Assembly: GCA_016860845.1 (NCBI GenBank) | Contig: BOKF01000060.1 | Location: 1 to 52,447, forward strand | Source of the DNA: Chloroflexota bacterium | GTDB lineage: Bacteria > Chloroflexota > Anaerolineae > 4572-78 > J111 | Reading direction: 5' to 3' | DNA: 52,447 nucleotides | Notes under the pieces: model-generated | The model's input: the letters and a program-made list of their open reading frames with translations, nothing else | What the model was told of the DNA's origin: nothing | Databases searched by the model: none | Program-made: the position numbers and the translations under genes | Shown: positions 1 through 52,447 of the stretch, one piece after another | Layout: the number at the start of each line of letters is the position of its first letter | Position numbering within the stretch: the stretch's first letter is position 1

Positions 1-133
1 AAGAACTTTTCAATTTCAAGGTTCCGCCACCCCGTTGGACCCCGCCCAAACGGCGCGGCCGGCCTTCTCAACAAACCTTGCAACTGGTTGAACAATGGTG
101 TAACTAACCACGATTTAATGCAGTGCTACCGGG

Positions 134-180
134 TCAACAAGTGTGAGATAAAATGTAGGATTGGATCAACAAGTGTGAGA
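134..180. repeat. Direct repeat pair, 15 bp
   Basis: TCAACAAGTGTGAGA occurs at 134-148 and again at 166-180, a 32-bp period, with further matching bases just outside. Seen directly. Closely spaced subterminal repeats like this are found at the ends of some insertion sequences (for example the IS21 group), so this may be the end of an element lying to the left of the window. That origin is inference. Confidence 0.6.
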
Positions 181-306
181 AATGGGTGTTTTTGGGGGTC
201 AAAATCGAGTGGGTTGACCAGGTTGAGGGCCTTAAAAATGGCTCATGTATCGCTACTTTTGGGGCCTTTTCTCATGAGGTTGAAACAATCCTCAAAAACC
301 GTTCAC

Positions 307-400
307 AGTAATTGATACAAAACTACCGCCAAACGGCCCTATCCGTCATAGTAATTGATACAAACCTCAGCGAAATCCTGTTTCAGGGTTGTTGATACCA
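307..400. repeat. Second direct repeat family, 15 bp
   Basis: AGTAATTGATACAAA occurs at 307-321 and 350-364, a 43-bp period. A degenerate third copy (GTTGTTGATACCA) sits at 388-400. The three evenly placed copies resemble transposase-binding repeats at an IS end or an old attachment region. No transposase is visible in the window. The rest of 1-736 holds no convincing gene apart from the remnant at 407-547. Confidence 0.5.
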
Positions 401-406
401 GCCTAC

Positions 407-547
407 TTACCCTCTCGCGCCCAGGAAGTCAGCCAGGGGTACCTCAAAAACCTGGGCCAATAATTCCAACTCAAAAATAGTGAAGTCGGTTAAGCCTCGC
501 TCGACCCGGTTGACCCGCCGCCGGGAACAGCCCCTCCTGCCGGTCAA
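407..547 (-). pseudogene. Remnant of an XRE-type helix-turn-helix protein
   Basis: The minus strand encodes 46 codons from a TTG at 547 to TAA at 407. The reading contains SRRRVNRVERGL, then a hydrophobic helix and VFEVPLADFLGARG. This is the pattern of the recognition helix (xxSRxERGxxx) and last helix of an XRE/Cro domain such as those of antitoxins. The first helices of the domain are absent, because a stop codon (TAA) lies directly upstream, so it looks truncated. It could also be a very small functional protein. No ribosome binding site was found. Confidence 0.4.
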
Positions 548-675
548 ATTTTATCCCCTATCCCCTCAAATTAACCTGAGTTTAATCGGACGCGACGCGG
601 CTGCCTGACCGGGTGGCACCATCTGCAGGGCATTGGGCAGAGCGAGCCGCAGATTTGCCCACCTCATTAGCAGAT

Positions 676-704
676 TTGACGACTATTGTCTTTTAAGTTA
701 CAAT
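676..704 (+). promoter_or_regulatory. Sigma-70 promoter of the GntR gene and operon
   Basis: TTGACG at 676-681 and TACAAT at 699-704 are separated by exactly 17 bp. The start of transcription would fall near 711, on top of the palindrome at 711-720. Confidence 0.7.
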
Positions 705-710
705 GGCTCT

Positions 711-720
711 GGTCTAGACC
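711..720. promoter_or_regulatory. GntR/HutC-type operator GGTCTAGACC
   Basis: A perfect 10-bp palindrome, GGTCTAGACC, in the context TGGTCTAGACCT. It matches the core known for GntR/HutC subfamily regulators such as NagR and DasR. It lies at the predicted transcription start, which fits autorepression by the GntR protein encoded immediately downstream. The sequence is seen; the binding is inferred. Confidence 0.7.
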
Positions 721-736
721 TCTAGGGTGGAAATCA

Positions 737-1519
737 TTGACTCTCGACAAAAGACATCCTATCCCTTTGTACTATCAACTGGCTGAACGCATCCGTGAAT
801 GGATTCAAACGGGTGAGCTGAAACCAGGTGCTCAACTCCCCTCAGAGCGGGAGTTAAGCGAGCAGGCTGGTATCAGCCGGATGACAGCTCGCCAGGCCAT
901 CTCTTACTTGATGCGAGAGGGAGTTTTGGAAGTTAAGCCGGGCGTTGGCACTTTTGTGGCCGAACCCAAATTGGCCCACGATGTGCTGCATCTGCTTAGC
1001 TTTACCGAAGAGATGATGCGCCAGGGTGAGCCAGCAACTTCACGGGTTTTAGAGCAAGCACGGGTTGCCCCACCGGCTTATGTAGGTACAGCTTTGCAAC
1101 TGCGGGCAGATATATTTACCGTCAAAATTGTTCGCTTACGCTTGAGCGGAAATCAACCCCTCCTCCTGGAGACAATTTTTGTGCCAGCCGACCTGTGCCC
1201 TGGTTTGGAGCAGGAGGATTTGGTAGTGAAATCTCTCTATGCCTTGTTGGAGCAGCGCTATGGCTTACAGCTTGAGCGGACACGTCAAACCCTGGAAGCA
1301 ACCATTGCCAACGATTATGAAAGCCAATTGTTTGGGATTGAATCCGGTACACCCATGATTCTGCTGGAAGGTGTCACCTACGGGGACCGAGGTCGCCCGG
1401 TGGAATATTTCAAGGCGGTTTATCGCGGCGACCGGTTTAAGTTTGAGTTAGAAAGCCAACGCCAGGTTGGCCTTGATGAAACGTCCGGCCCCCCCCGCAT
1501 CAGCGTAGTGTTGGCTTGA
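737..1519 (+). CDS. GntR family transcriptional regulator (HutC/UTRA type)
   Basis: A 260-residue DNA-binding regulator that probably senses a sugar or sugar phosphate and controls the glycoside operon downstream. Residues about 8-75 form the winged helix (LPSERELSEQAGISRMTARQ and the wing GVGTFV). The rest is the UTRA ligand-binding domain, ending with the typical YxAVYRGDRFKFE-like strand. An in-frame TTG at 686 would lie upstream of the transcription start predicted from the 676-704 promoter, so I place the start at TTG 737. It is preceded by AGGGTGG at 724-730 and gives an N-terminus (TLDKRHPIPLYYQ) that fits the family. The operator at 711-720 suggests autoregulation. The effector is not visible from sequence. 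Confidence 0.9.
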   Translation: MTLDKRHPIPLYYQLAERIREWIQTGELKPGAQLPSERELSEQAGISRMTARQAISYLMREGVLEVKPGVGTFVAEPKLAHDVLHLLSFTEEMMRQGEPATSRVLEQARVAPPAYVGTALQLRADIFTVKIVRLRLSGNQPLLLETIFVPADLCPGLEQEDLVVKSLYALLEQRYGLQLERTRQTLEATIANDYESQLFGIESGTPMILLEGVTYGDRGRPVEYFKAVYRGDRFKFELESQRQVGLDETSGPPRISVVLA

Positions 1520-1563
1520 AACAGTTATAAGCCCCATTATTCTTAAAGCCTGGAGGGAATTTT

Positions 1564-2667
1564 ATGTCTTACCCTGTCAAAATTGGCATTATTGGCTGCG
1601 GCAGTGTGATGAGTGGCCCCTATATGTCGCTCATTGAAAGATTGCGTGGGCGCGGGCAGGTTGAAGTGGTCATGGCCTGCGATGTCGTCGAGGCCAAGCG
1701 AGAAATGGTCCGGGAGCGATTTGGCATCACCAACTTTACGACCAGCCCTCAGCAATTGATTGCGTCAGATCAGGTGGAGTTGGTTATGATTTTAACCTCG
1801 ATGCTGGAGCATGGACCGCTGGCCCGCGCTGCGTTGGAAGCCGGTAAGCACGCCCTGGTAGAAAAGCCTATGGCGGTCAACTTAGATGAAGCGGCTCAAT
1901 TGGTCGAACTGGCTAAAAAAAGTCCTGGTTATCTGGTTTGTGCTCCCCATATCATCCTCAGCCCCACCTACCAGACTATCTGGAAGCGACTGCGGCGGGG
2001 TGATATTGGCCAAGTGCTGTCGGCGCGGGCTTTGTATGGCTGGGCTGGCCCGTGGTGGGGGCGGTGGTTTTACCAACCCGGCGGTGGGTCATTGTTTGAC
2101 CTGGGCGTTTACAATGTGACCAGCCTGACTGGGCTGCTGGGGCCGGTCAAGCGGGTCATGGCCATGACCGGCGCGGCCATCCCTGAACGGCTGGTGGAAG
2201 GCCAGATGATGCGGGTTGAAGTGGAAGACAACGCCCACGTGCTGCTGGATTTTGGCAAGTCGGTTTTTGCTGTGGTTACCACCGGCTTTACCATCCAAAA
2301 ATATCGCTGCCCGGCGATTGAACTGTACGGCAGCACCGGGACGATGCAAATGATGGGCGACGATTGGGACCCCGAAGGGTATGAGTTATGGCAGAATGAG
2401 GTTGGCGCTTGGCAGATTTTTGAAGAAGCTGATCCGGCCTGGCCCTGGACAGATGGGTTACGCCACCTGGTGGAATGTATTCAACAGCAAACGCCGCCGC
2501 TGAATACCCCGGAACATGCCTATCACGTCCTCGAAATCATGCTGAGAGCACAGGAGTCAGGTCGCGACGGGCAGGCCAAGTTGATTGAAAGTACCTTCAA
2601 GCCGCCCGTATTTGACCCAGAGCTTGAGGGTGAAGCGGCTCACCTGGTCCACGACCGGAGTTTTTAA
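1564..2667 (+). CDS. Gfo/Idh/MocA family NAD(P)-dependent oxidoreductase
   Basis: A 367-residue oxidoreductase likely to act on a sugar or sugar acid. The N-terminal Rossmann fold carries IGIIGCGSVMSG at residues 7-18, and the family signature EKPMAV lies at 100-105. The C-terminal half is the alpha/beta substrate domain (WYQPGGGSLFDLGVY-like stretch with the catalytic-region Asp and Tyr). Length and layout are usual for the family. A strong GGAGGGA precedes the ATG. It is 44 bp after the GntR gene and in the same orientation, so it is probably the first structural gene of the operon. The substrate cannot be told from sequence. Confidence 0.9.
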   Translation: MSYPVKIGIIGCGSVMSGPYMSLIERLRGRGQVEVVMACDVVEAKREMVRERFGITNFTTSPQQLIASDQVELVMILTSMLEHGPLARAALEAGKHALVEKPMAVNLDEAAQLVELAKKSPGYLVCAPHIILSPTYQTIWKRLRRGDIGQVLSARALYGWAGPWWGRWFYQPGGGSLFDLGVYNVTSLTGLLGPVKRVMAMTGAAIPERLVEGQMMRVEVEDNAHVLLDFGKSVFAVVTTGFTIQKYRCPAIELYGSTGTMQMMGDDWDPEGYELWQNEVGAWQIFEEADPAWPWTDGLRHLVECIQQQTPPLNTPEHAYHVLEIMLRAQESGRDGQAKLIESTFKPPVFDPELEGEAAHLVHDRSF

Positions 2668-2700
2668 TCGCTTAACATTTTTGAAGGGAGAAAACACCCC

Positions 2701-3570
2701 ATGGGTTACGCCTCATCTCCCCGGCCCACTTTTACCGGGCCGGCCCATATTCCCTACGAAACGGTCACGCGCCACTTGTGGGGAGACAAAGTAGCGGGCG
2801 AGGTGGCCGACTGGATCTATGTCTCCAGTGATAAAATTCATCAACTGGTTTTTGGCCTGCCGCCGGGGGGGGCCTTTCGCCATTCCGACGACTATCGCAC
2901 CATTTTTGCCGCCGACGAGGTGCTGTATGTGCTCAGCGGGGTCATGGTTTTGAGCAACCCCGAAACCGGCGAGGTGCATCGTCTGCTTCCGGGTGAAGCA
3001 GCCTTTTTTCGGCGCGACACCTGGCACCACGCTTTTAATCATAGCACCGAGCCGCTGCGGGTGCTGGAGCTGTTCGCGCCCCCGCCGGCAAAAGGGACCT
3101 CGGGCGCCTATGCCCGGACCAAACCCAACCTGACCGCCCCAAAATATGGCCCGGAGCAATGGTTGGGCCAGTGGCCGATGGCTCAGGTTGAGGCCCGGCG
3201 CAGTTTCACCATGCAGGTGCTGCGCGAAGCCGATTATTTATGGTGTTTAGAAGGACACAGCCAGCAGGCGCTGGTCGGCCTTCTGGCGGCCACAGAGCAC
3301 CTGACCGCGGGCACACTCAGCCTGCTGCCGGGACAGCAGACCGAGCCGCATGTTCACGGTGGCGACGAGAGCCTGTATCTGCTCGAAGGCACGCTCAATG
3401 TGCGCCTGCCCGACAACGAGGGCCAGCGTTGGTTTGAACTTAAACCCAGGGATGGCTTTTATCTGCCGGAAGGCACACCACACCAGTATTACAACATGTC
3501 AGACCGGCCGGTGAAATTTCTTTTTGGAGTTGCACCCAATTATTCGATGCCGACAAATGGCCCAGCTTAA
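2701..3570 (+). CDS. Bicupin protein
   Basis: A 289-residue protein with two cupin barrels. The first (residues about 45-130) has an acidic first motif around FRHSDDYRTIFAADEVLYVLSG and the second-motif histidines in DTWHHAFNH. The second (about 195-280) has PHVHGGDESLYLLEG and LPEGTPHQYYN, which supply the usual His/Glu metal-ligand pattern. Cupins in sugar operons often act as isomerases, dioxygenases or sugar-binding regulators, so the reaction is open. An AAGGGAG-like ribosome site precedes the ATG. Its last 14 bp overlap the start of the ROK gene, which points to translational coupling. Confidence 0.85.
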   Translation: MGYASSPRPTFTGPAHIPYETVTRHLWGDKVAGEVADWIYVSSDKIHQLVFGLPPGGAFRHSDDYRTIFAADEVLYVLSGVMVLSNPETGEVHRLLPGEAAFFRRDTWHHAFNHSTEPLRVLELFAPPPAKGTSGAYARTKPNLTAPKYGPEQWLGQWPMAQVEARRSFTMQVLREADYLWCLEGHSQQALVGLLAATEHLTAGTLSLLPGQQTEPHVHGGDESLYLLEGTLNVRLPDNEGQRWFELKPRDGFYLPEGTPHQYYNMSDRPVKFLFGVAPNYSMPTNGPA

Positions 3571-4573
3571 CCAAGCCCAAAATAATACTCGGATCTGTGC
3601 CATTGGCCTCGATATCGGCGGCACTAAAATTGCCGGGGGATTGGTTGAGTTCCCGGCAGGTCATGTTTTGCTGAAACGGGTAATTCCCACCCAACCGCAG
3701 CGCGGCGGCGAGACAGTTTTGGCTGAGACGGTGATACTAGCCCAAGAACTCTTGGCCGAAGCCAAGCAGCTAGGCTTAGAGATTGCGGGTATTGGTTTAG
3801 GCGTCGCCGAATTGGTTGACCCGGCGGGCAATGTTACCAGCGGCCACACCATTCCCTGGCGCGGCCTGCCGGTGCAGGCGACTTTTGCCCGGCTGGCTCC
3901 TGCAGTGGTCGAGTCGGATGTGCGGGCAGCGGCCCTGGCCGAGGCGAAATTCGGAGCCGGACAGCCCTTCAAACATTTTGTTTACCTCACTGTGGGGACA
4001 GGCATCAGTCACTGCTTGGTCCAGGCCGGACAGCCCTATAGCGGCGCACGGGGCAATGCCCTGGTCCTGGCCAGCGGTCCGCTAACGATAACCTGTCCCG
4101 AATGTGGGGCGAAGGTGAAATGGGTATTGGAAGAGATTGCCGCCGGTCCGGCCCTGGTGACCCGTTACCATAAGTCACTCGCCTTAGTTGATGGCCTGGA
4201 GTCCAAGGTACACTTTGGACTCCAAGCCGCGAGCCAGATTACACGGGGCGAAGATGTACTGGCTGCGACCCATGCAGGCGACTCGCGGGCAATGCACGTC
4301 GTTAAAACGGCCGGGGAGGCGTTGGGTGTTGGCCTGGCCTGGCTGGTCAACGTATTGGACCCGGAGGCAGTCATTGTCGGCGGGGGGCTGGGCCTGGCCG
4401 GGGGAGTTTACCGGGACAGTTTTATCGCTTCCACTCGCGAGCATATCTGGGCTGAAGCGGCGCGTGATTTGCCCATCCTGCCCGCGGCGCTTGGCCCGGA
4501 TGCCGGGCTTATCGGCGCAGCAGCAGCCGTGATAAGGCAGCGAGACGAAGAAACGAAGCGGCCGAGGAGTTGA
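3557..4573 (+). CDS. ROK family sugar kinase or repressor-like protein
   Basis: A 338-residue protein of the ROK (repressor, ORF, kinase) family, which phosphorylates free hexoses with ATP. It shows the phosphate-binding motif GLDIGGTKIAGG near the N-terminus, ESDVRAAALAEAKFG, VGTGIS in the active-site loop, and the C-terminal GGGLG loop. The family zinc motif CxCGxxGC is shortened to CPECGAKVKW, so the zinc site is unusual. No helix-turn-helix is present, which favours kinase over repressor. I chose ATG 3557; an upstream TTG at 3524 abuts a GGAG too closely. The stretch LESKVHFGLQ is encoded by a palindromic repeat (4197-4224). Confidence 0.88.
   Translation: MAQLNQAQNNTRICAIGLDIGGTKIAGGLVEFPAGHVLLKRVIPTQPQRGGETVLAETVILAQELLAEAKQLGLEIAGIGLGVAELVDPAGNVTSGHTIPWRGLPVQATFARLAPAVVESDVRAAALAEAKFGAGQPFKHFVYLTVGTGISHCLVQAGQPYSGARGNALVLASGPLTITCPECGAKVKWVLEEIAAGPALVTRYHKSLALVDGLESKVHFGLQAASQITRGEDVLAATHAGDSRAMHVVKTAGEALGVGLAWLVNVLDPEAVIVGGGLGLAGGVYRDSFIASTREHIWAEAARDLPILPAALGPDAGLIGAAAAVIRQRDEETKRPRS
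4197..4224. repeat. Palindromic repeat inside the ROK gene
   Basis: TGGAGTCCAA (4197-4206) and TTGGACTCCA (4215-4224) form a perfect 10-bp inverted repeat around an 8-nt loop. The same palindrome family recurs between genes at 24267-24294. Here it stays in frame and adds coding sequence to the kinase. Confidence 0.7.
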
Positions 4574-4582
4574 GGAGACCAG

Positions 4583-5425
4583 ATGCTTATGAAATTTGAC
4601 CTCCTGCGCCGCCTCGCCTCCTCGCGCTACCTTCTCCTGCGCTGGCCGCTTATCCGGCATCTGCGGGCGATCCAATTTCGGCGGCTGCGCCCGTTGGACA
4701 ATGGCCGCTTAACCGACAGGACCCAGGTGGTCCGGTATTACTGGGATCAGTTTTTGCATAAATATCAGGCCGATATACATGGGCGCGGGCTGGAAATCGG
4801 CGAGACCAGCACCTTACGGCGTTACGGCGGCCAGGCGCTAACTCAGGCCGAGGCCATTGATATTTCGGCCCATAGCCCGGAAGTTGCCATTGTGGCCGAC
4901 CTGAGCCGGGCCGATCACGCGGCCGCCGATACCTACGACTGCTTTATCAATCAGTTCAGTATGCCGGTCATTTATGATGTTGAGGCGGCGCTTTACCATT
5001 CGATCCGCCTGCTCAAACCGGGCGGCGTCTTATTGGTCAATTTTGCCTGTGTGGACTATTATCTGTATCGAGGCTTGGATATGGGTACCGGCGCGCCGCT
5101 GTACATGTACTGGATGTTCACCCCCCTGCAAGTGGCCCATATCCTGCACCGCCTGGCCCTGACCGAAGCGGATTATCAAATGGAAGTCTGCGGCAACCTT
5201 TTCACCCGCATTGCCTTTTTACTTAACCTGCCCGCCGAAGAACTGACCGACCAGGAGTTGACTTTTAGTGATCCCGGCCAGCCCTTATTGATCTGCGTGC
5301 GGGTGGTTAAGCCAGCCAACTGGCAGGCGGTCAAACCCGTTTATCAAGACCCTTGCTGGCTGCCCCAGATTCCCCCAGCTCGCTCCAACCCAATCACCGG
5401 CCATTACGGTGATGAGTATCTGTGA
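4583..5425 (+). CDS. Class I SAM-dependent methyltransferase-like protein
   Basis: A 280-residue protein with the Rossmann-type methyltransferase fold. GLEIGE near residue 70 is motif I in a degenerate form (usually ExGxGxG). It is followed by an acidic residue ending the next strand (AIDISAH), DCFINQFSMPVIYDVEAALYHSIRLLKPGGVLLVNF (motifs IV-VI of methyltransferase type 11 proteins), and a C-terminal tail. The N-terminal 40 residues are basic and may be a helical cap. GAGGAG lies 8 bp before ATG 4583; a second ATG two codons later is also possible. Its link to the glycoside operon is only by position, and the substrate is unknown. Confidence 0.75.
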   Translation: MLMKFDLLRRLASSRYLLLRWPLIRHLRAIQFRRLRPLDNGRLTDRTQVVRYYWDQFLHKYQADIHGRGLEIGETSTLRRYGGQALTQAEAIDISAHSPEVAIVADLSRADHAAADTYDCFINQFSMPVIYDVEAALYHSIRLLKPGGVLLVNFACVDYYLYRGLDMGTGAPLYMYWMFTPLQVAHILHRLALTEADYQMEVCGNLFTRIAFLLNLPAEELTDQELTFSDPGQPLLICVRVVKPANWQAVKPVYQDPCWLPQIPPARSNPITGHYGDEYL

Positions 5426-5498
5426 GTTGCACTCCGTTACAAACAAACTAATCAGCAAATAAGCAATCCAGGAGGTGAAAGCGGCACTCGAGTCAATC

Positions 5499-5530
5499 TA
5501 AAATCTAAAATCCAACATCCAAAATCAATT
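5499..5530. repeat. Low-complexity A-rich word repeats
   Basis: The spacer before the binding-protein gene contains tandem variants of AATCTAAA / ATCCAAAA (5499-5527). No promoter with good spacing was found in this spacer, so the importer genes may be transcribed from the upstream operon promoter. Confidence 0.4.
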
Positions 5531-5545
5531 CAATGGAGGAGTTCA

Positions 5546-7102
5546 ATGAAGAAGGCAATAAGCATTTTATTGTTGTTGGCGTTAATGGTAACGTTGGCCC
5601 CCCTGGCCGCGCTGGCCCAGGATGAAGTGACCTGCCAGACTGACGCTGTGGTTCAGGCCGACGATTGGCTGTCGAAGCTGGCCGATAAATTTTTGGGCGA
5701 CCCGCTGGCCTACCAGGCCATCGCCGATGCCACTAACGCCAAAAATGCGAGCGATAGCAGCTACGCCAAGATTGACAACGTGGACATCATCGAAGTCGGC
5801 TGGAAGCTGTGCATCCCCAGCGGCGAGCAGGCTCAGGCCAGTCTGCAAGAGAGCGCTGCCCCCGCCCCCGCCGGTTCAACCGTGCTCAAAGTATGGGACA
5901 TCTGGACGCGGGGCGTAGACGGCGAGACGATTGAAACGCTTGACCGCGAATTTGAGGCTGCCCACCCCGGCGTTACCATCGAGCGCACGGTCAAATCTTT
6001 TGACGATATGAAGGCCACTGCCCAACTGGCTCTGAGCGGTGCGGACGGCCCCGATGTGGCCCAGATCAACCAGGGCCTGTCCGACATGGTCGCGCTGGTC
6101 AAGGCCGGCCTGCTGACCGATTTAACCCCCTACTGGCAAAAATACAATTGGTCCAAGCGCCTGGCCGCGCCGCTGGCGGCCCGCAACAGTGTGCTGGGCG
6201 ATGGTTCGGCCTACGGCCTTGGCAACCTCTACGGTATGGCCCCTACCGCCGAGTTTATCGGCGTTTTCTACAATAAGGAGAAATTCGCCGCTGCCGGTCT
6301 CACCGTGCCCAAAACCTTGGACGAGTTTGAAGCCGCCCTGGAGAAGCTCAAAGCGGCCGGGGAGACGCCCATCATGTACGGCAACCTGGACGGCTGGCCG
6401 GCCATCCACACCTACGGCGAGATTGAGAACGCTTACCTGGAAGACCCCGCCTATATGGATAACTTTATTTTTGGCCGGGGCGATGTCAGCTTTGATATTC
6501 CGGCCAACGTTCAAGCGGCTGCCAAGTATAAAGAGTGGGCCGACAAAGGCTACTTCCTGGAAGGTTTCAACGGCATTGGCTACGACGACGTCTGGCCGCT
6601 GTTCACTAACGACCAGGGGGCGATGTTGATTACCGGCACCTGGATGGGCGCTAACCTGGAGGCCGGGCCTAATGCGGCCAAGCTGGGCTTCTTCCTCCTG
6701 CCGCCTCTCACCCAAGGAGCGCCCAAATTGGTTGTTTCCGGCACGTCAACCGCTTACACCATCCGCAAAGGCTCGCCCAACACCGACCTGGCCGCCGAGT
6801 ACATTGACTGGATGATGTCGGACCGGGCGATGGGCCTGTGGCAAGAGGCCGGCCTGGTGCCGGTGGTGCCGGTAGACCCGGCCAACCTGGAAGCTGACAC
6901 CCTCTACAGCGATATGGTCATTGCCTGGAATCAAATTAATGAAACCAACAGCATGGGCCACTACCTGGATTGGGCTTCCCCCACCTTCTACGATACCATT
7001 ACTGCTGCCTTGCAAGAGCTGGGCGGCGGCCAGATTACCCCCGAAGAGTTTGTCCAGAAGCTCCAGGCGGATTACGCTGCATTTCAAGCTGAGAAACAGT
7101 AG
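5546..7102 (+). CDS. Family 1 extracellular solute-binding protein with N-terminal LysM-like module
   Basis: A 518-residue sugar-binding protein of a CUT1 ABC importer. Residues 1-24 are a signal peptide ending ALA, without a lipobox cysteine. Residues about 30-92 (VVQADDWLSKLADKFLGD, then IIEVGWKLCIP) form a LysM-like module. An Ala/Pro linker precedes the binding domain, which starts at LKVWDIWTRG (about 114) and has the family's GADGPDVAQINQG and late YIDWMMSDRAMGLWQEAG segments. The module is closely similar to the one in the fasciclin gene at 51015-52447. I infer anchoring to the cell wall or envelope polymers through LysM instead of a lipid. The ribosome site GGAGGAG precedes the ATG. 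Confidence 0.92.
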   Translation: MKKAISILLLLALMVTLAPLAALAQDEVTCQTDAVVQADDWLSKLADKFLGDPLAYQAIADATNAKNASDSSYAKIDNVDIIEVGWKLCIPSGEQAQASLQESAAPAPAGSTVLKVWDIWTRGVDGETIETLDREFEAAHPGVTIERTVKSFDDMKATAQLALSGADGPDVAQINQGLSDMVALVKAGLLTDLTPYWQKYNWSKRLAAPLAARNSVLGDGSAYGLGNLYGMAPTAEFIGVFYNKEKFAAAGLTVPKTLDEFEAALEKLKAAGETPIMYGNLDGWPAIHTYGEIENAYLEDPAYMDNFIFGRGDVSFDIPANVQAAAKYKEWADKGYFLEGFNGIGYDDVWPLFTNDQGAMLITGTWMGANLEAGPNAAKLGFFLLPPLTQGAPKLVVSGTSTAYTIRKGSPNTDLAAEYIDWMMSDRAMGLWQEAGLVPVVPVDPANLEADTLYSDMVIAWNQINETNSMGHYLDWASPTFYDTITAALQELGGGQITPEEFVQKLQADYAAFQAEKQ

Positions 7103-7114
7103 GAACTCATAGCA

Positions 7115-7162
7115 ACTTGTGGGAACTGGAAGCGGTTCAAGTTCCTTTCAGTTCCCACAAGT
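7115..7162 (+). promoter_or_regulatory. Hairpin between binding protein and permease genes
   Basis: ACTTGTGGGAACTG (7115-7128) pairs perfectly with CAGTTCCCACAAGT (7149-7162) around a 20-nt loop, just 12 bp after the binding-protein stop codon. There is no U-tract, so this is more likely an mRNA 3'-end stabiliser or processing site that raises binding-protein over permease expression than a terminator. That role is inferred from other ABC operons. Confidence 0.65.
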
Positions 7163-7195
7163 CCCCTCTGTTTTACCAGATTTAAGGAGACGCCG

Positions 7196-8107
7196 ATGCT
7201 TCACCCCCCCAAAGCCACCTCTGCCGGTTACAAACCCGGCCAGCACGCCTGGACGGCCTACCTTTACATTCTGCCCGGCTTCCTTATTTACGCGGTTTTT
7301 GTGCTCTGGCCCATTGTTGATACCCTGCGCTACAGCTTTTACGAGTGGGACGGCTTCAGCCCGCCCGTCTTTGCCGGTTTTAGTAACTACACCCGGCTGC
7401 TGGGCGACCAGATTTTTCTGATTGCCCTGGGCAATAATCTGCTTTTTATTGTTTTTTACACCCTCTTGCCCATTCTGTTGGGCCTGTTTTTAACCGCCCT
7501 CATGACTCGCCGCGCCCTGTGGGGCCTGACTTTTTTTCGGGCCGGCCTGTTTTTGCCTTACGTTATGTCGGCGGTGGTGGTGGGCGTGGTCTGGCGCTGG
7601 ATTTACAACCCGTTGTTTGGGCCGCTCAACCAAACCCTCAAAGCGGTGGGCTTGGACGTCTTGGCCCGACCCTGGCTGGGTGATTTTGTCTGGGCGCTGC
7701 CGGCGGTGGGTGTGATCGGCACCTGGGTGCAGTACGGCTTTTGCATGGTTCTCTTTATTGCCGGGGTGCAGCGCATCGAAGAAGTGCTCTACGATGCGGC
7801 CAAGCTGGATGGAGCCAACGAGTGGCAGCAGTTCTGGTACATCACCCTGCCCGGCCTGCGCAGCGAAATCTCGGTGGCCCTGGTGAGCACCCTGATTGCC
7901 GCCCTGCGCATTTTTGACCTGGTTTTTGTGACCACCCGCGGTGGTCCGGGCAATAAAACTATGGTCGTGGCCCTCCATATTTACAGCAACGCCTTTACCA
8001 TCAACCGGGTTGGCTACGCCGCCGCCATCGCCGTGGTGCTGACGGCGATCATCCTGTTGATTTCCTACCTGGTCCTGACCCTCCGGCAAACTACGGTGGA
8101 GGCTTAA
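7196..8107 (+). CDS. ABC sugar importer permease, MalF/UgpA type
   Basis: A 303-residue inner-membrane permease with six predicted membrane spans, starting with [20 protein letters not shown]. The cytoplasmic coupling (EAA) loop reads [23 protein letters not shown], the site that docks the ATPase. AAGGAG precedes the ATG. It lies after the binding protein and its hairpin, and its stop codon is one base from the next permease start. It should form a heterodimer with the 8109 product to import a di- or oligosaccharide. No ATP-binding gene of this class lies in the cluster, so an ATPase encoded elsewhere is probably shared. Confidence 0.93.
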
Positions 8108-8108
8108 C

Positions 8109-9002
8109 ATGAGGCAGCTTGACACCGTCCAACAAAAACTGCCGGTCAGCGGTCAGCGGTCAGTGGTCGGCGGTCTTTCTTCCCGCTCGCTCCGGGCGCT
8201 CCCCCTCTACCTGCTGCTGACCCTCTTTCTGCTGCTGGCAATTATCCCGTTTGCCGCCATCGCCTTGACGGCTCTCAAAAGCCAGAATGAGCTGGCCCGC
8301 GGCGCGTTCAGCCTGCCGGAAGTATGGCGCTGGTCCAACTATGCCGAAGCCTGGAACCAGGGCCGCTTTTCCCAATATTCGTTGAGCAGCGTTATCGTCG
8401 TCATCCCGGTGGTGCTGGTTTCCACCCTGCTGGCGGTGATGATGGGCTACGCCTTTGGCCGCATGCGCTTTCCCTTTAGCCGGACGCTCTTTTTTATCCT
8501 GCTGCTGGGCATCATGGTGCCGCTGGAGGCGCTGATTATTCCGCTGTACTACAATCTGCGGGCCATGCGCCTGCTGGATACTTACTACGCCCTGATTTTG
8601 CCCCAAATTGGCCTGAGCGTCTCCTTTGGCACATTCTGGATGCGCGGCTTTTTTGCCCAGGTGCCGCAAGATTTGGTAGACGCGGCCACCGTAGACGGCT
8701 GCAACAGTTGGGACACCCTCTGGCGCGTCTTGCTGCCCATCGTCCAGCCGGCCATTTTAAGTATGATGGTTCTCTTTTTTATCTGGACCTGGAACGACTT
8801 TTTACTGGCCCTGGTCCTGGTTTCCACCGAAGAGCTGCGCACACTGCCGCTGGGCCTGGCCTTCTTTCAGGGGCAGCGCACAGCCAACATCCCCCTCATT
8901 GCCGCCGGGGCAACGATGGTCGCCATCCCGGCGATCATGATGTACATCGCCTTCCAGCGCCAATTCATTCGTGGCGTCACCGGCGGGGCGGTGCAAGGAT
9001 AA
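8109..9002 (+). CDS. ABC sugar importer permease, MalG/UgpE type
   Basis: A 297-residue partner permease with six predicted spans, the first from LPLYLLLTLFLLLAIIPF. The coupling loop is VDAATVDGCNSWDTLWRVLLP. The N-terminal extension of about 30 residues before the first span is encoded by a 7-bp tandem repeat (8144-8175). Because the unit is not a multiple of three, gain or loss of one copy would shift the frame. The start at ATG 8109 is one base after the upstream stop, fitting coupled translation. Function with the 7196 product is as for CUT1 importers. Confidence 0.92.
   Translation: MRQLDTVQQKLPVSGQRSVVGGLSSRSLRALPLYLLLTLFLLLAIIPFAAIALTALKSQNELARGAFSLPEVWRWSNYAEAWNQGRFSQYSLSSVIVVIPVVLVSTLLAVMMGYAFGRMRFPFSRTLFFILLLGIMVPLEALIIPLYYNLRAMRLLDTYYALILPQIGLSVSFGTFWMRGFFAQVPQDLVDAATVDGCNSWDTLWRVLLPIVQPAILSMMVLFFIWTWNDFLLALVLVSTEELRTLPLGLAFFQGQRTANIPLIAAGATMVAIPAIMMYIAFQRQFIRGVTGGAVQG
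8144..8175. repeat. 7-bp tandem repeat (GGTCAGC) in permease 5' end
   Basis: Four and a half units: GGTCAGC, GGTCAGC, GGTCAGT, GGTCGGC, GGTC. Seen directly. The unit length would change the reading frame on slippage. Confidence 0.75.
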
Positions 9003-9008
9003 ACACCT

Positions 9009-10322
9009 ATGACCAAAATCGTTTTGATTGGCGCCGGCAGCGCCAGCTTTGGCGCCAATATGCTGCGCGACCTGTTCATCGCGCGAGAAGAACTGCACGG
9101 CAGCACCATCGCTTTGGTGGATGTCAACACCTCAGCCTTGCAGGTGATGGCGCAGGTGTATCAACGCCTCAACGAGGCAATGGGCCAGCCCTTTCAGCTC
9201 GAAGCCACCTCTGACCGGACCGAGGTGTTACCGGGAGCGCAATTTGTCATCGTTTCGGTGGCGGTCAAGCGCACCGAGCGCTGGCGGCTCGACTTTCAAA
9301 TTCCGCTCAAGCACGGCGTCAAACAGGTGTTGGGCGAAAACGGCGGTCCGGGCGGCCTCTTTCACGCCATGCGCAATATTCCGCTGCTGCTCGACATCTG
9401 CCGTGATATTGAACGGTTTTGCCCCGGCGCCCTGGTGCTCAATTTTACCAATCCGGAAGGTCGTCTCTGTCTGGCCGCCAGCCGTTACACCCACCTGCGT
9501 TTTGTCGGCCTGTGCCACGGCATCGGCATGGCTCAGACCGCTATCGGCCAGGTGCTCGACCTGCCGCCGGCAGAGATTGACCCGAAAGCTGGTGGGTTGA
9601 ACCATTTTAGTTGGGTGCTTGACCTGCGCCGCAGGTCCACCGGCGAAGACCTATACCCGGCCTTCAGACGCGCAATAGCCGAGAAAAAGATCGAAACCAT
9701 CGTTGAAGACGATGGCTATCATTTTGGGATCAAGTTGAGCCATTACCTGATGGACACGTTTGGTTTGTGGCCCCTGCCCTCCGACGACCACGTCGGCGAG
9801 TATCTGGCCTACGCCTGGGAATACTGCGGGCTGGAGGGCTTTGACTTTGCCAACTTTGAACGCTGGGGGGCTGAAAATTGGCGGCGATTGCAGGGCTGGG
9901 CCGGCGGTCAGGGCCTGGAGGACGACTTAATCCGCCAACCCTCCGGCGAGCGAGCCATTCCGATTATCGCCGGGGTGTTGGGCAATACCCACCAGCACGA
10001 GTTGTCGGTTAATGTGCCTAACGGCGGCCTTATCCCCAACTTGCCGGATTGGGCCATCGTCGAGGTTCCGGCTGTAGTGGATGCTACCGGCGTGCACGGG
10101 CTGCCCCTCGGCCCGCTGCCGGAGCCAATTGCGGCCATGTGCCGCACCCAGGCTGCCATCATTGATCGGGTCGTCGACGCGGGCGTTCATGGTGACCGCC
10201 ACGCCGCCCGGCAAGCCTTGTTGCTCGACCCGGTCATCACCAGCATTTCCCAGGCCGAGGCCGTTTTGGATGAGATGCTGGCAGTCCATCAAGAATTTTT
10301 ACCCCAATTTAGGAGGGAGTAG
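9009..10322 (+). CDS. Glycoside hydrolase family 4 protein (first copy)
   Basis: A 437-residue NAD- and metal-dependent glycosidase of family GH4, which cleaves through an oxidation/elimination mechanism. It has the Rossmann start IVLIGAGSASFG, the NFTNPEGR loop, the metal-binding Cys in GLCHGIG, GGLNHFSWVLDLR, and a C-terminal acidic/histidine region. The CH-motif (CHGIG) separates it from typical MelA (CHSVQ) and phospho-glucosidase (CNVP) forms, so specificity is open: alpha-galactosidase, alpha-glucosidase or alpha-glucuronidase are candidates. The gene starts 6 bp after the permease and is in the same operon. It is paralogous to the next gene. Confidence 0.9.
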   Translation: MTKIVLIGAGSASFGANMLRDLFIAREELHGSTIALVDVNTSALQVMAQVYQRLNEAMGQPFQLEATSDRTEVLPGAQFVIVSVAVKRTERWRLDFQIPLKHGVKQVLGENGGPGGLFHAMRNIPLLLDICRDIERFCPGALVLNFTNPEGRLCLAASRYTHLRFVGLCHGIGMAQTAIGQVLDLPPAEIDPKAGGLNHFSWVLDLRRRSTGEDLYPAFRRAIAEKKIETIVEDDGYHFGIKLSHYLMDTFGLWPLPSDDHVGEYLAYAWEYCGLEGFDFANFERWGAENWRRLQGWAGGQGLEDDLIRQPSGERAIPIIAGVLGNTHQHELSVNVPNGGLIPNLPDWAIVEVPAVVDATGVHGLPLGPLPEPIAAMCRTQAAIIDRVVDAGVHGDRHAARQALLLDPVITSISQAEAVLDEMLAVHQEFLPQFRRE

Positions 10323-10395
10323 GGAGTAAGGAGTAGGGAGTAGGGTAAAGCAAGTCCCCTTACTTCCTACTGTCTACTTCCTACTCCTTTTCTTC
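10323..10395. repeat. Low-complexity spacer with inverted GGAGTAG words
   Basis: Tandem variants of GGGAGTA / GGAGTAG (10315-10345) face CTTCCTAC / CTTCCTACTCC words (10365-10390), so the spacer between the two GH4 genes can fold into an imperfect hairpin. No terminator-type T tract is present. Confidence 0.45.
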
Positions 10396-10418
10396 AGACT
10401 ACTGGAAAGGATACACCC

Positions 10419-11807
10419 ATGCTCCCCACTAAAATCGTCATTATCGGCGCAGGCAGCGCCATTTTTGGACTGAATACGGTGGCGGCTTTGCTGCGCAGCG
10501 AGCGCCTGCGGGGCAGTCAGTTGGCCCTGGTTGATCGCAATGCCGAAACCCTGGCTCTGATTGCTCGCCTGGCCGGGCGCCTCAACCGCGAGTGGCAGGC
10601 CGATATGATTGTTACGACCCACACCCACCACGCCGACGCCCTTGAAGACGCCGAATTCGTCGTTTCGGCCATCGAAGTGCCGCCTCGTGAAAAGCTGTGG
10701 CAGTCAGATTACGAGATTCCGCTCAAATACGGCCTGCGCCAGCCCTATGCTGAAAACGGTGGGCCGGGGGGCTTTGCTCACGCTGCCCGCAACATCGGCC
10801 CGGTGCTCCAGATTGTGCATGATATGGAACTGGTCTGCCCCGACGCATGGTTCATCAATTTCACCAACCCGATGATTCGCATCTGTGACGCCGTCGCTCG
10901 TTACAGCGATATCAAGGTAGTCGGTTTGTGCCATCAGATTGGGGTGGGTTATGCGATGGTGGGCCGGGCGCTGGCCCAAGATTTCGGTCTTGAGATTGCC
11001 GAGGGTTTCACCAGCGCTCACGCCTCGCCTGTTTTCATCCCGGGGACCCATCGTATGGCCGAGCAAGCGCTCGCTCGTTTTGACATCAAAGCTGCCGGCC
11101 TCAACCATTTCACCTGGATGCTCGACGTGCGGGACAAGCAGACCGGCGAAGACCTTTATCCGCTTTTTGCCGAGCGTTGGGCTGCCCTCGATCCATCGTT
11201 TGAGCCGCTGACCCGCCGGGTTTATAAGGCGTTTGACCTGTTTCCCATCCCCGGCGACGAGCATTTGTGCGAATATCTGCCCTGGGTCAGCGACCCGCTG
11301 ACAAAGCCGTGGGAAAAATATGATCTTAGTTTGTACGAATGGGATTTATGGGATCAAATGCGCCGCGACGGCCATGGCGATATCGCCCGTATGGGTGAAG
11401 GTGATATGAGCATTGACGCGCTGCGTGACGCCGACAGCGAAGGCGCGCTGGAACTTATCGAAGCCATGGCCGGGGCAGGCAATCATTACCACCTCGCCGT
11501 CAACCTGCCCAACCAGGGCTACATCACCAATCTGCCGCAGGGTGCGATTGTAGAAGTGCCGGGCCTGGTCGCCGGGGCGGGAGTGCTGGGGGTAGGAGTC
11601 GGCCTGTTGCCGGAACCCATTGCCGAATTGTGTCGCCGCGAAATTACCGTGGCCCAGCTTGGTGTAGACGCCGCCGTCAACGGCGACCGCCAGGCCGCGC
11701 TGCAATGCCTGTTACTCGATCCGGTCGTGACCGATCTGGACGTGGCTCAACAGATTTTGGATGATTATCTGGAAACGTACCGGGAGTACCTGCCGCAGTT
11801 CTGGTAG
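10419..11807 (+). CDS. Glycoside hydrolase family 4 protein (second copy)
   Basis: A 462-residue GH4 paralogue of the preceding gene, with the same landmarks: IVIIGAGSAIFG, NFTNPMIRI, GLCHQIG, AAGLNHFTWMLDVRDKQTGEDLYP and LPNQGYITNLPQGAIVEVP. It carries an insertion (residues about 190-225, ASPVFIPGTHRMAEQ) that the first copy lacks. The CHQIG motif differs from CHGIG in the first copy, which suggests the two enzymes divide substrates or anomers. It is the last gene of the glycoside operon and faces the UroD-family gene. No strong terminator is seen in 11808-11931. Confidence 0.9.
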   Translation: MLPTKIVIIGAGSAIFGLNTVAALLRSERLRGSQLALVDRNAETLALIARLAGRLNREWQADMIVTTHTHHADALEDAEFVVSAIEVPPREKLWQSDYEIPLKYGLRQPYAENGGPGGFAHAARNIGPVLQIVHDMELVCPDAWFINFTNPMIRICDAVARYSDIKVVGLCHQIGVGYAMVGRALAQDFGLEIAEGFTSAHASPVFIPGTHRMAEQALARFDIKAAGLNHFTWMLDVRDKQTGEDLYPLFAERWAALDPSFEPLTRRVYKAFDLFPIPGDEHLCEYLPWVSDPLTKPWEKYDLSLYEWDLWDQMRRDGHGDIARMGEGDMSIDALRDADSEGALELIEAMAGAGNHYHLAVNLPNQGYITNLPQGAIVEVPGLVAGAGVLGVGVGLLPEPIAELCRREITVAQLGVDAAVNGDRQAALQCLLLDPVVTDLDVAQQILDDYLETYREYLPQFW

Positions 11808-11931
11808 GAGATAGAATAGGCCAGGTTTACTATAAAATCAGAAAAGTCTCGCCATCCCACAGAAACCAGATCGGCCGAGCGACCGTTCGGAACCAGTCTG
11901 CCTTTGCTGTTCAAAGTTAATCGTCGCCCTC

Positions 11932-12987
11932 CTATCCATAGGCCCGAACCGCAGCCAAAAAAGCGGCAATATTCGCCCCCGGAACATCAGGCTCGTCAAT
12001 ATCGTAGGCGGGGCAGAGGATCAATCCCGCTCGACCCAGCGTCTCGACCCGTTCTTTGACCTCCTGCCGGATTTCGGCGGGTGTGGCAAAACTGAAGGTG
12101 GTTTGACGACCCACCGTTCCCCACAGGGCCAGGCTGGGACCAAACTGCTGCCGGATGCGGACCGCGTCCATATACTCAGGTTGGAGCGGATTGATGGCAT
12201 TGACCCCGATCTCGATCAGATCGGCAATAATCGGTTCAAAGTAGCCATCACTGTGGTAAAGTACCCCCAGGTCGGACTTGATGGCTCGGGCGGCCTGGAT
12301 GATCCGGGCCAGACGGGGCTTGAAGAATGTTCGCCACATCGTTGGGCTGATGATCATGGTTCGGGGCATGCCGACATCGTCGTCGAGCGCCAACACATCT
12401 ATGCCCGCCGTTGCCAGCGTCTCGGCATTACGACAGGCCAGCTCCGTTAGCCGGTCGAGCAGGAAATGCGCCCAGTCCGGGCGCTCAAGCAGGTCTAGCA
12501 AAAAGTTCTCCAGCCCGCGTAAACGCCAGGCCGCTTCAAATAATTCACCGCCCAGGTGAGGCAGATTGCCACCAGCGGCCAGACCGCGCCAGTGCAGCGC
12601 TTGCACCTGGTGAGCCAAACCTTTGACGTGGTAAGGGATGTGGACATCGGGAAAGGGGAAATCACGCAGATCGTCCAGGCTTTGGGCCAGGGCCAGGGGA
12701 TTACTGTGCTTGGGGTTTTGGGGCTGATATTGCCAGCGAGTATAAGTCGTGACCTGGGCCAGTGTGCCCAGACGGGTGTTCGGTGGATAGGGCTGAGCGG
12801 TACGTCGTAGTTCTTCCTCTTCCGGCGAGGGCGGAAACTGGATAAAGTCTACATCCACCAGATTGTCTGGCGCCTGGCCTGGCGGCAGCAGGGTTCCAAC
12901 CTCGACGTGGTAAAAATTCAAGGCACAGGGCACTCGGTCTGGCTCTGCCCCGGCCAACGCCAGCAGGATGCGCTCACGACCATTCAT
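11932..12987 (-). CDS. Uroporphyrinogen decarboxylase (URO-D) superfamily protein
   Basis: A 351-residue TIM-barrel protein of the UroD/MtaA/CmuA superfamily. The start MNGRERILLALAG, followed by PDRVPCALNF, is the usual opening of the methyltransferase-like branch. HSDGYFEPIIADLIEIGVNAINPLQPE is the corrinoid/CoM-methyltransferase-like core. It lacks the pattern of a true HemE and stands away from any haem genes, so haem synthesis is unlikely; its role is unknown. A GTG three codons upstream is possible, but ATG 12987 has GAGGTGATAGGT just before it. It converges on the glycoside operon and diverges from the RpiR gene. Confidence 0.85.
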   Translation of the reverse strand: MNGRERILLALAGAEPDRVPCALNFYHVEVGTLLPPGQAPDNLVDVDFIQFPPSPEEEELRRTAQPYPPNTRLGTLAQVTTYTRWQYQPQNPKHSNPLALAQSLDDLRDFPFPDVHIPYHVKGLAHQVQALHWRGLAAGGNLPHLGGELFEAAWRLRGLENFLLDLLERPDWAHFLLDRLTELACRNAETLATAGIDVLALDDDVGMPRTMIISPTMWRTFFKPRLARIIQAARAIKSDLGVLYHSDGYFEPIIADLIEIGVNAINPLQPEYMDAVRIRQQFGPSLALWGTVGRQTTFSFATPAEIRQEVKERVETLGRAGLILCPAYDIDEPDVPGANIAAFLAAVRAYG

Positions 12988-13088
12988 ACCTATCACCTCA
13001 AGAGCAGTATGTGAACGGACGGCTAAGTAGACAGTAATGGTGCAAAAAGATGTGGATTATCGGTTTTGGAGACGCGCCCGACACCCAC

Positions 13089-13097
13089 AGTATAACA
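13089..13097 (-). promoter_or_regulatory. Extended -10 promoter for the UroD-family gene
   Basis: On the minus strand TGTTATACT is an extended -10 element about 100 bp upstream of the UroD-family start. No good -35 was found at 17 bp. Confidence 0.4.
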
Positions 13098-13167
13098 CAC
13101 AATCGGACAAGAGGAATATTGCGCAAAAAAATCAAGAAAAAAGTAAATATCTTTGCATCATTACAAA

Positions 13168-13180
13168 ATAAGTAACTTAT
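13168..13180. promoter_or_regulatory. Palindrome upstream of the RpiR promoter
   Basis: ATAAGTAACTTAT is a perfect inverted repeat (6-1-6) ending one base before the -35 element at 13182. It is a candidate operator for RpiR autoregulation. TTGCAT also occurs twice, at 13153 and 13182. Confidence 0.5.
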
Positions 13181-13181
13181 C

Positions 13182-13210
13182 TTGCATTTTTAGATAATGT
13201 AGTCTATAAT
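13182..13210 (+). promoter_or_regulatory. Sigma-70 promoter of the RpiR gene
   Basis: TTGCAT (13182-13187), a 17-bp spacer, then TATAAT (13205-13210). The spacer shares TTTTAGA and AATGT with the promoter at 18605-18633. Confidence 0.8.
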
Positions 13211-13255
13211 TTTAGGAGTTGCACAATTAGGAGCTAATTTCAACAAGGCGCTATC

Positions 13256-14143
13256 ATGAATAGTGAAGAAGTCAAGAATCTCAAACTTGAAATACTGATC
13301 CAGGAGCATTTTGATAACCTGACCAAGAGCGAGAAACGTATTGCTTCTTTCCTGCTCCAAAAACCGGAAGAAGCTGCTTTCCTCTCGATTTCTGAATTGG
13401 CAGCTCAACTTGATCTAAGCGAGGCCACCGCCGTTCGCTTTGCCCAAAGCCTGGGGTTTAACGGCTATCCGGATCTACGCGAGATGCTGCAAGCATCATT
13501 TCGCCACCAAGTCACCCACTCTACCCGTATTAAAGAACGGCTCAGCGAGCTGCGCCAGGACGGCAATATTTTTGAACAATTAGTTGCTTCTGAGATTGAT
13601 TACCTCACCCAGGCTCTGCGCACCGTAGATCGAGCGGCAATCGAGCAGGCGGTTGAGTTGATCAAAAACAGCGAGCGCATCTTTATATTTAGCCTCGGTC
13701 CCTCAATTCCCCTGGTAGATTTGCTTGAGATTCGCCTGACTCGCTTTGGCCGCCACGTCGTTACCATGACGACTACCGGGCGAGAAATCCTGGAACCCTT
13801 GCTCCTCTTAAATAATCGAGATGTGCTCTTTGCCATCGCCTTCTTCACGGCTACCCCTACCCTCAAATTTGTGCTGGACTACGCCCAAAAGGTCGAATGT
13901 CCGGCTGTTTTGTTGACCGATACGCTGGAGCCGGTAGTAGGTGACAAAGCCAGAGTGGTGCTGGCAGCTCGCCGGGGGCCAGTCTCCTCCTTCCATTCGC
14001 TGACCGTGCCGATGACCATCATCAATGCCATCCTCTTGACTCTGGCTCAAACCGACCAGGAGAGAACTTTATCTCATCTCGACCTCCTGGATGAATTAAG
14101 GCGTTCCTACTCCTTTCCTTCGGGGGCAGAGGATAAAAAATAA
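13256..14143 (+). CDS. RpiR/MurR family transcriptional regulator
   Basis: A 295-residue regulator with an N-terminal helix-turn-helix of the RpiR type (LTKSEKRIASFLL, then LSISELAAQLDLSEATAVRFAQSLGFNGYPDLREML) and a C-terminal SIS domain (residues about 130-265). RpiR-family SIS domains bind phosphosugars, which fits the phosphate-ester gene set downstream. It is transcribed from the strong promoter at 13182-13210, which has a palindrome next to it. AAGG lies 9 bp before ATG. It ends 33 bp before the phosphate transporter gene, so the two are probably cotranscribed. The exact inducer is unknown. Confidence 0.92.
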   Translation: MNSEEVKNLKLEILIQEHFDNLTKSEKRIASFLLQKPEEAAFLSISELAAQLDLSEATAVRFAQSLGFNGYPDLREMLQASFRHQVTHSTRIKERLSELRQDGNIFEQLVASEIDYLTQALRTVDRAAIEQAVELIKNSERIFIFSLGPSIPLVDLLEIRLTRFGRHVVTMTTTGREILEPLLLLNNRDVLFAIAFFTATPTLKFVLDYAQKVECPAVLLTDTLEPVVGDKARVVLAARRGPVSSFHSLTVPMTIINAILLTLAQTDQERTLSHLDLLDELRRSYSFPSGAEDKK

Positions 14144-14176
14144 TCAACCTTGCCGGGGGCACTTTCAAGGAAGAAA

Positions 14177-15169
14177 ATGTCACCACTCCTCCTCATCACC
14201 ATCTTAATTATCCTGGCCTTGATTTTTGATTTTCTCAACGGTTTTCACGATAGCGCCAACATTGTCGCTACCATGATTTCTTCAAGGGCTATGACTGCCC
14301 GCGCCGCCTTAACCACCGTCGCCATTGCTGAGTTTGTGGGGCCATTTGTTCTGGGCGTGGCGGTGGCCAAAACTATCGGCACCGAGGTGGCCGCCACACA
14401 AGCCATCACCATTGCCGTCGTTATGGCCGCCCTCATCAGCGCCAGCTTGTGGAACCTCATTACCTGGTACTTCGGCATCCCCTCCAGCTCTTCCCACGCT
14501 CTCATCGGCGGCATTTTGGGTGCGGTCGCCCTCGGTTCTGGCCTGGCCGTTATTCGACCTGAAGGGGTCTGGAAAATCGCTCTGGCCCTATTCATTTCGC
14601 CGGTGGTGGGTTTTGTGGCCGGCTTTCTGATCATGTATGTGACGCTTTTCCTGGCCCGAGGCGCAACCCCCAAAGCCAATATCTTCTTCAACCGCATGCA
14701 AATCCCTACCGCTGTGGCCCTGGCCTTAAGCCACGGCGGCAACGATGCCCAAAAGACAATGGGCATTATTTCCCTGGGGTTGGTGGTGTTGGGTTTTCAA
14801 CCAGACTTTGCCGTACCCTGGTGGGTCATAGTCTTAAGCGCCGCCGCCATTGCCGGCGGAACAGCCACGGGTGGCTGGCGGATTATTCACACCCTGGGTG
14901 GCAAATTTTATCGTATTCGCCCTGTTCACAGTTTTACCTCGCAACTTACTTCGGGAGCCGTGGTGTTGGGCGCCTCACTGCTAGGGGGGCCGGTCAGCAC
15001 GACCCAGGTGGTCAGTTCGGGTATCCTGGGGGTAGGTGCGGCCCAGCGAAAATCTCAGGTACGCTGGGGTGTGATGGGCGACATCGCCGTAGCCTGGATT
15101 TTGACCATCCCCGCCGCCGCTGGCATGGCTGCTCTGCTCTATTTTCCTATCAATTTCTTAGTGGGTTAG
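14177..15169 (+). CDS. pit: Low-affinity inorganic phosphate transporter, Pit family
   Basis: A 330-residue inner-membrane carrier that imports phosphate, usually as a metal-phosphate with protons. Both family repeats are present: DFLNGFHDSANIVATMISSRAMT near the N-terminus and ALSHGGNDAQKTMGIISLGL in the middle, with about ten hydrophobic spans. An in-frame TTG at 14150 is possible, but ATG 14177 follows AAGGAAG and begins directly before the first span. The next gene encodes the DUF47/PhoU-like partner, the usual pairing. In this context it may take up phosphate released by the phosphatases encoded downstream. Confidence 0.93.
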   Translation: MSPLLLITILIILALIFDFLNGFHDSANIVATMISSRAMTARAALTTVAIAEFVGPFVLGVAVAKTIGTEVAATQAITIAVVMAALISASLWNLITWYFGIPSSSSHALIGGILGAVALGSGLAVIRPEGVWKIALALFISPVVGFVAGFLIMYVTLFLARGATPKANIFFNRMQIPTAVALALSHGGNDAQKTMGIISLGLVVLGFQPDFAVPWWVIVLSAAAIAGGTATGGWRIIHTLGGKFYRIRPVHSFTSQLTSGAVVLGASLLGGPVSTTQVVSSGILGVGAAQRKSQVRWGVMGDIAVAWILTIPAAAGMAALLYFPINFLVG

Positions 15170-15179
15170 GTGGTAACTC

Positions 15180-15809
15180 ATGGGTATCAGCATCCCCTTT
15201 AGAAATAAACAAGAAAACAAGTTTATTCAATCGCTGATTGAGCAATGTGAAATCACGGTAGAAGGAATCAAGCTTCTGGAAGTCTGCCTGGACCAACCCG
15301 ACGAGGCCGCCCTGGAAAAAATGAGGGCCAAGGAGTATGAAGCCGACGAAATCCGGCGGATTCTTATTGACGAGCTGCATAATACCTTTATCACCCCCCT
15401 CGACCGTGAAGACATCTTTAACCTCTCGCTGCACATAGACGAGATGATTGATTACGCGCTGACCACGCTGGAAGAAATGGTCCTGCTGAAGGTACAGGCC
15501 GGCGACCACCTTAGAGCAATGGTGTCGCTGGTGCGCCAGGAAGCCGAGGAGTTGACGATGGCCATGCATCGCCTGAGCAGCAACCCCCGCGTGGCCGGCG
15601 ATCATGCCCGCCAGGCCAAAAAGCTGGAAAACGAGGTGGACCATCTTTACCGGGTAGCTGTAGCCGATCTGTTTACCAAGCCTAAAGATTTTAAAGAGTT
15701 GATGGCCATGCTCCGCCGCCGCGAAGTCTTTCGCCACGTCTCCAATATGTCCGACCGGGCCGACGCCACAGCAAATGTGTTTGGTATGGTGGTGATGAAA
15801 TTGACCTAG
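15180..15809 (+). CDS. DUF47 (PhoU-like) Pit accessory protein
   Basis: A 209-residue, almost wholly helical protein of the DUF47/TIGR00153 family. The family segments IRRILIDELHNTFITPLDREDIFNLS and ENEVDHLYR are present; in this PhoU-like fold, acidic residues bind metal clusters. Such proteins are encoded next to Pit transporters and modulate them. The start ATG is 10 bp after the pit stop codon, with AGGTGG in front, so the two are cotranscribed. Confidence 0.92.
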   Translation: MGISIPFRNKQENKFIQSLIEQCEITVEGIKLLEVCLDQPDEAALEKMRAKEYEADEIRRILIDELHNTFITPLDREDIFNLSLHIDEMIDYALTTLEEMVLLKVQAGDHLRAMVSLVRQEAEELTMAMHRLSSNPRVAGDHARQAKKLENEVDHLYRVAVADLFTKPKDFKELMAMLRRREVFRHVSNMSDRADATANVFGMVVMKLT

Positions 15810-15827
15810 GCGCTACAAGGGAGGCTT

Positions 15828-17261
15828 ATGAAAATTCAGGCTGTTTTTTTTGACATGGGCGGTACCATCGAAACCTTTAACCACACTCATGAATTACGCC
15901 TCCAGGCAACCGCCGACCTGCATAAACTCTTGTTAGAGGCTGGTCTTGACCTCAATCTTGAAGTCGAGCAACTGTACACTGTTGTGACAGAAGGGTTGGC
16001 GCGCTACCATCGCTGGCGTAAGGAATCGCTGGTGGAACTGCCTCCCGCCAGAGTCTGGTCAGAATACATTTTGGCTGATTATCCGGTTGAGCGGGCGCAT
16101 TTGTGTGAGCTGGCAGAATCGCTCTCCCTCTTTATCGAAACCCGGTATTACCAGCGTTCCATGCGCCCGGAAATGCCGGCAGTTCTCGAAGCTATCCAAA
16201 AAATGGGCCTCAAGCTGGGGGTTATTAGCAATTGTCAATCTCTAGGGCTGGTTCCCGGCAACCTGGCTCAATATGGCTTGAAACATTACTTTGACCCGAT
16301 TATCACCTCCTCAAGCTATGGCCGGCGCAAGCCCGATCCCGCCATCTTTCATTACGCGGCCCGGCTGGCCGGTGTACCCACCAGTCACTGCGTGTACGTG
16401 GGCGACATGATTTCTCGCGACATCAGCGGCGCTCGCCGGGCTGGATTCAGCCTGGCCATTCAAATTCGCCATGACGCCAAAGGCGATGATCAAGCGCCGG
16501 AAGGCGTTATCCCTGATATCGTAGTCAACGATATGCGCGAGCTGGTGGATATTTTGGCCGGCGAACTCCAGCGGTCGGCGGCCCACGCTGCCAATGGCCG
16601 AAACTCGCCCCGCCGTTTACAGGCGCTTCTTTTTGATGCCGGCGACATCCTCTATTTCCGCCCGCACAAGCGGCGACGTTTTCACGCCTTTCTCCGGGAA
16701 TTGGGGCTGTCTCAAGCTTCTATTTCGGACAAGAAAGCCAGCCTTCAGACCCAGGCTTTTGCGGGTCAAATGAGCCGGGATGAATATTTGCAAGCCTTGG
16801 TTAGGCTGTATGGTGTGCAAGACCCGCAGCAGGTTGAGCGCGGCGCGCTGATTATGGAGGAAGATGAGAGTGACGTTCAGTTTTTCGATGGCGTTGAAAA
16901 GACGCTGCTGGCGCTCAAGCAGCAAGGTTTTCTCCTGGGGATCATCACCGACACGGCCCAGCCGGTATCGGCCAAGTTGCGCTGGTTTGAGCGAGCCGGA
17001 TTCGGCCATGTGTGGGATACTATTGTTTCCTCCCAGGAGGTCGGCATCTGTAAACCGGAGCCGCAAATTTATGAGGCCGCCTTGCAGCAGCTTGGCGTGC
17101 TACCCAACGAAACCGCCTTTGTGGGCCATGAGGCCGATGAGTTGGATGGGGCCAAGCAGGTAAATTTGACCACAATTGCCTTCAACTATGAGGCTGGCGT
17201 GCAAGCTGATTTCTACCTGGTGCATTTTTGCGACTTATTGAAACTGCCTTTGATTGCTTAA
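15828..17261 (+). CDS. Fused double HAD-superfamily hydrolase
   Basis: A 477-residue protein made of two HAD domains. Domain 1 (1-245) has motif I FFDMGGT with nucleophile D9, motif II GVISN, motif III RRKPD and motif IV YVGDMISRD. Domain 2 (264-477) has LLFDAGD with D270, GIITD, CKPEP, and a motif IV in which GD is replaced by GH (FVGHEADELDGA). In both domains the second Asp of DxD is Gly (G11, G272), as in YihX-like HADs. Domain 2 looks the more degenerate and might be regulatory. AAGGGAGG precedes ATG. It follows the Pit genes directly. The substrate is unknown; a sugar phosphate is plausible. Confidence 0.88.
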   Translation: MKIQAVFFDMGGTIETFNHTHELRLQATADLHKLLLEAGLDLNLEVEQLYTVVTEGLARYHRWRKESLVELPPARVWSEYILADYPVERAHLCELAESLSLFIETRYYQRSMRPEMPAVLEAIQKMGLKLGVISNCQSLGLVPGNLAQYGLKHYFDPIITSSSYGRRKPDPAIFHYAARLAGVPTSHCVYVGDMISRDISGARRAGFSLAIQIRHDAKGDDQAPEGVIPDIVVNDMRELVDILAGELQRSAAHAANGRNSPRRLQALLFDAGDILYFRPHKRRRFHAFLRELGLSQASISDKKASLQTQAFAGQMSRDEYLQALVRLYGVQDPQQVERGALIMEEDESDVQFFDGVEKTLLALKQQGFLLGIITDTAQPVSAKLRWFERAGFGHVWDTIVSSQEVGICKPEPQIYEAALQQLGVLPNETAFVGHEADELDGAKQVNLTTIAFNYEAGVQADFYLVHFCDLLKLPLIA

Positions 17262-17342
17262 CGATTTACAAAGCCTGCACCTGATTTTGGACCAGGAAGG
17301 TATTAAACGGATAGAACACTTGATAGCGTAGGAGCATTACCT

Positions 17343-18593
17343 ATGGAAACCCCGGCAGAAACTCAAGACAGTCCGATAACCCTCAGGACTCTGCCGCGCA
17401 ATGTGTGGGCAACCAGCCTGACCAGCTTTTTTATGGACATCTCCAGCGAGATGGTCATCAACCTCCTGCCTCTTTTCCTGGCCAATGTATTGGGCTTAAA
17501 AACCAACCTTATTGGCCTGATTGAAGGCGTGGCCGAGGCGACGTCGAGCCTGTTGAAAATTTTCTCCGGCTGGCTATCCGACCGGCTGGGAACGCGCAAA
17601 AACCTGGCTGTAGCCGGTTACGGGATTTCGGCTCTGGCCAAACCTTTCTTCTACCTGGCGAATGGTTGGGGCATGGTGGCTGCCGCCCGCTGGGCCGACC
17701 GGGTAGGCAAAGGTATCCGTACTGCCCCCCGCGACGCCCTCATCGCCGACTCGATTAAACCAGCCCAACGCGGCCTGGCTTTTGGATTTCAGCGAGCTGC
17801 CGATACCGCCGGGGCCATGTGTGGGCTGCTGGTAGCGCTCGGTGTAGTGTGGCTGGCCCAGGCTAACACCCTGGCTCTGAGCGCCGACACCTTCCGCACG
17901 ATAGTCCTCATCAGTCTGATCCCGGCTGTTCTGGCGGTGCTGGTTCTGGCAGTTGGGGCGCGGGAAGTGCCGGTGACCGGTCAACAGGCCGCTCCCCGAT
18001 TTGCTTTTCGTTCATTGGGCCAGCCGTTTATGATTTTCCTCGTCATTACCACCTTGTTTGAGTTGGGCAACTCCTCCGACGCTTTCCTGGTCCTGCGAGC
18101 GCAGGAACGGGGTTTGAGTGTTGTGGGCGTTTTGGGAATGCTGGTCACTTTTAACCTGGTTTACACTCTCATTTCAACGCCCGCCGGGTCGCTGTCGGAT
18201 CGGATTGACCGGCGCTGGGTGATCGGTGGGGGCTGGCTGGCCTATGCGCTCATCTACCTGGGTTTTGGGCTGGCTCAATCCGGCTGGCAAATCTGGCTGC
18301 TGTATACCATCTATGGTTTGTACTACGGCCTGGCCTACGGCACCACCAAGGCCTTGATTGCCGATCTAGTGCCGAGCATATGGTTGGGAACGGCCTACGG
18401 CACCTATAATGCCCTGATGGGAGTTCTAGATTTTGTGGCTTCGGTAGTGGCGGGGGTATTGTGGCAAGGAATTGGCTCCTGGAATGGTTTCGGAGCACCC
18501 GCTCCTTTCCTTTTTGGGGCGGGGATGGCTTTGTTAGCCACGCTGCTCCTGGTCTTTTGGTTGCCTCGAATGAGCGAATCATTGCAATTTTAA
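17343..18593 (+). CDS. Major facilitator superfamily transporter
   Basis: A 416-residue carrier with about twelve predicted spans. The loop 2-3 signature is present as GWLSDRLGTRKN, and a related loop GSLSDRIDRRWV comes in the second half. WADRVGKGIRTAPRDALIADS is typical of a broad, uncharacterised MFS group. AGGAG precedes ATG 17343. By position between the phosphatase genes and the Afu-type importer it may carry a sugar or organic phosphate, but nothing in the sequence fixes the substrate. The next promoter overlaps the end of this gene. Confidence 0.88.
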   Translation: METPAETQDSPITLRTLPRNVWATSLTSFFMDISSEMVINLLPLFLANVLGLKTNLIGLIEGVAEATSSLLKIFSGWLSDRLGTRKNLAVAGYGISALAKPFFYLANGWGMVAAARWADRVGKGIRTAPRDALIADSIKPAQRGLAFGFQRAADTAGAMCGLLVALGVVWLAQANTLALSADTFRTIVLISLIPAVLAVLVLAVGAREVPVTGQQAAPRFAFRSLGQPFMIFLVITTLFELGNSSDAFLVLRAQERGLSVVGVLGMLVTFNLVYTLISTPAGSLSDRIDRRWVIGGGWLAYALIYLGFGLAQSGWQIWLLYTIYGLYYGLAYGTTKALIADLVPSIWLGTAYGTYNALMGVLDFVASVVAGVLWQGIGSWNGFGAPAPFLFGAGMALLATLLLVFWLPRMSESLQF

Positions 18594-18604
18594 TGAAAAT
18601 AAAG

Positions 18605-18633
18605 TTGCATAATTTTTAGAAATGTGATATAAT
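18605..18633 (+). promoter_or_regulatory. Sigma-70 promoter of the Fbp/Afu-type ABC operon
   Basis: TTGCAT (18605-18610), a 17-bp spacer, then TATAAT (18628-18633). The box sequences equal those of the RpiR promoter and the spacer shares TTTTAGA and AATGT with it, which suggests common control. The expected transcript has an untranslated leader of about 210 nt. Confidence 0.75.
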
Positions 18634-18721
18634 TTTTCAAAACATAAAAGAAAGTTACAACTCCACAGATGAGCTGGCGCCGTTGCCTGGCTCACTCCGG
18701 CTAGTATTAAGGAGGTACTTC

Positions 18722-18826
18722 GTGGAAATGATAAAGCCCACTTCGTTTTTAAGCGCCAAACTGGCCGCCCGGCCACCAAGCCAAACTCTGGCCCCCCTTC
18801 AGCTTATCCTCGCCTTTCGGTCATAA
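18722..18826 (+). CDS. Short leader ORF (34 codons) in the ABC operon 5' region
   Basis: A GTG-started frame of 34 codons (EMIKPTSFLSAKLAARPP, then a leucine-rich end) with the best Shine-Dalgarno sequence in the area, AAGGAGG at 18709-18715, 6 bp upstream. It ends 25 bp before the permease ATG. It is not similar to anything I recognise and has no run of regulatory codons. It could be a real micro-protein, a translation-coupling leader, or the decayed start of a lost gene. Confidence 0.4.
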   Translation: MEMIKPTSFLSAKLAARPPSQTLAPLQLILAFRS

Positions 18827-18851
18827 AGCTCAACAACATGGAGAATAGACT

Positions 18852-20687
18852 ATGGAAGTCCCTGTAATGGTTCAGCCGCCTCGGTCTCTGCAAATGCTGG
18901 CCGCATTCAGGAGATTTACCCGCTGGCTGACAAGCGCCAAAGTAATCCTGGCGTTGATCATGTTGGTCATTATGTACTACATGGTCCTGGTCCCTTTATA
19001 TCGGATGGTTGAGACGACCGTGACCTACCAGGAGAGAGATGTGGCGACTATCTCCGGAGCCGAGTTAGGCGAGCTAACCCTTTATCACTGGGCCAGGATG
19101 TTGTCAAGCCGGGTCAGCAAAGTTTATCTGTATGACCCCTTGTTGCATTCGCTGACCATTTCAGGGGGCGCTACCGTTCTGTCACTGACGATTGGCGGGC
19201 TTTTGGCCTGGTTGTGTATCCGCACCGATATGCCGGGCCGAAAGCTAGTTAATCAACTGGCGCTGCTGCCCTACATTATGCCCTCGTGGACCATTGCCCA
19301 GGCCTGGACAGTGATGTTCAAAAACCGGCTGGTGGGCGGCTCACCGGGAATTTACGAGTATCTGCTGGGCCACAGTCCTCCCGACTGGATTTCTTACGGG
19401 CCGGTCCCCATTATCATCAGCAGTGCCCTGCATTATTACACCTTCTTTTTTCTGTTTGTGTCGGCGGCGCTGATGTCCATCGACTCCAATCTGGAAGAGG
19501 CGGGCGACTTGATGGGCGCGAGTCGCTGGCGCATTCTGAGGAAAATTACTTTTCCCCTGGTCATCCCGGCTTTACTGTCGGGTTTTATCATGACCTTTTC
19601 CAAAGTCATGGGGACCTATGGCGGCCCGGCCATTTTAGGCGTGCCGGTTAGATACTACACCGTCTCCACCATGATTCGTTCCAGTATCGGAATTGGCGAT
19701 AAGGCGGATGGGTTTGTGCTGGCTATCACCTTGATCATGTTTGCTATCGTCACCATCTACATCAACCAAAAAGTGATTGGGACGCGCAAGAGTTATGAGA
19801 CGATTGGCGGGCGAGGTTTTGTGGCCCACCAGACCAGGCTGCGTAATTGGAAAGGCGGCCTGACGGCGATTGTGGTCATTTTCCAAATCCTGGTCATTGT
19901 CCTGCCGCTGGGTCTGCTGCTGTATGATACCTTTATGTTAAGATCAGGGATTTACAGTCCCAGCAATTTCACCTTGCATTACTGGATTGGGGAGAGCGTG
20001 CAGAGTATTTCCAATGGGACGCCCGGAGTTCTGCGCAACCCTAAAGTTTATTCCAGCGCCTGGAACTCCATCCACCTCTCGCTTTGGACGGCCTTTTTTA
20101 CCGCCCTGCTGGGAGTTGTTCTGGGTTATGCTATTGTCAAAGGCCGGGGCACCCGGCTGGCCAAACTGGTTGAGCAGTTAGCCTTCATCCCCTATGTGAT
20201 ACCGGGCATCGCCTTTGGCGCGGTCTACATTTCGATGTTTGCCAAACCTTTTGGGCCAATTCCGCCCTTGTACGGAACCTTTGCCCTGCTGGTCATCGTT
20301 TCGGTGGCGAAACACATCCCCTATTCGTCTCGTTCGGGCGTGGCCGCCATGATGCAAGTGGGCCGGGAGCTGGAGGAAGCAGGCGAAGTAGCCGGGGCTA
20401 ACTTCTGGCAGCGCTTCCAACGCCTTATTTTTCCGCTGACCAGCGCCGGCTTTGTGGCGGGATTCCTGCTGACATTTATTACCACTATGCGGGAACTATC
20501 CTTAATCATCTTGCTGACAACCCCTTCCACCGAGGTTCTGTCGAGTTTAACTATGGGTTATAAAGAAAATGGCGACGACCAGATGGCGAATGCAATCATT
20601 ATTATCCTGATTACCCTGGTCGTCATCGGTAACTTTGCCATCGGACGGTTCCGGGGCGGCAGCCTTAAAAAAGGCCTGGGCATGTAA
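18852..20687 (+). CDS. Fused ABC importer permease, Fbp/Afu (Fe3+ / hexose-phosphate) type
   Basis: A 611-residue inner-membrane protein with two permease domains in one chain. Each has its own coupling loop: LEEAGDLMGASRWRILRKIT in the first half and LEEAGEVAGANFWQRFQRLI in the second. About twelve spans are predicted. This fused layout is that of FbpB and AfuB; AfuABC is known to import hexose phosphates whereas FbpABC imports ferric iron. GGAG lies 7 bp before ATG 18852. The ATPase gene follows by 11 bp. The phosphatase-rich surroundings favour a phosphate-ester substrate, by inference. Confidence 0.9.
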   Translation: MEVPVMVQPPRSLQMLAAFRRFTRWLTSAKVILALIMLVIMYYMVLVPLYRMVETTVTYQERDVATISGAELGELTLYHWARMLSSRVSKVYLYDPLLHSLTISGGATVLSLTIGGLLAWLCIRTDMPGRKLVNQLALLPYIMPSWTIAQAWTVMFKNRLVGGSPGIYEYLLGHSPPDWISYGPVPIIISSALHYYTFFFLFVSAALMSIDSNLEEAGDLMGASRWRILRKITFPLVIPALLSGFIMTFSKVMGTYGGPAILGVPVRYYTVSTMIRSSIGIGDKADGFVLAITLIMFAIVTIYINQKVIGTRKSYETIGGRGFVAHQTRLRNWKGGLTAIVVIFQILVIVLPLGLLLYDTFMLRSGIYSPSNFTLHYWIGESVQSISNGTPGVLRNPKVYSSAWNSIHLSLWTAFFTALLGVVLGYAIVKGRGTRLAKLVEQLAFIPYVIPGIAFGAVYISMFAKPFGPIPPLYGTFALLVIVSVAKHIPYSSRSGVAAMMQVGRELEEAGEVAGANFWQRFQRLIFPLTSAGFVAGFLLTFITTMRELSLIILLTTPSTEVLSSLTMGYKENGDDQMANAIIIILITLVVIGNFAIGRFRGGSLKKGLGM

Positions 20688-20698
20688 AGGAGAAAACA

Positions 20699-21787
20699 AT
20701 GGGCACACCCATCACTATCAAGAATCTCACCAAAAATTTCGGCGATGTCATTGCGGTCAACAATGTCAGCCTGACCATTGCCCCCGGAACGTTCCTGACC
20801 CTCTTAGGCCCTTCCGGCTGCGGCAAAACGACCTTGCTGCGCTGTGTAGCCGGTTTGGAAGACCCGGACGAAGGCGAAATTTATATTGGCGATAAGCTGG
20901 TGTTTTCTCACCAGCAAGGTATCTCGCTGCCGGCGGGCAAGCGAGACCTGGGGCTTGTTTTTCAGAACTACGCGCTCTGGCCCCATATGACGGTTTACAA
21001 AAATATGATCTTTGCCCTGGAGGTCCAAAAACTGCCCAAAGTCGAAATGGATAAACGGGTCAAAGAGTCCCTGGCTGAAGTGCAAATGGAAGGGTATGAA
21101 GACCGCTATCCGCGTGAGATGAGCGGTGGGCAGCAGCAGCGGATCGCCCTGGCCCGGATGCTGGCCTACCGGCCCAAGGTCTTTTTGATGGATGAACCCC
21201 TCTCCAACCTGGATGCTCGCCTGCGCATGGATATGCGGGCCGAACTCAAACGCCTGCACTTTGTTTCCGGGGCGACCACTATCTATGTTACCCACGACCA
21301 GGTGGAGGCCCTGACTATGTCATCCAATATTGCGGTGATGAAGGACGGGGTTCTGCAGCAACTGGATACCCCCGACCGTGTTTACCGCTACCCGGCCAAT
21401 CTGTTTGTGGCCGATTTTATCGGCAACCCCAAGGTAAATTTATTGGATGGCACGGTGAGTGAAAGGGATGCGGTTGATTTTGGCAAGTTTAGAGTTCCCC
21501 TCGACACGCATAACGCGAATGGAGAAGTGGTCGTCGCCGTCCGGCCGGAAGATATTGCCATTTTGACGGAACCCGCCCCGGAAACGGTGGAGTTCACCGC
21601 CTATTCCGTTTTGCCGGCTGGGGCCGACTCCACCATCCTGGCTCGTCTGGAAGATCTGGAAATCACCGTCAAAGTTATGGGCATTAGCCCGATCAGGATG
21701 GACGACAAGATTTGGCTGAAATTCAATCCTCAAACATTGAACCTATACGACAAAATGAGTGGCGGTTTGATTAACTCGAAAAACTAG
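20699..21787 (+). CDS. ABC importer ATP-binding protein (FbpC/AfuC/PotA class)
   Basis: A 362-residue ATPase with Walker A GPSGCGKTT, Q-loop QNYALWPH, signature MSGGQQQR, Walker B VFLMDEPLSNLD and switch TIYVTHDQ. A C-terminal TOBE-like region (residues about 240-355) is typical of MalK/FbpC-type importers. AAGGAG precedes ATG. It is 11 bp after the fused permease gene and must energise it; it could in principle also serve the CUT1 permeases upstream, which lack an ATPase. A miniature element separates it from the binding-protein gene. Confidence 0.93.
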   Translation: MGTPITIKNLTKNFGDVIAVNNVSLTIAPGTFLTLLGPSGCGKTTLLRCVAGLEDPDEGEIYIGDKLVFSHQQGISLPAGKRDLGLVFQNYALWPHMTVYKNMIFALEVQKLPKVEMDKRVKESLAEVQMEGYEDRYPREMSGGQQQRIALARMLAYRPKVFLMDEPLSNLDARLRMDMRAELKRLHFVSGATTIYVTHDQVEALTMSSNIAVMKDGVLQQLDTPDRVYRYPANLFVADFIGNPKVNLLDGTVSERDAVDFGKFRVPLDTHNANGEVVVAVRPEDIAILTEPAPETVEFTAYSVLPAGADSTILARLEDLEITVKVMGISPIRMDDKIWLKFNPQTLNLYDKMSGGLINSKN

Positions 21788-21805
21788 GATTCTATCAACT
21801 TCACC

Positions 21806-21965
21806 TTAGTGACAGTAGTTACACGGTGAGCCTAACCATGTCATTTCGACCGGAGCGGAGCGGAGGGAGAAATCCCTAATGCCGCCTCTTGCCAAAGACG
21901 TTTCGAGGGATTTCTCGCTCCTATCGTCGCTCGAAATGACACGACCGCGTAACTCCTGTTAGTGA
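21806..21965. mobile_element. Miniature inverted-repeat element A with 7-bp target duplication
   Basis: Element at 21813-21958 (146 bp). The left end CAGTAGTTACAC and right end GCGTAACTCCTG are inverted repeats with two mismatches. An inner pair GTCATTTCGA / TCGAAATGAC can extend the stem. It is flanked by the direct repeat TTAGTGA at 21806-21812 and 21959-21965. No coding capacity. It is inserted inside the ABC operon between ATPase and binding protein. Confidence 0.75.
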
Positions 21966-22054
21966 AAGGAGGGAAAGGGAAAAATCACAGGAGACGAGAA
22001 GATTGTTTCAAAGGTTTCGTTTCAACTATCTTACTGACTCGTATGGAGGAAGAA

Positions 22055-23365
22055 ATGACGGCGTTGATAAAGATTTTGGCGCTATGTTTGTTGGTCACTT
22101 TTATTGCCGGCTGCGGCGGCGCAGCGCCCGCGGCCCAACCGGCTGAACCCGCCCAGCCGGCCGAAGCTCCCGCCGCAGCAGCTACTGAAGAGGTCAAGCC
22201 GGTGGAAGCTCCCGCCTCGGCTGCCACCGAAGAGGTCAAGCCCGCCGAAGCGGCTGCGCCTGCCGCACCGGCCGGACCCGTTTGGACTGCGGAAGACGAA
22301 GAATGGCTAAAGTCTGCGGAACTGGACAAGTTTGCACCGGCCAAGCAGGATTGGGCCGCCATCGAGGCCGCGGCCAAGAAGGAAGGGGTGGTGGTAGTTT
22401 ATGCCAACTCTTCCCGCATTGAGAAAGAAATCGACCTATTCCAGGAAAAATACCCGGATATCAAACTTGAAGGCTATGATGTGGATGACATCGTCACCAA
22501 AGTGACCGAAGAGCAAAAAGCCGGGAACGTGGTGGGAGATGTCTGGTTCAACAGCGATGGAGCCCAGTTCTTTGGGGAAGTATATCCCAATGGCTATGTG
22601 GTGCCGTTTGTCCCCGATACCCTGCTCGACGTGATCCCCGCCGAGTACCGCAATCCGTTTGTGGTTTCACGTCAAGGGGTTCGCGCCCTGGGCTACAACA
22701 CCGAGCTAAACCCCAAGGGCTGCCCCATCACCAACTGGTGGCAGTTGACCGAGCCGGAGTGGCAAGGGAAGATCTTTATCGAAGATCCACTGGATGATGT
22801 CAGCACAATGTCTATCCTGACCTCCCTGACCCAGCATGGCGATGAATTTGCGGCTGCCTATAAAGAATATTACGGCAAGGACCCCGTTCTGGATGAGGAT
22901 ACGCCGGATGCCTCCTGGCTGTGGCTCAAAAAGTTTGCCCAGAATGGCCCCGTGCCCGAACCCGGCGGCGATGAGACCGTCCAGGCTTTTGCCTCCCCGG
23001 GGATGAAGGAAGCCGGGGTTGGCTTCACCTCCTATTCCAAATATCGAGACACATTAGACGGCGAACTGGTCTTTGATGTCTGCAAAGATGTCAAACCGGT
23101 CATGGGGGTGCAGACATCCACCTATCTGGCAATCACCAAGCGCGCTTCCCATCCCAACGCGGCCAAGTTGTTCATTAATTTTGTGCTCAACGAAGGCTTT
23201 GAACCCTGGAACGTAATTGGCGATTACTCCGCCCGAACCGATGTGCCTGCCCCCGAAGGCGCTATTCCGAGAGGTGAATTGAATGTCTGGACCATGGATG
23301 ATGCCTATGTTTACAAAAACATCAGCCAGGTACGCGATTTCTGGACTATCAATTTCCTGGACTAA
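22055..23365 (+). CDS. ABC importer binding lipoprotein, Fbp/Afu family
   Basis: A 436-residue extracytoplasmic binding protein. A signal peptide with lipobox (FIAGC) gives a lipid-anchored mature protein. An Ala/Pro/Glu linker with the near-repeat ATEEVKP follows, then a family 1/Fe-type binding domain from about residue 95 (AIEAAAKKEGVVVVYANSSR). An upstream in-frame ATG at 21962 would start inside the mobile element's flank; ATG 22055 with GGAGGAAGAA in front and a proper signal peptide is clearly better. No evident Tyr pair for iron binding could be assigned by eye. Partner of the 18852 and 20699 products. Confidence 0.9.
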   Translation: MTALIKILALCLLVTFIAGCGGAAPAAQPAEPAQPAEAPAAAATEEVKPVEAPASAATEEVKPAEAAAPAAPAGPVWTAEDEEWLKSAELDKFAPAKQDWAAIEAAAKKEGVVVVYANSSRIEKEIDLFQEKYPDIKLEGYDVDDIVTKVTEEQKAGNVVGDVWFNSDGAQFFGEVYPNGYVVPFVPDTLLDVIPAEYRNPFVVSRQGVRALGYNTELNPKGCPITNWWQLTEPEWQGKIFIEDPLDDVSTMSILTSLTQHGDEFAAAYKEYYGKDPVLDEDTPDASWLWLKKFAQNGPVPEPGGDETVQAFASPGMKEAGVGFTSYSKYRDTLDGELVFDVCKDVKPVMGVQTSTYLAITKRASHPNAAKLFINFVLNEGFEPWNVIGDYSARTDVPAPEGAIPRGELNVWTMDDAYVYKNISQVRDFWTINFLD

Positions 23366-23402
23366 CATCTCGCGCTAACAAACAAAAAAACGGCAATTAA
23401 AC

Positions 23403-23422
23403 AGGGGCGCAAGCGCGCCCCT
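23403..23422. repeat. GC-rich hairpin AGGGGCGC/GCGCCCCT
   Basis: An 8-bp perfect stem with loop AAGC, 37 bp after the binding-protein stop codon. No T tract follows. This resembles a dispersed palindrome; it could protect the upstream transcript end. Confidence 0.5.
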
Positions 23423-23516
23423 AATCAAAATATACTCAAGAACAGGCAGGAAATGTTCGTGAGTAGATTGACGCTGCCCAGCTACGGGAGGCATGGGCAG
23501 GAGAAAGGTGAAACTA

Positions 23517-24266
23517 ATGAATCAAAAAGTCGAAGCCATTTTTCTCGACGTTGGCAACACCCTGCGGATTGTGGTGGAAGATGAGCCGTTCACCGCCCAG
23601 GCCAGACAACAACTGATGACTCTGGTTGGAGTGCAAGAACCGCTTGAGCCTTTCTTTGAGAAACTGGACCAAAGGTGGAAAGCTTACCGGAAATGGTCCT
23701 TTGAGAATCTAACCGAGGCTTCCGAGAAGGAATTGTGGACTCGCTGGCTGCTGCCCGATTTCCCGCCCGAAGAGATAGCGCCGCTGGCCGGCCAATTGAC
23801 CCGGATGTGGCGCGACAAGGACGGGCGGCGCGTTCCACGGCCCGATGTTAAGCAAACGGTGCTGGAACTGAGCCAGCGCGGTTACACCCTGGGGATTATC
23901 GCCAACACCATCACCGAAACGGAAATCCCCGACTGGCTGGAAGCGGATGGTCTCACCGCTTACTTTAAGGCGGTCGTTCTTTCTTCTAAAGTCCAATATC
24001 GGAAACCGGGGCCGGAGATCTATTGGGAAGCGGCCAGCCGGATCAACGTCGAACCGGATCGCTGCGCCTACGTGGGGGATAATCCTATCCGCGATGTCGA
24101 GGGAACCCGGCGGGCCGGCTTTGCCATGACCATCATCCTTTTGGATGGAAATGAGGGTAAGAAAAGATCACCTTCGGAGGAGATCAAACCTGACCGAATC
24201 ATTCACGCGTGCAGTGAACTCCTGGATATTTTTCCACCCCGTGGGTCGTGGTTGCCAAGTAAGTGA
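23517..24266 (+). CDS. HAD-superfamily hydrolase (tandem copy 1)
   Basis: A 249-residue HAD phosphatase. Motif I is FLDVGNT, where the usual second Asp is Gly; motif II is LGIIANT, motif III RKPGPE and motif IV YVGDNPIRD. The helical cap holds the conserved YRKWSFENL and ELWTRWL segments. AAAGGTG lies just before ATG 23517; an in-frame ATG at 23493 is less likely. It is closely similar to the next gene, so it is a tandem duplicate. A sugar-phosphate phosphatase acting on cargo of the adjacent importer is a reasonable inference. Confidence 0.88.
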   Translation: MNQKVEAIFLDVGNTLRIVVEDEPFTAQARQQLMTLVGVQEPLEPFFEKLDQRWKAYRKWSFENLTEASEKELWTRWLLPDFPPEEIAPLAGQLTRMWRDKDGRRVPRPDVKQTVLELSQRGYTLGIIANTITETEIPDWLEADGLTAYFKAVVLSSKVQYRKPGPEIYWEAASRINVEPDRCAYVGDNPIRDVEGTRRAGFAMTIILLDGNEGKKRSPSEEIKPDRIIHACSELLDIFPPRGSWLPSK

Positions 24267-24294
24267 TGGAGTCCCAAAGCTCAGTTTGGACTCC
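24267..24294. repeat. Palindromic repeat between the HAD paralogues
   Basis: TGGAGTCCCAAA pairs with GTTTGGACTCC. It begins directly after the stop codon of the first HAD gene. Same family as the palindrome inside the ROK gene (4197-4224). Confidence 0.6.
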
Positions 24295-24363
24295 GAAACC
24301 ATCACTTGCAATCTAACCACTACCACCCCGTGTAACCACTTAGCTGCGAGGCAAGAGCAGGAA

Positions 24364-25098
24364 ATGAAGGATAACATCGAAGCGATCTTTTTAGACCTGG
24401 GCAACACTCTGAGGTTTCTGGTAAAAGATGAAGCCCACCAATCCCGCGCCCGGCAGAAGATTACCGAGCTGATCGGAACTGCCGAGGACCCCGCCGTCTT
24501 CTGCGAAAAGCTGGATGCTCGCTACAAGACCTACCGCAAATGGGCCTTCGAGAATATGATTGAAGCGCCCGAAGCAGAACTGTGGACTCGCTGGCTGGCG
24601 CCGGAGTTTTCCGCCGAAAAGATCGCGCCGCTGGCGGTGGAACTAACCTATCAGTATCGCCAGTCAATGGGGCGGCGGGAGGTTCAACGTGACGGCCGGG
24701 AAGTGATTGTTGAACTGCGCCGGCGCGGCTATACCCTGGGAATTATCAGCAACGTCATTGGATCGCGTGAAATCCCTGCCTGGCTGGAGGCAGATGGTTT
24801 CGCCCCCTATTTTAAATCGGTGCTTCTTTCTTCCATTTTCGGACGCCGCAAGCCCCACCCGGAAATTTATCTCGAAGCGGCCCGCCGGGCCGGCGTCAAA
24901 CCGGCGCGGTGCGCCTACGTGGGCGACAATCTTAAACGCGACGTGACGGGCACGCGGGAGGCGGGTTTTGGCATGTCCATCATTCTAATCGAACCAGCAA
25001 AGCTAGAGAAAGAGCCGCCCACGGATGAAAACAAACCCGACCGGGTTATCCACGAATTCAACGAACTTTTGGATATTTTTCCGGCCCGCCACCGGTGA
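24364..25098 (+). CDS. HAD-superfamily hydrolase (tandem copy 2)
   Basis: A 244-residue paralogue of the previous gene, sharing YRKWAFENM, ELWTRWL, RRGYTLGIIS, WLEADG and CAYVGDN. Motif I is FLDLGNT (nucleophile Asp kept, second Asp replaced by Gly), motif III is RRKPHPE and motif IV is VGDNLKRD. The long open frame upstream to 24145 overlaps copy 1 and is not used: ATG 24364 starts the HAD fold in register with copy 1. Duplication followed by divergence may have widened the phosphate-ester range. Confidence 0.88.
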   Translation: MKDNIEAIFLDLGNTLRFLVKDEAHQSRARQKITELIGTAEDPAVFCEKLDARYKTYRKWAFENMIEAPEAELWTRWLAPEFSAEKIAPLAVELTYQYRQSMGRREVQRDGREVIVELRRRGYTLGIISNVIGSREIPAWLEADGFAPYFKSVLLSSIFGRRKPHPEIYLEAARRAGVKPARCAYVGDNLKRDVTGTREAGFGMSIILIEPAKLEKEPPTDENKPDRVIHEFNELLDIFPARHR

Positions 25099-25107
25099 TG
25101 AAAATTC

Positions 25108-25193
25108 GCCCTCACCCTAACCCTCTCCCTCTGGGAGAGGGAACTCTTGGCTTTCTCCCCTCGCCCTTTGGGAGAGGGGTTGGGGGTGAGGGC
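25108..25193. repeat. Dispersed palindrome GCCCTCACCC...GGGTGAGGGC
   Basis: Left arm GCCCTCACCCTAACCCTCTC and right arm GGGAGAGGGGTTGGGGGTGA form a long imperfect hairpin with two inner CTCTCCC/GGGAGAG pairs. Palindromes of this wording are scattered between genes in many bacteria. It lies 20 bp before the start of the permuted phosphoglycerate mutase. Confidence 0.7.
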
Positions 25194-25213
25194 TATTTAC
25201 GAAGGAGTCATTT

Positions 25214-26800
25214 ATGCTGACCAACTATCTCACGCGCGGCGGCATTGCCCTGGCAGATGCCGTTAAAGAGTTATACAACGAGGGACAGACGGATTATTGG
25301 CTTGAACCGATGGTCGTGATGGACGGGCAAGGGGAAGCCATCGGTTGTATCGAAGATGGTGATGCCGTCATTTTTTGCTGCCGCCGTGGCGAGCGCGAAA
25401 TCCAGCTAACCGAGGCATTTGTCGAACCGGAGTTTGATCGTTTTCCTCGGTGCAATTTTCAAAATCTCATCTTCGTAACTTTGACCCTGTATCACGAAAA
25501 GTTCAAAGACCTGCCGGTTGCTTTTGCCCCGGCAAAAATTAAGGACACCCTCGGCGAAATTGTCAGCCGGGCCAACCTGCGCCAACTGCGGACCGCCGAA
25601 TCTGAAAAATTTGCCCACGTCACCTTTTTCTTCAACGGCGGCAGCAACCAACCGTTTGCCGGCGAAGACGATGTCCGGATTCCTTCGCCCAAAGGGATTC
25701 CTTTTGATCAGGTGCCGGAACTGAGCCTGCCCCGGGTGACTGAACAAATTCTACACGGTCTTGACCAGCGGTACGATTTGATCGTGACAAACTTTGCCAA
25801 CGGCGATGTGATTGGTCACACTTCGAATAGCCAGGCTAAGATCAAATGCGCCGAAGCGGTGGACCTGCGGCTGGGGCAGGTGGTCAACGCCGCGCTTGCC
25901 GCTGGCTATGTGGTTCTGGTGACCGCCGATCATGGCATCCTCGAACTATCAACCAATCCCGATGGAACGCCTAATGTGGCCCATACAACCAACCTGGTGC
26001 CGTTCGTTCTGCTTGACCCCCGTGGGACAGTCCCGGTTAACCTGCGCGACGGCCAACTGGCCGATCTCGCCCCGACGGTTTTAGAGGCGCTTGGCCTGGC
26101 CCAACCTGCTACCATGGAGGGCGTGACTCTTGCGCCAGGGTATGATTGGGACGGGCAACGGCGGGTACTGCTTATCATTGTTGATGGGTGGGGAATCGGC
26201 CGGGATGATAACTCGAATCCCATCTTTCTGGCCCAAACCCCGGTCTGGGATGATCTGCTTCGCCGCTGCCCGTGCGCCCGCTTGCGGGCCTCCGGCGAAG
26301 CGGTTGGGCTGCAAGCGGGCAAACCCGGCAACTCCGAAGCGGGGCATACGAATATCGGGGCCGGACGCGTGGTGCTGCAAGATGATGTGCGTCTCGACCT
26401 GGCCATGAAGGATGGTTCTTTCTACACCAATGAGATCCTTTGCCGGGCGATCCAGGAGGTCAAGCAGCGCAACACCCGCCTCCACTTGGTTGGCCTGTTG
26501 ACCGAAAAAAGCTCGCATGGGTCCATTGACTATCCGCTGGCGCTGCTGCAAATGGCTAAAGCCAGTGGTTTAACCAATGTTTACCTGCACCTCATCTTTG
26601 ATGGGCGAAGCACCGAGCCGGGCAGCGCCCCCGCCCTGCTGGAAAAGTTGGAGAGCCGGATGAGAGAAATTGGGGTGGGGCAAATTGTTTCCGGCGTGGG
26701 GAGAGGCTATGCCCTCGACCGGGATGGAACCTACAGCAAAACCCAGCGCGCCTACGACGCCTTTGTGTTTGGCGTTGGGAAAAAGTGCATCGCGAATTGA
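25214..26800 (+). CDS. Circularly permuted cofactor-independent phosphoglycerate mutase (iPGM)
   Basis: A 528-residue protein carrying all parts of GpmI in swapped order. Residues 11-305 match the usual C-terminal half: R58/R61, K132 in AESEKFAHVTFFF, D198 and H202 in NFANGDVIGHT, D239-H240 in TADHG, H257 in AHTTN. Residues 316-520 match the usual N-terminal half: D324 in IIVDGWG, nucleophile S374 in GNSEAGH, H435, R465, R497, R503. The old C- and N-termini are joined by a short linker (VTLAPGYDWDGQRR), and the new ends lie in the loop after YDAFVFG. The Asp that normally follows R465 (DGRD) is Ser466. The family interconverts 2- and 3-phosphoglycerate with Mn2+. AAGGAG precedes ATG. Activity is likely but unproven; another phospho-substrate is possible. 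Confidence 0.92.
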   Translation: MLTNYLTRGGIALADAVKELYNEGQTDYWLEPMVVMDGQGEAIGCIEDGDAVIFCCRRGEREIQLTEAFVEPEFDRFPRCNFQNLIFVTLTLYHEKFKDLPVAFAPAKIKDTLGEIVSRANLRQLRTAESEKFAHVTFFFNGGSNQPFAGEDDVRIPSPKGIPFDQVPELSLPRVTEQILHGLDQRYDLIVTNFANGDVIGHTSNSQAKIKCAEAVDLRLGQVVNAALAAGYVVLVTADHGILELSTNPDGTPNVAHTTNLVPFVLLDPRGTVPVNLRDGQLADLAPTVLEALGLAQPATMEGVTLAPGYDWDGQRRVLLIIVDGWGIGRDDNSNPIFLAQTPVWDDLLRRCPCARLRASGEAVGLQAGKPGNSEAGHTNIGAGRVVLQDDVRLDLAMKDGSFYTNEILCRAIQEVKQRNTRLHLVGLLTEKSSHGSIDYPLALLQMAKASGLTNVYLHLIFDGRSTEPGSAPALLEKLESRMREIGVGQIVSGVGRGYALDRDGTYSKTQRAYDAFVFGVGKKCIAN

Positions 26801-26813
26801 CGGAGGTATTTCC

Positions 26814-26939
26814 GTGGATTTCAAAATTGAATTTGGAGAACACGCCTGTGGGCGCGGTAGTCTTGGCGTCTTGCCGGCAAAAGATGTGATACCGCTGGCG
26901 TTGGCCAATGCGCGGTGTATTGCCAAGTTCGGGGTGTAA
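26814..26939 (+). CDS. Small hypothetical protein, 41 codons
   Basis: A GTG-started frame with an excellent GGAGG (26802-26806) seven bases upstream, 13 bp after the mutase stop. The product begins DFKIEFGEHACGRGSLG and ends ANARCIAKFGV. I do not recognise it. It may be a genuine small protein or the truncated start of a larger enzyme lost by deletion. Its position in a dense operon and its good ribosome site argue that it is at least translated. Confidence 0.45.
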   Translation: MDFKIEFGEHACGRGSLGVLPAKDVIPLALANARCIAKFGV

Positions 26940-26975
26940 TTTGTTGAATAAGATAAGTGACTGAAAGGCAAACCT

Positions 26976-28202
26976 ATGTCCGCCTCAAACCCTTTAGCCA
27001 GTCCAGATGTTTTTTCAGAGAAACTGTACGAGAAAATGAAGCAGATTAATCCCGGCATAGAGGATTTGGAACTTTATGAATTCCGCTATGCGCTGGGCCA
27101 TCTCTCGCCCAAGCATGACGATTGGGTTTCTATCGTCCTGGCGGATAAGGAGGAGATTGACCAGCGCTTGAGCCAGATTGATTTCTATCACAGCATTAAA
27201 CTTAAACCATGCGTTGACGGCAGAATTGTATTAGATGAAACCATTATTTCGCTGACCAATATGCTGTTCGTTGGCCTGGTGACAGGAAAATACCCGGTTG
27301 AGTGGATCAACCAACGCTTTTACTTTGATATCAGGGGATTTCATTTTTTCATTCGGACGCTTTATTTCACCGATAAAATTCTGACCCACCTGGGTGGTCG
27401 GCCATTTAAGTGTTTTGAACAGAAACAAAAACAATTGGAGCGGCATCAATCGCTGGGCTACAAAGAATTCAGGAAAGCAAATGCCGAAGTGGATCAATAT
27501 TTTATGACCAGCGTCAAGCAAATTATTGCGGTCAAAGGGACGCCCATGATCATGGCTATTGCTGGGCCTACGGCGGCAGGCAAAACCGAAATTGTTGAGC
27601 GGCTGCGTTGTTCCTTTAAGCAGGAAGGCCAAGATGTCACTTCCATCGAAATGGACCACTTCTTCACCGACCGGGACTATCGGGAAGCGAAGGGTATTCA
27701 TTCGCTGGGCAAAGCGGCTATCCATTTTGAGCTTTTTAAACAGTGTCTGGAAGACATCAGCCAGGGCAAAAAGATATGTACGCCCCGCTACGACTTTGTT
27801 TACGCTACCTCCAGCCACGACCTGGACGGCCGCTTAAAGCCCGGCTGTGCCCCCATTGAGATTGAACCGGCCGACATCATTTTTATCGAGGGCAATTTCC
27901 CCTTTCTTCTGCCGGAAGTAATTCATTTGATTGGCCTCAAAGTAGTTTACCTGACCGATGACCCTATCAGACTCAAAAGGAAGTGGAAGCGCGACGTTGA
28001 TTATCGCAAGAAATATGATCCTAACTACCTGCGCAACCGTTTTTTTAGAAACCAATTTTTGATGGCCGAGAAATGCTATCTGCCGCAAATGGAAGTGTGT
28101 GATCTGGTTGTTGATACGACCGGCGCAGCTTTGTGGGCTACACCAGAGATGGCTGCCATCCTACAAGGCCGTTACGAAACCGCAGCACATCCTCACCGAT
28201 AA
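26976..28202 (+). CDS. P-loop kinase (uridine kinase/phosphoribulokinase-like) with unknown N-terminal domain
   Basis: A 408-residue protein. Residues about 190-400 are a P-loop kinase of the uridine kinase/PRK group: Walker A AGPTAAGKT, SIEMDHFFTDRDY after it, YDFVYATSSHDLDGR, and an IIFIEGNFPFLL strand. The first 185 residues (acidic, with KHDDWVSIVLADKEEID and WINQRFYFDIRGFHFFIRTLYF) match no domain I recognise. The reaction is likely ATP-dependent phosphorylation of a small hydroxyl compound. AAAGG precedes ATG. It lies among sugar-phosphate genes. The nucleoside alternative is possible but the context gives no support. Confidence 0.75.
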   Translation: MSASNPLASPDVFSEKLYEKMKQINPGIEDLELYEFRYALGHLSPKHDDWVSIVLADKEEIDQRLSQIDFYHSIKLKPCVDGRIVLDETIISLTNMLFVGLVTGKYPVEWINQRFYFDIRGFHFFIRTLYFTDKILTHLGGRPFKCFEQKQKQLERHQSLGYKEFRKANAEVDQYFMTSVKQIIAVKGTPMIMAIAGPTAAGKTEIVERLRCSFKQEGQDVTSIEMDHFFTDRDYREAKGIHSLGKAAIHFELFKQCLEDISQGKKICTPRYDFVYATSSHDLDGRLKPGCAPIEIEPADIIFIEGNFPFLLPEVIHLIGLKVVYLTDDPIRLKRKWKRDVDYRKKYDPNYLRNRFFRNQFLMAEKCYLPQMEVCDLVVDTTGAALWATPEMAAILQGRYETAAHPHR

Positions 28203-28212
28203 AATTTGCTTC

Positions 28213-28350
28213 TGACTACTGTCTACTGATCACTTGTGTGTCTACTATTTCTAAAGGAGTCGTCACGAGCCTGCGGCACCCCACCAACAATGAAAACGTT
28301 ATTCTGACTACTGGCTACTGACGACTGACTACTATTTTGAAGGAGTTAAT
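28213..28350. repeat. Duplicated leader with GACTACTG words
   Basis: CTGACTACTGTCTACTGATC...CTACTATTTCTAAAGGAGT (28212-28261) is repeated in altered form at 28304-28346 (CTGACTACTGGCTACTGACG...CTACTATTTTGAAGGAGTT). Each copy ends in a ribosome-binding sequence, but only the second is followed by a start codon. Confidence 0.55.
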
Positions 28351-28351
28351 T

Positions 28352-29272
28352 GTGCTTAACATCGCCTTATCCACCATGTGGGGTATCGGCCGTTATCAAA
28401 ATCTGGCCGATTTTTTCAGCGCCGGCGCAAACCTGGGCTTCACTTGTTTTGAGCTGAATCACAAGGTTACTTCGGCTATGTTGGAGTATGTAAATTTGCC
28501 AGCCTACCATTTCCCCAGCGTGCATGAACCGTGTCCGGCGGATATTGCCGTGAGCGAGCTCAAGGCGCGTAATTGGTTTATCTCCTCACCCCGTGAAGAT
28601 GAACGCACCCTGGGCGTCACCGCTGTCCGGCATAGTATTGACTTGGCCCAGCAGCTTGGCGCGCAAGCTGTTGTGGTGCATCCCGGTAAAGTTGATATGG
28701 ATGAGTCGCTGGAAAAAGTCTTGCGCGACCTCTACCGAGCCAACCAGGCGGGCAGCCCTGAATTTGCCGAAGCCAGTGAGCGATTAGCTGCCGCTCGCTC
28801 CGACCAGGTCGAGATCAACCTGCGTGCAGTGCAGCGCAGCCTGGTTGAATTGGCCCGATATGCCGGTTCCAGGGGTATCCGGCTGGGCTTGGAAAATCGT
28901 TTTCACTACTACGAAATTCCCCTGCCCGACGAGCTTGAATTTCTGCTGGCTCAAAAGTATGAGGGCGAGGTAGGTTTCTGGTATGATGTAGGTCACGCTC
29001 ATGTTTTAGAGCAGTTGGATCACTGCCCCCACGAGGGGTGGCTGCGCCGTTTCGCCGGACGTATGGTTGGTGTCCATCTGCACGACGTGATTGGCCTGAA
29101 CGATCATCGCGCCGCCGGGTTAGGCCAGGTAGACTGGAAAATGGTAGCGGCCTATCTACCGAAAAATATTCTGTGCACCTGTGAATTTCAAAATGATAAT
29201 ACGCCAGAGCAGGTAGCCCACGGCCTGCGTTTTTTAGCTGAAAAGGTACTTGGAGTTGACGGAAATGAATAA
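28352..29272 (+). CDS. Sugar phosphate isomerase/epimerase-like TIM-barrel protein
   Basis: A 306-residue protein of the xylose-isomerase-like TIM-barrel (AP endonuclease 2) fold. Metal-binding landmarks are VVHPGK, GIRLGLENRF, WYDVGHAHV and MVGVHLHD, which supply the usual His/Glu/Asp set. An in-frame TTG at 28337 overlaps the ribosome site, so GTG 28352, 6 bp after AAGGAG, is the start. Its end overlaps the PfkB gene by 8 bp. Isomerisation or epimerisation of a sugar or sugar derivative before phosphorylation by the PfkB kinase is the natural inference. Confidence 0.85.
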   Translation: MLNIALSTMWGIGRYQNLADFFSAGANLGFTCFELNHKVTSAMLEYVNLPAYHFPSVHEPCPADIAVSELKARNWFISSPREDERTLGVTAVRHSIDLAQQLGAQAVVVHPGKVDMDESLEKVLRDLYRANQAGSPEFAEASERLAAARSDQVEINLRAVQRSLVELARYAGSRGIRLGLENRFHYYEIPLPDELEFLLAQKYEGEVGFWYDVGHAHVLEQLDHCPHEGWLRRFAGRMVGVHLHDVIGLNDHRAAGLGQVDWKMVAAYLPKNILCTCEFQNDNTPEQVAHGLRFLAEKVLGVDGNE

Positions 29273-30161
29273 CCTCTATGACATCGCCCTGTTGGGCCAT
29301 TACACCAAAGACACTATTGTTTCCGCGTCAGGCACCAGGCTAGTGGATGGTGGAGCTTTTAATTATGGCGCGCATGTGGCTGTCCGCATGGGTTTAAATG
29401 TTGCCGCCATCACTCGCCTGGTGGAAGAAGATCGCCACGTAATTGATGAACTTACCCGGCTTGGGATAGATGCCTTTGTTCAGTATAGCCCCTATTCCAC
29501 CTGCCTGCGGTTGGAATACCCCACTTCCAATTTAGACAAACGCCTCATCTACGTCACCAGTACCGCTGGAGCTTTTACTCCTGTGGAAGTCGAACCGGTG
29601 CAGGCGCGGGCCTTCCTGGTAGGTGCGTCCATGCGAGGCGAAGTTAGTCTGGAAGTGATCGAGGCCCTGCGGCGCAAAGACACCCTGCTGGCTGTTGATG
29701 TACAGGGTTTTGTACGAGTAGACCGTGAAGGGCAGTTGGTCTATGAAACCTGGCCGGAGATGCACCCGGTACTGGCCTGTGTGGATGTGCTCAAAACCGA
29801 CGCCGTCGAAGCCGAGATGCTCACCGGGCAGCCCGATATACACCAGGCCGCCCGGATATTGGCCGATTTGGGACCGCGGGAAGTTGTGCTGACTCATCGT
29901 AATGGCCTGCTGGTTTATGCTGACGGCCAGTACTATGAAGCGGGCTTTTTCCCCTGCAAGTTAGTAGGCCGGAGCGGCCGGGGAGACACCTGTATTGCCG
30001 CCTACACGGCCAAGCGCCTCAGCGCATCGCCCGCCGAAGCCACTCTCTGGGCAGCGGCGTTGACCAGTTTAAAGATGGAAGCTGAGGGGCCTTTCAAAAG
30101 GGAAATAGGTGCGGTTGAAGAACTTATCGGCAGCATGTACCAACCCCTGGGTCAAAAGTAA
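29265..30161 (+). CDS. PfkB family carbohydrate kinase
   Basis: A 298-residue ribokinase/PfkB-fold kinase. GGAFNYGAHVAVRMG is the N-terminal substrate signature region, and GRSGRGDTCIAAYTAKRL near residue 240 is the second PfkB signature, with the anion-hole GRGD carrying the catalytic Asp. An in-frame TTG at 29250 is not needed: ATG 29265 overlaps the previous stop codon (ATGAATAA), as expected for coupled genes. It is the last gene of the plus-strand phosphate-ester region and nearly touches the convergent EamA gene (3-bp gap). Confidence 0.9.
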   Translation: MNNLYDIALLGHYTKDTIVSASGTRLVDGGAFNYGAHVAVRMGLNVAAITRLVEEDRHVIDELTRLGIDAFVQYSPYSTCLRLEYPTSNLDKRLIYVTSTAGAFTPVEVEPVQARAFLVGASMRGEVSLEVIEALRRKDTLLAVDVQGFVRVDREGQLVYETWPEMHPVLACVDVLKTDAVEAEMLTGQPDIHQAARILADLGPREVVLTHRNGLLVYADGQYYEAGFFPCKLVGRSGRGDTCIAAYTAKRLSASPAEATLWAAALTSLKMEAEGPFKREIGAVEELIGSMYQPLGQK

Positions 30162-30164
30162 AAG

Positions 30165-31040
30165 TTACCCTCCCAGCACAATCCCGGCTACACCGGCAAC
30201 AATGACACAAGCGGCGCTTAATCGCAATACGGGTGCTGCCTCCCGTAAGAACCACGCGCCCAGTCCAACGCCAATGACAATACTTAATTGACGCAGAGCA
30301 ACTACATAACTTGCCTGAAATGCAAGCTGGTAACTCCAGAGGATGAGCCAGTATGCGCCAAACACCCCAATTGCTGCGACTGCCGCCCAACCCCAACTCG
30401 CCCAGCTTGATTGGTCCGCTGTTGATTGTCCCATTGCTTTCAAGATCAACCAATACACGACCGCAGAAGCGGCCCCCTCATAGATGCCGTACCGGCCTGC
30501 CGCCCACGGGCCTCGCGGGATAAAATCGGCAGCGATTTTGTCAGTGATAGTGTAGCCCACAATCGAAAGCGCAGTGATAAAAGCCCACAGCATGGTTCGA
30601 TTCCAATAGCGTCCCAGACTGAATCCTCGCCAAGACTCCAGAGGTATCATCAGGCAACCGATGGTGACGAGGATCATCCCCAGCCAGGCCACCAGTGAAG
30701 GTGCGCGGCCACGAGCTACATCCCCCATAGCTACCAGGAGCACCGGCAGGGAGCGGGCGATGGGGTAAACAATGGTAAAATCACCAGAGCGATACCCCTG
30801 GGTCAATCCCAGGTAGTAAATGGCCTGAAAAATACCGGCGACAATCAGATACCCCCACACCTGCATCAACATGGGTTCTGGCCCAAACTCCGCCATAAGG
30901 ACCGGGCCAAGGCCAAGCACACTTGTGACAATCGTGATCTGCAAAAAAGTAGCATGAGAGCACTGGCTGCGGAGGATCAAATTCCAACCGGCATGAAGAA
31001 ACGTTGAAAGTAAGACGAGGAAAATAGCTAAAGGGGGCAT
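30165..31040 (-). CDS. EamA/DMT family transporter
   Basis: A drug/metabolite-transporter superfamily protein of about 291 residues with ten hydrophobic spans in two EamA repeats. It starts PPLAIFLVLLSTFLHAGWNLILR, which is typical of the DMT group, and includes YYLGLTQGYRSGDFTIVYPIARSLPVLLVA. I place the start at ATG 31040; a GTG five codons upstream (31055) is possible but sits against its ribosome site. It is an inner-membrane exporter or importer of an unknown small metabolite. Convergent with the PfkB gene. Confidence 0.85.
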   Translation of the reverse strand: MPPLAIFLVLLSTFLHAGWNLILRSQCSHATFLQITIVTSVLGLGPVLMAEFGPEPMLMQVWGYLIVAGIFQAIYYLGLTQGYRSGDFTIVYPIARSLPVLLVAMGDVARGRAPSLVAWLGMILVTIGCLMIPLESWRGFSLGRYWNRTMLWAFITALSIVGYTITDKIAADFIPRGPWAAGRYGIYEGAASAVVYWLILKAMGQSTADQSSWASWGWAAVAAIGVFGAYWLILWSYQLAFQASYVVALRQLSIVIGVGLGAWFLREAAPVLRLSAACVIVAGVAGIVLGG

Positions 31041-31121
31041 GAGGACAGCAAGCACCTTTCCATTGGGTGAGATTTCACGACCAGCAGCGGGCGTTGACGA
31101 TAATCCTAATGCATGGCCATC

Positions 31122-31907
31122 TCAGGCAAAAATTTCTTCAACACAGCGCCCTTCCCAGTCAGGATGAGGATTGATCTTAAGTAGCCGGGCCAGAGTTGGC
31201 GCGGTATCAAGCAGGCTGACCGCCGTTTTTAGCTCATAGCTCTGCCGGATTCCTGGCCCGGCCACGATCCAGGGAATGGTCATATCCTCCGGCGAGTCGG
31301 TGCCGTGGGTCCGTTCGTGGCCCCCGTGGTCGCTTTGCAGCAAAAGCGTGCTGTCAGCCGGCAACGCGGCCAAAAGCGTTCCCAGGGCGCGATCTACCCG
31401 CGCTAGTTGAGTCAAATACTCTCTGGACATCCAGCCATGGCGGTGGCCAATGCTGTCAACGGTGCCAAAGTAAACAAAGATAAAGTCAGGCTGATCTGTA
31501 CTGAGGTAGCGCACCGCCTCATCTGCGATGACCTGGTCACCATTGAGATCAGTATAAACATTGTCCCGAAAATAGGAAAAAGCCAGGCTGCCGGGCAGGT
31601 TGAGATTTCGCAGCGGTTCCCAGTTATAAAAGAAGGCGCAGCGCTTGCCGACGGCATGAGCCTGATCAACCAGACCCGGCAACGGCCGGGCCATCGGCCG
31701 CCAGTCGTTGGTGGTCACGCCGTGGCGTTCCGGTGGTACGCTGTGGAAAATAGACATGTGGCATGGCAACGTCACCGAGGGCATGACCGATGTGGCCCTG
31801 AAAGTAAACGCCCCTCGCGCCGGTAAAGAGGCCAGGTTCGGACAATTCGCTGCCGCCAGCGCGTCCGGCCGAGTTCCATCAATCAGAACAAATACAACTA
31901 ACGGCAT
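31122..31907 (-). CDS. Alkaline phosphatase superfamily phosphodiesterase/pyrophosphatase
   Basis: A 261-residue enzyme of the type I phosphodiesterase/nucleotide pyrophosphatase group. FVLIDGTRPDAL gives the first metal Asp, SVTLPCHMS the Thr nucleophile, VYFGTVDSIGHRHG a metal Asp/His pair and LLQSDHGGHERTHG the Asp-His of the second site. No signal peptide is seen, so it is cytoplasmic. GAGGAG precedes ATG. It is the second alkaline-phosphatase-fold protein in the neighbourhood after the permuted mutase, again consistent with phosphate-ester metabolism. Confidence 0.88.
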   Translation of the reverse strand: MPLVVFVLIDGTRPDALAAANCPNLASLPARGAFTFRATSVMPSVTLPCHMSIFHSVPPERHGVTTNDWRPMARPLPGLVDQAHAVGKRCAFFYNWEPLRNLNLPGSLAFSYFRDNVYTDLNGDQVIADEAVRYLSTDQPDFIFVYFGTVDSIGHRHGWMSREYLTQLARVDRALGTLLAALPADSTLLLQSDHGGHERTHGTDSPEDMTIPWIVAGPGIRQSYELKTAVSLLDTAPTLARLLKINPHPDWEGRCVEEIFA

Positions 31908-31943
31908 CAGCTCTCCTCAGACTTCTAACGCAGAATTTTTGGG

Positions 31944-31982
31944 GAAAAATAAGACCGGTAGCAGATAAAAGACTGCTACCGG
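31944..31982 (-). terminator. Intrinsic terminator of the triple-repeat protein gene
   Basis: A 10-bp stem, CCGGTAGCAG (31955-31964) with CTGCTACCGG (31973-31982), read on the minus strand and followed by CTTATTTTT. It lies 31 bp after the stop codon at 32014. Confidence 0.8.
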
Positions 31983-32013
31983 CCAGTTTTATCACAGAAC
32001 TGCGCCTGGGTGA

Positions 32014-33150
32014 CTAATTTTGATAAACGCTCAACACATCATGGTTGATATTGGTGGCAATGCTCAGCTCGACGCCCTGATTGGCGGTGAGATCAATTGT
32101 GCCGGTGGTCGCGACAAAGGGCAAACTGGCGGTGTAATTGTAGCTACCCGGCGGCAGCGACAGCGTGGTGGAGCTATTGTCGGCAATCGAGTAGGTCTGG
32201 TTGTTAATGGTAAAAATCAAGGTGTCGCCGGCATAATTTTTGACCAGCAGCCCTTCGCTGGCAGGCGTGACCGGCGCACTGGCTGGAGCAGCCACTCCGC
32301 CGGATGTAGGCAATGCCCCAGGGGCCACGGCGCCCTGAGGGGCGGCTCTGGCCGTCAAATCTTCCTGAGATAACTGCAGCTCAACCGGCAACGGCAGCGG
32401 CGATGGCTCGCCAATATCATAGTCGGGTTCCGGCTGCAGCTTGGCCGAGAAATTCAGACCCATCACCTGGCCCGCGGCCAGACTCAGCTCACCGTTAAAG
32501 CTGCCATTGGGCACGCTGGCGGTGTAGCGATACAGGCCAGGCGCGACGTTGATCTGCAGGTGGCCCGGAATATTGTTAGCCGCCGGTGGCACTTTGTAAA
32601 GGGTTCCGTTCAGGTCCACCGTCAATTCGTCGCCAACATAATTTGTCCAGGCAATGCTGCCCTGGCCTGGCGCAGCCGCTACAGGCTGCCACGTATCACC
32701 GGCGGGCGCTTGCGGCGCGGGAGTCGCAAACGGGTCAACATCAAATACAAAGACATATTCCTTGGGTTTTTCTAACACGTTACCATCGCGGTCCAATGCG
32801 GCATTGGTCATTTCCATACGCGCCGCCTTGCCCACAAAACCGCCGGAGGAAATAACAAACGTGCCGGCCGAGCCGGTGTTCACGCCGGGAACGTTGGCCG
32901 CATACTTGTGCTCGCCGGGGGCCAATTGCAATTCCAGCCGCCCCCCGCCGGGCACAGTGGCAGTGCCGGGGATGGTGTAGGTCACATCATCCAGGTCAAA
33001 CACCATATCCTGGCCGAAATAGTTGATAAAAACAAAGTTGGGTTGGCCAGAGGTACCCTGTTGGGCATACGTGGCCGAGGGGAAGCTGCCTATCATCAGG
33101 GCGATAAGAAGCAGCAATCCCCCTACGAGTAAAAGGTTTTTCCTTACCAT
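32014..33150 (-). CDS. Secreted protein with three beta-rich repeats
   Basis: A 378-residue secreted protein. Signal peptide residues 1-30 end ATYAQ. Three related units of about 70 residues lie at 39-113, 165-237 and 300-368. Each begins with a strand plus NYxGD (NYFGQDMVFDL, NYVGDELTVDL, NYAGDTLIFTI) and has APGxxxY(T/A)A in the middle; Pro/Ala-rich linkers separate them. I do not recognise a named enzyme; the pattern resembles short PEGA- or DUF4397-like beta domains. It probably acts at the cell surface. It has its own promoter and terminator, so it is a single-gene unit. Confidence 0.8.
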   Translation of the reverse strand: MVRKNLLLVGGLLLLIALMIGSFPSATYAQQGTSGQPNFVFINYFGQDMVFDLDDVTYTIPGTATVPGGGRLELQLAPGEHKYAANVPGVNTGSAGTFVISSGGFVGKAARMEMTNAALDRDGNVLEKPKEYVFVFDVDPFATPAPQAPAGDTWQPVAAAPGQGSIAWTNYVGDELTVDLNGTLYKVPPAANNIPGHLQINVAPGLYRYTASVPNGSFNGELSLAAGQVMGLNFSAKLQPEPDYDIGEPSPLPLPVELQLSQEDLTARAAPQGAVAPGALPTSGGVAAPASAPVTPASEGLLVKNYAGDTLIFTINNQTYSIADNSSTTLSLPPGSYNYTASLPFVATTGTIDLTANQGVELSIATNINHDVLSVYQN

Positions 33151-33199
33151 GAGGTATCTCCTATCTGCAAAACCTTAAAAATATAACGGACTTGGAATA

Positions 33200-33229
33200 A
33201 TTATACCTCAAGGATCAGAAAACCTTCAA
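33200..33229 (-). promoter_or_regulatory. Promoter of the triple-repeat protein gene
   Basis: On the minus strand TTGAAG (33229-33224), an 18-bp spacer, then TATAAT (33205-33200). The ribosome site AGGAGAT follows before ATG 33150. Confidence 0.65.
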
Positions 33230-33247
33230 TGGCATTGGAAAAACAGC

Positions 33248-33592
33248 TTACCGTTTGTAAGGTTTATCCAGGAAAGCGTGCTGGTAGAGCCAATCTTCCA
33301 GGTCTTTGTTATTTGGCTCGGTGATCATGGGTCCGCGATTGTAGCCTTTAAGCGAGCGGTCAGCAGGCCGGGGTAAGAAATAGGTGTAAGGCAAATCCTC
33401 ACCGGGATTGGCCAGGATGATGGTCGGCACACTGAGAAAACCGGTCCACTCCCTGACCCGGTCGGCCATAGCGGGGTCAGTACTGATGTTGATCTCACGA
33501 TAGGGGATATGGTAGCGGTTTAGTAAATCGCGAGCCAATGCTACCGAGGGGCAGTAGGCGCTGCGGACGTACATAACAATTTCTTTGTCCAT
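33248..33592 (-). CDS. Glutaredoxin-like thioredoxin-fold protein
   Basis: A 114-residue protein with the glutaredoxin fold: IVMYVRSAYCPSVALARDLL, the cis-Pro region LSVPTIILANPGE, and a short C-terminal helix. The active site is CPSV with a single cysteine, so it would act as a monothiol form or an adaptor instead of a dithiol reductase. The tail after residue 75 (YFLPRPADRSLKGYNRGPM) is longer than usual. It is 31 bp downstream of, and on the same strand as, the LysM/lamin-tail gene. Confidence 0.8.
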   Translation of the reverse strand: MDKEIVMYVRSAYCPSVALARDLLNRYHIPYREINISTDPAMADRVREWTGFLSVPTIILANPGEDLPYTYFLPRPADRSLKGYNRGPMITEPNNKDLEDWLYQHAFLDKPYKR

Positions 33593-33623
33593 ATGGATTT
33601 ATCCAGTTCTGAAACGATATGGA

Positions 33624-34652
33624 TTAGGGAGATGACGCGGGCGGAACAGTAAACCTCGAAATCTCCGCATTGTTGGCGTTGCTCAAAATGATGGTCGTGC
33701 CTGGGGGCCAGGCCGCCTCCCCTTGATTCAGGTAAAGGTCGCTGGCCGTGTTTTCGCCGGCTACTGTATGAATGCGGATACTGCCGCCGCTAAAGAGGAT
33801 AATATCGGGGAAGGTAACCACGCCTAACGGCGAGCCTTCCAGTTTCCAGTCCTTCAGGCTGGTCCCCGCTCCCTGGTTGAGAATGACCAGGGTTTCCTGA
33901 AAAAGATCACCCGGACTGTTCACCTCACTGATGACGACTTTGATTTCGTCGAAGGGCGGAGGAGTGAATGTGGGCAGCACGGTTGGCGTTGGCCCTGGCC
34001 GAGTGGGCGAGGGGGATGGCGTCGGGGTGGAGGGCGGTCCCACGGTTGCTGCCGGCTCAGGTGGAACCGCCGCATCGGCGGGCAAGGGGGTCGGCGGGTC
34101 AAAGGGTAAAGGCGTATCGGTGGGGATGGGCATGGCGGTAAAGGTTGGGGTCGGCAGCGAGGTGTCGTTGGTTGGAATGACGAGCTGCTGGCCGACTTGA
34201 ATAAAATCCTGGTTGGTCAAGCCATTTGCCGTCATCAAGTCGGAAAGTGACACGCCAAATCTATCGGCAATAGCGCCCAGGGTATCGCCGGCTTCAACCA
34301 GATAAGTACTTGGCCGGGTCGGTGGGGCGGTCGCATTAGCCTCCACCGAGCTGGCGGCAGCCGGAGGCGTACCACTCGCCGGTTCAGGATTGGCTGCGGT
34401 GGTTCCGTCCACCTGGGTTGCTGGAGTAGCAACGTCGCCGGGTAGGGCTGGCCGGCCGGCAATCAACACGACCGCTACACTGATCACCAGCGAGATGACC
34501 GCGTTGACGCCAATAATCAGGGCGAGTTGGCCCGGCGGCAGGCCGACGCTGGTCAAACCTCGCTGCCGGTATTCGGGGTAGTCGTCATCATAATCGTAAT
34601 TATAACGGGATTCGTCCATCAGCTTTTGTCCCTGTTTCCATCCGAGTGCCAT
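33624..34652 (-). CDS. Membrane-anchored LysM and lamin-tail domain protein
   Basis: A 342-residue protein. It has a short cytoplasmic Tyr/Asp-rich N-terminus, one membrane span (LALIIGVNAVISLVISVAVV), and an Ala/Pro linker. A LysM domain follows (YLVEAGDTLGAIADRFGVS, ending VGQQLVIP), then a long Pro/Thr-rich spacer of about 80 residues. The C-terminal lamin-tail (LTD) domain reads VVISEVNSPGD, NQGAGTSLKDWKLEG, TIILSNANNAEISRF. LysM binds peptidoglycan or related glycans. LTD domains occur in surface and secreted proteins. ATG 34652 has GGAG five bases upstream; M 34619 is a later alternative. Likely an envelope-spanning surface protein. Confidence 0.85.
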   Translation of the reverse strand: MALGWKQGQKLMDESRYNYDYDDDYPEYRQRGLTSVGLPPGQLALIIGVNAVISLVISVAVVLIAGRPALPGDVATPATQVDGTTAANPEPASGTPPAAASSVEANATAPPTRPSTYLVEAGDTLGAIADRFGVSLSDLMTANGLTNQDFIQVGQQLVIPTNDTSLPTPTFTAMPIPTDTPLPFDPPTPLPADAAVPPEPAATVGPPSTPTPSPSPTRPGPTPTVLPTFTPPPFDEIKVVISEVNSPGDLFQETLVILNQGAGTSLKDWKLEGSPLGVVTFPDIILFSGGSIRIHTVAGENTASDLYLNQGEAAWPPGTTIILSNANNAEISRFTVPPASSP

Positions 34653-34733
34653 TATACTCCAGATTAAGATGGCTGACAATGAGCGACCGAGTTCGTGAGC
34701 AGGCCACGCTTCAGGTGTGACCTGCTATTTGGC

Positions 34734-34762
34734 TTGACAAACCGGCCAAATGGTAGTAGAAT
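34734..34762 (+). promoter_or_regulatory. Sigma-70 promoter of the PadR gene
   Basis: TTGACA (34734-34739), a 17-bp spacer, then TAGAAT (34757-34762). The transcript leader is about 30 nt and holds ATATCTAGGTAT, a possible PadR target. Confidence 0.8.
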
Positions 34763-34799
34763 ATCTAGGTATTAAGATGAATGTAAATGGAGGAGAGTT

Positions 34800-35132
34800 A
34801 TGACCAAACTCGATCTGCGTACCGGCAGTACAGCAGTGATGGTGCTGCGGCTGCTGGCGGAAAAGCCAATGTACGGCTATCAAATTGTCAAAGAGCTGCA
34901 AGCCCGCAGTGAAGGTTATTTTGACCTGGAACAGGGAACCCTGTATCCGGCGCTGCACCGGTTAGAAAAAGATGGTCTGGTGGATAGCAAGTGGGAAGTG
35001 GTTGAAGATGGGCCTTCCCGCAAATATTACCAAATTACCGAGGCGGGCCGGATCGAACTGGAAAAATCGGCCCGGCAGTGGAGCGACTTTTCCCGCCATC
35101 TCTTAAAATTGTTAGGTGGAACGGCACAGTAG
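34800..35132 (+). CDS. PadR family transcriptional regulator
   Basis: A 110-residue repressor of the small PadR-s2 type: winged helix MYGYQIVKELQARSEGYFDLEQGTLYPALHRLEKDGLVDSKW, with the wing GPSRKYYQITEAG. GGAGGAG precedes ATG. PadR genes of this sort are regularly followed by a HAAS-domain membrane protein, as here (35273). A strong promoter lies just upstream and the protein probably represses it. Confidence 0.93.
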   Translation: MTKLDLRTGSTAVMVLRLLAEKPMYGYQIVKELQARSEGYFDLEQGTLYPALHRLEKDGLVDSKWEVVEDGPSRKYYQITEAGRIELEKSARQWSDFSRHLLKLLGGTAQ

Positions 35133-35143
35133 GCCAGGTAAAT

Positions 35144-35170
35144 ATGACTTAGGTGGGATTGCCTAGTCAT
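35144..35170 (+). other. Hairpin between PadR and HAAS genes
   Basis: ATGACTTAGG pairs with CCTAGTCAT with one bulged T. No T tract. It could attenuate or separate the two messages; nothing else is seen in the 140-bp spacer. Confidence 0.35.
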
Positions 35171-35272
35171 TTCAAATCCTGTACGCTATAGACGTTAGCC
35201 TAGATGCGCCAAAAGGCACTGCCATCCTTACCCAATTTTGTGCTAAAGTAACCTGCGGAGTCACTTGAGTCT

Positions 35273-36205
35273 ATGTCTGCCATCGAACAATACCTGAGGG
35301 ATTTCAAGAAAACGATTCCAGGCGAGCTGCAAAGCGAAGCTGTTGCTGAAGTTCATTCTCACCTGGAAGAGCTGACCCGTGAGTGGCAGCGGCGCGGCCT
35401 GTCGCGCCTGGAGGCCGAGAGTAGGGCGGTGAGCCAATTCGGTGTGCCACGGCACATTGGCAATCAATGGCGGCGGGCAGCCGGTGTCGTTGATTGGCCC
35501 GACATTCTCCTGGCGGCCCTGCCTATCCTGGGCATTACCGGCCTGGGTTGGGAGTTTGCCGGCAAACTGATCCCTCTACCCGTTTATCTGCTTATTTTTG
35601 GTTTAGGCGCGTTTATCGCCTGGCAGCGGAGCTGGCCGACCTGGTGGTATGCCTGGTTGGGCTGGCTCTTTTTGGCCTTGCTGGTCAAACCAGAAACCCA
35701 CTGGGCCTTTTTCATCATCTTTCCCGTTCTGGTCACTCTGCTGGCCGTTGATAGTTGGCAGCACGCAACCTTAATGACTCTGCCCTTCACCACTTATCTG
35801 GCCTTTGCCACCCTTATTCAGCGCCAGCAGCTTGTCACAACCGGATGGGGACCGGGTAACGTTTACCCTGGCAATATCGTTTGGCTGGAAACGGCATTTT
35901 CGATTTTGTGGATTGCGGTTTTGGCGGCCAGCTTACGGGCAGCACGGCCCAGCCGGCGCGGCGTCTACCTGCTGGCCGGGCTGATTGGCACCCAATTGAT
36001 TTACGTCGGGACCGTCGTATTGATGATTATGGTGGCTAAAACTTTTCCCGACTATTTTATCACGACCCTCACAACGCGCAGTCTGCTCCTGCACAAACTG
36101 CCGCTGGGCCTGGCTACGATTGGGCTAACCCTCTACCCGTTTTTTGTTTGGCTGGCCGCTCGCTGGATTCAGCGGAGTAAACCCCGGCCTGGCTTACCGG
36201 CATAA
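35273..36205 (+). CDS. HAAS-domain (DUF1700-like) integral membrane protein
   Basis: A 310-residue membrane protein. Residues 1-70 form the HAAS/permease-prefix helical domain (IEQYLRDFKKTIPGELQSEA, HLEELTREWQRRGLSRLEAE, AVSQFGVPRHIG). Seven or so hydrophobic spans follow. HAAS domains are thought to interact with PadR-type regulators or to gate membrane partners; the exact function is not known. Downstream of PadR and closed by a strong terminator, so PadR plus HAAS form one unit. Confidence 0.85.
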   Translation: MSAIEQYLRDFKKTIPGELQSEAVAEVHSHLEELTREWQRRGLSRLEAESRAVSQFGVPRHIGNQWRRAAGVVDWPDILLAALPILGITGLGWEFAGKLIPLPVYLLIFGLGAFIAWQRSWPTWWYAWLGWLFLALLVKPETHWAFFIIFPVLVTLLAVDSWQHATLMTLPFTTYLAFATLIQRQQLVTTGWGPGNVYPGNIVWLETAFSILWIAVLAASLRAARPSRRGVYLLAGLIGTQLIYVGTVVLMIMVAKTFPDYFITTLTTRSLLLHKLPLGLATIGLTLYPFFVWLAARWIQRSKPRPGLPA

Positions 36206-36221
36206 AAGGTTCCATTCTATT

Positions 36222-36252
36222 TCCTGGCGACATAGCGCCAGGAGTTTTTTTT
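36222..36252 (+). terminator. Intrinsic terminator of the PadR/HAAS unit
   Basis: TCCTGGCG (36222-36229) pairs with CGCCAGGA (36236-36243), followed by GTTTTTTTT. The T tract runs into the -35 box of the next gene. Confidence 0.9.
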
Positions 36253-36279
36253 GACATTCTGCCTAGATAATCTATTTAT
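36251..36279 (+). promoter_or_regulatory. Promoter and palindrome of the metallophosphoesterase gene
   Basis: TTGACA at 36251-36256 and TATTTA at 36273-36278 (16-bp spacer). TAGATAATCTA (36264-36274), a perfect 5-1-5 palindrome, lies between the boxes, and TAGATAAT recurs at 36285. This is a candidate operator. Confidence 0.55.
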
Positions 36280-36305
36280 AACGATAGATAATACCGGAGA
36301 CAATA

Positions 36306-37151
36306 ATGAGGACAAGTCGGCGTGGGTTCTTAAAAGCTTTGGGGCAGGTCGTGCTGGGCAGCGCTGCAGCCGGGGCAGTTGGCTATGGCTACAGCACCGA
36401 AATCGAGCCGGACTGGCTGAGCGTGGAACAGGTGGAGATTCCGGTCAAGAAGCTCGGGCCGGCGCTGGAAGGTTTTAAGATTGTCCACATGAGTGACATC
36501 CATCTGCATCCTTATACTCAGCTTGAGTTTGTACAGAAAGCGGTCGCTAAAGCTAACACCTTGCAGCCTGATCTGGTTGTTTTAACCGGTGATTATGTGC
36601 TGGAAAGCGCGGACTCGATTTTTGAACTGGCTCCGGCGCTGGCCGGGCTTAAGGCTAAATATGGTATATTTACCAGCTTGGGCAATCATGATCTGTGGAC
36701 CAATGCCGAAGTTGTCTTAGCCGGCTTGCAGCAGGCTGGCTTACCGGTTCTGGTTAACGACGGCGTGGCTTTAGGGGTTGGTTCAGACCTCCTCTATTTG
36801 GCCGGTCTTGACGACGGCTGGAGCGGCCAGCTTGACTTATCAGCAGCGCTGGCTAAATTACCCCAGGATGCGCCCGTAATTCTGTTGGCGCATGAGCCGG
36901 ATCTGGCCGACACTTTTGCGCTGGATGGCCGCATTTCGCTGCAATTATCAGGCCACAGCCACGGCGGGCAGGTTCGTTTGCCGGGGATTGGAGCGCCAAT
37001 TTTACCCCACATGGGCCGCAAGTACGATCAGGGCTTGTACCGGGTGCGGGAGATGTGGGTCTATACTACCCGGGGCATCGGCCTGGGTCCCGTCCCGACC
37101 CGCTTTAATTGCCCGCCCGAAATTACAGAAATCACGTTGGTTGGAGCGTAA
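36306..37151 (+). CDS. Tat-exported metallophosphoesterase (YkuE-like)
   Basis: A 281-residue calcineurin-fold phosphoesterase. The N-terminus SRRGFLKALGQ plus a hydrophobic stretch is a twin-arginine signal. Metal-site motifs are all present: SDIHLH, GDYV, GNHD, LAHEPDL and SGHSHGG. YkuE-type enzymes act on envelope-linked phosphate esters or phosphodiesters, so export fits. The next gene, also a phosphatase-fold protein, follows with a strong AGGAGG and is probably cotranscribed. Confidence 0.92.
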   Translation: MRTSRRGFLKALGQVVLGSAAAGAVGYGYSTEIEPDWLSVEQVEIPVKKLGPALEGFKIVHMSDIHLHPYTQLEFVQKAVAKANTLQPDLVVLTGDYVLESADSIFELAPALAGLKAKYGIFTSLGNHDLWTNAEVVLAGLQQAGLPVLVNDGVALGVGSDLLYLAGLDDGWSGQLDLSAALAKLPQDAPVILLAHEPDLADTFALDGRISLQLSGHSHGGQVRLPGIGAPILPHMGRKYDQGLYRVREMWVYTTRGIGLGPVPTRFNCPPEITEITLVGA

Positions 37152-37177
37152 CATTACTCTTAGGAGGACTTACATCA

Positions 37178-38182
37178 TTGACCATTAATCTGGTTATTCT
37201 GGCATTGAAACGAATTTGGAGCAGTTTATGCTGGCTTTTTTGGCTGGGTTGGTCACTTCTTGGCCTGGGGCTGGTCATCTGGTATGGGCTGCGCTGGTGG
37301 CCCGGCGACCGTTTTTTGCCGGTGCGGCTCTTCAATTACTTTATGCCCTGGCTGCTGTTGGGGCTGGTGCCCGGCCTGGCCCTGGCCGGACTGGCCCGGC
37401 GCAAATGGGTCGCCCTCATCCTGGCAGTGCCGGCTCTCTTCATTGGCCTGACTTTTGCCCCGCTCTTTCTGCCCCGCCCGGAAGGGGTACTGGCCGCCAA
37501 TGCCTCCTTCAAAGTAATGAGTTACAACGTTTGGGCCCGCAATGATGAAATGGTTGAAGTGGCCGGCCTCATCCGGCAGGAGCAGCCGGATATCCTGCTG
37601 CTGCAAGAGTTGTCGCCGGGTATGGCTCGGGCGCTGACCAGGGAACTGGCCGACTTGTATCCCGGCAGCCAACTTTACTGGGCCTATGAGTCAAGTGCTT
37701 ATCAGGGGATTATTAGCCGCTTTCCATTGACTCCGGTTGAGTTAGCCTACGATAAAGGGCGCACCCAAAAAGTAATTACCGCCACCCCAGCCGGACCCAT
37801 TGCCGTCTGGAATGTGCACCCCCATACGCCGCTCCCCTGGTCGCGGCAGTACCGGCAAATCTCAGCTTTAGCCGAGGATATTGCGGCCGTGGACGGGCCG
37901 CTCATTGTGGGCGGCGATTTCAACACAACCGATCAATCGGAGACGTATCACCTGGTGAACCAGTATCTGCATAACGCGCATTGGGAAGCCGGTTGGGGCT
38001 TTGGCTTCAGTTTTCCGGCGCATCAGCCCCGCTTTAGAGATATCCCTATCCTTACCCCCGTCATTCGCATTGATCACATTTTCTACAGTCCCCATTTTTT
38101 TGCCAGCAGCGCCCGCACCTTGAGCGCCTCCGGCGGGTCAGACCATTTCCCGGTCACAGCAAAGTTGTCGCTGGTGAGGTAG
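37178..38182 (+). CDS. Membrane-anchored endonuclease/exonuclease/phosphatase family protein
   Basis: A 334-residue protein with three N-terminal membrane spans (residues about 10-110) and an extracytoplasmic EEP domain: MSYNVWARN, LLLQELSPG, WNVHPHTP, GGDFNTTDQ, RIDHIFYS and GGSDHFPV, a complete catalytic set. The family includes nucleases, sphingomyelinases and inositol phosphatases. An upstream in-frame start at 37109 would overlap the previous gene; the TTG at 37178 lies 10 bp after AGGAGG (37162-37167), so I prefer it. Probably a surface phosphodiesterase acting with the exported phosphoesterase. Confidence 0.88.
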   Translation: MTINLVILALKRIWSSLCWLFWLGWSLLGLGLVIWYGLRWWPGDRFLPVRLFNYFMPWLLLGLVPGLALAGLARRKWVALILAVPALFIGLTFAPLFLPRPEGVLAANASFKVMSYNVWARNDEMVEVAGLIRQEQPDILLLQELSPGMARALTRELADLYPGSQLYWAYESSAYQGIISRFPLTPVELAYDKGRTQKVITATPAGPIAVWNVHPHTPLPWSRQYRQISALAEDIAAVDGPLIVGGDFNTTDQSETYHLVNQYLHNAHWEAGWGFGFSFPAHQPRFRDIPILTPVIRIDHIFYSPHFFASSARTLSASGGSDHFPVTAKLSLVR

Positions 38183-38242
38183 AGAAGAGGCGAGGACTTG
38201 GAAGAGATAATCTTCGTCTCTTCGCCCCCTCGTTTCCTCGCT

Positions 38243-39055
38243 TCACCCCGGAATCCAGATCCGCTCGGCTAATTTCCCTTCACCGACCCGCATAGCATAG
38301 GCACGCAGGCGCTGCTCAATATCGGCCTGCGTCTCGAACAGGGTTGGCGTCTGTGAGGCGTAGGCGTAGATGCTCTGGATTTTGGCCTGCAAATTTTCTT
38401 CGGAAAAGAAGTGGAGTTGGGGCTGTAAGGGAGTGGCTTTTAGAGCAGCCAGAGTGGTCTCCAGGGTATAGCCCCAACCCGCGGCAGCGTAGCGCGAGTC
38501 GGGGTCCGCGTAAGGGTAATCCTCATAAAAGGCAATGGTCCAGCCCTGCCGGTGTAACTGCCAGGCGGCAGCGTGGACCAACCGATGGTCCACGTGATGG
38601 CCCACGCCAAGGGGGGCATAGATCAGCACGTCAGGCTCCGCCGGGACGAGTTCCAGCAGCGCTTCCACAATTTTGGAAGTCAGGGGTAGGTCGTCGGGGT
38701 GGATGGAGTCGAACAGGTCGGCGTCGTGGGTGTAAAACCATTGGCCTCGCTCTGGATGACCGCGGTAGATACAATCATTGAAGTTGAGCCGGAGATAATC
38801 GGCGCCCAGAATTGCCAACGAGGCGCGGTCTTCGGCCTCTCGTGTGGCAATGACATCGGCAGGATTGCCCCAGGTGCGATGCAGCCACTCGGCAAAAGGA
38901 GAGAGCGGCTCGCCGGAGGGCGGCGGGGCGGCGCAAATAGTAACGGCGAGAACCGCTTGTCCCGCCTGAACCTGTTGGTGAATGGCTCCTCCGCAGGACA
39001 GCGAGGCATCATCGTAGTGGGGAGAGAGGTAGATGTGGGGGTACGAGTGGAACAT
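38243..39055 (-). CDS. PIG-L/LmbE family deacetylase
   Basis: A 270-residue zinc-dependent N-deacetylase-like protein. The signature PHYDDASLSCGG is the family's PHxDDxxxxxGG with Tyr in place of the common Pro, and HHVDHRLVHAAA supplies the second zinc motif (HxDH). The family deacetylates GlcNAc-type groups in glycolipids, thiols or cell-surface glycans. The substrate is not visible. The gene converges on the EEP gene; the 60-bp spacer holds imperfect hairpins (GCGAGGA...TCCTCGC) that could end both transcripts. Confidence 0.88.
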   Translation of the reverse strand: MFHSYPHIYLSPHYDDASLSCGGAIHQQVQAGQAVLAVTICAAPPPSGEPLSPFAEWLHRTWGNPADVIATREAEDRASLAILGADYLRLNFNDCIYRGHPERGQWFYTHDADLFDSIHPDDLPLTSKIVEALLELVPAEPDVLIYAPLGVGHHVDHRLVHAAAWQLHRQGWTIAFYEDYPYADPDSRYAAAGWGYTLETTLAALKATPLQPQLHFFSEENLQAKIQSIYAYASQTPTLFETQADIEQRLRAYAMRVGEGKLAERIWIPG

Positions 39056-39086
39056 AGTGATTCTGTCAATAGTCAGACGTAGTGTG

Positions 39087-39124
39087 TCTTGCGTGTTGCG
39101 TAGATATTTACGGAATACGCAAGA
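39087..39124. repeat. Inverted repeat TCTTGCGT/ACGCAAGA
   Basis: An 8-bp stem with a 22-nt loop in the spacer between the PIG-L and M20 genes. It may end the M20 transcript (minus strand) or be a dispersed palindrome. Confidence 0.4.
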
Positions 39125-39141
39125 CGCACCACGCTGCTTTC

Positions 39142-40521
39142 TCAGTTGCCTTTACAACTGAAAATATCGTAATAATGAATCGCCGTTTCAATGCCCCGGT
39201 AAAAATTGGGCAGGTGGAATTTTTCGTTGGGAGCATGCAGCCGGTCGTCGGGCAAGCCGAAGCCCATCATGACGACGGGCATATTCAGCAGGTTGTCGAG
39301 CAGGCTGACCACTGGGATGCTGCCGCCCTCGCGCATGTAGTAGGGCCGGCGGCCAAAGCCTTGTTCGTAGGCTTCCGCCGCCGCTTCGACGGCGGGGGCA
39401 GAGATGTCTACCACCGCGCCATCCCCACAGTTCATTTCTTCAATCGAAACCTCCATCGTTTTGGGGGCGATGCGCTGGATGTGGTCAATAAAGAGCTGGG
39501 CTGTTTTATCGGCGCTCTGGTTGGGCACCAGGCGCATGCTCACCTTGGCGCTGGCAACAGCAGGAATGACCGTTTTTTGGCCGGCGCCAACAAAACCGCC
39601 GCGGATGCCATGAATGTCCAGCGTGGGCCGGACGCTCTTGCGTTCCGCCGTGGTGTAGCCGGCCTCGCCCCAGAGGGCCGGGGCGCCGGTTTCAGCCAAC
39701 ACCGACTCGTCCGTGACCAGGCCGCTGTTCACCGCAGCGCGTTCGGCGGGGGACAGGTCACGCACCTCATCATAAAAGCCGGGAATGGTCACTCGGCCCT
39801 GCTCATCATGCAGCGAAGCCAGCAGTCCGACCAGCGCGTTGAGGGGATTTTGGACCACTCCCCCATAACTGCCGGAGTGTAGGTCGTGCGTTGAACCCCG
39901 CAGGGTGACTTCCAAGTAGGCCAGTCCGCGCACGCCGGTAATCAGGACAGGTGTGTGGGGGTCAAGGATGTGTGAATCGGAGATGAGGGCCGCATCAGCC
40001 TTGAGTAAATCCAGGTTAGCTCGCATGAAGGCGCTCAGGTTCGGACTGCTGATTTCCTCCTCGCCTTCCAGCATGAATTTGATATTGAGCGGGAGCTGTC
40101 CGGCTCCTTTGAGATAAGCTTCGACTGCGGCAATATGGACGTAGAGCTGGCCTTTGTCGTCGGTAGTACCCCGGCCAAACATATTGTCGCCTTTAACCGT
40201 AGGCTCAAAAGGAGGAGTCAGCCACTCGTCCAGGGGATCAACGGGCTGCACGTCGTAGTGACCGTAAATGAGCAGGGTTGGCGCAGCCGGGCCGGCGTTC
40301 AGCCAGTCGGCATAAACAATGGGATGGCCGGCCGTAGGCATAATTTGAACATGGTCGAGTTCTAGGCTGCTCAATTTATCCGCTAACCATTGAGCGGTGC
40401 GCTGCACGTCGGGTTTGCTTTCGGGGAGGGTGCTGATGCTGGGGATGCGCAGCAACGCCTGCAAATCCTCCAGGTTCTCGCTGCGGTGCTGTCGAGCATA
40501 AATCAGAGCGTCTCGATGCAT
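39142..40521 (-). CDS. M20 family metallopeptidase (dipeptidase)
   Basis: A 459-residue cytoplasmic di-zinc peptidase. The metal motifs are YGHYDVQPVD, GRGTTDDKGQ (bridging Asp), EGEEEISSPN (catalytic Glu and ligand), then ISDSH. The dimerisation domain comes at about 190-350, and the C-terminal His in LHAPNEKFHL. The layout matches PepV/CNDP-like dipeptidases. AAAGGA stands 11 bases before ATG 40521. It is divergent from rplI. Confidence 0.92.
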   Translation of the reverse strand: MHRDALIYARQHRSENLEDLQALLRIPSISTLPESKPDVQRTAQWLADKLSSLELDHVQIMPTAGHPIVYADWLNAGPAAPTLLIYGHYDVQPVDPLDEWLTPPFEPTVKGDNMFGRGTTDDKGQLYVHIAAVEAYLKGAGQLPLNIKFMLEGEEEISSPNLSAFMRANLDLLKADAALISDSHILDPHTPVLITGVRGLAYLEVTLRGSTHDLHSGSYGGVVQNPLNALVGLLASLHDEQGRVTIPGFYDEVRDLSPAERAAVNSGLVTDESVLAETGAPALWGEAGYTTAERKSVRPTLDIHGIRGGFVGAGQKTVIPAVASAKVSMRLVPNQSADKTAQLFIDHIQRIAPKTMEVSIEEMNCGDGAVVDISAPAVEAAAEAYEQGFGRRPYYMREGGSIPVVSLLDNLLNMPVVMMGFGLPDDRLHAPNEKFHLPNFYRGIETAIHYYDIFSCKGN

Positions 40522-40592
40522 ACAAAAGGGTTCCTTTCATGGGTCAATTGGGCGGATTATAGCATTGCCAGGCACAAAGCCCGAATCTTTAA

Positions 40593-40630
40593 ACTTCAAA
40601 TTTGGACAAAGTTTCGATTTGAAGTATACT
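40593..40630 (+). promoter_or_regulatory. rplI promoter with flanking inverted repeat
   Basis: TTGGAC (40602-40607), a 17-bp spacer, then TATACT (40625-40630). ACTTCAAAT (40593-40601) and ATTTGAAGT (40617-40625) are perfect inverted repeats that bracket the -35 box, a possible operator. About 150 nt of leader follow without an obvious gene. Confidence 0.65.
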
Positions 40631-40789
40631 TGTCGTTTGTGTGTTTCGACCGTAACCACAAGTAATGTCACTGCCTGTTGTCAGTGGCCCGTTGTTTGTT
40701 TTAGAAATCTTTCAGCAGACTACGGACCACTGACCATAGACACAACAATTCATTCCGTTGATCTTTGTTGCAACTGGGGAGTTACTCTA

Positions 40790-41359
40790 ATGAAAGTTTT
40801 ACTTATTCAGGATGTTGACAATTTGGGCTATGCCGGCGATGTCAAAAAGGTGGCCGATGGTTTTGGGCGCAACTATTTGATCCCGCGCAATATGGCCGTT
40901 CTTGCGACTGCAGGGGCGTTAAAACAGGCTGAGACGATTAGTAAGGCCGCTGAAAAACGCCGCGCCCACGAAATGGCCGATGCCCAGGCCATGGCTAATC
41001 AATTGACCGGCGTGGAACTATACTTTGAACGGCGGGCGGGTGAAACCGGCAAGCTGTACGGCTCCGTCACCTCGGCCGACATTGCCGACGAAATCAAAGC
41101 CAAAACCGGCCTGGAAATTGACAAGCGCAAGGTCGCTCTGCCTGAACCGATTCGGCAGTTGGGCGAGCAGGCGGTCACGATCAAACTGATGATTGATGTG
41201 GCGACAAGCATCAAGGTTCATGTTCTGCCCGAGGGTGGCATTTTGGAGCGCGAGCGCCTGAGCAAAGCCGAAGAGGAAAAACTGCTGGCTGAAGTGGAAA
41301 AACCGGCCGAAGTTGAAGCACCGGCCGAAACTGAAGCACCGGCCGAAACTGAAGCATAA
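40790..41359 (+). CDS. rplI: 50S ribosomal protein L9 with acidic C-terminal extension
   Basis: A 189-residue L9. The N-terminal rRNA-binding domain MKVLLIQDVDNLG with GFGRNYLIPRNMAVLAT is unmistakable, then the long connecting helix and the C-terminal domain (GKLYGSVTSADIADEI). L9 is usually about 148 residues; the extra 35-40 residues end in a Glu/Pro/Ala repeat (three units close to PAETEA). The frame is open to 40565, but ATG 40790 with GGGGAG upstream is right. It has its own promoter and a strong terminator, unlike the common rpsF-rpsR-rplI operon. Confidence 0.97.
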   Translation: MKVLLIQDVDNLGYAGDVKKVADGFGRNYLIPRNMAVLATAGALKQAETISKAAEKRRAHEMADAQAMANQLTGVELYFERRAGETGKLYGSVTSADIADEIKAKTGLEIDKRKVALPEPIRQLGEQAVTIKLMIDVATSIKVHVLPEGGILERERLSKAEEEKLLAEVEKPAEVEAPAETEAPAETEA

Positions 41360-41390
41360 ATTACCCGGCCCAAGAGTTTAGTTGAGCAAA

Positions 41391-41414
41391 ACCCGCGCCT
41401 CAGCGCGGGTTTTT
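41391..41414 (+). terminator. rplI terminator
   Basis: ACCCGCGC (41391-41398) pairs with GCGCGGGT (41403-41410) around a CTCA loop, followed by TTTTT. Confidence 0.92.
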
Positions 41415-41449
41415 GATTCAAGATCAAAAGTTTTTTCAAACTAAACCCC

Positions 41450-41490
41450 AATCTCGTTCCCACGCTTCGCTTCAGTTTGGGAACAAGATT
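41450..41490. repeat. Inverted repeat AATCTCGTTCCCA / TGGGAACAAGATT
   Basis: A 13-bp imperfect stem (one mismatch), 15-nt loop, 14 bp beyond the tetR stop codon. Resembles a dispersed CTCGTTCCCACGC palindrome; it may also end the tetR message. Confidence 0.5.
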
Positions 41491-41504
41491 ATGTGGTAAG
41501 CAAT

Positions 41505-42176
41505 TTATGTTCCTTTTCGCCCTTTAGCGGGGACAAACGTCTTTATCGTTGGGTTAGCGAACCATTGCTCCACATCCGCAGCCAGGCGCTCAAAATTAAA
41601 TGTATCCAACTGGCTCGCCGCCTGTAAACTAATCCCTTTGATCAAGGCAATCACTTCTGAGGCCGCACGATGGACATCAAGATCGGGCCGAAATGTACCC
41701 TGGCGTATTCCCTCCTGGCAGATAGCCTCAATTTGGGCCTGCCATGCCTCATTCAAATTCCTGAGAATAGCGCGCATGGTCGGGTCGCGCTGGGACCTCA
41801 AGTGGAGTTCGGTGAAAACGACGAACATCTGCGGCGCTTGCTGCAATTGGTACTGCAAATCCAGAAAGATATGGCGCAATTTTTGAGCGGCTGTTTCACT
41901 ACCCTCGGCAGGGAAGGGGGCCTTGAGGGTGAGAAACAGGTGGACCATATGCTCTACCACCCCGCGAATGAGATCTTCTTTGCTGTTAAAATAGTAATGC
42001 AGGGTGGCGATGTTGACTCCGGCCTCTGCCGCTATATCGCGAACCCGCAACCCTTCAAAACCTTTGGCGGCAATGAGCTGATAGGCCGCCAGAACCAGCG
42101 CTTGGCGGCGAATATCGCTGCGGGACGACCCGGGTAGAGGTGTCTGTTTTTTGCCAGGAATGCTCTTTTGCTTCAA
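41505..42176 (-). CDS. TetR family transcriptional regulator
   Basis: A 223-residue repressor. The helix-turn-helix is RRQALVLAAYQLIAAKGFEGLRVRDIAAEAGVNIATLHYYFNSKEDL-like (residues about 23-68), and the helical ligand domain carries the TetR_C-type segment QAPQMFVVFTELHLRSQRD. A basic 20-residue N-terminal tail (KQKSIPGKKQTPLP) is unusual. The promoter (42210-42238) and two TCAAG/CTTGA palindromes upstream indicate autorepression. No target operon is adjacent, since two mobile elements separate it from the nucleosidase gene. Confidence 0.93.
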   Translation of the reverse strand: MKQKSIPGKKQTPLPGSSRSDIRRQALVLAAYQLIAAKGFEGLRVRDIAAEAGVNIATLHYYFNSKEDLIRGVVEHMVHLFLTLKAPFPAEGSETAAQKLRHIFLDLQYQLQQAPQMFVVFTELHLRSQRDPTMRAILRNLNEAWQAQIEAICQEGIRQGTFRPDLDVHRAASEVIALIKGISLQAASQLDTFNFERLAADVEQWFANPTIKTFVPAKGRKGT

Positions 42177-42188
42177 CCCTACCTCTTT

Positions 42189-42246
42189 TCAAGCAGGTGC
42201 TTGATTTCTATTCTAACACCACCTAGAAATTATGTCAAGCACTTGA
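42189..42246 (-). promoter_or_regulatory. tetR promoter with two operators
   Basis: On the minus strand TTGACA (42238-42233), a 17-bp spacer, then TAGAAT (42215-42210). Palindrome TCAAGCAGGTGCTTGA (42189-42204) lies just after the start of transcription. TCAAGCACTTGA (42235-42246) covers the -35. Both contain the half-site TCAAG, a classic two-operator TetR arrangement. Confidence 0.8.
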
Positions 42247-42290
42247 TTAAAAAATAAGCAAAAGACATAGTCTTTTCAAGTGATAATCTT

Positions 42291-42423
42291 CAGGACTTAC
42301 GCAATTCATGTCATTTTGAGCGACGAAGGAGCGAAAAATCTCTAAAATCTACGCTTGTAAGCAGATTTTCGAGGGATTCTTCACTTCGCTACGCTTCGTT
42401 CAGAATGACATACGTAAGTCCTG
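42291..42423. mobile_element. Miniature inverted-repeat element B
   Basis: 133 bp bounded by CAGGACTTACG (42291-42301) and CGTAAGTCCTG (42413-42423), perfect inverted repeats. The interior (TGTCATTTTGAGCG...CAGAATGACA) is related to element A. The flanks AATCTT and AATCCTT may be a decayed target duplication. The rest of 42177-42513 holds only the tetR promoter and elements B and C. Confidence 0.7.
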
Positions 42424-42443
42424 AATCCTTTAGCGCGCTTCTC

Positions 42444-42583
42444 TCACATGACAGGACTTACGCGGTGGGTAGAAAAGCCCTCCCTAAATCCCTCCCAAAG
42501 GGAGGGACTTAAGCTAATTCTCCCCCCTGTGGGGGGAGTTAGAGGGGGGCAAATCCTTCAACTGCGTAACTCCTGTCACATGA
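42444..42583. mobile_element. Miniature element C with 8-bp target duplication, inserted in the nucleosidase gene
   Basis: Element at 42452-42575 (124 bp). The ends CAGGACTTACGC and GCGTAACTCCTG form an inverted repeat with one mismatch. It is flanked by TCACATGA at 42444-42451 and 42576-42583, a perfect 8-bp duplication. The interior has two GGGAGGG/CCCTCCC-type hairpins and is unrelated to A and B. Joining the flanks restores the reading frame of the nucleosidase to a nearby TAA. Confidence 0.85.
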
Positions 42584-43287
42584 GTAACTTCTACTTTGGC
42601 CAGCCAGGCCGGCAGGGCCTCAACCAAACGCTTTAAAATATCCTTCGCCCCTTCGATAAAAACGTGAATATTGCCGTCATACGCTTCGCCGCCGCTGCCG
42701 CCGACCAAATCGCTGACGCCGCGCAGGATCAGGCAACGGGTCTCATTGTGGGCCGCTACCCAGGCAATGGCCCCTGACTCCCAATCCCCGGCTACAGCGC
42801 CGAATTCCGCTTTCAGCCGTGAGATATCTTCGACCAGCAAATCCCGGTCGGCGGAGACGAGTAAGGTCCGCTGTACCGGGTGGGGGTAATTCTCACCTAA
42901 CCAGGAAAGATCAAGGATGGTGGTATAATGGGCGATATGCTCGTCGTGGTCGCCCATCTGCTCGATGATATCGTAGACCAGTGTACGCTCGGCCAGAACA
43001 ATGGCGCCCGGCATGATTTCCCCTTCAAACCCGCCGCACGTGCCCAGGTTGACCAGTAATTTAGGTGACCAGCGATCAATCACATATTGGGTCGAGGCGG
43101 CGGCAGCGATCTTACCCCAGCCGCCGTGGAAGAAAATAACCGGCTCAAGGCGTCCGGCCACAGCCAGATTTTTGACAAACCACTCCCCCATGGGTGAAGG
43201 TTGCGGCTGAATACCGGTCAAAAGGGTACGGATGGCTTGCCATTCGATATTGGCAGAAATGATTACAACAAAATTAGCCTTGTTCAT
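42514..43287 (-). CDS. MTA/SAH nucleosidase-like phosphorylase family protein, 3' end altered by a mobile element
   Basis: A 257-residue protein of the purine nucleoside phosphorylase / MTA-SAH nucleosidase superfamily: VNLGTCGGFEGEIMPGAIVLAERTL, AGDWESGAIAWVAAHN (ribose-binding ME/WES region) and ILRGVSDLVGGSGGEAYDGN (catalytic SD). It hydrolyses or phosphorolyses a nucleoside such as methylthioadenosine. The last 20 residues (TGVTQLKDLPPSNSPHRGEN) come from element C; before insertion the protein would have ended THVREAR with stop TAA at 42430-42432. The core domain is intact, so activity may persist. AGG precedes ATG 43287. Confidence 0.85.
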   Translation of the reverse strand: MNKANFVVIISANIEWQAIRTLLTGIQPQPSPMGEWFVKNLAVAGRLEPVIFFHGGWGKIAAAASTQYVIDRWSPKLLVNLGTCGGFEGEIMPGAIVLAERTLVYDIIEQMGDHDEHIAHYTTILDLSWLGENYPHPVQRTLLVSADRDLLVEDISRLKAEFGAVAGDWESGAIAWVAAHNETRCLILRGVSDLVGGSGGEAYDGNIHVFIEGAKDILKRLVEALPAWLAKVEVTHVTGVTQLKDLPPSNSPHRGEN

Positions 43288-43348
43288 GACATATACCTGA
43301 AGATGTATCCTTTTCTTATCACGGGAGGGAATTTGCTTATCTCCTTAA

Positions 43349-43357
43349 TGTTATAAT
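43349..43357 (+). promoter_or_regulatory. Extended -10 promoter for the AI-2E transporter pair
   Basis: TGTTATAAT (TG extension at 43349, TATAAT at 43352-43357), upstream of the small membrane protein gene. No good -35 was seen. Confidence 0.5.
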
Positions 43358-43417
43358 AATAGGAGAGTCATTTTGTTATTGCTCTTTGGATTCAGCCTGT
43401 CAAAAGAGAGGACAAAA

Positions 43418-43561
43418 ATGAGAAATCCTTTGACCCAGCATAAAGATTTGAAGTGGAAATTGACCTTTAGTGTTTTGAGCCTTATCCTCAGTGCTTTGGC
43501 GACACGCCTGGCTCTATACTTGACCAATAAAATCTGGGGCGAAACTGAAAGCCTGACCTAG
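43418..43561 (+). CDS. Small membrane protein, 47 residues
   Basis: A short protein: polar N-terminus (RNPLTQHKDLKWKL), one hydrophobic span (FSVLSLILSALATRLALYL) and a short tail. It resembles the N-terminus of DUF4235-like small membrane proteins, without certainty. An upstream TTG at 43373 has a ribosome site too, but ATG 43418 with GAGAGGA gives a sensible topology. It ends 13 bp before the AI-2E family gene and is cotranscribed with it. Confidence 0.6.
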   Translation: MRNPLTQHKDLKWKLTFSVLSLILSALATRLALYLTNKIWGETESLT

Positions 43562-43574
43562 TTTTGGAGTAACT

Positions 43575-44870
43575 ATGACCCAAACTGTTCCACCCTTGAT
43601 TCCCAACTGGTCTACCCGCCGGGTTATCCTAGCCACTTTAGTGGTGTTGACCGTTGCGACTGGTTTTTGGCTGCTCTACCATTACCGCTTGGTTGTCTTT
43701 ATTCTGTTTGTGGCTATCGTGATTGGCATAGCCATGCGGCCGGCTGTAGCCTGGATGCAGCGTCGTGGTGTATCTGCCGGCGTGGGCGCTATTCTGGTCT
43801 ACTTGGTCTTACTGGCCCTGCTCATTGGCTTCGGCTTCCTGGTAGTGCCTCTGTTGATTGATCAAATCGCTACCATTTCGGCCTCATTACCCGATTATTA
43901 CGAGAGTTTGCGCAACTTGATGATAAACTCTCCCAGCCGGCCCATCTGGCGCCTGGGGCAGCAACTGCCGGCGCAGTTATCCTCTCCTTCCATTTTACCT
44001 GGCTTGAATAACGAAGTAGTCCCCCCCGAGGGAACCGATCCGATGGATACCCTCGTCCTCCAGACTTTGAATTATGGAAGCCTGATTGGCTGGGGTACCT
44101 TCGTTACCCTGGCGACGCTCTTATTAGGCTTTTACTGGATTCTGGAAGGGCAGCGGGCCACGCGAATGATCTTATTATGGATGCCCATGTCGTGGCGGGA
44201 TGGAGCCCGTGATATTTTTGACGAGATTGAAATCAAAGTGAGCAGTTATATTCGCGGGCAGACTCTCCTTTGTTTAGTTATTGGCGTTTTATCCCTGGTC
44301 GCTTATCTATTGATTGGTTTACCTTATGCGCTCGTGCTGGCCTTAATTGCCGGTCTCATGGAATTGGTTCCCTGGATTGGGCCGGTATTGGGCGCGCTTC
44401 CGGCTCTGCTGCTGGCGCTTTCAATTGACCCGATGCTGGCGGTTTGGGTGGTGGTAGCAACCCTTATCATCCAGCAGCTTGAAAATAATGTGCTGGTGCC
44501 CCGGATTATGGACGAGTCAGTCGGGGTTAATCCCATTGTTACCCTCCTCTCAATTGCCGCCTTTGGCTCGCTGCTCGGCCTGCTGGGCGCCATCCTGGCT
44601 ATTCCCATGGCCGCGATTATTCAAATACTGTTGGATCGCTTCCTCATTGGTCCAAGTGCAGTTGAGCAAGAAACACCAGCGGGCCGAGATACTATGAGCG
44701 TGCTGCGCTATGAAACTCAAACGCTGATCCAGGATATGCGGCAGCATATCCGGCAGAAAGAGCTAATTCCCGACGAAGAGAGCGACCAGGTTGAAGAGAA
44801 AATTGAGGCCATTGCCACCGATCTGGATAGTATTTTGGCCCAATTTGCCCCTTCTGAGGCCACGGCATGA
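43575..44870 (+). CDS. AI-2E family (PerM/TqsA) transporter, first copy
   Basis: A 431-residue membrane protein with about eight spans. The conserved SYIRGQTLLCLVIGVLSL and GLMELVPWIGPVLGALPA (P-I/W-x-G-P motif), and QQLENNVLVPRIM, mark the AI-2E exporter family, whose members export autoinducer-2 or act as Na+/H+ antiporters. The cytoplasmic C-terminal tail of about 70 residues is acidic and predicted helical. It overlaps the next gene by four bases (ATGA). The substrate is not known. Confidence 0.92.
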   Translation: MTQTVPPLIPNWSTRRVILATLVVLTVATGFWLLYHYRLVVFILFVAIVIGIAMRPAVAWMQRRGVSAGVGAILVYLVLLALLIGFGFLVVPLLIDQIATISASLPDYYESLRNLMINSPSRPIWRLGQQLPAQLSSPSILPGLNNEVVPPEGTDPMDTLVLQTLNYGSLIGWGTFVTLATLLLGFYWILEGQRATRMILLWMPMSWRDGARDIFDEIEIKVSSYIRGQTLLCLVIGVLSLVAYLLIGLPYALVLALIAGLMELVPWIGPVLGALPALLLALSIDPMLAVWVVVATLIIQQLENNVLVPRIMDESVGVNPIVTLLSIAAFGSLLGLLGAILAIPMAAIIQILLDRFLIGPSAVEQETPAGRDTMSVLRYETQTLIQDMRQHIRQKELIPDEESDQVEEKIEAIATDLDSILAQFAPSEATA

Positions 44871-46120
44871 AGCGACTGGCCTGGTATACTACCGTTGTTT
44901 TGGGCACAACCACCCTGGTGCTGCTACTATGGCAGTTCAGCCAGGAATTTTTGGTGTTCCTGCTCTCCCTGGCCATGGCGGCGGCGGTTCGCCCGTTAAT
45001 AAATTATTTAAATCAGCGGTACCGCCTGTCACCCGGTCTGGCCTCAATCCTCATTTACGCCGCAGGGCTGGTCGTCATCGGCGCTCTGTTTTATACCATC
45101 GGCGGTTTACTGCTGATCGAACTGCAACGCGCCGCCAACAACTTTGCCTTAACTTACGAAATTATTATAGGGCAGTGGCCGCAGGGCACAGCTTTTCAGC
45201 AGGCCATCGCCGAGCGATTGCCGCCGCCCGTTGAATTCTATCAGGCCCTGGCGGGTGAGCGCGGCACTCTGCTCGTACAAACGCTCTTGGGCGTCACCTC
45301 AGGCTTTTTTGTTATTATTGGCCAGATATCCGTAGTTCTGGTGTTAAGCGTTTACTGGAGTATAGACCGGGCGCGTTTCGAGCGGCTCTGGCTTTCTTTG
45401 TTGCCGGCTGAGCAGCGCATCGGAGCGCGAGAGGTCTGGCGGAATAGTGAGGAAGGGGTTGGTTCTTATATTCGGAGTGAATTGATCCAGGGCTTTCTGG
45501 CCGGGCTGATGTTGGGCTTCATTTACTGGATGTTGGGGTTACAATATCCTATCACTTTAGCCCTGGTCGGAGTGCTGGCCGGTTCAATTCCGATGGTCGG
45601 CGCTCCTCTGGCGGCAGCGCTGCCGCTGCTGGTCGGCTGGGCCAGCAATCCATCTCTGGCTGTTGCCGCGGCCCTCTCTACAGCAGCCATCTTCCTTATC
45701 TTAGAAGTCGTTGTCGAGCCGCATTTTTTTGAGCGTAATCGTTACAGCTCGCTGCTGATGGTGTTGGGAATGATTATCCTGGCTAATGATTACGGCCTGC
45801 TGGGTCTGATTTTGGCTCCGCCCCTGGTTGTGGCGGTTTCTATTCTATCCGGCTATCTGATGCGCCAGTCGGTTCCTACCGCAGCGCCCAAGCCCGCCCT
45901 GCAAGTAGCCGATTTGCAGGAACGCTTAGAATCGGTGCAAATGATGGTGAATGAGTTGGACGAACCCCTGCCGGTAGAGGCAGCCAGCATGCTCAGCCGT
46001 CTGGCTAAATTGATCGAAAAAGCCGGTCAAACTGTACCGCCCGAACCTCCCCCAACTTCCTCCGAAGGTCCAGCCGAACGGTTGCCGGTTATACCGTCGG
46101 TGCCCCTGGGAAGTAAATAA
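44867..46120 (+). CDS. AI-2E family transporter, second copy
   Basis: A 417-residue paralogue of the previous protein with the same topology: SYIRSELIQGFLAGLMLGF, AGSIPMVGAPLAAALPLL and VEPHFFERNRYSSLLMVLG. Its C-terminal tail (helix QERLESVQMMVNELDEP, then Pro-rich) differs from the first. The four-base overlap and shared fold suggest the two proteins form a heteromeric complex. The gene converges on the CysQ-like gene with a 6-bp gap. Confidence 0.9.
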   Translation: MKRLAWYTTVVLGTTTLVLLLWQFSQEFLVFLLSLAMAAAVRPLINYLNQRYRLSPGLASILIYAAGLVVIGALFYTIGGLLLIELQRAANNFALTYEIIIGQWPQGTAFQQAIAERLPPPVEFYQALAGERGTLLVQTLLGVTSGFFVIIGQISVVLVLSVYWSIDRARFERLWLSLLPAEQRIGAREVWRNSEEGVGSYIRSELIQGFLAGLMLGFIYWMLGLQYPITLALVGVLAGSIPMVGAPLAAALPLLVGWASNPSLAVAAALSTAAIFLILEVVVEPHFFERNRYSSLLMVLGMIILANDYGLLGLILAPPLVVAVSILSGYLMRQSVPTAAPKPALQVADLQERLESVQMMVNELDEPLPVEAASMLSRLAKLIEKAGQTVPPEPPPTSSEGPAERLPVIPSVPLGSK

Positions 46121-46126
46121 CCTTGC

Positions 46127-47107
46127 TCAAGCCAAAGTTTTAATCACCGCCGCGTGCAGCAGCCCATTGCTGACGATGACGCCGCGATTGTGGAGCATCT
46201 TGCGACCGCCGGCAAAATCCAGCGGCTGGCCGTGCATGTCAGTCACACGCCCACCGGCTTCTTCCACAATCAGCGAACCGGCGGCATGATCCCAAATATT
46301 TTCGCGGTATTCAGGCGCTTTGGGTGAGGGCAGGCGCAGGTACAGGGCCGCATCACCACGGGCCACAATGCCGTACTTGGCCTGGCTGTCCATGCGCAGC
46401 GAGGGCTGGGTGATTCCGGTGGCCCGCGCCAGGGCTTCCTGCCGCGCCTGATCCCCATGCGCCGCTTCGACACTCTCGGCAAAGCGCATGCCGGCCTGGT
46501 CGGTTTCGCGGGTCACGTGAATGGCGACAAAGGCGTCACTGTGCAGAGGGGCCATCGCCGCGCCCTGACCCCTGACCGCCACAAAAACCACCCCGGTTAG
46601 ATGGCCCGGCTCGTCTAATTTCAGGGGCAGGGCCGGACAGGCCAGCGCCGCTACTTTGACCTCACCCGCTTCAATTAAAGCCAGAGCCACCGCGTACTGG
46701 TCGTTGCGTAAAAAACCTTTGGTCCCATCAATCGGGTCCAGCGTCCAGAAACGCCGGGCGAGGGCGCCATTGCCGGCGTCAATCCAGCGGCAAATGGTTT
46801 CAGGGGTAGCCTCAGGTTGAAAACGCCGCACGTACTCCGTCACCTGAGCCAGCTTGGCCGCATTTTCTGGCTTTTGCAAATCTGTCGAGTCTTCCTCGCC
46901 GACAATGGGGTCCTGTGGAAAAGCCGCCAGCAAGCGCTGACAGACCAATGCTTGCGCTCCAAAGTCGGCGATGGTCACCGGGCTTTTATCATCTTTTTGC
47001 AGCGCCTCAGCGCCAATCATCGTGGTGCGCACGGCCATGCAGAGGTCAGCCGCCCGGGTTACAGCTTCGATGGCAGTATGTTTTTCTTGGGTGTAAGTTG
47101 GGAGCAT
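46127..47107 (-). CDS. 3'(2'),5'-bisphosphate nucleotidase-like phosphatase (CysQ/HAL2 family)
   Basis: A 326-residue Mg2+-dependent, Li+-sensitive-type phosphatase of the inositol monophosphatase superfamily. Motifs: IVGEEDS (metal Glu), FWTLDPIDGTKGFLR (metal Asp pair) and IWDHAAGSLIVEEAGG. The length and KSPVTIADFGAQALV at the start fit the HAL2/bisphosphate nucleotidase branch, which removes the 3' phosphate of PAP in sulfur metabolism. Inositol phosphatase activity is an alternative. Single gene on the minus strand. Confidence 0.9.
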   Translation of the reverse strand: MLPTYTQEKHTAIEAVTRAADLCMAVRTTMIGAEALQKDDKSPVTIADFGAQALVCQRLLAAFPQDPIVGEEDSTDLQKPENAAKLAQVTEYVRRFQPEATPETICRWIDAGNGALARRFWTLDPIDGTKGFLRNDQYAVALALIEAGEVKVAALACPALPLKLDEPGHLTGVVFVAVRGQGAAMAPLHSDAFVAIHVTRETDQAGMRFAESVEAAHGDQARQEALARATGITQPSLRMDSQAKYGIVARGDAALYLRLPSPKAPEYRENIWDHAAGSLIVEEAGGRVTDMHGQPLDFAGGRKMLHNRGVIVSNGLLHAAVIKTLA

Positions 47108-47322
47108 CTTTCTTTCCGTTCGTAACTCCTCAATCTGTGGGCTAAAACTAAAGAATTTTGCCGGGATTTGGAGATTTGGGGATAAAGAAGTTATAAAAGT
47201 CTTCTAACCCGGCGGGGAAGGATCCCCTAATCCCGGCCCAAAACCAGCCTCTGTCGGGCCAGTGGAGCAGTTACGGTCATTGTATAGTTTTTAGGAATTT
47301 GTGCCAGTTGGGAAAGGCGGAC

Positions 47323-49983
47323 TTAACGTTTCTGGCGCAAGGGGAGCACAATGTGGAACTGGCTGCCGGGGAAGTTTATTTCGTCGTGGCCGGGACTCTC
47401 AACCCAAATTTTGCCGCGATGGGCCTCGACGATGCCCCGGGCAATGGCCAGGCCCAAGCCCGGCCCGGCGCCTTTGAAAATCGTTTTGCCGGTGGAGTGC
47501 AGGGCCAATTGGCCGGTTTGGTAAAATTTAGTAAAGATCAACTCACGGGCGCTGGGGTCAATCCCGATACCGCTGTCACTGATGACGATTTCGATACCGG
47601 GAACGGGGATGTCGAGGCTGCCATTCAAGCAGCGGCCGGTCACGGTAATTTTGCCGCCGTCAGGAGTGTACTTGATCGCGTTGACGATCAGGTGATAGAA
47701 GACTTTCTGTAAAGCGTCAGGATCGGCCATAATGGAGGGCAGGTCACTCATATCGGCGACCGTGAGCGTCAGCTTGCGCTCGGCCAGGGGGTCGCTGAAA
47801 GTTTGGGCCAACAATTCGATGATCGAGGGAATGTGGACAGGCTCCGGATAGAGTTCCAGAACCCGGCTGTCAATTTTGGTAATATCGAGCATGCTGGTGA
47901 CGATTTCTTGCAAGCGAACCGCGCCGGTATGGATTCCCTTAACCAGCTCCAGGCGATGAGCGTTTTCTTTGACGGTAGTGTCGTTGAGCAGCATATTGCT
48001 GTAGCCGCGCAAAACGGTCAACGGGGTGCGCAGTTCGTGGGCGGCAATGCTAATGAAATCGGATTTAGTGCGGTCCAGACGTTCCAACTGGTCGTAAGCC
48101 TCTTGGACTGCCACTGTGCGCTCGCGGACCATATCTTCAAGCTGCTGGGAAAAGCGGACAATTTTGTCATAGAGGCGGGCATTTTCCAGGGCGAAAGCAG
48201 CCTGCCCGGCAAAAGTGGTGGCGAGTTTAACTTCGTCCTGGCTAAAAGCATTGGGAATTTCACGCACCAGCGACAGCATGCCAATTACCTGGTCGAAACG
48301 GGTCAGCGGGACGCCCAGCCAGGCGCGGGCCGGGGGCAGAGTTTCCACGTGCTGCCAATCGGGCCGCTCCGACACATCAGGGATAACCAGCGCCTGTTGG
48401 GTTTGGTAGATTTGCTGGAAAACATCGTCTTCCTTGATCGAGACCCGCAACTGGAGGGGATGCACGTCGTCGGGAAAGCCGCGAGCAGCCACAAGTTCAA
48501 GCTCATCTTTATTTTGCAGCATCACCGTCGCCCGGTCATAGGGCACGGTTTTAGCCAGGTACTCCAGAATGAGGTTTAGAACCTCCGGCAAATCCAGGGT
48601 ACGCGAGAGGACCTGGTTAACTTCGTACAGAGTTTCGGCCAGTTGGCGGCGTGTTTTTTCACTTTGATAGAGGGAGGCGTTTTGGATAGCGATTGAAATG
48701 TGGTCGGCCAGGGATTGGAAAACCGGCAGGTCGTCCAGGCGAAACGCAGCCGGCTGGTCACTGGCGATGTCGAGCACACCCAGTACCGATTTGCCCATCA
48801 GCAGCGGTAAAGCTAGTTCGGAGCGCATCGCGGGGATAATATCCAGGGGAATATAATGCCTGTCTTGGGAAACATCATCTATCCGCGCCAGCCGCCGATT
48901 TTTGGCGACCCAGCCGATAATACTCTCCTCGTTTACCTTCAGCCGGAACCCTTTCTGGAGCAAGCTGCGCCCCGCTTCTCCAGTCCCGGCCTGAGCAGTC
49001 ACGTAGCTGCCGCCCTCGTCCAGCAGAAAAACGCCGACAAAATAATAGCCGTAGCTCTCTTTAATCAGTTCAACCACATAGTTAAGCAGTTGGTCAAGAT
49101 CGAGGATCGAGGTGAGATGGTAGCCTACGGCAATACTGGTTTCGAGCTGCCGGTAGCGGCGATGCAGCTCTTCAGTGCGTTCCTGTACCCGCTGCTCCAG
49201 ATCGGCGTACAGGCCGGCCAATTGAGCCGTTGCCGTGTTGAAAGCTCGACCTAAATGGCTCAGTTCATCGTCGCCGCTGACGGCAATGGTCTGGTTAAGA
49301 TTGCCCTGGGCTAAAGCCCTGGCCCCGGCATCCAGTTGAGCCAGCGGCTGGGCAATACTGCGGGTAACGGCAAAACCCAGGGCGCCGGCGGCCAGCAGCG
49401 TCAAAAGGCTGACGAGGATCATGGTAATTAGAGCTTGCCGTTGCACCTGCTCCATGTTTTCCAGAGCATTTTGCTGCTCAATCGCCACTTCGGCGTTTAT
49501 CTCCTCGACTAACGCCTGGGTGGCTCGGCTGGTCTGCGGAAGATCACTGTTAAGCCGCGCTTGCAGTAAAATCCACTCGTCATCTCGGGCCAAACTCATC
49601 AGAGCATCTATCTGTGTGGGCAGCGAGACCTTAATACCTTCCAATTGTTCAATTTGCTGGAAATGGCGGGGAGGCGGTCCCAGGGTATTGATTGCTTCGT
49701 CCACTATTTTGACGAAATCTTCCCGGAGCTTAAGCGCCGCCGCTTCAAAAGGAGTGCTTGGGCTGCGAGAGAGGGTGAGGCGCTGCAATTCGTCTTTGAG
49801 GATCAAAACGTGGTTGTGAACCCGTAGAACAGCGCTGGCCTGGGTATCTGCTTGGTGTAGACGTTGAGCCTGGACCTGAATGGTATTCAACTGCCACAAG
49901 CCGACCGCCGTGCTGAGAAGCATCAGCAGCAGCATAAGGCCAAAGCAGAGGGCTAGCCGGGAACCAATTTTCATCCGTCGCAT
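47323..49983 (-). CDS. Membrane sensor histidine kinase with HAMP and two GAF domains
   Basis: An 886-residue kinase. TM1 is residues 10-30, a helical extracytoplasmic sensor domain 31-183, TM2 184-206, HAMP 207-260, a coiled coil 260-285, GAF1 about 290-440 and GAF2 about 455-605. A second coiled coil (607-637) follows. HisKA has phospho-accepting H649 in AAHELRTPL, and the ATPase domain has N768, DSGIGID (803-809) and GPGLGLAIARG. No response regulator gene lies in the window, so the partner is elsewhere. The starts ATG 49983 and 49974 are both possible. The spacer to the CysQ-like gene (47108-47322) holds nothing definite. Confidence 0.95.
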   Translation of the reverse strand: MRRMKIGSRLALCFGLMLLLMLLSTAVGLWQLNTIQVQAQRLHQADTQASAVLRVHNHVLILKDELQRLTLSRSPSTPFEAAALKLREDFVKIVDEAINTLGPPPRHFQQIEQLEGIKVSLPTQIDALMSLARDDEWILLQARLNSDLPQTSRATQALVEEINAEVAIEQQNALENMEQVQRQALITMILVSLLTLLAAGALGFAVTRSIAQPLAQLDAGARALAQGNLNQTIAVSGDDELSHLGRAFNTATAQLAGLYADLEQRVQERTEELHRRYRQLETSIAVGYHLTSILDLDQLLNYVVELIKESYGYYFVGVFLLDEGGSYVTAQAGTGEAGRSLLQKGFRLKVNEESIIGWVAKNRRLARIDDVSQDRHYIPLDIIPAMRSELALPLLMGKSVLGVLDIASDQPAAFRLDDLPVFQSLADHISIAIQNASLYQSEKTRRQLAETLYEVNQVLSRTLDLPEVLNLILEYLAKTVPYDRATVMLQNKDELELVAARGFPDDVHPLQLRVSIKEDDVFQQIYQTQQALVIPDVSERPDWQHVETLPPARAWLGVPLTRFDQVIGMLSLVREIPNAFSQDEVKLATTFAGQAAFALENARLYDKIVRFSQQLEDMVRERTVAVQEAYDQLERLDRTKSDFISIAAHELRTPLTVLRGYSNMLLNDTTVKENAHRLELVKGIHTGAVRLQEIVTSMLDITKIDSRVLELYPEPVHIPSIIELLAQTFSDPLAERKLTLTVADMSDLPSIMADPDALQKVFYHLIVNAIKYTPDGGKITVTGRCLNGSLDIPVPGIEIVISDSGIGIDPSARELIFTKFYQTGQLALHSTGKTIFKGAGPGLGLAIARGIVEAHRGKIWVESPGHDEINFPGSQFHIVLPLRQKR

Positions 49984-50134
49984 CTTGTAACTGTAAACTT
50001 TTCCGAATCGTCTTTGCTGTTATCGGGCGTGTTTTGGCTGTCTGGGCATGGGATTGTTAATGCCGCCAAATATAAATTTAGTATACCATATTTTAGCCTT
50101 TGCCATCTAAGTATTTGGTACTAATCAACTTGGC

Positions 50135-50169
50135 AACAAAAAAGGGGACCAGTGCGACTACTGGCCCCC
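50135..50169 (-). terminator. Intrinsic terminator of the single-fasciclin gene
   Basis: On the minus strand GGGGGCCAGT and ACTGGTCCCC form a stem with one mismatch, followed by TTTTTTG. It lies 26 bp beyond the stop codon at 50195. Confidence 0.88.
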
Positions 50170-50194
50170 TTTTCCAGGTCCTATTCAGTTGTAA

Positions 50195-50836
50195 TTAGCG
50201 ATTCCAGCGCAGCCGCAGGGCGAGGCCGCCGGCCAGCAGAATCAGGCCCAGAGCCATCGCCGCCGCCAGCAGGTAGATATTCGCCGGGATGTCGCCGCCG
50301 GTCGCGGGCAGAGCGGCCGGGGCGGCCTCCGCCGGGGGCAGGAGGACGGTGTCAATGACGTGAATGACGCCGTTGGAAGTCTCGATGTCGGTGATGATGA
50401 CCTGGGAGTTGTCATTGAGGAAGACATTGCCGCCATCGACCTTGATCGAAACAGGCAGACCGGCGACGGTATCAGCCGAGGTCAACTTGACGACATCGGC
50501 GGCCATGACCTTGCCGCTGACGACGTGATAGGTCAAGACCCGGGTCAGTTCATCCTTGTCGGCCAGGAGGCTGTCCAGGGCGCCGGCGGGGAGCTTGGCG
50601 AAGGCGTCGTCGGTGGGGGCGAAGACGGTGAAGGGGCCAGGGCCTTTGAGGGTGTCAATGAGGCCGGCTGCGGTCAGGGCGGTGGCCAGGGTGGTGAAGC
50701 GGCCATCGGCCACGGCGGTATCAACGATGTCGGATGTAGCTTGCTTGGGCGGCGCTGCCAAAGCCTGGGTTACGCCGACGACCAGCAACAAGACAACCAG
50801 GACCAGCGGTACAAACTTTTTGATAGGACTAAACAT
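50195..50836 (-). CDS. Secreted fasciclin-domain protein with LPATG-type anchor
   Basis: A 213-residue surface protein. The signal peptide is residues 1-28, and one FAS1 domain spans 34-168 ([60 protein letters not shown]). Then LPATGGD at 176-182, a hydrophobic span and the tail RLRWNR follow. This is the layout of a sortase substrate. FAS1 domains mediate adhesion. AAGGAG precedes ATG. The FAS1 DNA is almost identical to parts of the neighbouring fasciclin gene (51015-52447), including long exact stretches. Confidence 0.95.
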
Positions 50837-50901
50837 GTTTTCTTCTCCTTAGTATTTTTTGCGAGGTCAGTTTATTTTGATAAGCTTAAAAGATTTCTTA
50901 G

Positions 50902-50937
50902 CGGCCAGGGCAGGGGAGTGAAATTCTGCCCTGGCCG
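50902..50937 (-). terminator. Hairpin terminator of the multi-fasciclin gene
   Basis: A perfect 12-bp stem, CGGCCAGGGCAG (50902-50913) with CTGCCCTGGCCG (50926-50937). On the minus strand it is followed by CTAAGAAATCTTTT, a moderate T tract. Confidence 0.7.
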
Positions 50938-51014
50938 TTGCATCAGGTAGGGATAGCTGGCGGATTGAACTTCAGGTTGGCGAGTGAGCAGCTATCTCCT
51001 GGGTCAACACTCAC

Positions 51015-52447
51015 TTAATTCGAAGGGAGCAGGACAGTATCAATCACGTGGATGACGCCATTGGAAGTTGCTACGTCAGGAATGATGACCTGGGCGTCGT
51101 TGACCATCACTTTGTCGCCGTCCACTTTAATTGAGACCGGAAGATCGGCCACCGTATTGGCGGAATTTAATTTGACGACATCAGCCGCTTTGACGTCACC
51201 GCTGACTACGTGGTAGAGCAGAACTTTGGTCAAGGCTTCCTTGTCGGCCAGCAAATCTTCAAGGGCGCCGGCGGGGAGCTTGGCGAAAGCGTCGTCGGTG
51301 GGGGCGAAGACGGTGAAGGGGCCAGGTCCTTTGAGGGTGTCAATGAGGCCGGCTTCGGTCAGGGCGGTGGCCAGGGTGGTGAAGCGGCCATCGGCCACGG
51401 CGGTATCAACGATGTCTTTCGGCTGCGCCGGAGCGGCCATGGTCTCACCTGCCGGCGGGAAAAGAACGTTGTCAATGACGTGGATGACCCCGTTGGCCGC
51501 CTGGATGTCGGTGATGACAACTTCGGCATTGTTGTTCAGGAAAACACGCTTGCCATCCACGATGCTGATAGCCACCGGCGCGCCTTCAACGGTATTGGCT
51601 GCGGCCAGTTTGACCACGTCGCCGGCCATCACCTTGCCGCTGACCACGTGATAGAGCAGCACCTTCGTCAAGCTGGGCGTGTCGGCAATTAAACCATTCA
51701 GATCACTCTCAGGAATCTTGGCAAAGGCGGCGTCGGTCGGCGCAAAGACGGTGAACGGACCAGGCCCTTGCAGGGTTTCAACCAGATCGGCCGCCTGGAG
51801 GGCCGCAACCAGGGTGGTAAAGCGGCCGTCGGCCACGGCAATGTCTACAATGGTGGGACCTTCAACCATCTGGCTGGTTTCGGCCTGAGCGCTGCCAGCC
51901 GCCGGAGCAGCTTCCGCCGAGCCGGGGATGCAGAGGGTCTGCCCAACGCTGATCAGGTTGGGATCGGTTAAATTGCTGTAAGCAGGATCAGTTGCGGCGG
52001 CAGCGTTGGTCGCCTCAAAAATGGCATTGTAAGCCTGGTTGTCGCCCAGGAATTTGGCGGCAATCTTGCTCAGGGTATCGTCACCCTGGACCACGTAATT
52101 TTCCGTGCAGACCGCAGCCATTTGACCTTCAGCCATTGCCGGTTCTGTCATGGCCGGCGCTTCCGCCGGGGGCAGGAGGACGGTGTCAATGACGTGAATG
52201 ACGCCGTTGGAAGTCTCGATGTCGGTGATGACGACTTGCGAGTTGTCATTCAAGAAGACGTTGCCGCCATCCACCTTGATCGAAACAGGCAGACCGGCGA
52301 CGGTATCAGCCGAGGTCAAATTGACGACATCGGCGGCCATGACCTTGCCGCTGACGACGTGATAGGTCAAGACCCGGGTCAGTTCATCCTTGTCGGCCAG
52401 GAGGCTGTCCAGGGCGCCGGCGGGGAGCTTGGCGAAGGCGTCGTCGG
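51015..52447 (-). CDS. Multi-fasciclin surface protein with an internal LysM domain (5' partial)
   Basis: The frame is open to the window edge, so the N-terminus is missing. Visible parts in order: the end of one FAS1 domain (52447-52160); a LysM domain at about 52097-51924 ([20 protein letters not shown] ... SVGQTLCIP); FAS1 (51865-51440, [14 protein letters not shown] onwards); a second full FAS1 (51425-51015, [13 protein letters not shown] onwards), ending IDTVLLPSN. No C-terminal anchor is present, so LysM may be the wall attachment. The LysM matches that of the sugar-binding protein at 5546-7102. Parts of the FAS1 DNA are nearly identical to the 50195-50836 gene. Confidence 0.93.

Follow-up and report, generated by a model that had tools for sequence, protein, structure and literature searches.

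Natural circular permutation of a cofactor-independent phosphoglycerate mutase relative, encoded in a conserved HAD/kinase/transporter cluster that points to inositol-phosphate metabolism

We describe a relative of cofactor-independent phosphoglycerate mutase (iPGM, GpmI) in which both parts of the classical enzyme are present and complete, but swapped, within a single chain. The gene of this protein (cpPGM; positions 25214-26800, plus strand) is located in a 52,447-nucleotide contig of a Chloroflexota bacterium, the whole of which is referred to below as the window. This permutation of iPGM is real, old and widespread and has apparently not been described, and the conserved neighbourhood of the gene points to inositol-phosphate metabolism.

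The open frame encodes 528 amino acids and starts with an ATG codon preceded by AAGGAG. When the protein was compared with PDB sequences using phmmer, residues 15-306 (25256-26131, plus strand) aligned with positions 218-508 of the 1ejj chain (222.7 bits), a block that we take to be the second part of the transferase domain together with the main part of the phosphatase domain. Residues 316-523 (26159-26782, plus strand) aligned with positions 4-211 (162.4 bits), and the gap between the aligned blocks (residues about 307-315; 26132-26158, plus strand) constitutes the linker between the old C- and N-termini. The GpmI profile TIGR01307 matched in two stretches whose sum, 496.3 bits, passes the equivalog cut-off of 330.65, and the best Pfam stretches place Metalloenzyme (105-296) before iPGM_N (396-524). 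The collinear order expected of GpmI, i.e. N-terminal phosphatase part, transferase, C-terminal phosphatase part, is absent. All three analyses agree with the first-pass annotation, made from the letters of the sequence, which had read the halves of iPGM as reversed in one frame. An AF2 model, which superseded a poorer one built from 29 close sequences (pLDDT 71.9), has a first-block fold matching that of iPGM; Foldseek and VIA preserve chain order, so that a single block of the model aligns. The model fits a location of both old termini in the phosphatase domain, given the usual domain limits of iPGM. In the permuted chain, the two parts into which canonical iPGM divides its phosphatase domain would be continuous, and the new chain ends would be carried by the transferase domain.

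It is extremely improbable that the swapped order reflects an assembly chimera or a misread frame. The same order occurs in cultured isolates (L010, L040, L077 and, as one match spanning 1-523, L073), in a chromosome record (L003), in the other kept loci and in a second, divergent family. The permutation is no artefact, as a chimera is contradicted by these independent assemblies. A search for homologues yielded at least 120 proteins with 72-99% identity over 93-100% of the query. By motif, the order is swapped in 118 of 121 sequences (the query plus 120 listed homologues), while the pattern missed three, none of which is canonical. Moreover, a genome scan revealed 257 loci encoding relatives. 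Eighty of these were kept and read, and related genomes proved to share the order: it is swapped in all 74 complete frames extracted by script from the kept loci (for five of the other six the script identified no start codon, and the sixth was cut off). What the first-pass annotation had treated as a single curiosity therefore belongs to a large and conserved family, designated here family I.

According to their record titles, the 80 kept loci come from Anaerolineae/Chloroflexota, Clostridia, other Bacillota, Spirochaetales and an Actinomycetes MAG, largely bacteria of the rumen, gut, digesters and sediments. Among the carriers of a family I gene are isolates of Levilinea saccharolytica, Oscillibacter valericigenes and Butyricicoccus pullicaecorum, in addition to the chromosome record. 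Two stretches of viral contigs matched a pattern and neither encodes a relative. In a plasmid collection, 44 records had matches, all below 60% identity; of the eight that were listed, seven are annotated as gpmI and one carries no annotation.

In a sample of 150 genomes from the class of G001 (an Anaerolineales MAG), seven contain a family I gene, seen as a single match of 976-1070 bits, and eight contain a divergent permuted homologue (family II, 451-529 bits). A search started from one family II protein retrieved at least 120 more (P0122-P0241), of which 118 are swapped by motif and two were missed; two among those listed are named Anaerolineae. Family II shares with family I the permutation, the SSHGS and RGERE motifs and all metal residues, and differs from it in GRRGE (with Gly at the place of Asp154 of iPGM), SFYSSHGS and, mostly, FYDIRGERE. 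GRRGE replaces DGRD in the family II loci L119, L120 and L122-L126 (G038, G033, G042, G025, G069, G119 and G022); the motif script was unmatched on L119 and L121, though the class sample places family II genes there. Among the neighbours of family II genes in six of the eight fetched regions no shared phosphate cluster was found. In L123 and L125 a gene that by eye resembles histidine phosphatases directly follows the family II gene.

A tree was built from reordered sequences of 23 family I proteins (7 of the 121 listed proteins and 16 of the 80 loci), 20 family II proteins (14 of the 120 listed, taken at random, and 6 of the 8 fetched regions) and 15 canonical ones, with no later removal of any of these. 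One branch parts permuted from canonical sequences (SH-aLRT 99), and families I and II each form one group (100). Each half taken alone gave the same permuted/canonical split (SH-aLRT 99 and 100), with a program warning of long branches meeting in the N-half tree. The canonical sequence C_L087, which has a very long branch, was left out of the half trees and of the active-site counts given below. The most economical account is one old permutation, followed by a split into families I and II. That the change went from canonical to permuted is suggested by how widely the canonical form is distributed.

The places of 15 active-site residues of iPGM were taken from the phmmer alignment with 1ejj, with the numbers and presumed roles usual for iPGM. 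Fourteen of the 15 are identical in all sequences compared (23 of family I, 20 of family II and 14 canonical); all 14 residues that the first-pass annotation had placed were placed correctly, and it was also right that Ser466 stands where iPGM has Asp154. The protein retains 7/7 of the residues that we take to form the two-metal site and the serine nucleophile (D12, S62, D403, H407, D444, H445, H462), and 7/8 of the presumed substrate residues (H123, R153, D154, R185, R191, R261, R264, K336), having lost only D154. Five arginines (R153, R185, R191, R261, R264) are kept in 43/43 permuted sequences examined. In the reordered alignment, the exceptional position (codon 26609-26611, plus strand) is Ser in 23/23 family I, Gly in 20/20 family II and Asp in 14/14 canonical sequences, and S466 is invariant in 85 aligned family I members. 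Asp154 is presumably the acid/base for the substrate hydroxyl; a literature search for this residue together with phosphoglycerate mutase found no paper.

A second difference, seen in the motif scan and the alignments, concerns residues 430-437 (26501-26524, plus strand), which read TEKSSHGS in place of the canonical SDGGVHSH. Within family I, K432 is found in 22/23 sequences and S433 and S434 in 23/23, where canonical enzymes have G, G and V. Family I additionally has C55-C56-R57 and Y28. DGRST is present in 73 of the 74 complete frames from kept loci; the KSSHGS pattern was unmatched in 54 of the 74 rows and hence was not used as a count. By comparison, seven canonical GpmI proteins from the same genomes all keep DGRD, six of them with SDGGVHSH and one with a near form of it.

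The cpPGM gene is surrounded by genes on the same strand. Upstream lie genes for an RpiR-type regulator (13256-14143; Pfam HTH_6, with SIS below cut-off), a PiT-type phosphate transporter (PHO4; 14150-15169), its DUF47/PhoU-like partner (15180-15809; TIGR00153 below cut-off) and a double HAD protein (15828-17261; motif I is DMGGT in the first half and, by eye, DAGDI in the second). These are followed by an ABC permease (18852-20687; two BPD_transp_1 stretches, PhnU2-like at 166.5 bits, below cut-off), an ABC ATPase (20699-21787; UgpC/PhnT2-like, below cut-offs) and a solute-binding protein (SBP; 21962-23365; SBP_bac_11 by Pfam), and then by HADa (23493-24266; motif I DVGNT) and HADb (24364-25098; DLGNT). 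The nearest solved relatives of the SBP are iron-binding proteins, a weak likeness (E 3e-7) that lends no support to inositol phosphate. Downstream are a P-loop kinase of the PRK/uridine kinase family (26976-28202), with about 190 extra N-terminal residues lacking a Pfam match, a xylose-isomerase-like TIM barrel (28337-29272; weak IolE score of 22.5 vs a cut-off of 290) and a PfkB kinase (29265-30161) related by alignment to the PPi-dependent inositol kinase TM0415. Between the cpPGM and P-loop kinase genes, a 34-codon stretch (26832-26933, plus strand) is 65% identical to the ApgM-type mutase gene product of the relative L021; it is likely, judging from this similarity, to be a remnant of a lost apgM gene, which many relatives carry in that gap. 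In several Anaerolineae loci two copies of the P-loop kinase gene flank apgM. At the far end of the window, repeated fasciclin-like domains were recognised by eye on the minus strand (51015-52370 and 50195-50836).

The conservation of this cluster was assessed in 81 sources (the 80 kept loci plus the window), using the window neighbours and one ApgM as queries; flanks in the loci are limited to 8 kb per side and are often truncated by the end of a contig, and all the following counts are subject to this. HADb was found in 73 sources, HADa in 67, the double HAD in 40, PfkB in 37, the ABC ATPase in 32, the SBP in 26, the permease in 25, ApgM in 22, the P-loop kinase in 21, RpiR in 19, the TIM barrel in 4 and DUF47 in 2, and the PiT, MFS and PDE queries matched the window alone. 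In wider stretches of the Anaerolineae loci L162 and L168, DUF47 and PiT are present near cpPGM as well; the PiT-DUF47 pair (14150-15809 in the window) may export phosphate freed from the substrate. With Clostridial queries, H+-pyrophosphatase and MgtC were each detected in 22 sources and PfkB again in 37. Two further genes recur upstream of the HAD genes in Clostridia (L040 915-2447 and similar loci): one encoding a small membrane-like protein (by eye, without Pfam match; 16/81 sources) and one for an MBL-fold protein (ComEC-like, below cut-off; 5/81).

HAD phosphatases typically have a second Asp two places after the motif I Asp. All 190 HADs found by pattern, in 74 of the 81 sources, have Gly at this place (DxGx[TSVI]), and the pattern itself allowed any residue there. 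An intended control, in which the same pattern was run on 400 kb of G001, returned zero HADs, and a PDB alignment of HADa stopped short of motif I. The HADs of the cluster may be phosphotransferases, or may use another acid/base.

The PfkB kinase of the window is closest to TM0415 (E 1.5e-45 to 5e-44), carries 5/5 residues of its PPi signature (K171, F221, R229, R232, M266) and has the RXGRGD motif, and is thus predicted to be a PPi-type kinase; the kinase of L051 has four of the five residues. The accessible text of PMC5931981 describes TM0415 as a PPi-dependent inositol kinase with these five signature residues and the RXGRGD motif, and reports that the homologue from Levilinea saccharolytica forms inositol monophosphates from PPi, not from ATP or ADP. 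For both enzymes, the same text doubts whether the true acceptor is inositol. The PPi-type PfkB, together with the H+-PPase in 22/81 sources, suggests a PPi economy.

A link with inositol is provided by relatives in which genes of inositol catabolism adjoin cpPGM. The cluster of L019 has an adjoining iol operon, with IolG (384 bits, cut-off 355), IolB (317, cut-off 205) and IolD (915, cut-off 715). In L067 a gene for IolG (429 bits, cut-off 355) is directly downstream of cpPGM, and iol genes over cut-off stand beside it also in G004, G007 and G017. In Levilinea (L174) the genes iolB-tal-iolD-iolG-iolE-iolG2-HADa-HADb-cpPGM are placed on one strand, where tal is transaldolase-like and one extra frame separates iolG from iolE; in this genome IolB, IolD and both IolG proteins exceed their cut-offs and IolE is below it (203 vs 290). 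An Eubacteriales MAG (L159+L160) carries transketolase halves, iolE-like, iolB-like, iolD and iolG-like genes, an ABC importer and HADs, then cpPGM, MgtC, H+-PPase, PfkB and a TIM barrel; every mapped gene has the same orientation, unmapped frames separate some of them, and IolD alone is over cut-off.

In quantitative terms, an iol match at E 1e-20 covering >30% of the query was present in 11/81 sources, several of which are close relatives. In 8/20 genomes the contig with cpPGM also encodes an IolG over cut-off no more than 25 kb away, vs about 0.3 expected at random, an expectation that treats genomes as independent; the figures for adjacency and co-occurrence are inflated by relatedness among the genomes. 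IolD exceeds its cut-off in 11/20 genomes, including all nine of Bacillota and Spirochaetales, and does not reach it in the other nine; IolB is below cut-off in the nine Bacillota and Spirochaetales genomes. Among 150 genomes of the G014 family, IolD was found in 3/3 with a family I gene vs 1/147 others (Fisher p 7e-6), and in the class sample of G001 IolG showed no association (4/7 with family I vs 68/143 without, p 0.71). Within the window no iolB, iolE or iolG match was detected at E 1e-10, and 1576-2568 gave a general Gfo/Idh match only (21-23% identity). As the window contains no recognised iol gene, the inositol link of its organism is drawn from relatives.

The hosts also encode other phosphoglycerate mutases. 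In 20 genomes hand-picked from the 80 kept loci, 16 contain a known type over cut-off outside the cpPGM cluster: canonical GpmI in seven, GpmA in seven others and ApgM away from the cluster in two (G003 and G005). In G010 the ApgM of the cluster is the only other mutase. No other mutase over cut-off was detected in G001, G015 (1.0 Mb) or G016, and G001 has only a part of ApgM below cut-off. Because 16 of the 20 hosts hold another mutase and cpPGM lies in a conserved HAD/kinase/transporter cluster, which in some relatives adjoins iol genes, it is likely to be non-glycolytic.

The explanation we favour, tentatively, is that cpPGM is a metal-dependent phosphotransferase acting on inositol phosphates in a conserved HAD/kinase/transporter cluster, and not an enzyme of glycolysis. 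The retained residues predict metal-dependent phosphoserine chemistry; from the context we infer an inositol phosphate as substrate, and mutase rather than phosphatase chemistry. Ser374 would take the phosphate from an inositol phosphate, and the phosphate would return to a neighbouring hydroxyl inside a closed cavity lined by the conserved arginines; such a mutase step could, for example, shift the phosphate to a position on which the HADs or the PPi-dependent inositol kinase could act. With Asp154 gone and Lys432, Ser433, Ser434 and Ser466 gained, there would be space for a ring substrate with further phosphates, an extra one of which would be held by Lys432 and the serines. The kept iPGM arginines count against the inositol reading, since a phosphoglycerate enzyme would need them. 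Unlikely in its entirety is a broader version, by which one ancient permutation gave rise to a new enzyme class, an inositol-phosphate mutase, in a pathway by which anaerobes take up and break down inositol phosphates, store the phosphoester energy as PPi and spend it on proton pumping by H+-pyrophosphatase. There, the PPi-dependent inositol kinase would run backwards, helped by HADs without the usual second aspartate.

Three other functions have to be considered. It is possible, though somewhat unlikely, that cpPGM is a phosphatase of the same inositol-phosphate cluster, in which the phosphoserine is released to water in a cavity opened by the permutation and the loss of Asp154. The absence of this presumed acid/base from both permuted families speaks for such a function, as do the many HADs and, in some hosts, the adjoining PiT, which suggest phosphate release; the five arginines kept in all permuted sequences examined would however be unneeded by a plain phosphatase. 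That the protein is still a phosphoglycerate mutase, i.e. a permuted isozyme for glycolysis or gluconeogenesis, we consider decidedly unlikely. Such an isozyme would account for the 14 retained active-site residues, the passing of the TIGR01307 cut-off (by the sum of two stretches), the three genomes without another mutase over cut-off and the company of ApgM, itself of a phosphoglycerate mutase family, in 22/81 loci. Against it stand the loss of D154 in every member examined, while the seven co-resident canonical GpmI proteins keep it, the further mutase outside the cluster in 16/20 hosts, and neighbours that are HAD, kinase and PPi genes, joined in some hosts by those for inositol. The first-pass name of phosphoglycerate mutase holds as regards a permuted iPGM fold; as regards the role, the invariant S466, the other mutases and the neighbourhood mean that family I is probably misnamed as glycolytic. 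Highly unlikely is a substrate among other polyphosphorylated small acids, e.g. 2,3-bisphosphoglycerate or cyclic 2,3-diphosphoglycerate. The latter occurs in methanogens, which share anaerobic habitats with the hosts of cpPGM, and both the kept arginines with the gained Lys432 and serines and the rumen, gut, digester and sediment origin of most hosts would agree with such a substrate, which leaves the iol genes and the inositol-type PPi kinase unexplained.

Many of the listed homologues are named 2,3-bisphosphoglycerate-independent phosphoglycerate mutase in their source records, a naming that probably arises from the summed scores of the two swapped stretches. Because of it, reconstructions of glycolysis for Anaerolineae and gut Clostridia may count the wrong gene. 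The permutation found here, a natural one in a textbook enzyme family, comes with two diverged active sites and numerous homologues, and makes the relation of chain order to function testable in a two-domain mutase. If the inositol-phosphate role is true, bacteria of the gut, rumen, sediments and digesters would have an intracellular route for organic phosphate that has so far gone unrecognised, possibly with a pyrophosphate-based energy gain.

The first-pass annotation knew of no natural permutation of this family, and we found none described for iPGM in the open-access papers searched. The main text of a 2010 paper on bacterial phosphoglycerate mutases contains no word starting with "permut". 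In the sections available of PMC2876114, permutation is named in glutathione synthetase and not in a mutase. Published descriptions of a comparable cpPGM/HAD/inositol cluster were absent, as far as their accessible text extends, from the best matches of a literature search. Dephosphorylation of phytate before uptake and inositol gene clusters are described in the accessible parts of PMC7618129 and PMC12482443, whose main texts do not contain the term "ABC transporter".

Several known systems resemble that described here. The Thermotoga maritima operon TM0411-TM0416 shares with the window an inositol context and a TM0415-related PfkB kinase with the same five PPi residues, and differs in that no relative of phosphoglycerate mutase is mentioned for it in the accessible text of PMC5931981. 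ApgM (TIGR00306) belongs, like cpPGM, to the alkaline-phosphatase superfamily and is encoded in the same locus in 22/81 sources; it is, however, non-permuted (residues 16-389 of the L006 copy run along 1-402 of TIGR00306) and has another domain, PF10143. A natural circular permutation in a phosphomutase is reported, in the text accessible to us, for PGM3 of the alpha-D-phosphohexomutases (PMC5570346); that enzyme is of another superfamily, and its permutation involves about 60 residues within one domain. The accessible text of PMC5382265 presents iPGM as two domains with two hinges between them. The closest system remains GpmI (TIGR01307; PDB 1ejj, 4nwj), with which cpPGM has in common both domains, the metal site, the serine nucleophile and seven of the eight substrate residues, its mean identity to 14 canonical iPGM sequences after reordering being 41.5%. 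Unlike GpmI, cpPGM has swapped segments with new ends inside the transferase domain, Ser in place of Asp154, TEKSSHGS in place of SDGGVHSH, and a conserved neighbourhood of HAD, kinase and PPi genes, to which some hosts add genes for inositol.
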